Shown here: positions 1 through 64,000 of the stretch, piece by piece
Position numbering within the stretch: position 1 is the stretch's first letter
Layout: every line of letters begins with the position of its first letter
Source of the DNA: Siphonodentalium dalli
Lineage: Eukaryota > Mollusca > Scaphopoda > Gadilida > Siphonodentaliidae
Reading direction: 5' to 3'
Length of the DNA stretch: 64,000 nt
Assembly: GCA_032622095.1 (NCBI GenBank)
Contig: CP136067.1
Span: 178,966,556-179,030,555 of the forward strand
Made by a program: the position numbers and the translations under genes
The notes under the pieces: model-generated
Told to the model about the DNA's origin: nothing
What the model saw: only the letters and a program-made list of their open reading frames with translations
Database searches by the model: none

Positions 1-112
1 CGCTACATTAACCTTTTGCTGCCGATGTCATATAGCTATTTAGTGATTTGTGTGCGTTTTGGACATCATAATCAATTTATAGGTGCCATATGATAAATAG
101 AATATGTAATTC

Positions 113-228
113 GTGTTTCTCTCATATGATATTTATGAAACTCGTCACGAATTTTCAGTTTTCTCTCGCCAGAGGCTCGAGAAAACTGAAAATTCTTAGC
201 CTCGTTTCATAAATATCGTATGAGAGAA
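113..228. repeat. ~115-bp imperfect palindrome
   Basis: The left arm (GTGTTTCTCTCATATGATAT, then TTTATGAAACTCG) is mirrored by the right arm ending in GTATGAGAGAAACAC. The inner arms GAATTTTCAGTTTTCTC and GAGAAAACTGAAAATTC flank a short GC-rich centre. It looks like a hairpin-type miniature element. No coding content is seen in the first 330 bases. Confidence 0.75.
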
Positions 229-334
229 ACACTCATTTCATATCCTCTATATATATATACTTGAAACATCATCTAGCATATACAATTTAGATCATAAATA
301 TATAAAGAAAATTGTATGGCACTAATCATATGAG

Positions 335-770
335 GGCGGTGTCTCAGTTGGTTAGGTGTATTGCGCAATACTTTATCTTATTCGTGTATCTGGGCAACTT
401 TGACAGAACTTTGCGCATTTGACGAACATAAGCCGCCCAGCGTATCAATCACAACACACGCTATAATGTGTGGATCACACACATGGATGCCAATCCGATT
501 CGTGTATCAGAGCATTACGCTCAGGGACAACATAGGCCATCAAGAGCAGATGGGTCTAATCGCGAAAGAAGCAGATTTGCACAACAGTTCTGGGCGAGTA
601 TCCGAATTGTGCAATCAGATTCGTGTATCTGGTCAAGTTCACAAGAGCATTGAGCATTAGGTCAACATAAGCCGCCTATCGCTGGCTGGGCTTATTCCAA
701 GCATAACAGGTTCTAATGCGTGGATCAGACAACGGGTGGTAATCTGATTCGTGTATCTGGGTGAGTTTGT
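335..770 (+). mobile_element. possible tRNA-derived SINE with a duplicated body
   Basis: The head GTCTCAGTTGGTTAGGTG resembles the D-arm and A box of a tRNA gene, but no clean cloverleaf or B box follows. The body holds two diverged copies of one module. Both contain ACATAAGCCGCC (about 428 and 666), then GTGGATCA, then GATTCGTGTATC (about 498 and 748). The nearby LINE tail at 775 may be unrelated. Call tentative. Confidence 0.35.
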
Positions 771-774
771 CAGC

Positions 775-1340
775 GTAGAATATAATAGAAATAGAATATT
801 TATTGCAATACACCAGATATATAGGCAGTTGCAAGTTACAAAATGAATTAAAACTTAAAACATGTAAATACAAACGAAAATAAACTGTGTTCAATATAAC
901 TGTTTGATGCAATGCATCGTCATTCAACTACCACCAATAACTTCTCATGTTTATCACTATAATATACTAAACCTTCAAAGACCCCCCTTCTGAGAAAGAA
1001 CAACCGGATCATGTTACATCGGTATTTATAATCTTTGCTTCATCATTTCTCATAATCGTTTGAAATTTTTCACTATTGCTAATTTTAAAAAAAATCACCC
1101 TTATCTTCTTGAAAATCTCGAAATAGTCTTGCCCTGAGATCAGAGTATATATGCACTACACTCGATGACAAAATGATATTCAACACGTGCCTGATCGCAC
1201 ATTGTACACAATCTGTTTTTAACTGGAGTTTTCGGTTGTTTATGTCTACCTTTTTCTATTTCCAAATTGTGATTACTAATACGAAGTCTTGTAAACATTT
1301 CTCGCGCTTCGTGGCATCGTGGGGGATACATGGACGCATA
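775..1340 (-). pseudogene. LINE 3' fragment (C-terminal tail of a retrotransposon polyprotein)
   Basis: Read on the minus strand, about 60 residues carry the wording typical of the C-terminus of invertebrate LINE reverse transcriptases: LRISNHNLEIEKGRH, then CTMCDQARVEYHFVIECSAY, a Cys-Cys-His-Cys-like knuckle. The frame breaks after the last Cys. Further tail-like residues can be followed in other frames, and an AT-rich 3' end lies near 775. The endonuclease and RT domains are absent, so this is a dead 5'-truncated copy. Confidence 0.6.
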
Positions 1341-1374
1341 TTTGTGCTATACTGAGATAACTGTCCAACACATA

Positions 1375-2290
1375 TCAGAAAAGGGACCACGCGAAACTAT
1401 GGTTTTGATAAAGAATATATATATATACCAGAAAAGGACCACACGCAGCTAGGTTTTTGATAAACTAGGTCATCGCGGAACAACAAACTGGGGAAGTTAG
1501 ATGATATTCGATATATACCATTGGGTATGTGCCACGATCATTCACAGGCCCCGTGGAGAACACATCGGCGCATTGTTATGCTTTACTGATATAAATATAA
1601 CATAGCATAACTATACGCAGCTAGGCCTTTCATAAACTAGTTCATCACGGTCCCCAAAAAAATAGGAAAATTAGATAATTATTCGTTATTAACCCTATGG
1701 TATGAGACAAGGTGATTTCACAGGCCCCGTGGGGACATATGGGGGCATAATTGTGGTTTACTTAATCAACTGGCATATGTATATCGGAAAAGGGCCACAC
1801 GAAGCTTAGCTTTTGATAAACTAGGTCATCACTGACCCCAAAAACATAGGGAAATTAGATAATTATTCGATATTTACCCTAGGGTATGAGACAAAGTCAA
1901 TTCGCAGGCCCCGTGTGGGCATATCGGGGCATAGTTGGACTTTCCTGATATAACTGGCTTAAATATATACCGAAAAAGAACCGCACGCAACTATAGGCTT
2001 TTGATGAACTAGGTCATCAAAGAACACAAACGGAAATTTGATAATTACTCTATATTTACCACAGGGCTTGAGACAAGGTGTATTCACATGCCCCATGTGG
2101 CATATCGGGACAAATTTTGGTTTTTCTGAACTTGACATATATATACCGCAAAAGGACCACACGCAGAGCTCTAGGCTTTTGATTAACTAGCCTAGCTGCA
2201 TACCATAGGGTACAGGACAAGGTCAATTCACAGGTCCCGTGCGGGCATATCGGGCATCGTTATGTTTTACTGATATAACATATAACAGGT
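1375..2290 (+). repeat. ~180-bp satellite array, segment 1
   Basis: About five diverged monomers. Each runs through GGACCACACGCAGCTAGG, TAAACTAGGTCATCAC, AATTATTCGATATTTACC, a palindromic CCCTAGGG-type box, CAATTCACAGGCCCCGTG and GGGCATATCGGGGCATAGTT, and ends in (TA)n. The same monomer recurs at 6155-8046 and 18394-21640. There are no genes here. Confidence 0.85.
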
Positions 2291-2299
2291 GACTATGCA

Positions 2300-4920
2300 C
2301 TGAACAGTGATACAATTCACTTAGGTTTCTTTCAGGAAGAAAGTTTTTAGCTCTATTAATTGCATATATAGCCCTCGACATCTTATTTGCAACAGCAGAT
2401 ACATGGTAATTAAATGTTAAATTCTCATCAATATGAATACCAAGGAACCTAAATGATTTCTCATCACAACTGTTCCCGATTCGGTCAATACTTGGCCATT
2501 TATATTGAGATGATATCTATAGCAATCAAGATTTCCACCAACAGGATGAAACAATATTTATTTGTTATTTTTTAGCATTTAGAGACAATTTATTAACTTG
2601 ACACCATTTATTAAATGATTCTAGCTGATTGTTTGTGTATTCAGAAAGGGTTTCCAGGTCTTTGTTTGATGAGTAAACAGTTGTGTCATCTGTGAGAGAA
2701 CAGACAATTTAGTACTGCGATGCATATCGTTAACATAGATAAGGAAATGTATCGGGCCCAGTACATATCCTTGAGGGACACCGGTTACAACTGGTTGTTT
2801 GGATGATATGTAGCCATACATATCTGCATATTGGTATCTATCATTAAGGTAACTGGCAAACCATTTTTTCATGTTTCCCCTGATGCCATAGAAGTCTAAT
2901 TTGGCTAATAGTATATCATGATCTAAAGTATCAAAGGCCTTTGAAAAGTCAATAAAGGTTGTCAGAGTACTGTATTTTGTTTTTTATCATTGTTTTTGGC
3001 AACATCGCTTAGTATCTTAAGTATGGGGTGGACAGTTGAATGACCATTTCGAAAGCCATATTGGTCATTATAAAATTTATCAGCGAAGAAATCTAATAAT
3101 CGTCTGCAAACCACTTTCTCAAGTATTTTTGAAAAGACTGGAAGGATACTTATTGAACGATGGTTTTCTATTGATTTGATATCATTAGATTTGTATAACG
3201 GAATAACTCTAGCTACTTTCATGTCATTTGGAACAACACCTTTTTCTATTGAAATAATTATTATGTGGCATAATGGAGATAATATTTCACAAATTATACT
3301 TTTTATTAGAGCAGTTGACATTCCATCTTTATCTTTACTATTTTTTTTATTTATCATTTTAACAATATCATTTAGTTCATGTACAGTTGTAGGATGAGTA
3401 AACCTGTTTCTGACAGAGGGAATATCCAAGTATTCCGAAGTTATGATTTCGAATTACTATCTATTTGTTCTTGTTCCCGAACACCAATAGTAGAGATTAA
3501 ATTCCTCAGCCACGCTTTGTTTATCGTGTATAATTATGCCATTTATGTCAAAGCGCTGGGGATAATGTTGGTTTTACTACTCTGTTGGGTAACATCCCTC
3601 AATACTTCCCATGTTTTTTTCATATCAGACGTATGAGAGTTCAAGAGATTTTCGTTATAAGACATTTTTATGAATCTTTTGATTCGGTTAATGTATTTAC
3701 AATATTTTTTATATTGTAAAATCTTACAATTAGTTGGATCTCTCAATTTTCCCCTATATAATTTCTCTGTATGTATTGATGCATTCAGGAGACAATCTGT
3801 CATCCATGGTTGTCATTTTATGTATTTACGTGTGAGTTTGACTTCTTTTAGTGGGAAGGCAATATTAAAAGAATTAGTGAAAATCTTCATAAAAGTGTTA
3901 TATGTATAATTGGGGTCATTTGAATGAAAAATGGCGTCATAGTTTTTAGAAGACAAGATACGACTAAAACATGAAATATTTTCCTCAGTGAAGCTTCTTA
4001 GCTTCTTAGTTTCTGGCTGTTGGTTCGCCTTGTACGTAGTAATTTCACGATAAAACATTCCAAAATGATCACTAACATCAGCCAAAATTATCCCAGATTG
4101 AAAAGCAGATAAAGGATCATTGGTGAGTGTTTGATCAATCAGACTTGCTGTATATGCTGTTACTATGCTGTTGTCTAAGAATAGTTGGCCCAAAAAATCT
4201 TCAGCAACGACTGTATTTATGAATTCATTTGTTTTTACATGTAGTCCAAATTTAAGAAGATCAATATTAAAGTCCCACAGTAAAAAAGCTTTTTTATGTT
4301 CAGAATTTATTCTATTCATAAGTTCTTTCGTAGTTTTTATGAATCTGTCAATGTCTGATTTAGGTTGTGTATTAGGTCTATAAATAATTCCTTCAATATA
4401 AGATTTGTTTATGAGATTCATTAATTTCTATGAACAGTGACTCAAAAATGTGGGGAAGAAATATAAATAATTCCTTGCTAATTTTATAATTAATGTCAAT
4501 CCTAATGTAAAGCCCTACTCCTCCTCTGGAATCGTCATCATCTGGTCTACATCTTTTTATAAGAGGATGATAGTCATCTAAGGGAAAGTTAATGTTATCC
4601 GGAGCTCGAAATATTTCAGTAAGTCCTATTATACCAAATTTATCCTTTTTGTTTTGAAGTTCAAACATTAAAGAATTGAAAGCATCCCAATTACTGTTTA
4701 AACTTTGACAATTTAAGTTAAACAATGATAAACGACTCTTGTCATCAGAAATCATATTGTTGTATTCTTCAGGTGAGAAGTATTGTGTAGAATTTGCACG
4801 CTCAAGGGATTATCATTAATATCATTCTGCATATCAGAGCCCATTTCATATTTATTTATGAAGTCATAGTTTTTATTCCGTTTTATCTCATAAAATCCAA
4901 TGGTATTTTGATGAACCATT
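2300..4920 (-). pseudogene. decayed APE-type LINE (CR1/jockey-like), near full length
   Basis: On the minus strand the pieces read in order from high to low coordinates. The APE endonuclease N-terminus is about 4393-4755 (SLFNLNCQSLNSNWD, GLTEIF). A middle piece is 3813-4421 (YRPNTQ, a degenerate LLWDFNIDLL in place of GDFN, and SDHFGMFY). The RT fingers and palm are 2962-3429 (PLYKSNDIKSIENHRSISIL, QYGFRNGHST). A further RT block is 2621-2872 (GVPQGYVLGPIHFLIYVNDM), followed by the thumb (ESFNKWCQVNKLSLNAKK). The pieces are in different frames with stops and frameshifts, and the catalytic YADD is not recoverable (SVLSQMTQLF). More coding-like sequence reaches about 4895. The element interrupts the satellite field. 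Confidence 0.85.
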
Positions 4921-6150
4921 AGGAAAAATAAACGAGAGGCCGATCACGATCGGCAGAAGTTTAACCCATACCTTGGCGATAGTGATCAGCTATTTTCAGT
5001 TCGGACGCGAAAATCCATAAGCCATAACTCCATTTAAAAACAATGTATCAAACCCAAATTCGAAATCTGTATTTGGGCTGAGAAACTCACATACCAAATT
5101 AACATACATCTCAATAAAATGAGATATATCAGATGAAAGGTATTTCTACTAAGTATCAGGAATGTTGAGAATTAAGGGTTCACTGTATCTACAAAAATCC
5201 ATACAAGTGAAAAGGATATAATAGGAGAATGATTACATGAAAAACATACAAAAGCATAAAATTGATGACCAGGGTTAACAATTTTAACTCTATGCAATTA
5301 GGTGACTGTACCAGGTATGTCACTTAAACACTGCATTGATATGCTAAACCAGAGAGCTATGTGTGAGTTCATAAATCATGGGCCAACACTGTCTACACAC
5401 TATGGAAATGCAATAAACAGATGGCATTTAAAGTCATTTTATATGTGCAGCAGTGAGTATCAGATATCATTATAGGACTGTGTAACTTTATAAAAATAGT
5501 GCTACTAAATGGGGTTCTCTGTCTGCTCAAATTATGAGAACATCCCTACAGATGAACAGTAGACTATTCCAATACATGAATGGGTTACACCTTTCACTGT
5601 GCTGAACGTATGATGGCTAAAAATAACTCTGATTCCCATAATACAGGTTTACTCTAGTCTCTCTCTCTGATTTCCCAGGTAATTAATTGTAAGTTGCTAT
5701 GATTATATATTGTAAGCATAAAAATCTCAAATCTGTTCAATTCTTAGTTAAAAAGGGGCCATAACTATGGTATAAAAAACAGGATTCAAATATTCAAACT
5801 CGATCTGTATTTTGAGTTGAGAAACTCACATACCAAATTTGGTTCCTATTAGATGAAAACTGGTTGATTTATCGAAGCATGCATGAATTCAATGCCAAAG
5901 GGCCATAACTCCATTAAAATTAATCTGATCAAACCCATATTCGAACTCGAACTGTATTTTAGGTGGAGAAACTCGCATACCAAATTTGGTTCTGATCAGA
6001 TTTTTTTTTTAGTTATCGTAGCATCCACGAATGAAGTCGAAAAAGGGCCATAGCTCTGTACAAAAAAAACTCGGATCAAACCCATATTCTAACTCGATCT
6101 GTATGTTGGTCTGAGAAACTCATATACAAAATTTGGTTCTGATCCATTAT
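4921..6150. repeat. cluster of 'GCCATAACT' interspersed repeats
   Basis: Several diverged units of about 145 bp (near 5020, 5757, 5895 and 6040) share GGCCATAACT, then AAACTCGATCTGTAT, then GAGAAACTCACATACCAAAT. The same class occurs at 56190-56900, there with an ACGG-rich tail. Between the units (about 5150-5740) nothing recognisable is seen. No coding region is supported. Confidence 0.65.
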
Positions 6151-6154
6151 AAAA

Positions 6155-6520
6155 TGTTTGAATTGACCTTGTCCCATACCCTGGGGTAAATATAGAGTTA
6201 TTATCGTGTTCCGTGATGACCTAGTTCACCGAAAGCCTAGCTGCGCGCGGTCCCTTTTCGGTATATATATGCCAGTTATGTCAGGAAAGCCCAAATATTC
6301 CCCAATATGCCACCACGGTGCCTGCGAATTGACTTTGTCTCATACCTTAGGTTAATATCGAATAATTATCTAGTTTCCCTATTTTTGGGGCTGTGATGAC
6401 CTAGTCTATCAAATTTTAAGCTAAGCTGTGTGTGACCCTTTTCCGGTATACATATGCCAGCTGATTCAGTAAACCCCAATTATGCCCCGATACGTCCCCA
6501 CGGGGCCTGTGAATTGACCT
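6155..6520 (-). repeat. ~180-bp satellite, segment 2 (reverse orientation)
   Basis: About two monomers read as the reverse complement of the 1375-2290 consensus (GTGATGACCTAGTT, CGGTATATATATGCCAGTTAT, CATACCCTGGGGTAAATAT). The 260 bp that follow (to 6785) carry no recognisable feature. Confidence 0.8.
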
Positions 6521-6784
6521 GGAAAGAGGCTGCCGCTTTGATGGCAGACATCTATACTTTCACATCTATACTTTCACTCATAATTTTACGTAACACAAAT
6601 ATACTAAACAGTACTAATAATGTCATATATAAATCACTCAATATGCAATTAAACCACCATTTGAAGACGTTATAGATTTCGTCATCAAGTTGAAGAACAC
6701 ATTAAGTGCTACCAACGATATTGATACCTATACTCAGGTCACGATTGTTCTGAACCACCTCTGGTATAGCCCTAGAGGCGAGAA

Positions 6785-8043
6785 TGGTACATATCGGGGC
6801 ATCGTTGGGCTTTACTGACATACCTGGCATATATATATACCAAAAAAAACGACCGCACGCAGCTAGGATGTTGATTAACTAGGTCATCACGGAACCAAAA
6901 CATCAGGGTAACTAGATGATTATTCGATATTTACCATATGGCACGAGACAAGGTCAATTCACAGGCCCCGTGTGGGCATATCGGGCATATTTAGGCTTTA
7001 CTGATATAATTATCATACATATATTGAAAAGCACCACGTACAGCTAGGCTTTTGATAAAATAGGTCATCACGGAACCCAAATATAGGGAAATTATATAAT
7101 TATTCGATATTTACCATATGGCACGAGACAAGGTCAATTCACAGGCCCCGTGGGGGCATATCGGGGCATAGTTGGGCTTTGCTGATGTATCGGACAAACC
7201 AGGGAAACTAGATAATTATTCGATATTTACGAGACAAAGTCAATTCACAGGCACGTTGGGAACATATTGGACATAGTTAGGCTTTATTGATATCATTATC
7301 ATACATATATTGAAAAGGACAACACGCAGCTAGGATTTTGATAAACTAGGTCATCACGGAACCCAAAAATATGGAAATTAGATAATTATTTGATATTTAC
7401 CATAGGGTATGAGACAAGGCCGTTTCAAATGCCCCGTGGCGGCACATCGGGGCATAATTGGGCTTTCCTGATATAACTGGCACATACATACCGAAAAAGG
7501 ACCACACGCAGCCAGGCTTTTGATTATTGAGGTCATCACGGAACCCAAAAATAGGGAAATTAGATAATTATTCAATATATTCGATTATTCGATATTCCAT
7601 AGGGTATGAGACAAAATAATTCACAGGCCTCGTGGGGGACATATCGGGGCAGAGTTAGGCTCTACTGATATAAATAGCATATATTTATTGGAAAAGGACC
7701 ACACGCAGCTAGGCTTTTGATAAACTAGGGCATCACGGAACGCAAAAATAGGGAAATTATATAATTATTCGATATTTACCATAGGGTATGAGATAAGGTC
7801 ATTCACATGCCCACGGGGTCATATCGGGTCAGTGTTGGGCTCTACTGATGTACCTGGCATATATATACTGGAAAAAAGACCACACGTCCCCAGGGTTTTG
7901 ATAAAATAGGTCATCGCGGTACCCAATAAATAAGGATAATTGATAACTATTCTATTTTATTTACCCTAGTGTATGAGACAAGGTCAATTCACAGGCCACG
8001 TGGGTGATATGTCGGGGTACAGTTGGGCTTTTCGGATATATCT

Positions 8044-8046
<3 letters not shown>
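6785..8046 (+). repeat. ~180-bp satellite, segment 3
   Basis: About seven monomers in plus orientation. The spacing of ATTCACAGGCCCCGTG between 6956 and 7136 gives a period of 180 bp; one or two units are shortened (about 7190-7260). The array ends in the (TA)n tract into which the Penelope composite is inserted and resumes at 18394. Confidence 0.88.

Positions 8047-8076
<30 letters not shown>
8047..8076. repeat. (TA)n tract, left flank of the Penelope composite
   Basis: A pure TA run joins the satellite directly to the first base of the element. A matching TA run flanks the right end at 18366-18393. The low complexity hides any target-site duplication. Confidence 0.9.
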
Positions 8077-8079
<3 letters not shown>

Positions 8080-10251
8080 AAGTTCTTATCAATATATGAT
8101 AACACCAATTAAAGACCCATCAAATCTTTAATGTCGTACTAGCTTTCGGCTATACAGCCTTCGTCGGGTACATGAATGAACAATCATTTGAAAATACACA
8201 TTGATATACAGACAAACTTGTTTACCGCGTAACTATGACGTTAACGAACGTTACCTGACAAAATTTGGCGCCAAATGAAAAATGGCGGGAAAGCTTACAG
8301 GTGAAAGACGCGCCAAACATAGAAGCTACATGTGTAGCGTTGTGAAGAAAAGTCAATGCTTGAGTATATGGGAACTCATCTAGCTTAGAAGCAGTCCATA
8401 CAATGTATAAGCATATTTTAGATAATTAGAGTTGGACCAAGGAGAAATTGTAAATTATGACCAACTCGCCATGAAACCACGGTCCTTATTAATGCCACGA
8501 TAAAAACTTCCAAACAGTTGTATATGTTGTAATTCGCCACACGTCTCTCTTTCATGTCCGAAAGTCCACCTCTTAATACTTTGATGCGGATGTCATCGGG
8601 TGTGTGTTGTGGTTGACAGAAATGTTCTGCTATGGGTAGGTTCAAGTCCCTGTTGTTGATGTTCTGCCTATGCCCCGTCACTCGTTTGCAGAGAAGTTGG
8701 CCTGTTTCACCAATGTAATGCATTTCTGGACAATTTGCGCACGTAATGATATACACAACACCACTTGAGACACACGAGAACTGGCCCACATCCTGGAAAA
8801 CGCGCCCATTGCGCATAAGAACATCGGCCTTGTTAATTAACACACACATACCACATCTCGGCCTGTTACATGGAAATGTACCATTGGGTGACTGTCCACC
8901 AGAAGATGGTAGCTTACTTGTTACTAATTTCCGCTTCAAGTTGGGTGGTTGCCTCATGGCGACAACCGGTCTTTCGTTAAACACGTTCCTGAGATGAAGG
9001 TCGCTCGTAATAATGCCATTCAGAGATGTAGTTATTGTGCGTAATTTTTCTAGCTGTGGGTGGTAGTTTACCACGAGGGGAACTCGATCTGATGATGTTT
9101 TGTCCCGATATTGAAGGAGCATCTCCCTGTCCAAACATTTCGCTTTTCCCAATTGTTTATTAATCGAACGTCTGTCGTATCCCAAATTCGAGAATTGTGA
9201 GCGTAGTTCACTGAACTGTTCGTCTCTTACTTTTTCCTGAGAATTGATGCGCTGGTAACGAATGCCTTGACTGTAGATAATGGCTTGTTTCGTGTGGTCG
9301 GGATGAAAACTAATGGGGTTTAGATATGAAAATCTGTCCGTAGGTTTTCTGAATACCTTTGTGAATAACTGATCGGCATTGTTTTCGACTGTAACATCGA
9401 GAAAGCTGATATCGGTGTGAGAAAATTCCATTTTGAACTGGATTGAAGGATTGCACTGATTGAATGCTCGATGAAATATTTCCAATTCAGCGACTCCGTG
9501 TTCCCATATCATGAATATGTCGTCGATAAACCTGAGATAAATTCGCGGTTTGAGAGTCTGTGTAGCTAAGAACTTTTCCTCCAACTCTGTCATGAATATA
9601 TTGGCATATTGGGGCGCCATGGGTGTCCCCATTGCAGTACCTTTAATTTGTCTGTAAAACTTATTCTCGAACACGAAATAGTTATGTTTAAGAATATATT
9701 CAATTAACTTTATAACCGAATCTTTAGTTACTCCGTCTGATTCAGTCTCATCGTCGTGAAATCTCTGTCGAACTGCCGCTATGCCATCTGTGTGTTCAAT
9801 TTGAGAATATAGGGACACCACATCCATGGTGACTAACAGGGTATCCGAACTTGTTGTTCCAACGGCCTTTAATTTCCTGATAAAATCGGTAGTATCCTGT
9901 ATGAAGCTATCTGACGCGCGAACTGTCGGTTTGAGTGTATCATCGACATAACTCGAAATTTTCTCGGTTATGGTTCCAATTCCCGAAACGATGGGTCTTC
10001 CGGGGTTCCCTTCCTTGTGAATCTTGGGCAGGGTGTAGAAGATACCCGGTCGCGGTTTTGAAACGGTAAGCGGGGAGATAATATTCCTATCTACCGCTGG
10101 GAGTTCCGCCAAAAGTTGTGAAAGTTCTTTTTCGAAATCGGCAGTGGGATCCTCTTCAAGACAAACATAAAACTCCCGATTGTTAAGTTGCCGTTTCGCT
10201 TCATGAATGTACGCTGTCTTATCCATCACAACAGTGGCACCACCCTTATCA
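8077..10251 (-). mobile_element. inverted, 5'-truncated Penelope-like element copy
   Basis: This ~2.17-kb stretch is almost identical to the reverse complement of about 16150-18325 in the full-length copy. Its truncated 5' end meets the plus-strand copy head-to-head near 10250, where the two parents share about two bases (CA). Its 3' end faces outward into (TA)n. An inverted partial copy joined at its 5' end is a familiar Penelope arrangement. Confidence 0.9.
8142..8185 (-). ncRNA. hammerhead-like motif, inverted copy
   Basis: The minus strand carries CCGACGA, a small stem-loop (GGC TGTATA GCC), then GAAA, followed by GCTAGTACGAC. This order matches a hammerhead core (CUGANGA, stem II, GAAA). 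Position 4 is C instead of the normally essential U, and stem III is unclear, so activity is doubtful. Confidence 0.35.
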
Positions 10252-10262
10252 TGGCGCCCCAA
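8418..10262 (-). pseudogene. Penelope-like RT/GIY-YIG ORF, inverted truncated copy
   Basis: The frame encodes most of the Penelope reverse transcriptase and the GIY-YIG endonuclease. It begins at KGGATVVMDK, so the N-terminal domain is missing. Seen in order are TLPKIHK, TMDVVSLYSQI, GTAMGTPMAPQYANIFM, the catalytic RFIDDIF box, the Cys-rich knuckle NRPRCGMC, GVVYIITC and YIGETGQ. Relative to the other two copies one C is missing near 8535. This shifts the last ~30 codons out of frame and replaces the normal end (ASWS). The first residues come from the inversion junction, so this is not a functional gene. Confidence 0.9.
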
Positions 10263-11417
10263 TATGCCAATATATTCATGACAGAGTTGGAGGAAAAGTT
10301 CTTAGCTACACAGACTCTCAAACCGCGAATTTATCTCAGGTTTATCGACGACATATTCATGATATGGGAACACGGAGTCGCTGAATTGGAAATATTTCAT
10401 CGAGCATTCAATCAGTGCAATCCTTCAATCCAGTTCAAAATGGAATTTTCTCACACCGATATCAGCTTTCTCGATGTTACAGTCGAAAACAATGCCGATC
10501 AGTTATTCACAAAGGTATTCAGAAAACCTACGGACAGATTTTCATATCTAAACCCCATTAGTTTTCATCCCGACCACACGAAACAAGCCATTATCTACAG
10601 TCAAGGCATTCGTTACCAGCGCATCAATTCTCAGGAAAAAGTAAGAGACGAACAGTTCAGTGAACTACGCTCACAATTCTCGAATTTGGGATACGACAGA
10701 CGTTCGATTAATAAACAATTGGGAAAAGCGAAATGTTTGGACAGGGAGATGCTCCTTCAATATCGGGACAAAACATCATCAGATCGAGTTCCCCTCGTGG
10801 TAAACTACCACCCACAGCTAGAAAAATTACGCACAATAACTACATCTCTGAATGGCATTATTACGAGCGACCTTCATCTCAGGAACGTGTTTAACGAAAG
10901 ACCGGTTGTCGCCATGAGGCAACCACCCAACTTGAAGCGGAAATTAGTAACAAGTAAGCTACCATCTTCTGGTGGACAGTCACCCAATGGTACATTTCCA
11001 TGTAACAGGCCGAGATGTGGTATGTGTGTGTTAATTAACAAGGCCGATGTTCTTATGCGCAATGGGCGCGTTTTCCAGGATGTGGGCCAGTTCTCGTGTG
11101 TCTCAAGTGGTGTTGTGTATATCATTACGTGCGCAAATTGTCCAGAAATGCATTACATTGGTGAAACAGGCCAACTTCTCTGCAAACGAGTGACGGGGCA
11201 TAGGCAGAACATCAACAACAGGGACTTGAACCTACCCATAGCAGAACATTTCTGTCAACCACAACACACACCCGATGACATCCGCATCAAAGTATTAAGA
11301 GGTAGACTTTCGGACATGAAAGAGAGACGTGTGGCCGAATTACAACATATACAACTGTTTGGAAGTTTTTATCGTGGCATTAATAAGGACCGTGGTTTCA
11401 TGGCGAGTTGGTCATAA
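10251..11417 (+). pseudogene. 5'-truncated Penelope-like ORF inside the left pseudo-LTR
   Basis: The open frame starts in the RT palm (MAPQYANIFM) and keeps the catalytic RFIDDIF box, the RT thumb, the Cys knuckle (NRPRCGMC), the GIY-YIG pair (GVVYIITC, YIGET) and the normal terminus ASWS. The fingers and the first catalytic Asp (TMDVVSLY) are missing, so it cannot encode an active RT. It is a by-product of the tandem pseudo-LTR arrangement. The codons just upstream belong to the inverted arm. Confidence 0.88.
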
Positions 11418-11698
11418 TTTACAATTTCTCCTTGGTCCAACTCTAATTATCTAAAATATGCTTATACATTGTATGGACTGCTTCTAAGCTAGATGAGTTC
11501 CCATATACTCAAGCATTGACTTTTCTTCACAACGCTACACATGTAGCTTCTATGTTTGGCGCGTCTTTCACCTGTAAGCTTTCCCGCCATTTTTCATTTG
11601 GCGCCAAATTTTGTCAGGTAACGTTCGTTAACGTCATAGTTACGCGGTAAACAAGTTTGTCTGTATATCAATGTGTATTTTCAAATGATTGTTCATTC

Positions 11699-11742
11699 AT
11701 GTACCCGACGAAGGCTGTATAGCCGAAAGCTAGTACGACATT
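11699..11742 (+). ncRNA. hammerhead-like motif in the left pseudo-LTR
   Basis: Same core as the other copies: CCGACGA, stem II GGC/GCC, GAAA. It sits about 60-100 bp before the end of the truncated copy and about 100 bp upstream of the full-length ORF, where Penelope-like elements commonly carry type I hammerheads. The C at core position 4 argues for a decayed ribozyme or a variant. Confidence 0.4.
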
Positions 11743-11836
11743 AAAGATTTGATGGGTCTTTAATTGGTGTTATCATATATTGATAAGAACTTCCTATTAG
11801 ACCAGACCCATACGGCTAAAGATACAACACTACAAT

Positions 11837-12012
11837 ATGTCAGTCAACACCGCAATCAGCCGAGATGAGTGGAAAATCAAGAAAATTCACAGACAATACG
11901 CACAGACAAATAGCGACATCTTTTTTCTATCGGAATGCAAACAGAGATCTCTCATCCCGAATGGAATAGTTATCAAGAATCCGCTGCAAAATACATTCAA
12001 AACTCCATTCTC
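11837..12012 (+). CDS. Penelope-like element ORF, N-terminal segment (split by a LINE)
   Basis: The ATG at 11837 opens a frame of 58 complete codons with the wording of PLE N-termini (DIFFLSECKQRSLIPNGIVI). The frame is cut at 12012 by a LINE. The LINE's target duplication ATTCTC lies at 12007-12012 and again at 15501-15506. The interrupted codon (TC) is completed by the base at 15507, and the frame then runs to 17946. The pre-insertion ORF would be about 871 codons. The ATG lies just after the region shared by both pseudo-LTRs, which supports this start. Confidence 0.85.
12007..12012. repeat. target-site duplication of the LINE, left copy (ATTCTC)
   Basis: ATTCTC occurs here and again at 15501-15506, immediately flanking the LINE. 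Keeping one copy restores the Penelope reading frame. Confidence 0.8.
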
Positions 12013-12038
12013 CTTATACCTTATGATACCTTATGCTG

Positions 12039-15000
12039 TTAGTGGACGCTGGCTTCTGCCACTATGTCCACGTCTTCTGTGTCTGGCTCTCCGAATTCAC
12101 CAAATTCAGGCCCTATGTTGTTAAGTCTATCTAACGCCCGACTCGTCTGTGAACTTGTCAAACCCAATTTTGCTTTAAAATCAAGTCTCACCTCTTGTTC
12201 CATCCAATAATCATCTAGTCGATTTTTGAATTGGTTTAAACTGTCGGCGTTAACTACCTCTTCTGCTAATTGGTTCCAGGGCTCCACAACTCTCTGACTA
12301 AAAGTGTGTTTTCTTGTGTCTCTGGTTGCCCCTTCTAAAAACAGCTTGAAGTTGTGGCCTCTGGTTTTGGATTCGGAGTTCCGTGTCAGTATATTTGCTA
12401 CTTCCGGGTCATATGTATTGAAAATTTTGTAGCATTCTATCATATCTCCTCTATGTCGTCTATATTGCAGGGTGGGAATCTTTAGTTTTTCAAGTCTGTC
12501 TTCATATGGTAAATGTTTTAAAGTAGGAACTAGTTTTGTTGCTCTGCGTTGGACTTTCTCAAGTTGGGTGATGTGTTTGATCAAATATGGTTTCCATGCT
12601 GGCTGTGAATACTCTAATCTTGGTCGAACCAACCCTTTATACAGTTTCGTCATCATTTCTTCATCTAGATGTGTAAACGATCTTCTAATCATCCCCATCA
12701 CTGATTGAGCGCTCTGTGCTTTTTCATTTATATGTTGTTCAAAATTTAAGTTTTTATCTGTGGTGATGCCTATGTCCTTCTCGCTGTCGACCTGCTTCAG
12801 TGTGTAGGTTGTTCCATCAACTCCCTTCAAAGTATAATTTGGAGTATATCCTTCTTTTCCAATGTTCATCATTACACATTTCTCAGGATGGAAACGAAGA
12901 AGCCATTTATCAGACCATTTTTGTAGTTCATTAAGATCTTGTTGTAGAGTTTCCATGTCGTCTGGTGTTGTTATCTCTCTGAATACTTTGGTATCGTCAG
13001 CGTACATCATGACATCAGATTTTGTTGAACTTGGCAAGTCATTTATATAGATGACAAATAGTAGTGGTCCAAGTACGCTTCCCTGAGGAATCCCACTGAT
13101 GACATTGTAGAATTTTGATTTCTCCCCATTTACAACTGCCCTTTGTCTTCTTCCACTCAGAAAATCCTTAATCCACCCTAATATGTTGCCTTTGATTCCA
13201 TATGCTTCTGTTTTTCCTATCAGTCTACGATGTGGCACAGAGTCAAACGCCTTCATGAAGTCCATGTATATTACATGTGTTGCTTGATTATTTTCTATAG
13301 ACTTTGTCCATCCTTCAAGTGTATTTAATAACTGTAATGTCGTTGAGCGCCCTTTTATGTATCCGAATTGATTTTTGCTGAATAGTTTATTGTTTCTCAT
13401 ATGGTCCATGATCCTGTCTCTTATGACTGATTCTAGTACTTTGCAGACTACGCTCGTAAGGCTGATTGGACGATAGTTGTTAGCTTTAGTGGCTCCACCT
13501 TTCTTATATATTGCTGATATATTTGCATCCTTCCATTCGTTTGGTAACTGTCCTAGTCTGAGGCTGTTATTATAGATTATTGCTAATGGCTTGCTTAATT
13601 CTTGCGATAATTCTTTCAATATTCTTGGATGTATCCCATCTGGTCCCAGAGATTTGTTTTGATTTAGCTTCAATAGTCTGATCTGAATTCCTTCTGCTAA
13701 TACTTCTAGATCCTCTAGTTCATGTTCTATTACCAGGTCTTCAATTCGTGGAATCTTTCCTTGTGGCTCATTTGTGAAGACGCTAGAAAAGAATTCTGCA
13801 AGTACATCCGCTTTCTCTGCATCTGTTGTTGTTGTTGTTCCATCTTTCTTCTCCAAGTTTGGGACACCATTTCTTGTTTTTGAGCGTCTCGCTATGTAGT
13901 CCCAGAATTTTTTAGGGTTAGTTTTCGCCTTGTCGGCAATGTCTTTCTCGTGCACTATCTGTTTCTGTCTTGTTGCTGTCCTTACTTGATTTCTCAGGCG
14001 AGTATACTTTTTATAATTCTCTTCTGTTCTAGATTCCATGTATCTTGTCCACATTCTATGCTTCTTCTTCACAAGCTCCCTGGTTTTTATGTCAAGTGGC
14101 ATTCTGTTTTTAGATTTTGTTGACTTTGTTCTCGATGGTATATTTTTTTCAACTGTGTCTTCCAGTACTAGACAGAAGCGCTTCCACTGTTTGTTTATAT
14201 CATCTTTGCAGTCCTCTAGAAATTTACTCCAGTCCATGTCAAGATCTTTCTTCATCTGTGCGTAGTTTCCAGCCGAGTAGACTTTTTTCTTTAAATTATT
14301 TATTGGTGTGTAGCACTTGAAGTTGAAGTCAATCATGGAGTGGTCACTCTTTCCCAGTGGGCTGCAAATCTTTATGTTGGTAATCATATTTTCTTCATTT
14401 GTCAGTACCAGATCTAGTGTATTTGCCCTCTGTCCTAACCTTCCTCTTGTTGGCTCTAGAATGTGTTGCGTTAAGAAGCTTTCAGTTATAGTATTGATGA
14501 AATCTTCTCCTTTCTTGTTTGTAGCTGTCTGTGCTTTCCAATCAATGGATGGATGGTTAAAATCTCCCATGAGTAGAATGTGTGAATAATCCCTATTTCT
14601 GCATATTTCCTTTATTGTTTTGTTTATTTTGTCATCATTTTCTTCTGTACTTGTGTTAGGGCTTCTATATACAACTCCTATCAGCATTTTGTCCCTTTTT
14701 TCCAGTTTAACTGTTATCCATGCAGCTTCACTCAGTTCTTCGTTTATAATTTGTTCTTCTGCAGAGATATTCGCCTTCACATACATCAAGACTCCTCTTC
14801 CTTTGTTACTGGTTAAGTTCTTGTGGATCATGATGTAACCGTCTAATGTATATAACGCAGGTAGGATGTCCTTGCTTTTCTTCGGCTTAACCTCTGTGAT
14901 GCATATTATGTCATACTTCTCTTCTTCAACCAAGTGTCTGAGCTCATTCATTTTGTTTGACAGACTATCTGCATTTAGGGATAAAATGTGTAGTCCCTCC

Positions 15001-15146
15001 ACACTGTGCAAATGTTTTGGTGCTTTTGGTGCATTTGGTGCAATTAACGTATTTACAGGTTTCCTCTTCTTTTTGAGGCCTACCTCACTTCTTTTTTCTT
15101 TACCTTCTTCAGAGTCCATGGAGGGCCCCGAACCTGATAGAACCAC
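12039..15146 (-). CDS. LINE ORF2: APE endonuclease and reverse transcriptase
   Basis: 1035 residues, uninterrupted. The APE nuclease occupies roughly residues 50-280: LSLNADSLSNKM, ICITEVKPK, GVVYRSPN, ILLMGDFNHPSIDW (catalytic Asp/Asn), NTLDLVLTN and KSDHSMIDF (catalytic Asp-His). The RT follows: LGPDGIHPRILKEL, NYRPISLTSVVCKVLE, NQFGYIKGRSTT, YMDFMKAFDSVPHRRL (first catalytic Asp), GIPQGSVLGPLLFVIYINDL and MMYADDTKVF (catalytic pair). A thumb and a C-terminal tail (FSQRVVEPWNQL) end it. It resembles CR1/Rex1/jockey-superfamily proteins; the clade is not fixed. The start overlaps ORF1 by 67 bp in another frame, so reinitiation or frameshifting may be used. All visible catalytic motifs are intact, so it could be an active enzyme. 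Confidence 0.93.
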   Translation of the reverse strand: MVLSGSGPSMDSEEGKEKRSEVGLKKKRKPVNTLIAPNAPKAPKHLHSVEGLHILSLNADSLSNKMNELRHLVEEEKYDIICITEVKPKKSKDILPALYTLDGYIMIHKNLTSNKGRGVLMYVKANISAEEQIINEELSEAAWITVKLEKRDKMLIGVVYRSPNTSTEENDDKINKTIKEICRNRDYSHILLMGDFNHPSIDWKAQTATNKKGEDFINTITESFLTQHILEPTRGRLGQRANTLDLVLTNEENMITNIKICSPLGKSDHSMIDFNFKCYTPINNLKKKVYSAGNYAQMKKDLDMDWSKFLEDCKDDINKQWKRFCLVLEDTVEKNIPSRTKSTKSKNRMPLDIKTRELVKKKHRMWTRYMESRTEENYKKYTRLRNQVRTATRQKQIVHEKDIADKAKTNPKKFWDYIARRSKTRNGVPNLEKKDGTTTTTDAEKADVLAEFFSSVFTNEPQGKIPRIEDLVIEHELEDLEVLAEGIQIRLLKLNQNKSLGPDGIHPRILKELSQELSKPLAIIYNNSLRLGQLPNEWKDANISAIYKKGGATKANNYRPISLTSVVCKVLESVIRDRIMDHMRNNKLFSKNQFGYIKGRSTTLQLLNTLEGWTKSIENNQATHVIYMDFMKAFDSVPHRRLIGKTEAYGIKGNILGWIKDFLSGRRQRAVVNGEKSKFYNVISGIPQGSVLGPLLFVIYINDLPSSTKSDVMMYADDTKVFREITTPDDMETLQQDLNELQKWSDKWLLRFHPEKCVMMNIGKEGYTPNYTLKGVDGTTYTLKQVDSEKDIGITTDKNLNFEQHINEKAQSAQSVMGMIRRSFTHLDEEMMTKLYKGLVRPRLEYSQPAWKPYLIKHITQLEKVQRRATKLVPTLKHLPYEDRLEKLKIPTLQYRRHRGDMIECYKIFNTYDPEVANILTRNSESKTRGHNFKLFLEGATRDTRKHTFSQRVVEPWNQLAEEVVNADSLNQFKNRLDDYWMEQEVRLDFKAKLGLTSSQTSRALDRLNNIGPEFGEFGEPDTEDVDIVAEASVH

Positions 15147-15487
15147 TCCCCATCTGATTCATCCGTCTTCTTCTTTGCTTCTTCTAATAATTTCTTCCTG
15201 TCTTCTCTGTCCTTCTTTGATAGATCATTTGCAAAGGTGATTTTTAGTCTTTTCTCTTTCAACTTTGGTCCAGTTCTCAGTATTTTATCCTTTACAGATT
15301 CATTTTCAAATGTGATTCTCAAGGGACGTGGTCTGTCTTGGTCTTCAGTCTTCTTTCCCAACCTCACCAACTGCTTCATTTTAATTTCTTGTGGGTTTTC
15401 TATGTCGATATTTCTGCAGAGATCCTTAAAACTGTTAGCATCATCCTCCCTGGCAGTTGTACTTTCTGTTGCACTCGACTCTTCCAT
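15080..15487 (-). CDS. LINE ORF1 (possibly truncated)
   Basis: 135 residues from ATG to stop. The protein is highly charged and resembles the C-terminal part of LINE ORF1 nucleic-acid chaperones: MKQLVRLGKKTEDQDRPRPL, then ITFENESVKDKILR, then a Lys/Arg-rich segment (LSKKDREDRKKLLEEAKKK). The usual coiled coil or zinc knuckle upstream is absent, and only 13 bp precede the ATG before the insertion boundary. The visible ATG may therefore be an internal Met of a longer ORF1. It overlaps the start of ORF2. Confidence 0.7.
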   Translation of the reverse strand: MEESSATESTTAREDDANSFKDLCRNIDIENPQEIKMKQLVRLGKKTEDQDRPRPLRITFENESVKDKILRTGPKLKEKRLKITFANDLSKKDREDRKKLLEEAKKKTDESDGEWFYQVRGPPWTLKKVKKKEVR

Positions 15488-15500
15488 GTTAAAAACAATT

Positions 15501-15506
15501 ATTCTC
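15501..15506. repeat. target-site duplication of the LINE, right copy (ATTCTC)
   Basis: Partner of the copy at 12007-12012; the Penelope ORF resumes with the next base. Confidence 0.8.
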
Positions 15507-17946
15507 GGATAAATTGTGCAGAAGAACCAGCGAACGATTACTCAAACATCTCATAGACATCATGTACAGCCGGAAAATAAGTTTGAAGAACAGCATACGT
15601 GAATACATGGACACCAACGTGAGTCTTGACAAACATAATATATATAAATATTATAATGACTGCCTACATTCCCAGATGACTAAAAAGAGGAAAAAACTTT
15701 CGAACTTAAAATCAAAAAGCTGTCCCATCGACGGAGACATCAATGCTGAAACATCCAATACCAATTCCAACGTAGTTAATTTATCGGAATACGAACTCTC
15801 CGATACCGAGAGAAGTGTACTCGAGAAAGGACTTTCATTCTGCCCTACAGCTAAATTTGACAAAGTAAAATTCTGTGATGATTTGGAACAATACTTTCGC
15901 AGGCTACGACTAAAAGAATATTTCTATGGGAGGGAAAAACAGTTTAATAACAAACAAGCAAAGCAATCGGACTGGACACCGCCCCCTGGGAGAAATGCTT
16001 CTTTAGACGTATACATTGACACTTTCAGAGAGAGGGCGAAAGCTCAAATTCTTTCGAAAAAGCAGAAGTTATTATACAATCTCCGACCTTTAGAACGACG
16101 AGCCATCAGAACACTGCAGAACAAAAGAGATATTGTCATCAAACCGGCTGATAAGGGTGGTGCCACTGTTGTGATGGATAAGACAGCGTACATTCATGAA
16201 GCGAAACGGCAACTTAACAATCGGGAGTTTTATGTTTGTCTTGAAGAGGATCCCACTGCCGATTTCGAAAAAGAACTTTCACAACTTTTGGCGGAACTCC
16301 CAGCGGTAGATAGGAATATTATCTCCCCGCTTACCGTTTCAAAACCGCGACCGGGTATCTTCTACACCCTGCCCAAGATTCACAAGGAAGGGAACCCCGG
16401 AAGACCCATCGTTTCGGGAATTGGAACCATAACCGAGAAAATTTCGAGTTATGTCGATGATACACTCAAACCGACAGTTCGCGCGTCAGATAGCTTCATA
16501 CAGGATACTACCGATTTTATCAGGAAATTAAAGGCCGTTGGAACAACAAGTTCGGATACCCTGTTAGTCACCATGGATGTGGTGTCCCTATATTCTCAAA
16601 TTGAACACACAGATGGCATAGCGGCAGTTCGACAGAGATTTCACGACGATGAGACTGAATCAGACGGAGTAACTAAAGATTCGGTTATAAAGTTAATTGA
16701 ATATATTCTTAAACATAACTATTTCGTGTTCGAGAATAAGTTTTACAGACAAATTAAAGGTACTGCAATGGGGACACCCATGGCGCCCCAATATGCCAAT
16801 ATATTCATGACAGAGTTGGAGGAAAAGTTCTTAGCTACACAGACTCTCAAACCGCGAATTTATCTCAGGTTTATCGACGACATATTCATGATATGGGAAC
16901 ACGGAGTCGCTGAATTGGAAATATTTCATCGAGCATTCAATCAGTGCAATCCTTCAATCCAGTTCAAAATGGAATTTTCTCACACCGATATCAGCTTTCT
17001 CGATGTTACAGTCGAAAACAATGCCGATCAGTTATTCACAAAGGTATTCAGAAAACCTACGGACAGATTTTCATATCTAAACCCCATTAGTTTTCATCCC
17101 GACCACACGAAACAAGCCATTATCTACAGTCAAGGCATTCGTTACCAGCGCATCAATTCTCAGGAAAAAGTAAGAGACGAACAGTTCAGTGAACTACGCT
17201 CACAATTCTCGAATTTGGGATACGACAGACGTTCGATTAATAAACAATTGGGAAAAGCGAAATGTTTGGACAGGGAGATGCTCCTTCAATATCGGGACAA
17301 AACATCATCAGATCGAGTTCCCCTCGTGGTAAACTACCACCCACAGCTAGAAAAATTACGCACAATAACTACATCTCTGAATGGCATTATTACGAGCGAC
17401 CTTCATCTCAGGAACGTGTTTAACGAAAGACCGGTTGTCGCCATGAGGCAACCACCCAACTTGAAGCGGAAATTAGTAACAAGTAAGCTACCATCTTCTG
17501 GTGGACAGTCACCCAATGGTACATTTCCATGTAACAGGCCGAGATGTGGTATGTGTGTGTTAATTAACAAGGCCGATGTTCTTATGCGCAATGGGCGCGT
17601 TTTCCAGGATGTGGGCCAGTTCTCGTGTGTCTCAAGTGGTGTTGTGTATATCATTACGTGCGCAAATTGTCCAGAAATGCATTACATTGGTGAAACAGGC
17701 CAACTTCTCTGCAAACGAGTGACGGGGCATAGGCAGAACATCAACAACAGGGACTTGAACCTACCCATAGCAGAACATTTCTGTCAACCACAACACACAC
17801 CCGATGACATCCGCATCAAAGTATTAAGAGGTGGACTTTCGGACATGAAAGAGAGACGTGTGGCCGAATTACAACATATACAACTGTTTGGAAGTTTTTA
17901 TCGTGGCATTAATAAGGACCGTGGTTTCATGGCGAGTTGGTCATAA
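15507..17946 (+). CDS. Penelope-like RT plus GIY-YIG endonuclease, main segment
   Basis: About 810 residues with no stop. An N-terminal basic region (RTSERLLKHLI, MTKKRKKLSNLKSK) leads into the Penelope-clade RT: KPADKGGATVVMDK (about residue 207), GIFYTLPKIHK, TMDVVSLYSQI with the first catalytic Asp (about 353), GTAMGTPMAPQYANIFM, RFIDDIF with the catalytic Asp pair (about 452) and SFLDVTV. A linker with NRPRCGMC (about 672) precedes GVVYIITC and YIGETGQ (about 708-728), the GIY-YIG nuclease, with HRQNI and IAEHF after it. Known PLEs nick the target with this nuclease and extend the cut end by reverse transcription. The segment is intact except for the LINE upstream. It is most like the Penelope/Poseidon group; that placement is by eye only. 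Confidence 0.93.
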
Positions 17947-18360
17947 TTTACAATTTCTCCTTGGTCCAACTCTAATTATCTAAAATATGCTTATACATTG
18001 TATGGACTGCTTCTAAGCTAGATGAGTTCCCATATACTCAAGCATTGACTTTTCTTCACAACGCTACACATGTAGCTTCTATGTTTGGCGCGTCTTTCAC
18101 CTGTAAGCTTTCCCGCCATTTTTCATTTGGCGCCAAATTTTGTCAGGTAACGTTCGTTAACGTCATAGTTACGCGGTAAACAAGTTTGTCTGTATATCAA
18201 TGTGTATTTTCAAATGATTGTTCATTCATGTACCCGACGAAGGTTGTATAGCCGAAAGCTAGTACGACATTAAAGATTTGATGGGTCTTTAATTGGTGTT
18301 ATCATATATTGATAAGAACTTCCTATTAGACCAGACCCATACGGCTAAAGATACAACACT

Positions 18361-18367
<7 letters not shown>
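16779..18367 (+). repeat. right pseudo-LTR of the Penelope composite
   Basis: Direct repeat of 10250-11838 with the same length. It covers the 3' half of the ORF and the 3' UTR, and ends with the ~40 bp (ACCAGACCCATACGGCTAAA region) that also precede the ORF at 11837. It runs straight into (TA)n. Confidence 0.92.
18228..18271 (+). ncRNA. hammerhead-like motif in the right pseudo-LTR
   Basis: Same motif as in the left pseudo-LTR, with one change in stem II (GGC to GGT). This turns a G-C pair into a G-U pair and so preserves pairing. A single change is too little to prove selection. Confidence 0.4.
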
Positions 18368-18393
<26 letters not shown>

Positions 18394-18394
<1 letters not shown>

Positions 18395-19575
18395 GGAAAA
18401 GGACCACACGCAGCTAGGATTTTGTTAGGACCACACGCAACTAGAATTTTTATAAACTAGGTCATCATGGAACAGCAAAATATGGAAATTAGATGATATT
18501 CGATATGTACCACATGGTTTGAGCCAAGGCCAATTCAAAGGCCCCGTGGGAACATATCGGGGCATAGTTAGGCTTTTCTGATATAACTAACATAAATATA
18601 AGGGAAAAGGACCATACGCAGCTAGCTTTTGATAAACTAACGGAACTCAAAAATAGGGAAAGTAGATAATTATGCGATATTTACTCTAGGGTATGAGCCA
18701 AGGTCAATTCACAGACGCCGTATTATCGGGGCATAATTGGCGTTTCCTGGATGAAATGGTAAATTTATACCGGAAAAGGGCCACACGCAGCTAGCCTTTT
18801 GATAAACTAGGTCATCATGGACCACAAAAATAAGGAAATTATATCAGTATTCGATATTAACCCTAGGGCACGAGACAAGGTCAATTTACATGTCCCTTGG
18901 TGGAAATGTGGGGGAATAGTTGGGCTGTGCTGATATATCTGACCTCCCTATACCGGAAAAGGACCACACGCAGCTAGGATTTGTATAAACTAGGTAATCA
19001 CCGAACCCAAAAATAGGGAAATTAGATAATTATTCTGTATTCACACCAGAGTGTGAGACAATGTCAACTCACAAGCCCCGTTGGGGGATATATCGGGGCA
19101 CAGTTGGGCTTTCCTGACATACCTGACAAATATACCTATACCGGAAAAGGACCACATGCAGCTAGGCTTTTGATAAATAGAGAAATTAGATAATTATTAT
19201 ATATATACCCAAGGGTATGAGACAAGGTCATTTCACATAACCCGTGTTGGACACATCGGGGCATAGTTGGGCATTACTGATATATCTGGCATATATATAC
19301 GTAATAGGAACAACACAACTAGGCTTTTTTTTATAAACCAGGTCATCACGAACCCAAAAATAGGGAAATTAGATAATTATTCGATATTTACCCTTTGGTA
19401 TGAGACAATTTCAAATCACAGACCCCGTTGTGGACATATCAGGGCATAATTGGGCATTACTGATATGTTTTGCATATATATACCGGAAAGACCACACGCA
19501 GCTGGGCTTTTGATAAACTAGGTCATCACGGACCCCAAAATATAGGGAGATTAGATATTTATTCGATATTAACTT
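18394..19575 (+). repeat. ~180-bp satellite, segment 4
   Basis: Six to seven monomers of the same family as 6785-8046. The array continues where that one was cut by the Penelope composite (TATACCGGAAAAGGACCACA follows the TA tract). No genes. Confidence 0.88.
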
Positions 19576-21640
19576 TATAGTTTGTCAAACGCCAAGCTGC
19601 ATGTGGTCCTTTTCCGGTATATATACGCCAGATAAATCCAAAAAGCCCAACTCTTCCCCGATACCAAGGGGCCTGTGAAATGGCCCTGGTCTCATACCCA
19701 AGGGTATATATAGAATAACTATCAAATTTCCTTATTTTTGGGGTTCCGTGATGACGTGCGGTCCTTCTCCAATATATATATCGTAGTTATATCAGTAAAA
19801 ATCAACAATACCGCGATATTTTCCCACGGAGCCTGTGAATTTAGCATGTCTCATACCCTAGGGTAACTATCGAATATCATTTAATTTCCTTAAAATTGTG
19901 TTCCGTGATGACCTAGTTTATAAAAAATCATTGCTGCATGTGGTCCTTTTCCGGTATATGTGCCAGATATATCCGAAAAGCCTAACTGTACCGGATATGT
20001 CGCACCGGGGCCTGTGAAATAAAACCATGCCACATACCCTAGTGTAAATATAGAATAATTATCAAATTTCCTTATTTTTTTTGGTTCCGAGATGAACTAG
20101 TTCATCAAAATCCTAGCTCCATGTGGTCCTTTTTCGGTATATATATATATATATATATATACCGAAAAAGGACCACATGGAGCTAGGATTTTGATGAACT
20201 GGGTCATCATGGAACCCAAAAATAGGGAAATTATATAATTATTCGATACTTGCATTGACGGTGTCTCATACACTAGGGTCAATATTGAATATCATATAGT
20301 TTCGCTATTTTGCTGTTACATGATGATGTAGTTTATCAGAAGCCTAACTGCGTGTGGTCCTTTCCCAGTATATGTATGCCAGGTATATCAGAAAAGTCGA
20401 ACTTTACCCAGATATGCCCCCCCACGGGGTCTGTGAAGTGACCTGGTCTCATACCCTTGGGTAAGTATCGAATAATTATATAATTTCCCTATTTTTGGGT
20501 TCCATGATGACCCAGTTTATCAAAAGCCTAGCTGCGTGTGGTCCTTTCCCAGTATATGTATGCCAGGTATATCAGAAAAGTCGAACTTTACCCAGATATG
20601 CCCCCCACGGGGTCTGTGAATTGACCTGGTCTCATACCCTTGGGTAAGTATCGAATAATTATATAATTTCCCTATTTTTGGGTTCCATGATGACCCAGTT
20701 TATCAAAAGCCTAGCTGCGTGTGGTCCTTTCCCAGTATATGTATGCCAGGTATATCAGAAAAGTCGAACTTTACCCAGATATGCCCCCCACGGGGTCTGT
20801 GAATTGACCTGGTCTCATACCCTTGGGTAAGTATCGAATAATTATATAATTTCCCTATTTTTGGGTTCCATGATGACCCAGTTTATCAAAAGCCTAGCTG
20901 CGTGTGGTCCTTTTCCGGCATATATATGCCAATTATATCAGTAAAGGTCGATATGCCTTGTTAATTGCCCTTGTCTCGTGCATTATTGTATATATCGAAT
21001 AATTATATAATTTTCCTATTTTTGGTTTTCGTGATGACCTAGTTTATCGAAAGCCTAGCTGCGTGTGATCCTTTTCCGGCCTATATATGCCAGGTATAAA
21101 AATATAGCCCGACTATTCCCCAATATGTCTCAAACGGGGCCTGTGAAAAAGCCTTGTCTCATACCCTAGGGTAAATTACGAATAATTATCTAACTTCCCT
21201 ATTCTTGGGTTCCTTCATGAACTAGTTTATAAAAATCCTAGCTGCTTGTGGTCCTTTTCCGGTATATATATGCGATATATATACGAAAAGCCCAGCTGAG
21301 CACCCATATGTCACCCCCCCCCCCCCCCCGGTCTAATCCCTAGGGTAAATATAGAATAATTATTTTTGGAAATACCAAGCACACCAATAAAGCCCAACTA
21401 TGCCCCGATATACCCCCGCACGGTGCCTGTGAACTGACCTTGTCTTATACCCTATGGTGTAAATATCGAATAATTATATATATTCCCTATTTTTGGGTTC
21501 CATGATATCAAAAAGCCTAGCTGTGTGTGGTTCTTTACCAATATATACATGTTAGTTATATCAGTACAGCCTAATTATGCACCGATATGCCCCAAAGCCT
21601 CTGAATTGACATGGGTCTCATACCCTAGGGTAAATATCGA
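19576..21640 (-). repeat. ~180-bp satellite, segment 5 (mostly reverse orientation)
   Basis: The orientation flips near 19575 and the monomers then read as reverse complements. Around 20130-20250 a short plus-orientation piece creates a palindrome centred on (TA)n near 20150. Three adjacent units (landmark TTTCCCAGTA at 20361, 20545 and 20728; periods 184 and 183) are almost identical, which shows recent local amplification. A poly-C run lies at about 21317. Confidence 0.87.
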
Positions 21641-22255
21641 AATGTAGTTCTCAAGGGCCTCTGTCATTTCATATCTGCTAAGAATTAAGATTATGCCAGA
21701 CACGTAAGTGGAGTGTGAGCTTGCAACACCTACGAGGCTACGACATACTGACATAAGCGAGTAAGAAATGCGTGTTTTGCCGTTTTCGAAACTTTTAAGT
21801 TGCACAACGAGCAGAAGAATGACAGTTTACGTTTTTCGATGAGTGACAGCATAGACGATCTTCCCATCAATCCTTGAGCAATAACCGTTTTTGTGCGACG
21901 ATGAAGGCACTGATAATACTTTAAGCAGAAGATGTGTGTTCTCTCAAGCCGATCAACGTGATTTTGATTTAAATTCGAGAGGAGTTCAATGCCGTACAGA
22001 CATTTAGATATAACCACTGACGAATAAATTAACGAGCAACGTTTGGGGGTCATACCACCGGGATAGAGGCCAGCACTATTCAACATCATAAACGTTCTAC
22101 GGGTCTTATCGCAAATGTGATCAGTGAAATTCCCGTTAAAATCGTACATATCAAGTGAAATACCCAAATGAATGTTTCTTTGATATCTGCAGACATATAT
22201 ATAGGTTCCACAGACAACTTTGACGCGAAAATTCTGCTTTATAGTCCAGTGCATT
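21641..22255 (-). pseudogene. 5'-truncated LINE fragment (RT thumb and C-terminus)
   Basis: On the minus strand HLGISLDMYDFNG, TRRTFMMLNSAGLYPGG, SSVVISKCLYGIELLS, HVDRLERTHIFCLKYYQ and LIEKRKLSFFCSLCNL match the thumb and post-RT region of LINE polyproteins. Near 21790 the frame shifts, and the C-terminus continues in a second frame (RISYSLMSVCRSL ... VSGIILILSRYEMTEALENY). The RT palm and endonuclease are absent. The fragment abuts the satellite. Confidence 0.75.
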
Positions 22256-22309
22256 TATGGTTTCACCTCAAACTAATTGCAACACAAAGTTTCTCAGTGG
22301 GAATAAGTA

Positions 22310-22770
22310 CTTTAACCCATCGCAAACAACATACTAAAAATCTAAGAAAGAACCAAGAAAGGCGAAATTTATGCATTTTGTGAAATAAATACTCAATTTA
22401 TGGCTTTTCAAGAATGTTTATAAAAAACTTTATTTCACAAGGCCTTCCATTTATATATCCATTGTGTAGAATACACAACCCTGATTACAGAACATAAACC
22501 TTTCCCAGATACGTTGAGTATTTTTTGAGTTATGGTTGTATTTTAAAAACTAAAGAAAAATGAAGGGATTTCTTGTTGTTTTAGTCATTTCCTCTCTAGG
22601 TTGTGCACAAAATATGATTTCTATGATTGAGAGGACAAACATTTTCTTAAACAAAATGTGTATCCACCATTGTATGGACTTTAGCCACATTTGTCTGTGG
22701 TCCAGAACTGGCGTGATAAAATAGCATATTTGAGGTCATACAAGAAAACTAATATGCATGCATCAGGTCG
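22310..22770. repeat. left copy of a long dispersed inverted repeat
   Basis: This ~450-bp block is a diverged reverse complement of about 27770-28340. Shared landmarks are the AACATACTAAAAATC / GATTTTTAGTATGTT pair, the GGCGAAATT region, the 'CTTCATTTTTCTTT' stretch, the TTGTGCACAA box and the 'CCATACAATGG' motif. It may be the ends of a degraded DNA transposon or two copies of one repeat. Confidence 0.7.
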
Positions 22771-22799
22771 GCCGTGAACTATCTACCATAGAATTGTTG

Positions 22800-23680
22800 T
22801 AGCTATCGATTATACATTTTTGGAACACCTGTCTGTATGTATGTGTGTATGCATGAATGCATGTGTGTATGTGTTATAGACTCTAACACTGCTCGACTGA
22901 TCCGACTCGGATTTGGTATTTAACGTGTCCACTTGACCTCGCTCATGTTTCTGGACCTTGACTAAACATTTGTGTGTAGGACTACTTCGATCCCGGGAGC
23001 AATGTGGACGGGTCCAATTTCACGTGGGACCATGTTCTCGAACGTGTTGATATAGGCATGTTTCTGGACCAATTGAACAATAGTTGGCCAGACGCTGTAT
23101 ATACTGGGTACTGTCCAGATGGAGGCGATCACAAAAAAATCCCTAAATAGTCCGAACGAAGTCGAGTACATCAGCTAGTTTAATATATATTTTGGACATT
23201 TGTCTGTCTGTCTGTCTGTTAGCTATGGCCGGGAAAACTGCCGGACAGATTTGACGAAATTTGATACCTAGGGGAAATTATTTCCAGGGAGTATTTTGCA
23301 CGGGTCAAATCTTGATCCCGACCTGACTTTGACATTCAAAAAGATCAATTCAAGGTCAAATCTGGTAAAACGGAAGTATTTGAACGAAATTTAATACCTA
23401 CTGTTACTTTTGTCCCAGGAGTGTTTCGGGTGGGTCAAATCATGACCTTGACCTGATCTTGACATTCAAAATTGTCAATTCAAGGTCAAATCGGGTAAAG
23501 CCGGGCGGATTTCGACGGGTACTTTTGTCGTGACTTTTGTCCGGGGAGTGTTTTGGACGGGTCAAATCGTGACCCGACATGACGTTCACCTTTAAAATGG
23601 TCGATTCAAGGTTAAATCGCGCAATTCTCCGAAAATCAGAGGGGAACATCCCGGACGAAGTCGGGTCCACCAGCTACTAT
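22800..23680. mobile_element. two adjacent Helitron-like non-autonomous repeats
   Basis: The first unit ends at about 23176 in CATCAGCTAG-T. The second (23177 to about 23677) has internal ~120-bp subrepeats with GACGGGTCAAATCRTGACC and TCAATTCAAGGTCAAAT, and ends in GACGAAGTCGGGTCCACCAG followed by CTACT. CTAG/CTAC ends preceded by a short GC-rich hairpin and followed by T suggest Helitron 3' termini. The same internal repeats occur at 29090-29330. No Rep/helicase coding is seen. Confidence 0.5.
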
Positions 23681-23899
23681 TATATATTTCTAGATTTAGT
23701 TACAAACTAAATACCTGTATATTGTACAAAGAAATGTTTGACAAATATATCTGTATCAATATTACCATACGGGTCATTAAAATAGATACGACGAAACAAA
23801 ATTTGAAGGGTGCATGTATCAGGTAAATTTTTATATTTCAAAATGCGGAAAGTTGAAGCACCTACGTAATACTGGCTATCCGAATGAAGAGATATACAT

Positions 23900-25214
23900 G
23901 TATATAAAAACCAAAATAGAAGATGACTGCTGGCGACAATGTTTTCCAAAAAAATTCAAAGCATTCGATAGCTCCCATCTAGTTGTCAGCCCGAAGATAA
24001 ATATGAAGTTTGGTGACTATCAGATGAGGGATATGTCTGTACAGTTGCTAAACAATTCAGTCATGCAAAAGAGGATCAAACAGTAAGATACCAAATTGCT
24101 GCCTGTGGTAATGTTTTTTAACGAAATTCGGGAAAATTTGATTACTCTCACCTTGGTTATCCAGAAGATCATTGCGGAATCTGGTGACGATCGGACAAGG
24201 GGTGTCGTCTGTAGGATCAACCAAATTATTTAGCCATAAAAATAGTAAAATTCAAGATCACCGCTGGCAGTGATGTCTTCACAAGAACAGTTTGAGAACA
24301 AAATATGGCTCACATCTAGCGGTGACCCAAAATATCCACATGAGAAAAAGTTCTCCAATAAAAGCTGGCTGCAGGGTGCGCCAATTGATTCAAATTCGAA
24401 ATTTAGCAGGGTGTACTGCTTGTGGCCATGTTTTCCCTGCAAATTTGATAGACTGGTGGACAAAACCACTGAATCCGTTGAATCAATATACATGTATACA
24501 TGGATTAATTTATATGCATTGTTATACACAGTACTGGTATATAAAGGTACTGAAAATAACAATATTACTAGTATACACAAAATAAACCATATATCATGGC
24601 TATGGGTTCTAATATCCGAATATGACAGCTGAGAACTTGGTGTGAATTGAAGAGTGGTGGTGTCTCAAGTATATCTAACCCTCCACGTTAGAAACATGCC
24701 ATTAAATGTCATAAGTATAATCTAGCTTGAGGACAGAAGTTATCCATAAAACCCCCCTTAATTCAACCAGGTACTCGCGCGATGTATGGTCGATCACATG
24801 ATGATCTAGGGGGATTAGAATTGTTGTATAAAAACAGCACTGCATGTAAATATAAAATAAAATAGTGCTACATCTTATTACAGATTATTGCCATATATAA
24901 TCAGTGACTATACAGACAGTCTGACAAAATAAAGTTTCAGTGACACTCTATCCGAAGAGGGGAATAATTCCATCTGTTACAGTCAATGGAGCAATTATGA
25001 ATCTGGAAAATGTGAAATTTCTAAGTAATACTAGATATCGACATGACGCGATAACATATAACGTAAATGCAATATGGCCGCTGGCGACCATTTTTTCCTA
25101 TAAAATTAAAAAATATTTGATAGCTCTCATCTAATAGATCAATATCAAGATAAATATGAAGTTTGGTGATGATCGGATGAGTGAAGTGGACTGTGCTAAA
25201 CGGTTTAGTAATGC
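23900..25214. repeat. diverged interspersed repeat units, no gene
   Basis: Units near 23925, 24098, 24255 and 25075 share wording such as GCTGGCGACMATKTTTTCC, GATAGCTCYCATCTA and ATGAAGTTTGGTGA. They look like an old, diverged repeat of about 170 bp. The stretch 24340-25070 between them holds nothing I can identify, and the short open frames there resemble no known protein. Confidence 0.45.
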
Positions 25215-25520
25215 TTAAAAAGATTCTTACCTTAATATTTTTATGTTCACTTTATAAACTTCACTGAGTCATCTTTGTCATGTATTGAGTTTGATATCTT
25301 TTGTTAACAGTTTATAAATCATGTATGTCTCATGTTTGTTATTTTAATTTATGTGTTTATTATCATTAAATAAAGTTGCATTCCTTAAAAAGATTCTTGC
25401 CTCAATGTTTTTATGTTCACTTTATAAACTCCACTGCGTCATCTTTGTCATGTATTGAATTTGATATCTTTTGTTAACAGTTTATAATTTATGTATGTCT
25501 CGTGTTCGTTATTATATTAT
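25215..25520. repeat. tandem duplication, ~170-bp unit
   Basis: Two copies starting at CTTAAAAAGATTCTT (about 25217 and 25386) run through TTATGTTCACTTTATAAACT, GTCATCTTTGTCATGTATTG and GATATCTTTTGTTAACAGTT. The region 25530-26280 after it shows no recognisable feature. Confidence 0.8.
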
Positions 25521-26282
25521 ATACACTTTATAGTGTGTTTCAGCTGGTTTCAGAACGAAAAAAAAATGAATAAAATCAACAAATTTGTAAATTTAAAAAC
25601 AATTCAAACGTTGTTGTATTCCATGTCCCAGCCCGGACATATACACCAAATTTCAATAATATTCATTGAGAAACAACGGACCAAACGCCATATAGCACCA
25701 CGTATACATCTTTTATTCCGAGCTGGCCTTTTATTCCGAGTTGGCACACCTCGATTGGGGCGAGTTAGCCCTGGGGCGAGTACGCCGATTCCGACACCTT
25801 CTCTGTTTGCAGCAGGTACACGTTTACGCTGATTTACGCGTAATTTAATTTACAAAGTTCCCCAATTGGTATCGTAAATAGAGTGACCTTATTTGACAGA
25901 GAATGCCTCTGTTATTGATTATCAAGTTGTGCTATACATTAAAAACGACCAATTCACATGCTCGTTCAAGCGCCGTAGTCTATTTTCCCCATGTTAAAGG
26001 ACATCCACAAATACTAAATAACGCTAACCTACTGCGAATGTTTGACACGACAACTGTTAACATATTTGGGCTGAATTCATTTGACGCGGTATTATTCCTC
26101 AAAATAAACAACAAAACCATCGTTACTTGGAAATGTAGTTTGGGCTAACATTTACATAAATCCTCCACAACATTTATCCCGACACACACGTCAGATGAAA
26201 AACAGCCATGAAGTAAACGGCCAAATTGGCCGAAATAACTCAATAAATATATATCCATTTCCCCTGTATTTCTCATAATCAC

Positions 26283-26732
26283 TTAAAGGTACTCAATCCG
26301 ATAAAACTCCTCTCAATTACTATTTCAATGGCTTCGGGGGTAAAAAATATTTGATTCGAGTCGAGGAAGTCACCCATCAAAGCTCAGATTTGTTAGATAT
26401 CGATTTTAGAAATCTATTATTTTTCATTATCGGGAATACTTTCTGGCCCAGAACTCAGTCAAAATTGCGTTATTATTACCACTTGATTTTAGAGTTATCC
26501 ATCCTTGTCTGTTTGAATAGATTTTGGTGTACACATCCCGAGCATATTACGGCAGTTGAAGGCAATTATTAGTACTCATCTCGAGCTTTGTTTGATGGGT
26601 TCCTCGACTCGAATCAAATATGTTTTACCCCCAAAGCCAAAGCAATAGTAATATAGGACTCTCTGATCGGATTGTTGTTGTTGTTGGAATCTGTTGAGAC
26701 GGGGACACTCTGTTCGGATTGAGTACCTTTAA
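26283..26732. mobile_element. TTAA-flanked MITE, family D, copy 1
   Basis: Termini TTAAAGGTACTCAATCCGA and TCGGATTGAGTACCTTTAA are perfect inverted repeats with TTAA at both edges, the target preference of piggyBac-type transposases. The interior has GGGGGTAAA...ATTTGATTCGAGTCGAGGAA, its inverted partner near 26610, and a (GTT)n stretch. Non-coding. Confidence 0.85.
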
Positions 26733-26739
26733 GTATACA

Positions 26740-27750
26740 TGGTTAAACACACTGTGAAGGAAATTCCAAAATCATGTTGTAGAAAATCAAATTATGGCCC
26801 TATGAATCCTGAAAATTGTCTCTTTTATAAAAATGCCATTTTGGGCGTATTTGTCCATTTTTAAAGGGTTATGAGTATAAATAGTAAAATCGATGTGCGT
26901 TTAATGTGCGTTTAATGTGTAAAATCATTTGAACTTTCCTCCTAAATCACTTTAGTGTTGAAATAATAGCCTTATATTGGATATGTCAATGAATGTCACT
27001 GAATGTCACAACTTTTTCTGGAAACACGCCAAATTTGAATATGTGAAAAATGGGGAAGGGGAAACCATATTGACAAAATCTCAGAAAACATGGACCTTGA
27101 TGCATAAAACTTTACAATCACCAGCTCCTACAATAATTATTATTTGATACATAGTATACTGCTTCCTGTTTTGATGTTCATATTTAGAGCTACGATTCTT
27201 TTTGTTGCAACTCGATGGCAAAATGGTGAGTCATTATTTCGGGAATGTTCTATATGACATGCTCATAAAGTTCTAAATAAACCTCCACTAAAGTACTGAA
27301 CTTTTTACTATGCAAGCATAATCTACACAAACTGGAATAAAACCACCCTTTGTCTCCAATGACTAGAATATAGTGACAAGATCATAGCCGTTTGTGATTT
27401 CACCTACCCCATTATCAATGTTCAAATTTGGAGTCAGTTTCTTGAAAAATATGTGAAATCCAGTGACTGTTGATTAGCATAACCAATGTAATCCTTTTTT
27501 TCCAACACTAAGTGTTTTAGGGGGAACGTTCAAATGATTTTACACATTAAACACTAATTGTATTCATTGTTGTTTACTATTTGTGCCATAAAAACATTTA
27601 AAAGTCGACAAAACACCCCAAAACAGTCCAAAATGGCATTTTTTGGAAAAGAGTCAATACTAAGGATTCACAAGGCCATAATTTGATTTTGGCACATATG
27701 TGTTTAGCAACTCCAGCACGGTGTATGTAACCTAGTACACTTAAGAGGGT
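26740..27750. repeat. large palindromic repeat, ~350-bp arms
   Basis: The left arm (about 26750-27130) and right arm (about 27400-27730) are diverged reverse complements; examples are AAATCAAATTATGGCC / GGCCATAATTTGATTT, ATGCCATTTT / AAAATGGCAT and GTGTAAAATCATTTGAAC / GTTCAAATGATTTTACAC. The centre is near 27230. No coding region. Confidence 0.75.
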
Positions 27751-27769
27751 ATGAGAAATAAAGGGCATA

Positions 27770-28400
27770 TGGATATCAATTAATTGAGTTGTATGACCTC
27801 AAATATGGTATTTCATCACACCAGTTCTGTGTCACAAGGCAAATTTGGCAAAGTCCATACAATGGGATACACATTTTGTTTGAGAATATGTTTTGTCTTC
27901 TCGATCATTGATGCATGAAGTAATATTTTTTTTGTGCACAATATAATGAGGAAAATAATACAACAGCAAGATATCCCTTCATTTTTCTTTCTCTATTTCT
28001 TAAAATACTAGACCATAACATATGGATTTTTAGCTAATTCTTGGAAATTGAGGCTCCGAAATTAGACAAACTCCCAATTTTGGAGGCACATAACTCGAAA
28101 AATACTGAACGTATATGGAAAATGTTTTCTGTTCTGTAAGCATGATTGTGTACTCAAGAAAATGGATTTATAAATGGAAGGACATGTGAAATGATGTTTT
28201 TTATAAACATCCTTGAAAAGCTATAAATTTGAGTCTTTTACCAAATTTTAACAAATTTATTTCACAAAATTTACCAATTTCGCCTTTCTTGATCCTTTTT
28301 GATTTTTAGTATGTTGTTTATAATTTGTTAATAGACATAATCCTGCTAAGAAACATTGTATTGCAATTAGTTTGAGGTTTGGCACTTTTTCTCCTAAATG
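27770..28400. repeat. right copy of the long dispersed inverted repeat
   Basis: Reverse-complement partner of 22310-22770. It directly follows the palindrome at 26740-27750 and may be part of the same longer repeat. 28400-28640 has no recognisable feature. Confidence 0.7.
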
Positions 28401-28644
28401 CAATGGACTATTTGTTTCATTGAATATGACTATAGTGCATTTGGAGGGGTTATATTTATAATGCCATTTTTTGCTGTAGTTGTATCAAATATTACAAGGC
28501 GCTGATAAGCCATATTTGTTGTAAACAATATTTATTTCTCTAAATCATGCACATAAATTAACAGAGCGTTAATGAGCGTTTGTATATGACACGTCGCTAT
28601 AAAAGAGCGATTGTTTACAATTCAACGCAATGTTATCGCTCGAA

Positions 28645-28992
28645 ATTTAGCATCGAAAAAATTTAATTTCTTTCATCAAAAACATAATTACGTGTTGGAC
28701 TCTGTCATTTTAAGAATATGTAAGTATTACACACATACACACCAAGTCTCAGCGTAAATTTTTTTTAAATAAGAGTTTTATCGACATAAATCGATTTTAA
28801 TGGGAAATCCTATGTTAAAATTTAGCATCGAAAAAATTGAATTTCTTCCATCTAAAACATAATTACGTGTTGGACTGTGTCATTTTAAGAACATATAAGT
28901 ATTACACACAGAAACACGAAGTCTCAGCTTGAAATTTTGAAAAATAACAGTTTTATCGACATAAATCGATTTGAATGCGAAATCCTATGTTA
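28645..28992. repeat. tandem duplication, ~176-bp unit
   Basis: Two copies share TTTAGCATCGAAAAAATT, AACATAATTACGTGTTGGAC, GTCATTTTAAGAA and TTTTATCGACATAAATCGAT. About 90% identical by eye. Confidence 0.85.
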
Positions 28993-29007
28993 ATATTTAA
29001 ATATTAC

Positions 29008-29426
29008 GCCACTGGCGGCATTCGTCCCATGAAAATGCTATGGAAGCAAAATGGTCAACTCGGGACGGGTCAACCGATTAAGCCCAAACTTGCTATCTAT
29101 GGGTACCTTTGTTCCGAACGTGTCACGGACGGGTCAAATCGTGACCCCGACGTGACATTGACCTTCAAACTGGTCAATTCAAGGTCAAATGGGGTAAAAC
29201 TGGCGGATTTCTGTACTTTTGTCCGGGAGTGTTTTGGACGGGTCAAATCATGACCACGACCTGACCTTGACCTACAAAATTGTCAATTCAAGGTCAAATC
29301 GGGTAAAACTTGCTGATTTCGACGAAATTTGGTGCAAATGCAGCACAAGTCTCTCGGAACCTGTTGCAATTGCTTTTTCGAACAAAGTCAGGGACGAATG
29401 CCGCCAGTGGCGGGCTAACCTGCTAG
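29008..29426. mobile_element. Helitron-like non-autonomous element 1, with subterminal inverted repeats
   Basis: The element ends in a CCGCC-AGT-GGCGG hairpin, then GCTAACCTG, then CTAG, the layout of a Helitron 3' end. A perfect 21-bp inverted repeat (29008-29028 and 29391-29411) lies at both edges, which is unusual for canonical Helitrons but recalls Helitron2/Helentron-type ends. The interior holds two subrepeats of GACGGGTCAAATC. Confidence 0.55.
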
Positions 29427-30440
29427 TCTATATATTTTTTGAAACTTCCGTATATATATTTGTCCTCTATAGACTCGAAAACGGCTGGACCGATTGAGCT
29501 CAAACTTCCTATATAGGGGTAAAATCTCACGGGAAATGTCATCGAATCATTCCCAAGCCTATGTGACGTGATCTTGACCTTCAAACCCATGACATTGAAC
29601 TCATATCTCGGGATCCGCTGAGCCGATTTCCACCAAATTTGGTGTGTGGGGGTAGTTTGAGGCGCCGAACAATTTCGTCACACCCGGATGCCCATGCGGC
29701 GTTACAGTGACCTTTCAAATGACCTTGAACCTGTATCTCGGTATCCGCTGGGCCAATTACCACAATTGTTGGGGTGTTGGTGTAGTTTGACCCGAGGAGT
29801 AACATGGGTCTATCCGTTTGCCCGTGCGGCGTGACATTGACCTTCAAATGAGCTTGAACTCATATCTCGGATTCCGCTGAGCCGATTTCTACCGAGTTTG
29901 GTGGAAACGGATAGTTTGAGGCGCTGAGCAATTTCGTCACACCCGGATGCCCGTGCGGTGTGACCTTGACCTTTCAAGTGACCTTGAACCCGTATCTCGG
30001 GATCCGCTGGGCCGATTTCCACCATTTTTGGAGTGTTGTTGTAGTTTTACACGAGGAGTAACAGGGGCCTATCCGTTTGCCCGTGCGGCGTGACATTGAC
30101 CATCAAATGACCTTGAACTCATATCTCGGGATCCGCTGAGCCGATTTGCACCGAGTTTGGTGGAAACGGGTAGTTTGAGGCGCTGAGCAATTTCATCACA
30201 CCCGGATGCCCATGTGGCGTGACCTTGACTTTTCAAATGACCTTGAACCCATATCTCGCAATCCGCTGGGCCGATTTCCACCATTTGTGGGGTGTTGGTG
30301 TAGTTACCCGAGGAGTAACATGGGCCCATCCGTTTGCCCGTGCGGCGTGACCTTGACCTTCAAATGACCTTGATCTCGGGATCCGCTGAGCCGATTTCCA
30401 GTTTCGGACGATTGCCGCCAGTGGCGGGCTAACCTGCTAG
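29427..30440. mobile_element. Helitron-like non-autonomous element 2 (1014 bp)
   Basis: Starts with TCTATATAT directly after the CTAG of element 1 and ends with the same hairpin and GCTAACCTGCTAG, followed by T. The body is about 3.5 alternating ~135-bp subrepeats (GATCCGCTGAGCCGATTTC, TGACCTTGACC, CCCGTGCGGCGTGAC). The TC start, hairpin and CTAG end fit Helitron structure. Coding capacity is absent. Confidence 0.6.
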
Positions 30441-30862
30441 TATAATATATAAAGACAATTATTTTAGAGAACGGGATTTGGCAGAAAGTGTGACGGTTAT
30501 ATTAGCCATTTCCCCATCTTTGGCATACACATGTGGTGGTGGTGTCTTTATTGCTTTTTCATAATGTTCTTTTCCCAGTTAGATTTTGTTTTTATGTAAA
30601 TTTTTCTATCTTATTATCATTGTCAGCCGTCTGGGGCATAGGCTGTCCAACAGTAACCTATAATAATGAGTCACTGTTGGGCAGTCCACGCATCAGATGA
30701 ACTGAACTGTTACTACTTGTTTGTTTGTGACCTGACCTTGACCCCACTCGGTCAGTTTCCAATAATCGTAGCGAAATCAACGTTTCAAGATCAATACGAC
30801 AAGAGTGATGCATCGTATATACTTATTACGAGCCACTCCAGATATTCATGCCCGAGAACCGA
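30441..30862. other. no recognisable feature
   Basis: AT-rich unique sequence between the Helitron-like end and the LINE 3' tail. Short open frames show no domain wording. Confidence 0.6.
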
Positions 30863-33800
30863 ATATGAGATATGAGATATGAGATATTTTCTCGTTTTCT
30901 GAATTGTAATTTATATTTGGTCACTTCGATGTGATAATGTGCTTTTATACATTCGCTTCTGGTTTTAATGTGTTCCAAAGATTGATTGATCGTGGAAGGA
31001 ATGATTTCTGATAAGTAACTGAGTTGCAGAAGGGTACTCTAAGGTCATCTGATCTCGTGTCATATCCACTTGAACGCGATACTTTATTCGGAACAGCATT
31101 GTATAAGTAAGGGTGAGTGAGTTTTTTTCGTCATTTTAAAATATAGTATAAGTTTAGAATTTTCTCTCCATTTTGATAATTTGTCCCACCCAACTTCTTG
31201 GAGAACTATGTCTTTATTACAACTTCTCGTCCCACCGGTTACTATTGTAGCTGCTTCATATTGGATATCTTCTAGGGAATCGGCATCTTCGCCTGTACAG
31301 TTGTCCCATACCGAGGAAGTATATTCCAAGACAGGTCGAATATATGACAAATAGATTCTTTCTAAAGTTCTTCTGTCAAGGATAAATTTATACTTCCTCA
31401 GTATGTACATTCTTTTGGTCGCTCGATTTTCAATATCTTCTATATGGTCGGTTGAATGTCAGACCCAAATGTTTATGTGTTTCCACCTCATCTATTCTCT
31501 CGTTGGACATTTTTAATACTGGTTGGTAAATGGGTATTTGTTTCCACGATACAAGCAAGGATTCTGTTGTCAATGGGTTGAATTTAACTGCCCAGGTCTT
31601 CGACCAGTTGAATATTTTGCGTAGGTCTGGTTTTATCACCTCTGCAGAAATTATGGGATCTTCTATAGAAATATAAAGTGATGCATCATCCGCAAATAAC
31701 CGTACGTTGCATGTAATTCCATCGATTATGTCGTTTATATACACGAGAAAGAGAAGAGGGCCGAGTATGGATCCTTGGGCACTCCTGTTTTAACTTCTTT
31801 CCGTGGAGAATTAAAATTAGAAATTGTTACTCTTTTGTGTCTATTATCGAGATAGTTTTCCAAGAGTTTTAAAAATCTTCCCTGTTATCCCCATTCTTTT
31901 AAGCTTAAAAATGAGACCCCTGTGCCAGACTTTATGAAACGCCTTGCTTATGTCGCAGAATACACCCCTTATTTCCTTCCCGTCATCAAGGGCTGAGATA
32001 ATATAATGATAAATATCAATTAATTGGAATACGGTGCTATCATGCAGTGTAAATCCTGATTGTAGGTCGCTTAAAAGCTTATGCGTTCGAAGGTATTTTG
32101 ATATATGATAGAATATACATTTCTCAAAAACCTTTGAAAGACAACTAAGCAAAGATACTGGTCGATAATTGGATGGATCGCTGGGATCTCCCTTTTTGAA
32201 AATTGGGCATACGTTTGCTTTTTTCCATTCTGATGGAAAGCACGATCGTTCAATGAAAATCTTGAAAGCAAATGCTAGTGGTTTGGCTAGCGATATCGAA
32301 CAATTTTTCAAAACTTTGGGACTAATACCGTCGTAACCGGCCGCTTTATATGTTTGTATTGAGTTTAAACTTTCTAGTACACGTTCGTAAGTTATTTCAA
32401 TTTCGCCCAGGCGTGCATTCGTCAACCAGTCAAAGAGGGGTAACTCTAACGTATCTTCATCGAGTATGGAGGAGATTTTACAAAAATTATTATTTAATAT
32501 ATCTGCCTTTTCATCATTTCCGGTTATTACAATCTGGTCTGTTTTCAGGGCTGGTATTGGTTTAGATTCCGGTTTCATGAGGTGGTTTAATGTTTTCCAC
32601 AAGAGTGAGGAATCAGTGAAACAACTACCCAGTATTGACTGCGTTTTCTCCAGAGACTTTTGCTTGGAACGTCTGATTTTTGTTATAATTTCATTTCTTT
32701 TCTTTTTATAATTATTCCAGGCTTCGATGGTAGCTCCTTTTTTTGCCAAATTATACAAACGCTTCCTTTGTCTCATAAGTTTACGTAGTTTACATGTTAG
32801 CCATTCAGGCTCATTTTGTCGAATTGATACCTGTTTGTTTGGTATATATAGGTTCGCGATGTCTGTTATTTGTTTCGTTAGAGCTTCTGCTATTTCTTCA
32901 GATCGAATTGCTGAGATATCACTCTTAAAGTCCCATGCATTAAAGGCATTATTCATTGCGGAGTAATCGGCTCGATTATAATCCCATATCCTTCTTTTTA
33001 TGATTCCACTCGCTTCTTAACTTTCAAATTGGACAATGAAACCGGTTAAATCTGAAAAGAATGGATCTAAGATTTCATTCGATTCAACAATCTCAGGGTT
33101 ATATGTGAAATATAAGTATATAAGAGAAGAAGAACTTTCTGTAAAGTATGTAGCTTGTTTAATTATTTGCGTTAAACCAAAGCGCTGTTTAATATATTTA
33201 ATTGGTTTAGTTTCTAATGGTATTTGGTTTGAGTTAAAAATCTCCAGTAATTAGTATATGTGGGATATTAGAACGATCGCCCAATGCCATATCAATATTT
33301 GTATATATTTTCCCCATGTACTTATTGGTGTATTGGGTGGTCTATAAAACGTGCCAAGCAAAACTCTTTGTGGAGGTCGATACCTCTAGCCACACGCTCT
33401 GTCAGGGATTTGGAGGTCAGTACGTCTTTTGAAGTAAAATGAATCTCTTACATATACAGCAATATCACCACCCAACGTTAGACGGTCTCTCCTTTGTGGA
33501 GCATGGAATCCCCTTATTGACAATTCGTTATCGGAATTCGCATTTGAGAGCCATGTTTCCGTAAATGAAATAATATCAAAATTTCCGGCTTCTGCTAAGT
33601 ACATCTATTTTCGGTGCCAAACTTTGAATATTTAAACACATTAAAGTCAATGCTTGCTTGTCTACGTTGCTTTCTGTCGGACCCGGGTTTTTTTCTATGT
33701 CAAATGCCCGGTTTAAAATAGATGATAATACCTCAATCACCCATCGTCCCACTTCAGTCAGCGAATTCGTTATATATGGCACGTGTCGTACAACAAATTT

Positions 33801-34080
33801 GTATAATGAATCTTTCCTCCGTGAATATTTACTCTTAAATCCTACATTTCGCAGTTTAGCGTGGAATGTGGCTTGAATAATATTTCCAACAAATCTTTCG
33901 AAAACAGAATCGGGCAAACTAATCAGCCAGATTTGCTGAGTGATAGTAAAACCATGTCGTTTGCGTCTGCGTGGATTGGGCATGTATAATTTACACCAAA
34001 CATGTTCAGGCCAAAACGGTGAGTTTGCAAGAATATGTATTAATTCGTCGACGTAGATCATATAGTACAAAGGGGAGAGG
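30863..34080 (-). pseudogene. decayed APE-type LINE with 2A-like motif, near full length
   Basis: Minus-strand pieces in order. A leader of about 120 residues (33576-34070), rich in basic residues, ends in DIEKNPGP. The APE start (LTLMCLNIQSLAPKIDVL) follows at once, then IISFTETWLSNANSDNE and GGDIAVYVRDS, then ILITGDF near 33240. The RT region is 31844-32956: YKAAGYDGISPKVLKNC, NYRPVSLLSCLSKVFEKCI and FCDISKAFHKVWHRGL (AFD changed to AFH). LFADDASLYI (catalytic box with F for Y) is in 31430-31744, and the thumb and C-terminus are in 31084-31410. The tail (SFLPRSINLWNTL) ends near 30960. The 3' end is (GAGATAT)n at 30863-30887. Frames shift at least four times, so it is dead. CR1/L2/Rex-like superfamily. 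Confidence 0.88.
33678..33701 (-). other. 2A-like 'ribosome skipping' motif DIEKNPGP
   Basis: Residues 124-131 of the leader frame match the 2A consensus D(V/I)ExNPGP, preceded by a hydrophobic, helix-prone stretch (VIEVLSSILNRAF). The APE domain begins about 15 residues downstream. Such 2A sequences are known upstream of APE in several animal CR1/L2-like LINEs and separate the leader from the polyprotein during translation. Confidence 0.8.
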
Positions 34081-34189
34081 ATAACCCCCTCCCTGAAGAA
34101 TCCAGAGGTTTTATACTTTTATGTTTCAATAACATAACGGTAAGAGAGTGGCTAAAATGCAAGCTTGGCAGGTTTTAAGGCAGGTGACT

Positions 34190-35290
34190 AAAAGACAAGC
34201 TTGGCGGTTTGAATTTTTTTTAAAGCCTTTTAAACGTTGTTTTCGCGTGAATTGTGCGGGAATAGCACCAGTTAATTACTTATATGGCCCATTTTCGTAC
34301 ATTAATCGACAATAGTCGCAGTAATGTCCCCGATTGGTTGGTTAATAGGGGGCGTGGTCACAAAATCAAAACATCGTCTTTTTACGCAGATTTCTTGTCG
34401 ATTTTTTGTCGATTTCTCTTTTTAGACACCAGTTGAACTAAGTTTTTTATTCGAAACATGTTGAATGGTTATCATTTATCATTCTCATAGTCGAGCTTGG
34501 CGGTTTTGAACATTATATACGAAGAATGTTTACTTTTAGATGAACGACTCCCGAACCGCCAAGCTCGAATTTTAAATCAAAATATTAAGCTGAATTTTCG
34601 CCGATTTCTCGTTTCTAAAACACGTTCCAGCTAGTTTTTATGTAAAAACGTGTAAAATGATTATCATTCTTCACAAATATAATCGATCTTGGCGGTTTTG
34701 ATCATTATATACGAAGAATTTTTGACATTTTGATGACCGACCACCGAACCGCCAAGCTCGAATTTTAAATCAAAATATAAAGCTGAATTTCGGCCGATTT
34801 CTCGTTTCTAAAACAACGTTCCAGCTAGTTCTCATGTAAAAACATGTAAAATGATTATCATTCTTCATAAATATAATCGAGCTTGGCGGTTTTGAATATT
34901 TTATATTAAGAATTTTGGACATTTTGATGACCGATGGCTGGTTAATAGGGGGTGTGTTAACCCGAATGAAAATCTCGCTTTTTTGCGCAGATTTCTTGTC
35001 GATTTTTGGCCGATTTCTCTTTTTAAACACCATTTGCACATAGTTTGCATCTGAAAACACGTTTAATGATTATCATTTATCACTCTCATAGTCGAGCTTG
35101 GCGGTTTTGAACATTGTATACTGAGAATTTTCTACTTTTATGTGACCGACCACCGAACAGCCAAGCTCGAATTTAAAATCAAATTATGAAGCTTAATTTC
35201 CGTCGATTTCTCGTTTCTAAAACACGTTCCAGCTAGTTTTTATGCAAAAACATGTACAATGAATACCATTCGTCACAAATATACTCGAGT
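34190..35290. repeat. GCTTGGCGG repeat array, left arm
   Basis: About five units of roughly 190-215 bp. Each has GAGCTTGGCGGTTTTGAA, then ACCGCCAAGCTCGAATTT about 60 bp later, TCTCGTTTCTAAAACACGTT, CCAGCTAGTTTTTATG and ATGATTATCATT. Each unit holds its own short inverted repeat (CTTGGCGGT / ACCGCCAAG). The array recurs in opposite orientation at 36120-36870. Confidence 0.8.
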
Positions 35291-36119
35291 ATTTCTAGTC
35301 AATTGAGCTGTGTCAAAAAAACTAAAACAAATCATGAGTTGTGGTTCAGATTCCCACGTTGAACCAACGCGTTTAGTTTGATAATTCTGACAGAGGGTAT
35401 GGATCTATTCTGTAACGGAGTATTCGTGTCGATTACAATTCACTTCATCCTGGTGAGTAAACTACTCGAATTGCAACTAACCGGTTCTTGTCTAATCGGT
35501 GATATATATAAAATAAATGAAGCCTATATTAATGGGGATGGATGAAAGAAAACTCAAGAAAGCTAAGAAAAAGAAACATTATCTCATGCGTTTCCCATCT
35601 GATCGATACCCCTCCCTCACTTATCGGGGAAGTGGCATGTCGCCAAAGTGGAAAAGACTTCATATAAGCCATCGGGCTTGTTGTCTGATCCTCATTTCCA
35701 TACATTATCTCTTCTATTTTGCATATTAATTTTGTATCACCTGTACACGTGTATATTATGTTATGTTGGAAATAAAAATATGTTTACACTAAAAAGAAAG
35801 AAAAAATGACGTTCCAGGCCCTTTCAAATCCTCTTGGGTCAAATCCCCCCAAAAAAACAAATAATAATAATAATTTAATGTGGATGGAGAATTAAATTAT
35901 ATTACAGTTTGCCCTCTGGAATTCATGTATATTATCATTGTGATCGTTCCACACACGACTAACTTATCTTATATACGTGCCATTTAAATCACAATGCTAC
36001 ATCGAAACAAGAATATAACATAATTGAACAAGTTAGTGGATTAGTTGCATGGACGATCATTAATGGGTACACGTTGACAATATTTGGTGGGTATCATTTT
36101 GCCTCGGTTTGGTCTGGGT
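35291..36119. other. spacer between inverted arrays, nothing recognised
   Basis: Unique AT-rich sequence. A short open frame at 35517-35729 is Lys-rich and resembles no family I know. Confidence 0.5.
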
Positions 36120-36870
36120 ATCATTTTGCCTTGGCTTGGCGGTTCGGTGAGCGGTCATATAAAAGATGAAAAGTCTCAGTACACAATGTTAAAAGGCGCC
36201 AAGCTCGAGTATATATGTGAAGAATGATAACCATTTTACATGTTTTACATGAAAATAGCTGGGACATGTTTTAGAAACGGGAAATCTTCGGAAATTTAAC
36301 TTCATATTTTGATTTAAAATTCGAGCTTGGCGGTTCGGTGGTCGGTCATGAAAATGTCCAAAATTCTTAATATAAAATATTCAAAACCGCCAAGCTCGAG
36401 TATATTTGTGACGAATGATAATCATTTTACATGTTTTTGCATAAAAACTAGCTGGGACGTGTTTTAGAAACGAGAAATCGACGCAAACTCAGCTTCATAT
36501 TTTGATTTTAAATTCGAGCTTGGCAATTCGGTGGTCGGTCACATAAAAATCGAAAGTTCAAAACCGCCAAGCTCGACTATGAGAGTGATAAATGATAATC
36601 ATTAAACGTGTTTTCAGATGCAAACTATGTGCAAATGGTGTTTAAAAAGAGAAATCGGCCAAAAATCGACAAGAAATCTGCGCAAAAAAGCGAGGTTTTC
36701 ATTCGGTTAGCATGCCATCGGTCATCAAAATGTCCAAAATTCTTAATATAAAATATTCAAAACCGCCAAGCTCGATTATATTTGTGAAGAATGATAATCA
36801 TTTTACATGTTTTTACATGAAAACTAGCTGGAACGTGTGTTAGAAACGAGAAATCGGCCGAAATTCTGGA
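36120..36870. repeat. GCTTGGCGG repeat array, right arm (inverted)
   Basis: Three to four units of the same repeat as 34190-35290 in reverse orientation (AACCGCCAAGCTCGA, GAAACGAGAAATCGGCC, CATTTTACATGTTTT). With the left arm it makes a palindrome of about 2.7 kb. Confidence 0.8.
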
Positions 36871-36879
36871 CATAACAAT

Positions 36880-38345
36880 CTGCGGGATGGGAAGGGATAT
36901 GGGACAAAACGACAATCTGCGGGACAGAATTTCAAATTGCGTGGGACGGCCGATATCTCGAGGAATACAGGGCGTAGGGGGGGGGGCTCATTTTGGTGTC
37001 TAACGAAAGGCCCACATTCGCCCTATCCACACATATTAACCCCGCCACTGACCGGACACCAGAAGTTGCATTATTTGATCGACAACTGACCTAACATGGG
37101 GTGGAATTTGGGATAGAATGACAATCTGCGGGACAGGATTTTCAAATTGCGTGGGACGGCCGATATCTCGAGGAATACAACGCGTAGAGGGCTCCTTTTG
37201 GTGTCAAACGAAAGGTCCACATTCGCCCTATCCACACATATTAACCCCGCCACTGACCCGACAACGGAAGTTACATTATTCGGTCGACAACTGACCTAAC
37301 ATAAAATGCCACAAACACGAAAAACTGCGTTCGACATTAATGTTTAGAATTTAGATTTCTCGATGAATACGCTAGAAAACAACAAGTTTTAGGTATCAAA
37401 TAACGCAGTGGAATACTGTGCATTCGTTTTTAGCTACAATATGGCTGTTTTAGTGCGAATATTGTAATGGCGAACACGCAAACACGCGCCGATAAAACAG
37501 CTAAAAAATAGACTCGATGTTTACGATTACAGGATCGATTTCAGCTGGTATATTCAATATAATGGGGCGTATAGTATATCAAAATATAGGATTAGACACA
37601 GGGAATGTATTTTTTTCCAAATGGGTCCACCAGGCGGTGAAATTGTTGCAGAAATTCGCTCCAAGATATTCGCACTTATTTTTATTTCAGTTGTGATTAA
37701 AAGCCCAGATGCCGGAGCCCGACGACTAAAAGCCAAGTTACAAAATAGATTAACTGGTTTGAACGCATGAATATGTCAATGGTCAGACTGTTGGAAATAA
37801 TATTCAAATTTTGTTTACAGACTTATATAAACACATACGTGTGACACTCGAATTTTAATTAAATCCATGATTGTGTAGTCTCTCGTATATCACGAACACT
37901 GGGTGCACACATTTTATTGGAATACATGACATCTTTGTCTTGTGTTTTTTATTTTTTTATTTTTTTTTTTTGGCGGCCAAAGATGAGATGTATTCGTATC
38001 ACACTGTGATACGGCCAATGAAATCACTGAATTTCAGATTATCAGCTTAAGCGCATTATTTCATCAGTATCTGAAGCAAATGAACACCATAAACAATAGA
38101 AAATTAGCACAGCTCTTCGTGCCGGATAATCTTTAAAGCCAGTGACACCTCAGTCAGACTGTACAAACATACTGATAATGGGGCATTATGCATCAGGAAT
38201 ATTTTTGTTAATTGTGGCTTCTGAGTAAACAAATTACCAGTTTTTTATGGAGACATGATGTTAAAGGATTCTTAGTTGCAATTAAGACCCCCGCAATAAA
38301 TGCTTGAACAAACGCTCTTTATTGGCTACCCTATAAATAAAGGAG
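36880..38345. repeat. foldback element, left arm
   Basis: Reverse complement of 39255-40325 with good identity. The outer end carries two tandem units (ACAATCTGCGGGACAG, GCGTGGGACGGCCGATATCT, CGAGGAATAC, ATTCGCCCTATCCACACAT). The inner part holds GGACCCATTTG-type sequence and ends near AATAAATGCTTGAACAAACG. About 285 bp (37944-38228) are absent from the other arm and look like a later insertion. Short antisense frames in both arms are not proteins I recognise. Confidence 0.85.
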
Positions 38346-39254
38346 AGTTGTGCGCATTTACAAACATCAACGGGTGTGCGTCTTTACCGAGGGCAACTAA
38401 GAAACAACCATATATGCATTAAATAACGCGTTATAATATTTGAAATATGTACAGTATATAGACATCGATAGATAAATTTTAACTGAAATACACTTAACTA
38501 ATCGCAAGAACAAATACATATGTTTGTTCTCGGGTTGAATATCTTCTCCGTTTTACATGAGTGTGAACACGTTTATTAAATTAAATTTCGTATATAAAAA
38601 AAACTCCCACCAGCTTTTATCCGGGATTTGGACCGGCAGACATGGTCTGGCAGCTTTCAAGTTGTTTTTGTCTAGTGCCTAGACGTTTCACTTATGGAAA
38701 AAAGAATCGGGGAAAGGCTGTCTCAATGCCTGTAACGCTCTCTAACGCTTTGCACCGCCTCATCAACTGAAATAAACATACATATATGGCCACATACTAG
38801 TATGAAAAATATGAGCATAAAATCTAGATATGGTTTGTTAAATTTTGGTAAATGAACTCAGTGATGACCTTGGCATATTGATTCACTTAAAACTGATTGT
38901 ATTTACTAACTGTATTTACTTTATTGGTACACACTACCGGCATATAAACAATGATCTAATTTCATTATATCACATCTTCTGGGTGCTGAGACATATTTGA
39001 TTTCTAATTCCGTTTCTATGTTGGACACTACCGTAATTAAAAATTTCGACTATGACTGAGCCATGATTCTATGCACCATCCACCAAACATTTTTTGCTTA
39101 TTGCTTGTTATCATATCGCCATTTGAACCATTTGTTATTTTTCCATGTATACATTGTAAATGTGACGTTCTGTTCTAATAAAATATTGTTAACACTCTTA
39201 AAAGTTATCTATACCGGTCTGTGTGTATACATTCGCCCTATAGTATACAGAGAA
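38346..39254. other. foldback element spacer
   Basis: Unique AT-rich sequence of about 900 bp between the two arms. I see no transposase or other protein wording. Confidence 0.5.
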
Positions 39255-40325
39255 CATGTATAGGGTAGACAATAAAGAGCGTTTGTTGAAGCATTTATTG
39301 CGAGGGTCTTAATTGCAACTAAGAGTCCTTTAACATAATGTCTCCATAAAAAACTGGTAACATTTATTCCAAGTGTATTCCAATAAAATGTGTGCGCGCA
39401 GTGTTCGTGATATACGAGAGACTACACAATCATGGATTTAATTAAAATTCGAGTGTCACACGTAAGTGTTTATATAAGTCTATAAACAAAATTTGAATAT
39501 TATTTCCAACAGTCTGACCATTGACATATTCATGCGTTCAAACCAGTTAATCTATTTTGTAACTTGGCTTTTAGTCGCCGGGCTCTGGCATCTGGGCTTT
39601 TAATCACAACTGAAATAAAAATAAGTGCGAATATCTTGGAGCGAATTTCTGCAACAATTTCACCGCCTGGTGGACCCATTTGGAAAAAAATACATTCCCT
39701 GTGTCTAATCCTACATTTTGATATACTATACGCCCCATTATATTGAATATACCAGCTGAAATCGATCCTGTAATTGTAAACATCGAGTCTATTTTTAGCT
39801 GTTTTATCGGCGAGTGTTTGCGTGTTCGCCATTACAATATTCGCACTAAAACAGCCATATTGTAGCTAAAAACGAATACACAGTATTCCACTGCGTTATT
39901 TGATACCTAAAACTTGTTGTTTGCTAGCGTATTCATCGAGAAATCTAAATTCTAATCATTAATGTCGAACGCAGTTTTTCGTGTTTGTGACATTTTATGT
40001 TAGGTCAGTTGTCTACGCGCTGTATTCCTCGAGATATCGGCCGTCCCACGCAATTTGAAAATCCTGTCATTCTATCCCAAATTCCACCCCATGTTAGGTC
40101 AGTTGTCGATTCAAATAATGCAACTTCTGGTGTCCGGTCAGTGGCAGGGTTAATATGTGTGGATAGGGCGAATGTGGGCCTTTCGTTGGACAGCAAAATG
40201 AGCCCCCTACGCCCTGTATTCCTCGAGATATCGGCCGTCCCACGCAATTTGAAATTCTGTCCCGCAGATTGTCGTTTTGTCCCATATCCCATCCCATCCC
40301 GCAGATTGTCATGTCCCGTTTATTA
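39255..40325. repeat. foldback element, right arm
   Basis: Inverted partner of 36880-38345. It starts with ATAAAGAGCGTTTGTTGAAG and ends with the two CGGCCGTCCCACGCAATTTG units. It lacks the 285-bp block of the left arm. The region 40326-41280 that follows has no recognisable gene. Confidence 0.85.
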
Positions 40326-41282
40326 TTTAAAAGTCGAACTACGCTACCAGGAGGACGAGTCTTGTAAAAGGTGTAGTTGGGAATTTCAATTTCGTTTATT
40401 GTCCTTTACATTATTATGTCAATAATGTTGATTTTTTGTTTGTGACAAGCTATGTGAATTACCAATAAAAGAAATTTAAAAGATAATTTGTAAGTCTTAT
40501 ATTTCAACTTTTATAGATATTTTTCGTTCTGCAGCCCACTGATAGTTGTGGTTCGAGACGGCCGAGTCGGTCGCCGGTTCGTTAATTAGGTGCTTGTTTA
40601 TGGATATTGTAGGAAGGCTAATCTGGCAGTGTCAAATTGAGCTATAGCGATGGGATTTCTTGCAGGAAAACACATTTCGGGTTTTCGTGGAGTGTGTATC
40701 CGCTGGATGTCTTATATTTGCAGTATGTAACCATTATGACCGCGTTAATTGCTTTCGATGTTTAGGTATGAACAATGGCTGGAACATGCACTCTTGGCCG
40801 GAACACAATACCTCCGATTTTTGATCCGCATTTAGAAGCTTTCTGGTGTGGTGAATGAGAAACCTGCAGTAATAAGCCGTAGTTTTTTGTAATAATTCGA
40901 AGGATTAGTTGTATTAACGGAATTCTGAGGCGGTGAATTCATGTAACCAATATATTTTATATTCTTATTTATATTTATGGCTAATAATATGATCTTGAGG
41001 GCGTTACCATTTCTGATTATGGTTTTCTTGTATACTTGTTGGTGTGCGTGAAACAGTGTATTCAGGCGCTGTGCAAACTGGATGAATGTCATATTCTACT
41101 AACATCGCCGAAAATCGCAAGCAAATCGACCGTACAACTCCATAGAAAACATCGTCTGAACTACGCTCAATTGTAAGTATTTACTTCTCGATTCTGAACC
41201 GATTTCGCCACGGATAGCCACAGCATATAAGAATGATGGTGTGTGTTGTTCGTTGTACATTTCTATTTGATCACCCTGCCTG

Positions 41283-41530
41283 AGTGCTTCACACCACTTT
41301 AATTAAATATAACATTTTTTATTGAAGTGTTTTGTCAGTTACAGCTCATTCTGGCTTGATCTAGACAATTTTCAAATGAATATGGACAGTTCAGTTTCTC
41401 AGAATAATACAGAATGAATTGTAACCAACAAAAGTCTCAAATAAATCAATGTGATTTCTTCACATTATGCGTAGGTGCTGTTGGCACTTGACAGTGGTCA
41501 ATCCTGCGCAGGGGACGGAACTCTGCATGG
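41283..41530 (+). repeat. dispersed repeat, copy 1 (partner at 51880-52105)
   Basis: Shares CATTCTGGCTTGATCTAGAC, AATTTTCAAATGAATATGGA, CAGTTCAGTTTCTCAGAATA and CAAAAGTCTCAAATAAAT with 51880-52105 in the same orientation. It may be the tail of an unidentified retroelement. Confidence 0.8.
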
Positions 41531-41805
41531 AGCTTGACTATCAACATGTCCAACAAAAGCAGCGAATTTACCAAAAACCTGTCGCCGGGTCATCCCGAAA
41601 CTATAGCAACTGCAATGTCGAAGCACACTATCTCACGCAGGTGTTTGGAGAGTTCACATTATTTACAACGGATACAAAATTGTATGTGTCTCTGCAGGTC
41701 AAAATTCAGTGGGAAATTATCCAGAATGTTCTCCATGATTCCTGATTTAGACGGCCTACATGTACGACTAAACTCCGTCCGTTGTATAGGTACACTCGTT
41801 GGTGC

Positions 41806-42157
41806 TTAACCCTTTACCCAACAGAACGGCCCTGTGTCAATGCATTCTCTTATATATGCGAGTCGACCATAGGTCGCCTCGCATATATAAGAGAATGCAT
41901 TGGCTTAACACATATTAAAAATGATAAAAGTTTTAGGCCAATGCATTCTCTTATATATGCGAGGCGACCTATGGTCGACTCGCATATATAAGAGAATGCA
42001 TTGGCACAGGGCATAACTGTAACCATCACAATGTGGTCAATGAACCGGTTCCAATGATATCCATATTTGTATGGTGTTATTGAGACAGACGGAAGATATT
42101 TTTGGCTGTTGAAGCTTTATTTGGGCGTTTTGGCCGTTTTGTTGGGTAAAGGGTTAA
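41806..42157. mobile_element. TTAA MITE, family A, copy 1 (hairpin module)
   Basis: Edges are TTAACCCTTTACCCAACA and TGTTGGGTAAAGGGTTAA, so TTAA duplications flank CCCTTTACCCAACA terminal inverted repeats, as in piggyBac-type MITEs. Inside are two ~67-bp hairpins that are reverse complements of each other. Each has a 26-bp stem, a single T/C mismatch, 5 more pairs and an ATA loop. Non-coding. Confidence 0.92.
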
Positions 42158-42399
42158 TCATTCGGAAATAATATTTGGATTAAATATCAGACTGAAATCT
42201 TAATAACATCGACATATTTTTCGTGTCCACACTATAAAGTAAAACATGTGTTTCACTTATATTCTGTGGCCAATTTCAAATGTTTCAGTTATAAAATTAT
42301 GTATATTTCAACGATGTGCAATTTTGCAGCGTGCCTTTTATTCGAAAGAAGATATAGACATGTCCGGATTCATCGCGGACTGTTTATCCTGAAACTGGA

Positions 42400-42870
42400 T
42401 TATTTAGATCACACAATCGAGAGTTATCGATTTTCCTTTAAACTGTAATTATTGTATTGACAAGCATGGTTGTGAACAGATGAAACAGTCGAGAGTTATC
42501 GCTCTTCCTTTAGACAGTAATTATTGTATTGACAAGCATGGTTGTGAAGTGATGAAACAATCGAGAGTTATCGCTCTTCCTTTAGACAGTAAGTATTGAC
42601 AAGCATGGTTGTGAAGAGATGAAGCAATCGAGAGTTATCACTCTTCCATTAGACTGTAATTATTGTAATGACAAGCATGGTTGTGAACAGATGAAACAGT
42701 CGAGAGTTATCGCTCTTCCTTTAGACTGTAATTATTGTATTGACAAGCATGGTTGTGAAGAGATGAAACAGTCGAGAGTTATCGCTCTTCCTTTAGACTG
42801 AAATTGCTGTATGGATAAAATTGTGAATAGATCACACAATCGAGAGTTATCGCCCTTTCATTACAGAGTA
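42400..42870 (+). repeat. 72-bp tandem repeat, about 5-6 copies
   Basis: The unit contains GACAAGCATGGTTGTGAA, GATGAAACAGTCGAGAGTTA and TCGCTCTTCCTTTAGACTGT. Because 72 is a multiple of three, part of it stays open as a 24-residue repeat (MKQSRVIALPLDCNYC). This is not evidence of a protein. Confidence 0.85.
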
Positions 42871-43081
42871 ACTGAATTGATAATGATGGTGCCCATTGAA
42901 ACAGCAATCGTGCGTCTTAATAATATATACACGTTTTGCAGCACAATTATGGGTGTGTGGGTAGTTCGGCGACACAGCATTGCGTGAATATAAGCAAGTA
43001 ATTTTAATGATGTTCTTACATCAGCGTACATCACGAAAGACAACTGCACTTATTATATCTGCCTCTGTAATTAACTTGAAA

Positions 43082-43293
43082 TCAAAATCCGAATTGAAGG
43101 ATAACGCAGGACACTTCGATTGCGAAATCGAATGTTATCTCGCAAATAACTATTAACCCATCTACTGAAAATTCGTCCCATAACCCAGTCGCGTCAACCA
43201 GGGGGAGATTCCTTTCATTACGCTCGGCTACAATGGGTAAAATACCCTGGGCAAAATTAAATGGAATTATTTTTGGTGTCAGACCGGAGTAAT
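43082..43293 (-). pseudogene. degenerate C-type-lectin-like terminal exon
   Basis: After a good acceptor (CTATTTTTAG) the frame reads 69 residues to a TGA. FNFAQGILP, then LWDEFSVDGLIVICEI, has the layout of the last third of a C-type lectin domain (NWxPGEP ... WND ... FICE). It begins in phase 1, like the equivalent exon at 46301-46503. The Cys expected before the Ca site and the Cys after WND are missing, and the EPN/EPD motif is lost. It may be a decayed paralogous exon; no partner exon was found nearby. Confidence 0.4.
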
Positions 43294-43553
43294 CTAAAAA
43301 TAGCATAGTTACAACTGCAAACAAATCATAATTTTTTATTCAGGAAATTTGACAAAACTGACACTGGGAAGACTTAAGTAAATGAGCAAAAATATCTGAT
43401 ATTCAAAATGCATTTTCTCTGACACAAAGGGTGTTGTGTGAATAATGTCGTATTCATATCAAGATGCTATACTATTAGTATATTCTTGAGGAAATTATCA
43501 TAATTTGATAAATGTTATTTCTAAATTATAACCTCAATTATAACCCCGTCCAT

Positions 43554-43930
43554 TTAACCCTTTACCCAACAAAACGGCCCTGTGCCAATGCATTCTCTTA
43601 TATATGCGAGTCGACCATAGGTCGCCTCGCATATATAAGAGAATGCATTGGCTTAACACATTAAAAATTATAAAATTGTTAAAGAATGTAAGAAAAAAAT
43701 GGTAAAAAGTTTTTTTAGGCCAATGCATTCTCTTATATATGCGAGGCGACCTATTGTCGACTCGCATATATAAGATAATGCATTGGCACAGGGCATAACT
43801 GTAACTATCACAATGTGGTCAAGGAGCCGGTTCCAATGATATCCATATTTGTATGGTTCTATTGAGACAGACCGAAGATATTTTAGGCTGTTGAAGCTTT
43901 ATTTGGCCGGTTTGTTGGGTAAAGGGTTAA
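43554..43930. mobile_element. TTAA MITE, family A, copy 2
   Basis: Same termini and paired hairpins as copy 1. Its right TTAA (43927-43930) is also the left TTAA of the next element, so one of the two inserted into the other's target duplication. Confidence 0.92.
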
Positions 43931-45050
43931 AGGGGTACTGTACACTTAATACGGCCATTTATGGAACCATCTCCTTTTATACTCAACATAATATATGCAA
44001 AAATTAATTAATTTTAGCCATGGATTACTGCAAATTACACTAAATTCTGGTATTTATAATGAAAATGAACTTATGACGCCAGTCAATTTCACACATTCCT
44101 TATCTGATTGCATGTATTTATCTTGTGCATATGTAATTGAAAATGGTTCATCTAATGACATAGCAGGTGCGGGAATATGTCTAAATGTCTCAAATGTGCT
44201 GCTTTGACGATTGTGCAATCAAGATTAAACGGCGTGCCAATTTACTCAGCAGTTTTGGTGGCCCTGACAATTCATGTTATGTTAGGTATCGTTGCACTAA
44301 TGTCAAGGCTATTTAACATAACCCTAGATTTGTTCATGTATTTGAGATTCATTAGCCATGTTTGGGCTTCAGCCATAGCAACATTACAAGTCTACAAGAC
44401 TTATACCTATTTTCACACTGATTTAATAAAATGTGACATTTTTATTTCATAAAAATATATTTGGCATGTGTTGCATTAATAACAACAGGAGGCAACCTAA
44501 AAAATATGTCACATGTCCGTTATCTTAGAAACCGTATTTGAGCTGAGTTTTGTTAAATTTTACCTATATTTGACCCTCAGTTGTAAAAAATGCGGGTACG
44601 TGTATTTCACCGGAAATTAAGGAAAAGAAATAACATGAAAGATACTTTGACTGGAAATAGACCACAAAAAAGTATAGGTTTTCCGTAGAAAAACAGGTAG
44701 GTAATATTGGCAAATATGGACGTCGAAGCACCATAGATCTCGCGGACAAAACATAGATCAAGCCATTAAAATAGCAGACATATATGTAATGGACAAGTAA
44801 TGCACTACCAAACAAGCCCATTTACAGACCCGGGTACAATAAACATGGTCAAATACAAATACTCATTTCTGTCAATAGCCCTGTCGAAATATAAACATTT
44901 TCGTGTTAAAAAAATAAAACCTATCTTTGCCCATACACGCTGTTATTAAAGGGGTACTGTACACTACATTTATATGCAACAGATGAATTATTGTCAGCCA
45001 TGGGTGAGCGCAAAATACATTCATTTGCTTATGAATGATGCAAACAACGT

Positions 45051-45112
45051 GGTAATTATAATGAAAATGAATTTATGACTGCAGTCATAAATTCATTTTC
45101 ATTATAATTACC
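45051..45112. repeat. perfect 62-bp palindrome
   Basis: The two 31-base halves are exact reverse complements with no loop, centred on TGACTGCAGTCA. The palindrome continues imperfectly outward to about 44975 and 45190 (CCATGGGTGAG / CTCACCCATGG). Confidence 0.95.
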
Positions 45113-45188
45113 AAGTTATTTGTATCGTTCATAGAGCACATCAGTGTATTTTTCACTCACCCATGGCTCAAATGCATTCATTTGTTGC

Positions 45189-45642
45189 ATATGTGACCCG
45201 CCATATCAAATCCAGTCGTAAGTCGGGATTTTTTTTACCCTGTGCCAATGCATTCTCTAATATATGCGAGTCGACCATAGGTCGCCTCGCATATATAAGA
45301 GAATGCATTGGCCTAACAATTTTTTACAATTTTAATAATGTTTTCTTGTATTCTTTAACAATTTTATAATTTCACCCATACAGAGCCCCAGACAAACATG
45401 AGCAGACGACACTCTTCTATATGCTTCTATATATGTGTGGGGCTCCCTGCAGGGTAATGGATGTTTTTTATTTTATGTCCTAAAATTTGTAAGAAACATT
45501 TATTTTAAAAAAATTATAAAAAATTGTTAGGCCAATGCATTATCTTATATATGGTCGTCTCGCATATATAAGAGAATGCATTGGCACAGGGTAAAACAAA
45601 TCCCGACTTACGACTGGATTTGATATGGCGGGTCACATATAG
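45189..45642. mobile_element. TIR element family F, carrying the hairpin module
   Basis: Inverted ends of about 45 bp (TATGTGACCCGCCATATCAA, CCAGTCGTAAGTCGGGATTT) are not of the CCCTTT type and are not TTAA-flanked. The interior is the same CCCTGTGCCAATGCATT...AATGCATTGGCACAGGG module seen in the TTAA families, with a longer spacer. One hairpin has lost its centre. Confidence 0.8.
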
Positions 45643-46300
45643 TATGTTGAGTATAAATGGAGATGGTCACATAAATGGCCGGATTTAGTGTACAGTCCCC
45701 CTTTAAAGGAATATGCACCACAGAATTAACAATTAATTTGTATCTATCAGGAGTAACATTTATTTTGTTGTTAGTTGCGTCCGATGTCCACGAGAACAAC
45801 TTTTCCACACAATTAGAGTATTCATAATTTAAAATAATGCTTCGAAATATTCAAAGTTTAAGACATAAAATGGACTTGGTTCGCGCATAATCATTTGCCT
45901 CTCATGTGATGACTTTCACTGGAACCTGGCCGTCGAATAATATTGATGCTGAAGCAATAAGTATTTTCACTGGCCCGAAAGATGTGAGTGTGTACGTGTC
46001 CTTATGCTTGTGATGTGCAATCCTTGCTCTTCATTGTTCACAAAACTTGTAAATAATGGTGTAATAATTTATACATATTCTCTCCCAAGAAGGAGGTAAT
46101 AAAGAATGTCTACATTAAAAACATTATATTGTTGTTGTTATTGCTATTGTAATTTGAATTTTCGAAACCTGTGTACATCTTTAATAATACTGACAAATTA
46201 ACATACTGCACTCTACGTTAGCGAAATTGTGTTGATCCGGATAAGTCAATATGAGGCAGTCTTGATTTCCACCAGTCGTGTCAGATTGGACAGGACATCT

Positions 46301-46503
46301 TTAAGAATATTGACAAATGAACTTGTGGTTCAGACTGCATTCTACGTCAGCGAACTTGTATTGAGACGTACTAGACAATATGAGACAGTCTTCAGTTCCA
46401 CCATCCGGTTCGCCCGGCGCCCAATTGGATATAGAGAGTAGTTCACCATTCCAAGCGTAGAACGTGTCATCTCCGTATAAATCATAACCATCCACATACA
46501 TAC
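46301..46503 (-). CDS. C-type lectin domain, terminal exon
   Basis: The acceptor TATCATTTCAG precedes 203 bp ending in TAA. After the split codon the residues read MYVDGYDLYGDD, FYAWNGELLSISNWAPGEPDG (Ca/sugar-site EPD), TEDCLIL, KFADVEC and HKFICQYS, the second half of a C-type lectin fold with its conserved Cys residues (EDC, VEC, FIC). The WND motif is replaced by FAD, so calcium-dependent sugar binding may be altered. It begins in phase 1 (GT completes a codon) and joins the exon at 48908-49084 exactly. Such proteins are usually secreted or cell-surface recognition molecules; no membrane segment is visible here. Confidence 0.82.
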
Positions 46504-46809
46504 CTGAAATGATAAGGATGGCGGTTCGATTTAGCAAAGGAAAATAGTTAACTACTGAGTATAGTGTAAAGTTTTTCTCCCCGAGTGAGATGCAGAGGAA
46601 TATTTTTTACGAGGCACTAATAGATACTGCTTTATTCGCGGGATGAATACTCTCGATAAACAAATTGCAATCACTGCGGCAAGGTGAGCCACTATAATCC
46701 ATTTATAAGAATGCCCAATTTTGGTATAACATTTCTGAGAGCTTAATACTTTGAGCAATAGTATTCTCTATTCCCACCCCATATACACAGCAGAGGGTTC
46801 AACATCACT

Positions 46810-47265
46810 TTAACCCTTTACCCAACAAAACGCCCAGACAAATAGACCAAATGAAGCTGCAACAGCCTAAATTATCTTGGGTCTGTCTCAATAGAACCAT
46901 ACAAATATGGATATCATTGGAACCGGCCCATTGACCACATTGTGATAGTTACAGTTATGCCATGTACCAATGCATTCTCGTATATATGCGAGTCGACCAT
47001 AGGTCGCCTCGCATATATAAGAGAACGCATTGGCCTAAAACAATTCTTTTTACCATTTTTTCTTACATTCTTAACAATTTTATAATTTTTTCTTACATTT
47101 TTTTACAATTTTTATAATATTATTCTACATTCTTTGACAATTTTATCATTTTTAATATGTGTTAAGCCAATGCATTCTCTTATATATGCGAGGCGACCTA
47201 TGGTCGACTCGCATATATAAGAGAATGCATTGGCACAGGGCCGTTTTGTTTGGGTAAAGGGTTAA
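46810..47265. mobile_element. TTAA MITE, family A, copy 3 (reverse)
   Basis: Reverse orientation relative to copies 1 and 2. The spacer between the hairpins is longer, with diverged A/T-rich repeats. It lies in the intron between the two lectin-domain exons. Confidence 0.9.
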
Positions 47266-47639
47266 CGCGGGCAACGCCGCGTCACCATGCGAAAGTATCC
47301 AATAAATACTGATAGTGTGAGTGTCTATACATGCATGAATGAACACCATTGAATGTGAAATGAGATGTTCTACATGTATGTAGTGAAAATCTTTGAGCAT
47401 ATTGGTGCAACACAGCTCTGGACACAATATATTGTATTATTATGCATAGCGAAGTAGTATATGGTCCCGGATATGTCGACAAACTCTGAGGACCATTTAT
47501 CTTTGAATCTTTGGACCACTGTCCGACTTGACACCAAATAATTCATATTATCTTCCGGACATTTTCCGTTTAAAATACACTTCATGACGTGAGCTGCGCT
47601 GGTGAACAATTAATGACCATGTGCCAGTGCTTTATCTTA

Positions 47640-47840
47640 TATAGAGAGAGAACGATCACAATTAAAAACTTATAATTGAGAACGCTCTTTAATATCTACC
47701 GTTTGGGCGACGGAAGCACGGACGCTCTTTATAACAGGCTATCATTGGAATGTTTGCTAGGCTGACAACAATTCAAATCATGTTAAACGGACGCAATAAA
47801 GACATTTAATAACAATTATATAGCGCTTAACCAATTGTAC
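47640..47840. repeat. dispersed repeat with GAGCGTTCT boxes, copy 1
   Basis: Contains GAGAACGCTCTTTAATA, GGGCGACGGAAGCACG and GCTCTTTATAACAGGC. It is the reverse complement of 58370-58560 over about 110 bp. Similar AATAAAGAGCGTTTGTT words occur at the inner ends of the foldback arms (about 38310 and 39270). Confidence 0.7.
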
Positions 47841-48210
47841 TTAAAGGTACTCAATCCGATTCGATTAATTGCCCAACAAAAATGCTAACCACAGCCAACT
47901 ACAGTATAAAATTGCCCAAACCCTGTTATTTATCAACGTTTTGCTCAACAAAATTTTGCCTGTTGTCAAATATCTGACACGAAAAAGCCACTGGATTCTA
48001 GAGTTATCGATCTCCATCCGCTATCTGGTCAGATAAGTTCTTCTCGTCGAACAGTTTACTGGGCCACTCAAAATTAAAATAATAAATTTCAAACATCGAT
48101 ATCTGATCACTCCTAGCTTTGATGGGTGGGATTCTCGACTCGAATCAAATATTGTTTACCCCCGAAGCCAAGGAAACAGTAATTTGCGAGCGTTAATTCG
48201 GATTGAGTAA
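47841..48210. mobile_element. MITE family D, copy 2 (right end damaged)
   Basis: Left edge TTAAAGGTACTCAATCCGA. The interior keeps TAGAGTTATC, ATCGATATCTGATCACTC and CTCGACTCGAATCAAATA. The right terminus stops at TTCGGATTGAGTA without the final TTAA. Confidence 0.75.
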
Positions 48211-48500
48211 TAACAATCTCGTATCCCCCTTGTAAAATTTATATTACCCAGCTAAAAATGTCGTCGCTATAGAAAAGACAGGTTTTACAAGGGTAATAAC
48301 AATCTCGTATCCCCTTGTAAAATTTATATTACCCAGCTAAAAATGTCGTCGCTATAGAAAAGACAGGTTTCATAAGGGTAATAACAATCTCGTATCCCCC
48401 TTGTAAAACTGATATTACACTGCCAAAATATATCGTCACTATATGGAGAATACACGTTTTACAATGGAATAACAATCTCGTATACCCTTGAAAAACGGAT
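48211..48500 (+). repeat. ~86-bp tandem repeat, 3-4 copies
   Basis: TAACAATCTCGTATCCCC begins at 48211, 48297, 48382 and 48470 (periods 86, 85 and 88). The first three copies are nearly identical, the fourth diverged. It lies in the intron between the lectin exons. Confidence 0.88.
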
Positions 48501-48639
48501 ATTACTCTTCTGTTTCATCTGAACTACTGCTTCGATGGAAGGGGAATAACTCTATATCTTAGTTTGAACTTTGTTGCATTCTGTGAGCGAGGCAGAGGAA
48601 ATGTTTCTATGGTTTCAGCTATTTTCTATTACTCTATGG

Positions 48640-48770
48640 GAACCTTCCAAATGGTGATGAATTATAGTATTGTAATCATATTTTATGTCATATATTGTTA
48701 TTAAAACCGTATATCAAGGAACTACAAAAAAGATAATCGGTGACTCGAAAATTAAATGGGCCGACAATTA
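48640..48770 (+). repeat. dispersed repeat (partner at 52190-52320)
   Basis: CTTCCAAATGGTGATGAATT, ATTGTTATTAAAACCGTATA and TCAAGGAACTACAAAAAA recur in the same orientation at 52190-52320. Confidence 0.75.
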
Positions 48771-48907
48771 GTCAATGGGTATAGAAGCTATTTCAAGATA
48801 TAGAAAACGTACATATGTCGGTTAGGTGGTGTCAAACCAGATAGGGTATCTTTAGTTTTGGCGAAACGATTCTAATCTGGCGCATGCGCAAAGAGAATGA
48901 AACTAAC

Positions 48908-49084
48908 TTTCGTCCCAAGTCAGCCAGTTTTTAACGGCGGTGCGCTCGTCCGCTGCCTCGACAACCAACAAGTGGCCACCCTCTTCGTGACACGACGCGT
49001 TCGCCGCGGAGAAGTTCATGGAAACCCCGACTCCCTTGACACACAATCCACTGAAGTAGCTGAAGTCACCCTTCAATGAGCAAA
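48908..49084 (-). CDS. C-type lectin domain, first exon
   Basis: A strong polypyrimidine tract and acceptor (TTTCTGTTTTTTCCAG) precede 177 bp that end at donor GTTAGT. Residues include CSLKGDFSYFSGLCV, NFSAANASC and EEGGHLLVVEAADE, the usual first half of a C-type lectin fold (Y-F-xx-xC, A-xx-C, GG-L). Both ends are in phase 1. The downstream partner is 46301-46503; the upstream partner is probably 52807-53034. A ~580-bp inverted-repeat element begins about 28 bp upstream of the acceptor. Confidence 0.8.
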
Positions 49085-49111
49085 CTGGAAAAAACAGAAA
49101 CAGAAAAATCA

Positions 49112-49690
49112 ACCACAGTTACTGGACATAAAGTCCGAAAAATAAGGGATTAATCGAGTTTATAAATCGGTATCCCAATAAAAAGAGCTAAAGTTATGAA
49201 TCTATTACCAGGTGCCGGGACAAACATATCTCAAATTAACAGAGTTTAAAACATTTTTCACCATTAGTGACGAGTGACTCGTCGCCATCCATGTTTTCAA
49301 TGTTTTCATATACTTGTTCAATCGGAAGTTGGATAGACCGGTGTTCTGCAACAAATAGTATGTCGGAACACATGTACTTTGTTTCAGAACACCGGCTCCC
49401 TTCCCACAATGCTAAGAAACTAAATGGTCACTCGTCGCTAATGGTGCAAAAATGTTAATTTGGCGTCCGGGATGATTGTATCGCTGCAGAGTTGCAGGTG
49501 AGTATGTTATTTATAGGAAACAGGCGACATATGCCCGGTATTTAGTGTTTAGTACTTTTATTTGAGATATATTTGTCTGGGCACCTGGTAATAGATTCAT
49601 AACTTTAGCTCTTTATATTGGGATACCGATTTATAAACTCGATTAAACCCTTATTTTTGGGACTTTATGTCCAGTAACTGTGAATCAACC
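49112..49690. mobile_element. TIR element with ~130-bp inverted ends
   Basis: CACAGTTACTGGACATAAAG, then ATCGAGTTTATAAATCGGTA and TATGAATCTATTACCAGGTG on the left are repeated inverted on the right. The middle carries a second inverted pair (CACCATTAGTGACGAGTGA / TCACTCGTCGCTAATGGTG). Non-coding; it lies immediately upstream of a lectin exon. Confidence 0.85.
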
Positions 49691-49700
49691 AATTGTGATC

Positions 49701-50222
49701 TTAACCCTTTCTTTACTAAACACTCATTGACGACTAGTTACCTTAGGAAATGTTCAGATAATTTTATATGTTCATCTCTCTGTCGTCCGATTACATTTCC
49801 TGTACATACATCCCTTGTGATGAATACTAGACCAGTTCAATGTACACTTTTATGACTGAACATTTTAAGGTGTCGTGATCACCACCCCTTCTATTGTACG
49901 CGGGATTACAGGCGGTATATATGCGTAATACATCGCATAATATAATTGGTATTCACTATTCACCCTCTCTTTTAACATTTCTGTACTAAATACTCATTGA
50001 TGAGTAGTTATCCAATAGGAAATGTTCAGATAATAAGTTCGAACAGATGTTTGTTATTATTATCTGAACATTTCCCTCCACTAATAGGATATAGAACTCC
50101 TTCAGTTTTATTATCGTGTGTGTATTTTCCCTGAACATCACTCGAGATGAATAATAGACCATTCTAATTTATAATTTTATAACTCTAATGAAAAATACAA
50201 AATTTAATAAAGAAAGGGTTAA
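49701..50222. mobile_element. TTAA MITE, family G
   Basis: Edges TTAACCCTTTCTTTACTAAA and AATAAAGAAAGGGTTAA give TTAA duplications and CCCTTTCTTTA termini. The interior contains inverted repeats of AGGAAATGTTCAGATAAT. Non-coding. Confidence 0.85.
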
Positions 50223-50268
50223 CTTTTACTCTTTACTATTTAATAACATATGTCGATCGCATTGTCAC

Positions 50269-50716
50269 TTAACCCTTTCAGTGCCAGGGGCCAATCTCAT
50301 CGGCCCTAATTTACGGCCTGTTTGTTTTTTTTAAGATTTTTTTGGGGTTGAATTTATTTTAGGTATGCTTAAGCATGCTATAGCGAATTTAAAAACAAAC
50401 CCGAAAAAATCCTTAATGGCATGTTATAACTCAAAACTATCACCAAGTATTCATAGTAATAATTTTGATGCCCATGAAAAACGTAAGATTCCCTGGCACT
50501 ATACCTACAAAATAAGTCTGTTAAAGAATATAAGAAAAAATTATTAAAATTGTAAAACATTGTAAAAAATAATAACAAATGATGAAAAATTGTTAGGCCA
50601 ATGCATTCTCTTATATATGCGAGGCGACCTATGGTCGACTCGCATATATAAGAGAATGCATTGGCACAGGGTATATGTGTTGATACAAAAATCGGACTTG
50701 GCACTAAAAGGGTTAA
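50269..50716. mobile_element. TTAA MITE, family B, with one hairpin module
   Basis: Different termini from family A (TTAACCCTTTCAGTGCCA and TTGGCACTAAAAGGGTTAA), yet it contains one copy of the same 67-bp hairpin followed by CACAGGG. The partner hairpin appears deleted. Confidence 0.85.
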
Positions 50717-51184
50717 CACATGGTATTCACGTATAGATGGATAATCCGATTAAGCGCCCCTCAATTGCTATTTATTTGGATTCGGGGGTAAAAATATTTG
50801 ATTCGAGTCGAGGAACCCACCTATCACAGCTCAGAGTTATTAGATATCGATTTTTTTACATCCATTATTTTTCACCATCGAGAATTATTAGTGGCTCTGT
50901 AAACAGTCGACGAGCCGACGGTCTCGGACCAAATTGCGGATGAAGACGGATAACTCTAAAATCAAGATGCTTTCTGTTGATAATAAGGCCAAATTTCGTC
51001 GAACAACATGTTGATAAATAACACGTTTCGGGCAATTTATGCTATTGTTAACAGTGGTTAGCATTATTTTTGGGCAATTAATCGATTCTGATAACTGAAG
51101 CGGCATTTCTAAAAATGTTTTTGTTGTTGTTGTTGTTGGAATCTGATTATATGGGGACCATCGAATCAGATTGGGTACCTTTAA
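50713..51184. mobile_element. MITE family D, copy 3 (reverse)
   Basis: The right end GATTGGGTACCTTTAA and a (GTT)n stretch mark the family D terminus. The left end is diverged (GGATAATCCGATTAAGCG) and begins at or just after the TTAA of the family B element. It lies within the presumed lectin-gene intron. Confidence 0.7.
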
Positions 51185-51318
51185 CTGGTATGCAGAATTC
51201 AGAGGGGGGCTGACACCCTCACATTTACCTGATATGTTATATAGTTCGGAACCCAGACTATACCAAGAACAATACGATAGTACACATGCATAGAACAAAT
51301 ACCAGGGACAAAATATTG

Positions 51319-51721
51319 TTAACCCTTTACCCAACAAACCGGCCAAAAACGGCCAAATAAAGCTGCAACAGCCTAAATTATCTTGGGTCTGTCTCAATAA
51401 AACCATACAAATGTGGATATCATTGGAACCGGCTCATTGACCACATTGTGATGGTTACAGTTATGCCCTGTGCCAATGCATTCTCTTATATATGCGAGTC
51501 GACCATAGGTCGCCTAGCATATATAAGAGAATGCATTGGCCTACTAAAAAAAATCTTTTTTTAACACTTTTTACCATTTTTTCTTACATTCTTTAACAAT
51601 TTTATAATTTTTAATGTGTTAAGCCAATGCATTCTCTTATATATGCGAGGCGACCTATGGTCGACTCGCATATATAAGAGAATGCATTGGCACAGGGCCG
51701 TTCTGATGGGTAAAGGGTTAA
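51319..51721. mobile_element. TTAA MITE, family A, copy 4 (reverse)
   Basis: Both TTAA edges and both hairpins are present. It lies in the presumed intron between the Thr-rich and first lectin exons. Confidence 0.92.
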
Positions 51722-51879
51722 GGTAATGGAATTCCCTGCTATTTTCCATGCAGAGTTATCGAATATGTAGCTGTTCTAGATAATCTGGGTCACCCAGACA
51801 AAGCTGCAAAACAGAGTTCAGTCCCCTCTCTATAGTCGATGTCTGACCGCCGCTGCCGGCATGTGTATTTTCTAAATTA

Positions 51880-52105
51880 AATCTAAAAACATTTATTGAA
51901 GTGTTTTCTCAGTTACAATTCATTCTGGCTTGATCTAGACAATTTTCAAATGAATATGGACAGTTCAGTTTCTCAGAATAATGCAGAATGAATTGTAACC
52001 TACAAAAGTCTCAAATAAATAAATGTGAGCTTTCTTCACATTAAGTGTAGGTGCTGGCAGCGGTAAGTCCTGCGTAGCAGACTAGCAGGGGACTGAACAC
52101 TACAT
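51880..52105 (+). repeat. dispersed repeat, copy 2
   Basis: Direct-orientation partner of 41283-41530, over 85% identical by eye across about 200 bp. Not assigned to a known element class. Confidence 0.8.
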
Positions 52106-52189
52106 AGAGCTTGTCACCCAGACTGGGTCTGTTCTTGTTTGAATCTCACCCGCCAGGGATCACGCATTGGTGGTCTACATTGAGACACA

Positions 52190-52320
52190 GACATTCCAAA
52201 TGGTGATGAATTATAGTATTTTAATCATATTTGATGGCATAGATTGTTATTAAAACCGTATATCAAGGCACTATAAAAAAAATAATCAGTGTCTCAAAAA
52301 TTAAATGTGCCTTTAACGGA
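52190..52320 (+). repeat. dispersed repeat (partner at 48640-48770)
   Basis: See 48640-48770. Diverged by several bases; class unknown. Confidence 0.75.
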
Positions 52321-52800
52321 TACTCGGGATTCACATGCCCAATCTAACCGATATTCAGGATTAAAAAAAAGAGCAGGTACGTAGGTTTTATAGCACAAAA
52401 TTACACACTTTTGGTTATGTTCCATCTCAAATGACATATTCTGATGTAATTCAATCGAATACGTTCCCCTCATGTGTTTAAGTTATGGGTAATACTTCAG
52501 CAAATGTGTGAAAACTATGATATCACAGTGAAATTACTAAGTCTTTTATTCAATATTGTCTTTATTGGTACGCATGATTAATCGCCCCACTCTGTTAACT
52601 GGTATACAGGATTCATGCGGTAGGGTGACATCCTCACAGTTTGCGAACACTTAACTCGGATTCGAATAATAAGTCAGTTTACAACCATGTTACTGAAACT
52701 CCACATTAAACTGTCTTGCGTCAGCGGACTATAGTATATGGCATGTTTTTCGCCAGGTTTTTTTGGGTGAACTTAGATGGCTAACGCCGGGGCTGATGTG
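52321..52800. other. no recognisable feature
   Basis: Presumed intronic sequence just downstream of the Thr-rich exon. I see no repeat partner or coding sequence within the window. Confidence 0.5.
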
Positions 52801-52806
52801 ACTAAC

Positions 52807-53034
52807 CTGTTGCTAAATCTGTTGCCACAGTAGTCGTTGCGGCATCAATTGTCGTCGTGGTAACAGTCGACGAAACTGTTGTTGATGTCCTCGTTGTTGG
52901 TGTTGTTGTTGTTGTTGTTGTTGCTGTTGTCGTCGTCGTCGCCGCCAAGGAAACAGTCGACACATCAGCCGTTGTGGCAGTATTTACTGTTGTTGCTGTC
53001 GTGACAGGTGAAGTGCTACTATTTGTTGCTGACA
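52807..53034 (-). CDS. Thr-rich (mucin-like) exon of the lectin gene
   Basis: The acceptor AAATTACTTTTATCAG and donor GTTAGT bound 228 bp, open and in phase 1 at both ends. It encodes about 75 residues dominated by Thr, Ala, Ser and Val (ATTTTTATTTTTTTPTTRTS), a typical O-glycosylated linker. It joins the first lectin exon without breaking frame. The underlying DNA is a (GTT)n-type microsatellite on the plus strand, so some repeats may be length-variable, and chance openness cannot be excluded. Confidence 0.58.
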
Positions 53035-53308
53035 CTGATAAAAGTAATTTGAAGAAGCTTCATATATCCAAATCACACCAGGTGGTGATTGCCACGCCCC
53101 GGGGATCAAAATAGGTCAAACTTATATGCGGACTATATTCTATGGTACGTCCTACGGGGCACTATATTTCTAGATCATGCCATGCATCTCTACTTTAGTT
53201 ACGCCCGTAAAGTAGATATTCATGCACGATATATATATATCGATAATGTAGGCCACTTCTACTGAATCATTAGACTATAATATAGGCAAATCTAGTACTA
53301 TCGACCTT

Positions 53309-53708
53309 TTAACCCTTTACCCAACAGAACGGCCCTGTGCCAATGCATTCTCTTATATATGCGAGTCGACCATAGGTCGCCTCGCATATATAAGAGAATG
53401 CATTGGCTTAACACATTAAAAATTATAAAATTGTTAAAGAATGTAAGAAAAAATGGTAAAAAGTGTTTAAAAAAGATTTTGTTTAGGCCAATGCATTCTC
53501 TTATATATGCGAGGCGACCTATGGTCGACTCGCATATATAAGAGAATGCATTGGCACAGGGCATAACTGTAACTATCACAATGTGGTCTTGGAGCCGGTT
53601 CCAATGATATCCATATTTGTATGGTTCTATTGAGACAGACCGAAGATATTTTAGGCTGTTGAAGCTTTATTTGGCTGGTTTTGGCCGGTTTGTTGGGTAA
53701 AGGGTTAA
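53309..53708. mobile_element. TTAA MITE, family A, copy 5
   Basis: A 400-bp copy with intact termini and both hairpins perfect apart from the standing T/C mismatch. Very close to copy 2 in the region after the hairpins. Confidence 0.92.
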
Positions 53709-53904
53709 AAACGTATATTCCAACACCAATATTAACAAGAATGACATATATTGGATATGATATTTCTGGAGGCAGTGGTAATTTATGGCCGTATAGTTGA
53801 GGGAATGGCCGAACGATGACCCAATATAATTCGAATTCGGGGGTGCTTACAGACCGACCCCCCCCCCCCCCCAGAAATGCACTGTAATCACATAGTGAGT
53901 AATC

Positions 53905-54025
53905 AATTGGTTTCGATGATTCCGGGCCTGGTAAAACTCGAGTGAACGGAGCGAAATGAGGGTTTTACCAATATGACCGGCTCCCCGAGTGAATTATTCA
54001 CGTAATCATCGAAACCAATTAATTA
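53905..54025. repeat. inverted repeat, ~115 bp
   Basis: ATTGGTTTCGATGATT on the left and AATCATCGAAACCAAT on the right flank a GC-rich centre with GGTAAAACTCGAGTGAACGG and GGGTTTTACC. It resembles a small hairpin MITE. A poly-C run lies just to its left at about 53857-53872. Confidence 0.75.
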
Positions 54026-54640
54026 TAAATTATAAAGATATTACGTGACCGATATAGTCCCCGATCAGCTGATCGCGTGCGCTCACCGGGCACGTAATTC
54101 ACAGGTGTGTGACATTGTCATTTTTAATTCACCGAGAAATCCTTATGAATCAATAAGTGTGTAATAAAATGTTTATCTCTAATAAATGTGCAAACGATAG
54201 CACGGTGCTATGTCTGCACGTATTGACCTTTTAACTGTTCGATATATATAATCTGGGATTCTGGGTGTATCAAGATATGGTTCGGACGAACCCACCATAA
54301 AAACCAGACTTTATGCATACCAGTCCGGATTCGTCATCTCTGGTTTAAACCTGATATATGGAAAAACCTATACCTTTAAAACGACATTTGACAGCTAAAT
54401 CCGTGGTTAAAACCCGAGAAAGCAGGTCTAAGTGAAACATTCGTCATCCCTGGTTTAAACCTGGTCCAGCCAGACCAATGGTTTAGCAGTAGTGCATGTC
54501 TGTACCGCCGCGTTTTATCGATTGCGAAAAATCGATAAATACGACAACGATCATATTTTGATTGGAAATGTAAGAAACGCTCACACATATACATTTTTGT
54601 TGTCAATTGAGATAATGTTTTGCGTTTTATAATCATAAAC
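54026..54640. other. no recognisable gene
   Basis: Presumed intron sequence. Two diverged copies of TTCGTCATCTCTGGTTTAAA (about 54328, and inverted-context wording near 54440) suggest an old short repeat, but nothing more can be supported. Confidence 0.4.
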
Positions 54641-54649
54641 CGGCAACTA

Positions 54650-55838
54650 AACCATATAATTCGAGTTGATTCGACATTCCAGCTAAACCATATAATTCGA
54701 GTTGATTCGACATTCCAGCTAAACCATATAATTCGAGTTGATTCGACATTCCAGCTAAACCATATAATTCAAGTTGATTCGACATTCCAGCTAAACCATA
54801 TAATTCGAGTTGATTCGACATTCCAGCTAAACCATATAATTCGAGTTGATTCGACATTCCAGTTGAACCATATAATTCGAGTTGATTCAACATTCCAGTT
54901 GAACCATATAATTCGAGTTGATTCGACATTCCAGCTAAACCATATAATTCAAGTTGATTCGACATTCCAGCTAAACCATATAATTCGAGTTGATTCGACA
55001 TTCCAGTTGAACCATATAATTCGAGTTGATTCGACATTCCAGCTAAACCATATAATTCGAGTTGATTCGACATTCCAGTTGAACCATATAATTCGAGTTG
55101 ATTCGACATTCCAGCTAAACCATATAATTCAAGTTGATTCGACATTCCAGCTAAACCATATAATTCGAGTTGATTCGACATTCCAGCTAAACCATATAAT
55201 TCGAGTTGATTCGACATTCCAGTTGAACCATATAATTCGAGTTGATTCGACATTCCAGTTGAACCATATAATTCGAGTTGATTCGACATTCCAGCTAAAC
55301 CATATAATTCGAGTTGATTCGACATTCCAGTTGAACCATATAATTCGAGTTGATTCGACATTCCAGCTAAACCATATAATTCGAGTTGATTCGACATTCC
55401 AGCTAAACATATAATTCGAGTTGATTCGACATTCCAGTTGAACCATATAATTCGAGTTGATTCGACATTCCAGTTGAACCATATAATTCGAGTTGATTCG
55501 ACATTCCAGCTAAACCATATAATTCGAGTTGATTCGACATTCCAGTTGAACCATATAATTCGAGTTGATTCGACATTCCAGCTAAACATATAATTCGAGT
55601 TGATTCGACATTCCAGCTAAACCATATAATTCGAGTTGATTCGACATTCCAGCTAAACCATATAATTCGAGTTGATTCGACATTCCAGCTAAACATATAA
55701 TTCGAGTTGATTCGACATTCCAGCTAAACATATAATTCGAGTTGATTCGACATTCCAGCTAAACATATAATTCGAGTTGATTCGACATTCCAGCTAAACA
55801 TATAATTCGAGTTGATTCGACATTCCAGTTAAACCAGG
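54650..55838. repeat. 36-bp satellite, about 33 copies
   Basis: The unit is ACCATATAATTCGAGTTG plus ATTCGACATTCCAGCTAA. Two main variants (CAGCTAAACC and CAGTTGAACC) alternate irregularly. Several units near the right end are 35 bp (CTAAACATATAA, one C lost). Because 36 is a multiple of three, long frames stay open on both strands with a 12-residue period; these are not genes. Confidence 0.95.
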
Positions 55839-56189
55839 TTATGGAGGCTATACCTGAGATTATAATAAATAAATAACAGTTTTGTTTAGCGTAAAATCCA
55901 CCGAAGTGCTCAAAAACGCTTGACATGTTAAACATAAAATACATAATAAAAGGTCAGCCGACCAGAGTGTTAAAGAAATTTAAAACAAAATTTGAAATGT
56001 TCTAAGTCGAAAGGGTTAATAATTCCGTAAAGAAATAATTTTTCCGTCATCTATATACATGCTGCACATCTCCAATATGTGGGTAACAATACTCTGAAGT
56101 TTCAAATATCTACGATCAAAACTGTAGGAGGAGTTGATTACATCATGAAGGTACCCTCATACAGACAATTATAAAAAAACGTTTTTCAA
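55839..56189. other. no recognisable feature
   Basis: Short AT-rich stretch after the satellite. An isolated AAAGGGTTAA near 55990 could be one surviving MITE end. Confidence 0.4.
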
Positions 56190-56910
56190 AGTTGAAAGGC
56201 CCATAACTCTTGGAAAAATTATTGGATCAAAGTCAAATTCGAACTTGACCTGTATTTTGATATGAACTACCCACAAAAAAACAGAATTTCCAATTAAACA
56301 ATCCAAACTTGAGTTATCATACAAAACCAAAGAAAAAACAAGAAAAATTGAATTTTCTAAGTCGAAAAGCCCATAACTCTTAGAAAAATGATCGGATCAA
56401 ACTCAAATTCGAAGTTGACCTGTAATTTGATATCAACGACTCACAAAAAAAACGGAATTTTTAATTGAACAGTCCAAACTTGAATTATCATCCGGAAACC
56501 AAAGAAAAAGGAAGAAAATTTAATTTTCTAAGTCCATAACTCTAGGAAAAATCAAACGCATCAAACTCAAATTCGAACTCAAACTGTATCTTGACATGAC
56601 TGATCCACATGAAAACGGTATTTGCAATTAAAGGATCCAAACTTGAGATATCATCCGGAAACCGAAAAAGTGAGAAATGTTCTAAGTAACAAAAAAAGTT
56701 GAAAAAAGGGACATAACTTCATAAAAGAACATCGGATCAAACCCAGAATTGCAGAGCACCTGTGTTCTTGATTGAGACACCTACATACCAAGTTTCAATA
56801 AAATCGGATGATCATTACTGGAGTTATAACTCCGGACGGACGCACGCACGCACGGGCGGACGGACGCGGCTGATTACAATAATCCTCCGAAAATTTCGGG
56901 GGACAATTAT
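56190..56910. repeat. 'GCCCATAACTCT' interspersed repeat units with ACGG-rich tail
   Basis: Four diverged units of about 160 bp share GGCCCATAACTCTTGGAAAA, ATCGGATCAAACTCAAATTC, GAACTTGACCTGTATTTTGA and AAACTTGAGTTATCAT. The last ends in GGACGGACGCACGCACGCAC, then ATAATCCTCCGAAAATTTCG. Same class as 4921-6150. The following 56910-57570 has no recognisable feature. Confidence 0.75.
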
Positions 56911-57571
56911 GGACATCAACAAAAATGTAGAACTCTAAGTGAGACGTTACTAAGAAATACAAAAGCGCATAAAATTACAAATCGAAAAAATTCTTAAAAA
57001 GTTGCTGGTAAATTGGGGGTGATAACATGCTAAAAAATGCTAACAGCGAAAAAAGGGGGTAAAATATCATGAAAAGGGGGGTAAAATGGGGAAAGATCGG
57101 GAACGAGTAAAATTGAATCGAAAAATATTGATGAGACTGAGGTGCTTAATTAGTGATCCAAATAGTATAAAAGATAGAATATTATCAACAGGGAGTATTT
57201 GCATTAGTATTATTGTTGGACAGCGGTTAATAATCAGTTCAATGTGTAGAGCTTTAAATTATCTCGACTGACGGCGTGTCTATAAGGCTATAATCACTCC
57301 AAAGTCTACATAGTACTATTAGCCCATCCCATTCTCACCGTTCATGTGTAAACATCTGTGCCCAGCTGATGCAGTAAGCGTTTTTGCGAACAATTCATTG
57401 TTGTTACACACCCCTCTGTGTACTGGAATCTCAGTAGAAAACTGAAAATAAATACATGTATATTATAGTTGTACCAAAAATATATTTATTAAAGATTTCC
57501 CTGTCCGATGTGACAACATGAAACCACAATCGGGATGTTATTTACACCAGAAAATAATTATAAACGACCCT

Positions 57572-58094
57572 AGAGCATGCCATGAATTTCTACTCTGGCT
57601 AACACCCGTATAGATCATATTCCACAAGTACAAAACCTTGGAACTTTTTAAAGTTTTGACAGGGAACCTTATAAAGTCGAAAAAATAACGCGGGGAATAT
57701 GTGTCTTAGTTATTATGTGCTCCTTAATAATGTACTTCACGCTTGGTGAAGGTCCCAACTCGAACATTCACAATTTAAATAAATTTGTGAGCGACTTTGC
57801 TTCGCGTCGCTTACAAATTACGGAATTTATCCTGGTTAATTAATTCACTGTTTATTGCGATATCGGCTCACAAATGCAACGGAATAGCATGCAATTTTGA
57901 ATTGGGACATTCTGTCACATTCACCTACAGTGAAGTACATTATTAATGAACATATAATAACTAAGAAATATATTCCCCGCATTATTTTTTCGATTTATAA
58001 GGTTCCATGTCAAAACTTAAAAAAGTTTCAAGGTTTTGTACTAGTGGAATGTGATATCTACGGACATTAGCCAGAGTAGAGATTCATGGCATTC
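57572..58094. mobile_element. TIR element with ~165-bp inverted ends
   Basis: CATGCCATGAATTTCTACTC, GGCTAACACCCGTA, AGTACAAAACCTTGGAAC and TTATTATGTGCTCCTTAATA are matched inverted on the right. The spacer holds a small hairpin (GTGAGCGACTTTG / GCGTCGCTTAC). Non-coding. Confidence 0.82.
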
Positions 58095-58109
58095 AGACAA
58101 GTGAACCCA

Positions 58110-58365
58110 TTAACCCTTCCATGACTGGAGCTTCTTGTCAGTTTGCGAAAACCCTTTGCCATAATGCATTATCTTATATAAGAGAATACATTGGAGCCTC
58201 GCATATATAAGAGAATACATTGGCAATATTTGCAGTGACCTTGTAAGCCAGTAAATGCTATTATAAATGCGAGGCTCCCTACGGGAGACTCCCATATCTA
58301 ACATAATGCACTGGGACAGGATATTTAATGCCACACCCGTGCAGCTCCCGTCAATAAAGGGTTAA
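58110..58365. mobile_element. TTAA MITE, family C, with degraded hairpin module
   Basis: Termini are TTAACCCTTCCATGACTGG and CCCGTCAATAAAGGGTTAA. The interior has diverged hairpins of the same design (AATGCATTATCTTATATAAG, CTCGCATATATAAGAGAA, GCGAGGCTCCCTACGGGAG). Confidence 0.8.
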
Positions 58366-58369
58366 CGTG

Positions 58370-58560
58370 ATGATTTGATGACCAGATAAGGATTATAATT
58401 TGTGTCAGCCAAGCAACAATTCCAATGCTCGCCACTTATAAAGAGCGTTCGTTTTCCCGTCGCCCAAAAGCGGTATATTATAAAGAGCGTTCTCAATCAT
58501 GAGCTTTTGCGATCGTTTTCGACGCATTACACGTGAATGATTTTCGCGATCTCCGCGAAT
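58370..58560. repeat. dispersed repeat with GAGCGTTCT boxes, copy 2
   Basis: Inverted partner of 47640-47840 (CTTATAAAGAGCGTTCG, CGTCGCCCAAAAGCGG, TATAAAGAGCGTTCTCAATC). Confidence 0.7.
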
Positions 58561-58804
58561 CTCGTGTTATCTCGTGTTATATCGCGGCCGTTATTGTTGT
58601 TATGTTAATTAACTGCGAGAACTACATGTGCTCGGTGTGCTTAGCGACAAGCAGTATGGCGTCGCCCAATGAAGACGACCTGTCAGATTCCCAACGCTGA
58701 TAAATAAATCTTGCTTTCCCTAATACTAAATTTTAAGTATGGTCATAATATATGGTATTATATTTGTTTATAAAAGTTGTTTATAAAAGTTACTGGGTAC
58801 TTAC

Positions 58805-58954
58805 ACCTCAAGCCTAACTCACAACCACAACGAGTATCCGTTTCAGTATAGTTGTCCACATCACTAGAACATCGAAACTTTGAAATGCCTTCATCACAAT
58901 TCTTCTCGTGGGATGAGTTAGATTTTGATATATTGCTCGAAGAGTACATGTACA
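58805..58954 (-). CDS. possible upstream Cys-rich exon of the lectin gene
   Basis: The acceptor AACTGTCACTGTCAG and a perfect donor GTAAGT bound 150 bp that again are phase 1 at both ends. The 49 full codons include NCDEGISKFRC, TETDTRCGCELGLR, four or more Cys in a small-domain spacing with a CGC near the end, reminiscent of EGF-like modules. The 5.8-kb gap to the Thr-rich exon is filled with MITEs and satellite. No signal peptide was found upstream, so the assignment is tentative. Confidence 0.35.
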
Positions 58955-58994
58955 CTGACAGTGACAGTTTTCGCAAACAGGAAATCGAAAAGAT

Positions 58995-59136
58995 TGTTGT
59001 TTTCCCAGGTAATACGAATGATTGTTGTCCCAGGTAATACGAATGATTGTTGTGTCCCAGGTAATACGAATGATTGTTGTGTCCTAGGTAATACGAATGA
59101 TTGTTGTTTTCCCAGGTAATACGAATGATTGTGATT
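58995..59136 (+). repeat. ~27-bp tandem repeat, 5 copies
   Basis: The unit CCCAGGTAATACGAATGATT plus GTTGT occurs five times with 25-29-bp spacing caused by small indels. It lies next to the tentative Cys-rich exon. Confidence 0.9.
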
Positions 59137-59221
59137 GCACAATTTTCATGTTCTATTGCCTGATAAACGGCAAATTGGATCAGTAAACTCTAGTATTTTG
59201 TGTCAAATCGGACCGTATATT

Positions 59222-59630
59222 TTAACCCTTTACCCAACAAACCGGCCAAAAACGGCCAAATAAAGCTGCAACAGCCTAAATTATCTTGGGTCTGTCTCAA
59301 TAAAACCATACAAATATGGATATCATTGGAACCGGCTCTTTGACCACATTGTGATGGTTACAGTTATGCCCTGTGCCAATGCATTCTCTTATATATGCGA
59401 GTCGACCATAGGTCGCCTCGCATATATAAGAGAATGCATTGGCCTAAAAAAAATCTTTTTTAAACACTTTTTACCATTTTTCTTACATTCTTTAACAATT
59501 TTATAATTTTTAATGTGTTAAGCCAATGCATTCTCTTATATATGCGAGGCGACCTATGGTCGACTCGCATATATAAGAGAATGCATTGGCAAAGGGCCGT
59601 TCTGTTGGGTAAAGGGTTAAAGGTACTCAA
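59222..59630. mobile_element. TTAA MITE, family A, copy 6 (reverse)
   Basis: Intact termini and hairpins, very close to copy 4. Its right TTAA (59627-59630) is shared with the family D element that follows. Confidence 0.92.
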
Positions 59631-60041
59631 ATCGATCAGACGGTCCCCGTATCATCAAGTTACAACAACAACATTTCTTCAAAATACGCTTTATTTATCA
59701 GAATCGATTAAATACCACAAAATGACGCTAACCACTGTCAACTATGGTATAAAATTTCACAGTTAGTTATCAACATGTTCAACGAAATATGGCCGTATTA
59801 TCATTTGATAATCTCGAAATTTGGCCGTATTTCATCTTGATTTTAGAGTTATCCATCTTCATCCGCAATTTGGTCGGTTTGACGAATATTTGCCAGGCGG
59901 GAAAAAAATACACATCTCGAGAAATAACAAGATTTCAAAAATCGATATCTGATCACTCTTCAGCTCGAATCAAATATTGTTTATCCCCGAAGCAAAAGAA
60001 ATAGTAATTTAGGGGTGTTTAATCGGATAATGCATCTTTAA
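59627..60041. mobile_element. MITE family D, copy 4
   Basis: Begins TTAAAGGTACTCAAATCGA at the TTAA shared with the family A element and ends ATGCATCTTTAA. The interior matches the other family D copies (CTTGATTTTAGAGTTATCCA, ATCGATATCTGATCACTC, CTCGAATCAAATA). Confidence 0.82.
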
Positions 60042-60286
60042 ACTAATGAGTGTGCCAGATAACAATATCAGCTTTCTGTGTTTTAGATTATCTTAAAAGA
60101 ACTTAAAGTCTTAGCAGAGGGTAGACATAATAAAATATACAAGTTTGTAAATTCACCACCATCATGTAGTTGCTCTTGTGTTCACTATAAATAATTCTCT
60201 AGTAACAATAATTCTCATGTTGAAACGACTGTTACGTGAGCATTACTGTCCCAGTGATTTGTTAATAAGTCAGCGTTAATGGATGA

Positions 60287-60356
60287 GTTACTGGACATTC
60301 GTAAACTAGATGGTCGAGGCCGTAGGCCGAGACCATTTAGTTTATGAATGTCCAGT
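60287..60356. repeat. hairpin palindrome, ~68 bp
   Basis: ACTGGACATTCGTAAACTAG, ATGGTC and GGCC pair with GGCC, GACCAT and TTTAGTTTATGAATGTCCAG around a GTA centre, with a few mismatches. It is likely a fragment of a hairpin MITE. Flanking 60042-60286 and 60357-60772 hold nothing recognised. Confidence 0.8.
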
Positions 60357-60772
60357 CGCGTGTCCATTAACCGACTTAAAACACAGTTTTATAACATACA
60401 AGGAGAAATTGCATTTATACAGATGACACAATTCAGATAAATGAGAAATGAACGTCAATATTCAGTAAACTGTTTTCAACAAATAATGTTCGCTTCGATC
60501 AGATACGGTGAGTATGTTGACATCAATTTTGTCTTTCTTGTGAATGTATATGACAATACACCACCTTTATAAATTATTGTAAAGGGACCAAGTTATGATT
60601 GATGTGATGGAAACCGGGTCCGTAGACAGAGCGATAGCGGCTAAAGATGTTCTCAGGCTTCAAAACCCCAAGTTACAATATCACATTTTATTTATAACAT
60701 GAATGTAATTTTATACTAATATATAGCGATCGTCGACCTCGTAAGGTTATCTTTCAACGCAATGCAAGTCCC

Positions 60773-61042
60773 ATGAAGACAACGCGTGTCTGTGTGAGGA
60801 ACATTCCTAAGTTCTGGAGTGCCGAATGTTTAAAAGATTATATGGATGATCAGAACGTCATGTTCTCGGTAATTCGTTCTTTCAATGCCAAGAATTCCAA
60901 CTCTTTCTCTGCCAGAATAAATATTTCCTTAGATGACGTCGACAAAGCTTTGTCAGATAACTTCTGGCCGCACGAAATGTATTGTTCCAGGTGGCTATCC
61001 AGGAACGCTTTTCTCAGGCAGCGGAGCAAGGGAGACTATTAG
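60773..61042 (+). CDS. LINE ORF1-like leader (remnant)
   Basis: 89 residues from ATG to stop: TTRVCVRNIPKFWSAECLKD, DDQNVMFSVIRSF, FSARINISLDDVDKAL and NFWPHEMYCSRWLSR. The start has an RRM-like strand (VCVRNIP), and the end resembles the 'WP.GV.CR.W' ending of LINE ORF1 or leader domains that precede an APE nuclease. The APE domain follows about 310 bp later on the same strand. No stop lies within it, but the element as a whole is broken. Confidence 0.5.
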   Translation: MKTTRVCVRNIPKFWSAECLKDYMDDQNVMFSVIRSFNAKNSNSFSARINISLDDVDKALSDNFWPHEMYCSRWLSRNAFLRQRSKGDY

Positions 61043-61182
61043 GTCACTAGATCATGCTACATAGAGTTATCTCTCTTGGATCACTCACTGTTACATCACA
61101 CAGTCTCAAATATTAATTTGTTTTATCTGTGTTATCATGCAAGATTTATGTCGACGTCACCGTCATCAGCTAAATTAATGTC

Positions 61183-62725
61183 ATGGTCAGCATTCAAAAG
61201 TATTTGATAATTTTATGTTTACTCAAACTTTTGTTTACAGCATTCAATAATGCACATGTACAACGGCATGTCATAACCTCTTTGGCATTCACCCAACCGA
61301 GTCCCCGTCTCTTTCTGGGAAGCTTGTTCGCCACAGGTCTGATTAGCACCATGATTTCCATAGGAACTTGGAACGCGACCGGAATAATGTCGTCGGCTTC
61401 CTATCTCAACTTCTTTCTCCTGGGTCATAACTTAGATATTTGCGGTATAAGCGAGCACTGGTTACCTCAGAAGGATCTCCATTACTTTGAATCAATAAAC
61501 CCCGCCTACGATTATTGTGCAGTCAGCGACTTTACGCAGCGCCTACCCATGCAACGGGTTCGTTATTCTGGTGGAGTGTGTATTATGTGAAACCGTGCTA
61601 CTATTGGTAGTAGAGTATCACCAATTGACTTGGATAATGACAGAATAGTCGGTATTCAATTGAACAACGGGGCCGGATACTTTTATATATTTCAAATATA
61701 TCTTCCGTCTTCAAACCATTCTATTCATGTATATAGAGATTATTCAAATTGGGAACAGTCATTTTCATGGGCGATTTTAACGCCAGCCTCCAGCGCGGTG
61801 ACTCACGGGGTGAATGCCTTCAAGGATTTATGAATAGTCAAGGCCTGTTTTCTGTAAACAATTCGCCTTTATGTTCCATGTCTCTTGCAAAACATGTTCC
61901 TTCGATGGGTTTTCCAGGGTCAATAATAGACCATTTTGTCATACATAAGTCATTCAAGCAGTCCATTATCGACTGTCGAGTTTTAGACGATGACGATGCC
62001 TTGGATGTTTCAAATCATCGCTTTTTAATACTCCGTGTGGATACTAATGTGACATCATTTCAAATTCCAAATAATGATAAATTAAAGCATACATTCAATT
62101 GGAAAAAATTCCGCACAAAAACGTGGACACATGCTAGCTACCAGGCTGATCTAAAATATCTACTCCCAAATGCTTTTGCGAAAGATCAAAACGATATAGA
62201 CTCTTTTTATGATGGCATAGTTGAAGCTATAACTACATCTGCACAAAACAACATCCCTCAAAAGAAATTTAAGAAGTTTTTGAAACCATTCTGGTCACAG
62301 CAGCTCAAGTCACTGCATCAAAATATGAGGTAGTATAGATCAGTCTGGATAGCAGCAGATAGACCAGTTAATGACACGGCTGGTTTATACCACAGCTATA
62401 AAGAAGCTAAATGCATATTCAGGCGTGAATATCGCAGGGCATCTAAGCAATACCTACAATATTTTAACAACAGCATTGATGAATGCGCTGAATCAGACCA
62501 AGATACATTTTTTCGACTTTTCAACGCAAAACGTAAAAAATTAGGGACCATGTCCTGTTCACATTTCAAACACAATGGAACTATTGTACGAGATTCTCAA
62601 GAGATAGCAGAAGCATGGGCAGACTATTTTAGCGATATCTTTTCTGTTCCGTTAACAGACCCATCTTTTGATAATCAGCATTATGAAAACGTAAACACAT
62701 TTATCGCAAACGAAGCAAAGTCATG
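61183..62725 (+). pseudogene. 5' half of an APE-type LINE (RT missing)
   Basis: The APE domain begins near ISIGTWNATGIMSSASYLNF and reads ICGISEHWLPQKDL, SGGVCIM. A TGA at 61588-61590 stands where a Trp codon is expected. It continues in the next piece (YFYIFQIYLPSSNHS), shifts frame near 61750, then VIFMGDFNASLQRGDSRGE (catalytic Asp/Asn), IDHFVIH and DVSNHRFLIL (SDH changed to SNH). A TAG at 62331-62333 interrupts the linker, which goes on with SVWIAADRP, CIFRREYRRASKQYL and DYFSDIFSVPL to about 62725. The RT domain should follow but is absent. Losing the 3' half is the reverse of usual LINE truncation. Confidence 0.8.
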
Positions 62726-62759
62726 TTATGGGCTTAGGTTTGTTTCTGAATCCTGAGAG

Positions 62760-63214
62760 TCTGGGACACTTTGCAGTAATCGGCTGGCAAATGCGAAAGA
62801 CGAATTTTCACTGTTTTGGGAGCCCCTACCCTATCTGAAGTCTTGAACATACCACGAATTAAATTTATATGCTATGCGTTTTAACAGTGGGCGTGGAGGA
62901 TAGACTATTCGATCAGGAAATATACAATTACTAATTTACTATGGATGGTCTCATTCCCGAAAGCAAGCTCCATGCACCTTACAAAAAGTGAACGGCAAAT
63001 AAGAAAGACCAGTTTTCGATTGATTAAAGACCACCTATCTATTTTAAGTCTTGAACACTCAACGAACTGAATATATGACACCATTCTCTCAGCTACACAT
63101 CACACTATTTTTATTTTTATTTAGATATACTGTATTTAAAACTGAGATAATTACTACCTTGGTGAGACTATAGTGGGGATTTATTTGAACATAATATTTA
63201 TGTTCTATATTTCT
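62760..63214. other. no recognisable feature
   Basis: Follows the abrupt end of the LINE remnant. Two weakly similar stretches (GGCAAATGCGAAAGACGAAT near 62787 and GGCAAATAAGAAAGACCAGT near 62993, both followed by TTTTC and later TCTTGAACA) suggest an old ~200-bp tandem repeat. Confidence 0.45.
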
Positions 63215-63325
63215 TATGGAATAGCGAACCTTCGGAACAGTTAACCTTCGGAATAGCGAACCTTCGGAATAGAGAACCTTCGGCATAGTGAACTTTCGGA
63301 ATAGCGAACCTTCGGAATAGAGACA
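63215..63325 (+). repeat. 17-bp tandem repeat, about 6 copies
   Basis: The unit GGAATAGCGAACCTTCG is repeated with small changes (AGAGAACC, AGTGAACT). 63326-64000 shows no gene or repeat that I can support. Confidence 0.9.
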
Positions 63326-64000
63326 TGTCCCCATTTCTTATTATTTAGAGGGACATTAACAATCACTTCGGCACTTTGGGGTCTGGAAACCTGAACACGT
63401 TTTTAATCACTAAAACATGTCACCGAGCCCAATTTTCAGGAAATGGGTCACGTTGGGTCCCAGTATGATAAATTTGGGAAATTGGGTCAAGTTGATCACA
63501 AATTTGTAAAGTTTCGACCAAAAACGTGTTTGGGGGAGAGATAGCTAAATTCCATATCTCGCACTCCGTTCCAAATGTTTGCTAAATTCTTTCTACATAT
63601 GCTTGTCAGATGATTGCTATGTGAAAAAGAGCGATTTTTCAGCAATAAGTAAATGTTTCGGCTCCAAATGGCAGGAAAATCCAAATTAATAAACCAACAC
63701 TTTTTTTTACTCGCAAGTGATATTGCTCGCGAGTCAGATTGCTAATTTGGTTGCACAAGTCTGCAGTGGCCTTATTTTATTGACGCATGAATTCGCCATC
63801 TCGTGTTTTAACCAGACAATGGTGCTGTAATTCCTCTATATCGCCCAATTAAAGATACGGGCGGCGTTGGCGGTGGGCATGCTGTTAACATATTCACCTC
63901 CGTCAAAAAACCGCCATAAACAGAAGGAATAGTAAGATATAGAGAGACTTTGTTCTTATGCCAATCAGAAATATGGCATAAACAGTATGTTATTGTCAAT

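Follow-up and report, generated by a model that had tools for sequence, protein, structure and literature searches.

The present analysis suggests that an array of Penelope-like element (PLE) sequences, found in a 64,000-nucleotide window of the Siphonodentalium dalli genome, was produced by one recent event. Three 3′ parts of the same PLE lie together there, one inverted, one direct and one at the end of a longer copy, and they form a single composite that is one insertion unit. The composite was probably generated by insertion into satellite (TA)n through two-ended target-primed reverse transcription, with the resulting cDNAs joined head to head. Its features, with strand and basis, are these:

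6789–8046, + strand: left flank, a degenerate satellite array of ~183-bp units (self-blastn)
8047–8076, unstranded: 30 bp of pure (TA)n on the left, abutting the outer end of the inverted arm (sequence)
8077–10251, − strand: inverted, 5′-truncated PLE arm, 2175 bp, no tail at its outer 3′ end (self-blastn, alignment)
10250–10251, unstranded: head-to-head junction, 2 bp shared, CA/TG (self-blastn, sequence)
10250–11838, + strand: direct, 5′-truncated upstream copy, the pseudo-LTR (pLTR) of a partial tandem, 1589 bp (self-blastn, alignment)
11705–11728, + strand: hammerhead-ribozyme-like core in the pLTR, also at 8144–8167 (−) and 18234–18257 (+) (pattern match)
11798–11838, + strand: 41-bp tail between two putative reverse transcription start sites, A+C 71% (alignment)
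11837–12012, + strand: 5′ part of the PLE frame, with the open frame's first ATG at 11837, ahead of the nested element (translation, tblastn)
12013–15500, − strand: non-LTR insert of LINE-like type, 3488 bp, nested in the PLE in antisense orientation (tblastn, repeat inspection)
12042–15158, − strand: LINE open frame of 1039 aa between stops, with Exo_endo_phos and RVT_1 domains (domain scan)
15507–17946, + strand: 3′ part of the PLE frame, reverse transcriptase and GIY-YIG-like endonuclease (translation, domain scans)
16378–16923, + strand: RVT_1 match, E 3e-7
16779–18367, + strand: 3′ part of the longer copy, counterpart of the direct copy, ending in the tail at 18327–18367 (self-blastn, alignment)
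17638–17751, + strand: GIY-YIG (PF01541) match below cut-off, E 0.0018, 19 versus 22.6 bits
18364–18391, unstranded: 28 bp of pure (TA)n on the right, where the outer end carries the tail (sequence)
18392–19573, + strand: right flank, satellite in the same orientation as the left flank (self-blastn)

Self-blastn of the window gave pairwise identities of 99.87–99.91% among the three parts, which bears out the initial annotation's claim of three adjacent copies of one 3′ half. Specifically, the inverted arm (10251–8075) matches 16149–18326 over 2178 columns at 99.91%, with one mismatch and one gap; the direct copy matches its counterpart over 1589 columns at 99.87%, with two mismatches and no gaps; and the direct and inverted copies match over 1548 columns at 99.87%, again with one mismatch and one gap. 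The three-copy alignment that the annotation had called for (right-copy range 16149–18326) contains three differences in total, distributed in a star-like pattern with each private to one copy. The direct copy has A at 11304, the right copy T at 18244, and the inverted arm a 1-bp deletion near 8537 that falls in a two-base run and shifts the frame of the arm. The two differences noticed by eye between the direct copies are thus confirmed, whereas their equal length is not independent evidence, being set by the ends of the alignment. Because the copies are nearly identical to one another, they are young, in agreement with the recent insertion first proposed; the three private changes, of which the deletion may be a consensus error, are too few in copies of 1.6–2.2 kb for dating. 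A tblastn search with the PLE frame (E 1e-3) found no further PLE copy in the window.

The composite fits a Penelope-like element of the EN-containing group: a reverse transcriptase domain, a partial tandem and an AT-rich target, here the (TA)n of a satellite monomer, are all found. The RVT_1 match in the PLE frame scores 30.8 bits against a cut-off of 29.6. The PF01541 match arose from scanning the C-terminal 181 aa alone, and a scan of the whole 817-aa frame with a limit of E 0.001 does not list it; the translation shows VVYII...HYIGETG. AlphaFold run without an alignment returned pLDDT values of 35.8 for the endonuclease part and 33.3 for the reverse transcriptase part, and the lone PDB match up to E 0.1 was weak (8bgj_A, E 0.011). 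NCBIfam yielded three matches for each protein, all generic and far under their cut-offs, and searches for close relatives of the PLE protein in viral and genome contig collections gave 1 and 11 pattern matches, respectively, none of them confirmed. The partial tandem that produces the pLTRs is the repetition of the direct copy at the end of the longer one, and two optional features of PLEs are also present, namely the inverted pLTR and the short 3′ tail of 41 bp, missing only on the left.

The longer copy is not the uninterrupted full-length element that had been described, being split by the antisense LINE-like element, whose 3′ tail consists of about two CATAAGGTAT units. The limits of this nested element rest on a putative 6-bp target duplication, ATTCTC, at 12007–12012 and 15501–15506; the match adjoins the LINE 3′ tail, and both PLE pieces share one frame across the insertion point. 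The duplication is graded only as probable because the same search listed five matches of at least 6 bp. We considered whether the LINE-like element is younger than the PLE insertion and do not claim it, since the interrupted PLE region exists only once; it may have entered later or may have travelled in with the PLE.

The hammerhead-like core string is present in all three copies, in one of them with one mismatch, and it carries C at position 4. Canonical hammerhead cores have U at this position. The minimum free energy fold of the region contains a stem I of GUAC/GUAC and a stem II (z 0.30). Rfam hammerhead models gave no match there up to E 10, and the core pattern had no exact match in the viral and genome contig collections. 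The Rfam scan did place 22 of its 29 matches, all microRNA families with E values down to 5e-13, on a palindrome at ~20058–20242, where two further matches were to snoRNA families. All matches there lie below the gathering scores, and we attribute them to the palindromic shape, with (TA)n forming the loop, rather than to microRNA genes.

Both outer ends of the composite are 3′ ends set in (TA)n, as first noted; they are not the same 3′ end, however, for the direct and right copies possess the 41-bp tail and the left arm lacks these terminal 41 bp. The positions of the start sites are blurred by 3–4 bases, element and target both having TAT there, and any target duplication is masked by the (TA)n that borders the composite on either side. 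The left and right flanks are in the same orientation and ~72–76% identical by self-blastn. When they are joined inside the TA tract, a single satellite monomer is restored in register; the TA length of the join was chosen by the analyst, and a short satellite fragment lies downstream. It is this restoration that identifies the three pieces as one insertion unit, and the earlier view of them as one composite is upheld by it.

At the junction, the hits of the two arms have 2 bp in common (CA/TG), as had been reported, and the truncation points on its two sides differ by 630 bp on the element. The arms make up a 1.55-kb inverted repeat around a 0.63-kb spacer, which would be expected to yield hairpin-derived small RNAs if transcribed through. 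There is no extended palindrome: the longest exact inverted repeat in 10150–10350 is 8 bp, and it spans the junction (10201–10208 and 10274–10281, 65 bp apart). Of the first 20 positions compared in inverted register, 2 match around centre 10250, 3 around 10251 and 4 around 10254; the number rises to 7 at centres 10255 and 10256, where the 6-bp palindrome GGCGCC (10253–10258) lies 2 bp from the junction. The initial annotation had suggested template switching or twin priming here. In L1 twin priming, the inverted segment and the direct one come from separate stretches of a single RNA, with essentially no overlap. The present locus resembles it in the inverted segment, the microhomology and a proposed second priming on the opposite side of the break, but both arms here cover the same 1.5 kb of the element, including its 3′ region, and share 1548 columns of it, so that twin priming in the L1 style fits poorly.

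In the model that we favor, the element nuclease would cut both strands of (TA)n, and both 3′ ends would prime reverse transcription inside the element RNA at two start sites 41 bp apart. The right cDNA would start at the downstream site, retaining the tail, copy a complete unit plus roughly half of the tandem unit upstream of it, and stop at 10250, while the left cDNA would start at the upstream site, without the tail, and run for ~2.2 kb; the two unfinished ends would then be joined head to head at the 2-bp microhomology. We infer both-strand cutting, two-ended priming and end joining from the near-identical copies, the in-register flanks, the tail asymmetry and the 630-bp truncation offset in the absence of an extended palindrome. 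Several observations count against the model. It is drawn from one locus; a 2-bp junction would also be expected from snap-back priming, with a 3′ TG on an internal CA; GGCGCC and the 8-bp inverted repeat lie close to or across the junction; and the start sites share TAT with the target, whereas PMC11167929 describes a start site non-homologous to the cut DNA. A two-ended model for inverted pLTRs was not found in the parts of PMC11167929 covered or in a wider literature search, and may exist elsewhere.

For the Penelope elements of Adineta vaga, the published proposal is that an antisense template primes itself (PMC3846280). Applied here, the leftward cDNA would fold back at 10250, pair two bases with its own unit and copy itself to give the inverted arm. 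Head-to-head polarity, the 2-bp pairing available at the junction, GGCGCC and the 8-bp inverted repeat all agree with such a fold-back. The published argument, however, rests on junction palindromes, and the longest exact inverted repeat in 10150–10350 here is 8 bp. Moreover, a cDNA copying itself should reach the cDNA start, yet the arm gives way to (TA)n at the tail boundary, 41 bp before that point, with nothing in between. We therefore regard a fold-back origin as unlikely. A bound protein could perhaps cause a stop at the tail boundary.

Mobility of the whole composite, inverted arm included, from an older composite elsewhere has a precedent in A. vaga, where unrelated cargo framed by pLTRs, one of them inverted, has moved (PMC3846280). 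A transcript starting in the direct pLTR would nevertheless be expected to exclude the inverted arm, and the outer end on the left falls exactly at a start-site boundary, although nothing would require the 5′ end of an RNA to lie there; we consider this origin very unlikely. An assembly or library artefact, chimeric or fold-back, would be in keeping with the sole private change of the inverted arm, the loss of one base from a two-base run and a possible consensus error, but the flanks match in the same orientation at ~72–76% rather than as mirror images, the two ends differ in the tail and the flanks join in register, making an artefact highly improbable. Least probable of all is that two separate insertions of opposite orientation entered the same tract and fused later: both outer ends are indeed 3′ ends in (TA)n, but no TA or satellite sequence separates the arms at 10250, and both arms hold nearly the same sequence.

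The layout itself is already known for PLEs, and this locus adds one more case. A partial tandem (pLTR), an inverted pLTR and an optional short 3′ tail are documented (PMC3846280, PMC8969392), and a partial tandem with an adjoining inverted pLTR is termed the typical structure in PMC3846280, so the arrangement is not unusual for the group. Pen2a_Av, a Penelope of A. vaga, has the same pLTR-ORF-pLTR partial tandem and adjacent inverted copy, which is likewise shorter at the tail end, by 37 bp relative to the direct pLTRs as against 41 bp here. It differs in its 218-bp pLTR and 181-bp inverted copy (1589 and 2175 bp here), in a junction overlap of 15 bp rather than 2 bp, and in a 9-bp target duplication, unreadable in (TA)n here (PMC3846280). 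In vitro, a PLE protein cuts and extends both strands and uses two adjacent internal start sites, starting most often within an AC-rich stem loop (PMC11167929). The element concerned, PAc, a Poseidon from Anolis carolinensis, resembles the present one in having reverse transcriptase and endonuclease in one frame, a hammerhead-like motif near the frame start, an AT-rich target and two start sites with the tail between them, the endonuclease being a candidate here and the start sites being deduced from sequence. In the present element, by contrast, both putative start sites share TAT with (TA)n, and position 4 of the hammerhead-like core is C.

A broader reading, which we advance tentatively and hold less firmly than the account of this one locus, is that inverted PLE pLTRs may arise as a rule by symmetric two-ended target priming combined with UAU steering into (TA)n. 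A dimeric RNP would cut both strands, each half would start cDNA at one of the two start sites, and the presence of a tail at one end and its absence at the other would be the fingerprint of two primings. Both start sites carry UAU in the present PLE family, and pairing with the primer end would direct the element to (TA)n. How PLEs complete integration and how their inverted ends originate is an unsettled question, with one view invoking self-priming on the antisense template (PMC3846280) and the other drawing on in vitro work (PMC11167929) in which both strands are cut and extended and cDNA starts internally at two sites. The young insertion, one-sided tail, in-register flanks and lack of an extended junction palindrome described here lean toward the latter. 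Furthermore, the features of this locus, namely a tail on one end, the junction and the flanks, indicate what a genome-wide survey should count.

Self-blastn of the window confirmed that three copies of one 3′ half of a Penelope-like element (PLE) lie side by side, as the initial annotation had proposed. The inverted arm (8077–10251) differs from 16149–18326, in the longer right copy, by one mismatch and one gap over 2,178 columns, with its match reaching 8075, i.e., into (TA)n, and the direct copy (10250–11838), the 5′-truncated upstream unit of a partial tandem or pseudo-LTR (pLTR), differs from 16779–18367 by two mismatches in 1,589. A three-way alignment, a check that had been suggested, gave a total of three differences, none of them shared between copies:

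11304, direct copy: A
about 8537, inverted arm: 1-bp deletion
18244, right copy: T

This star pattern of exclusively private differences indicates that the copies descend, only a short time back, from what was practically a single sequence. Some of the three differences may reflect mistakes made by the copying enzyme or in the consensus. No further PLE copy was detected in the 64-kb window by tblastn (E 1e-3).

Both outer ends run into (TA)n, as had been noted from the sequence, in tracts of 30 and 28 bp, longer than the 10–24 bp of all seven other tracts listed in the window. Both flanks are degenerate satellite with units of about 183 bp, in identical orientation left and right, and joining 7860–8050 to 18388–18470 within (TA)n, at a TA length that we chose, yields a monomer in register with eight other aligned satellite stretches. 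On this evidence the inverted arm, the direct copy, and the long copy behave as a single insertion unit within a single (TA)n tract. A fold-back artefact as the origin of the composite is argued against by the flanks, which lack mirror symmetry to each other. In the right flank the first satellite unit, which follows the join, is only partial, at about 35 bp (18389–18427), with a motif spacing of 33 against mostly 160–195 elsewhere in the arrays; it may be older than the insertion or a scar of it. The satellite motif also flips orientation several times in 19575–20260 and 6160–6840, and the flip at 20107–20192 takes the form of a near-perfect palindrome centred on (TA)12, which attracts many sub-threshold Rfam microRNA matches. 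A separate tandem array at 54647–55836 (36-bp unit, 33 copies, 96% match) has one frame of each strand open across most of its length.

The right copy had been described as full length. It is not uninterrupted, because a non-LTR element that had been missed splits the PLE frame in its N-terminal part:

about 12013–15500, antisense to the PLE: nested LINE with an open 1,039-aa frame carrying endonuclease and RVT_1

The LINE has a short 3′ repeat tail, is probably flanked by a 6-bp target duplication, and is apparently itself young. After subtraction of the LINE and its 6-bp duplication, the PLE tandem period is 3,035 bp. Since the stretch that it cuts is present only once in the composite, the LINE could have arrived later or have been carried within the source. 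Diverged relics related to it occur at 2696–3381 and 31240–32965 (four pieces, 28–43% identity by tblastn).

Within the frame at 15493–17946 there is a match to RVT_1 (reverse transcriptase; E 3e-7), and the C-terminal piece of the frame, scanned alone, gave a sub-threshold GIY-YIG match (E 0.0018) that falls on VVYII...HYIGETG of the translation. The element has in addition a partial tandem, an inverted end, a tail, and an AT-rich target, and in this combination it fits an endonuclease-containing Penelope-like element; single-sequence AlphaFold models of it gave nothing usable. All three copies bear a hammerhead-like core, around which the predicted fold has a short stem I and a stem II (z 0.30, no better than shuffles). 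The core-like string has C where the canonical hammerhead core has U, and Rfam gave no hammerhead match. Minimal hammerheads are documented in PLE pseudo-LTRs (PMC7761336).

The right end of the composite reads ...ACTACAATAT and then (TA)n, and the left arm reads ...CTTCCTAT and then (TA)n, ending 41 bp earlier. This difference, a tail with 71% A+C, corresponds to the PLE tail. PMC3846280 describes inverted pLTRs one of which can carry a 31-bp extension, as well as an inverted pLTR that falls short of the direct pLTRs by 37 bp. PMC11167929 describes reverse transcription beginning at two adjacent internal sites, most commonly in an AC-rich stem loop, with the 30–40 bp tail being the sequence between them, and an enzyme that cuts and extends both strands. 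For that anole enzyme the start site reportedly lacks homology to the DNA that is cut, whereas here TAT is common to the target tract and both putative start sites, which blurs the exact start by 3–4 bases.

Twin priming had been suggested for the head-to-head junction, but in its L1-style form, on one RNA, it fits poorly, as the same 1,548 element columns are present in both arms (self-blastn). Snap-back, or self-priming with 2-bp pairing, could have made the head-to-head junction at 10250–10251. The self-priming model rests on palindromes at the junction (PMC3846280), and there is indeed a 6-bp GGCGCC palindrome at 10253–10258 and an 8-bp inverted repeat across the junction (10201–10208/10274–10281), the longest found in 10150–10350; however, no extended palindrome was found, and in element coordinates 630 bp separate the truncation points of the two sides of the junction. 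Nor would snap-back alone account for an arm that stops at the tail boundary and meets (TA)n directly. Given this shortfall of snap-back and the poor fit of twin priming, we favor two-ended target-primed reverse transcription as the origin of the composite, of which the anatomy, register, tail asymmetry, and junction are observed directly. Both strands of the target would have been cut, each side of the one double cut would have primed its own cDNA, one per start site, and the cDNA ends would then have been joined at 2 bp. The dimer predicted for the anole PLE protein (PMC11167929) would suit such priming.

Searches of two open collections (viral and genome contigs) with the PLE protein, which reach only close relatives, and with the hammerhead-core pattern found no relatives. 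A beginner's guide to transposon curation (PMC8969392) already lists among PLE features tandem copies with 5′ truncation, pLTRs in inverted orientation, and short extensions at the 3′ end. The architecture is therefore known, and the value of the composite lies in the clarity of a young example. In addition, 8077–11797 forms an inverted repeat (self-blastn) whose stem is about 1.55 kb long and whose spacer is 0.63 kb; transcription through it would yield a long hairpin RNA that could feed small-RNA silencing of the PLE.
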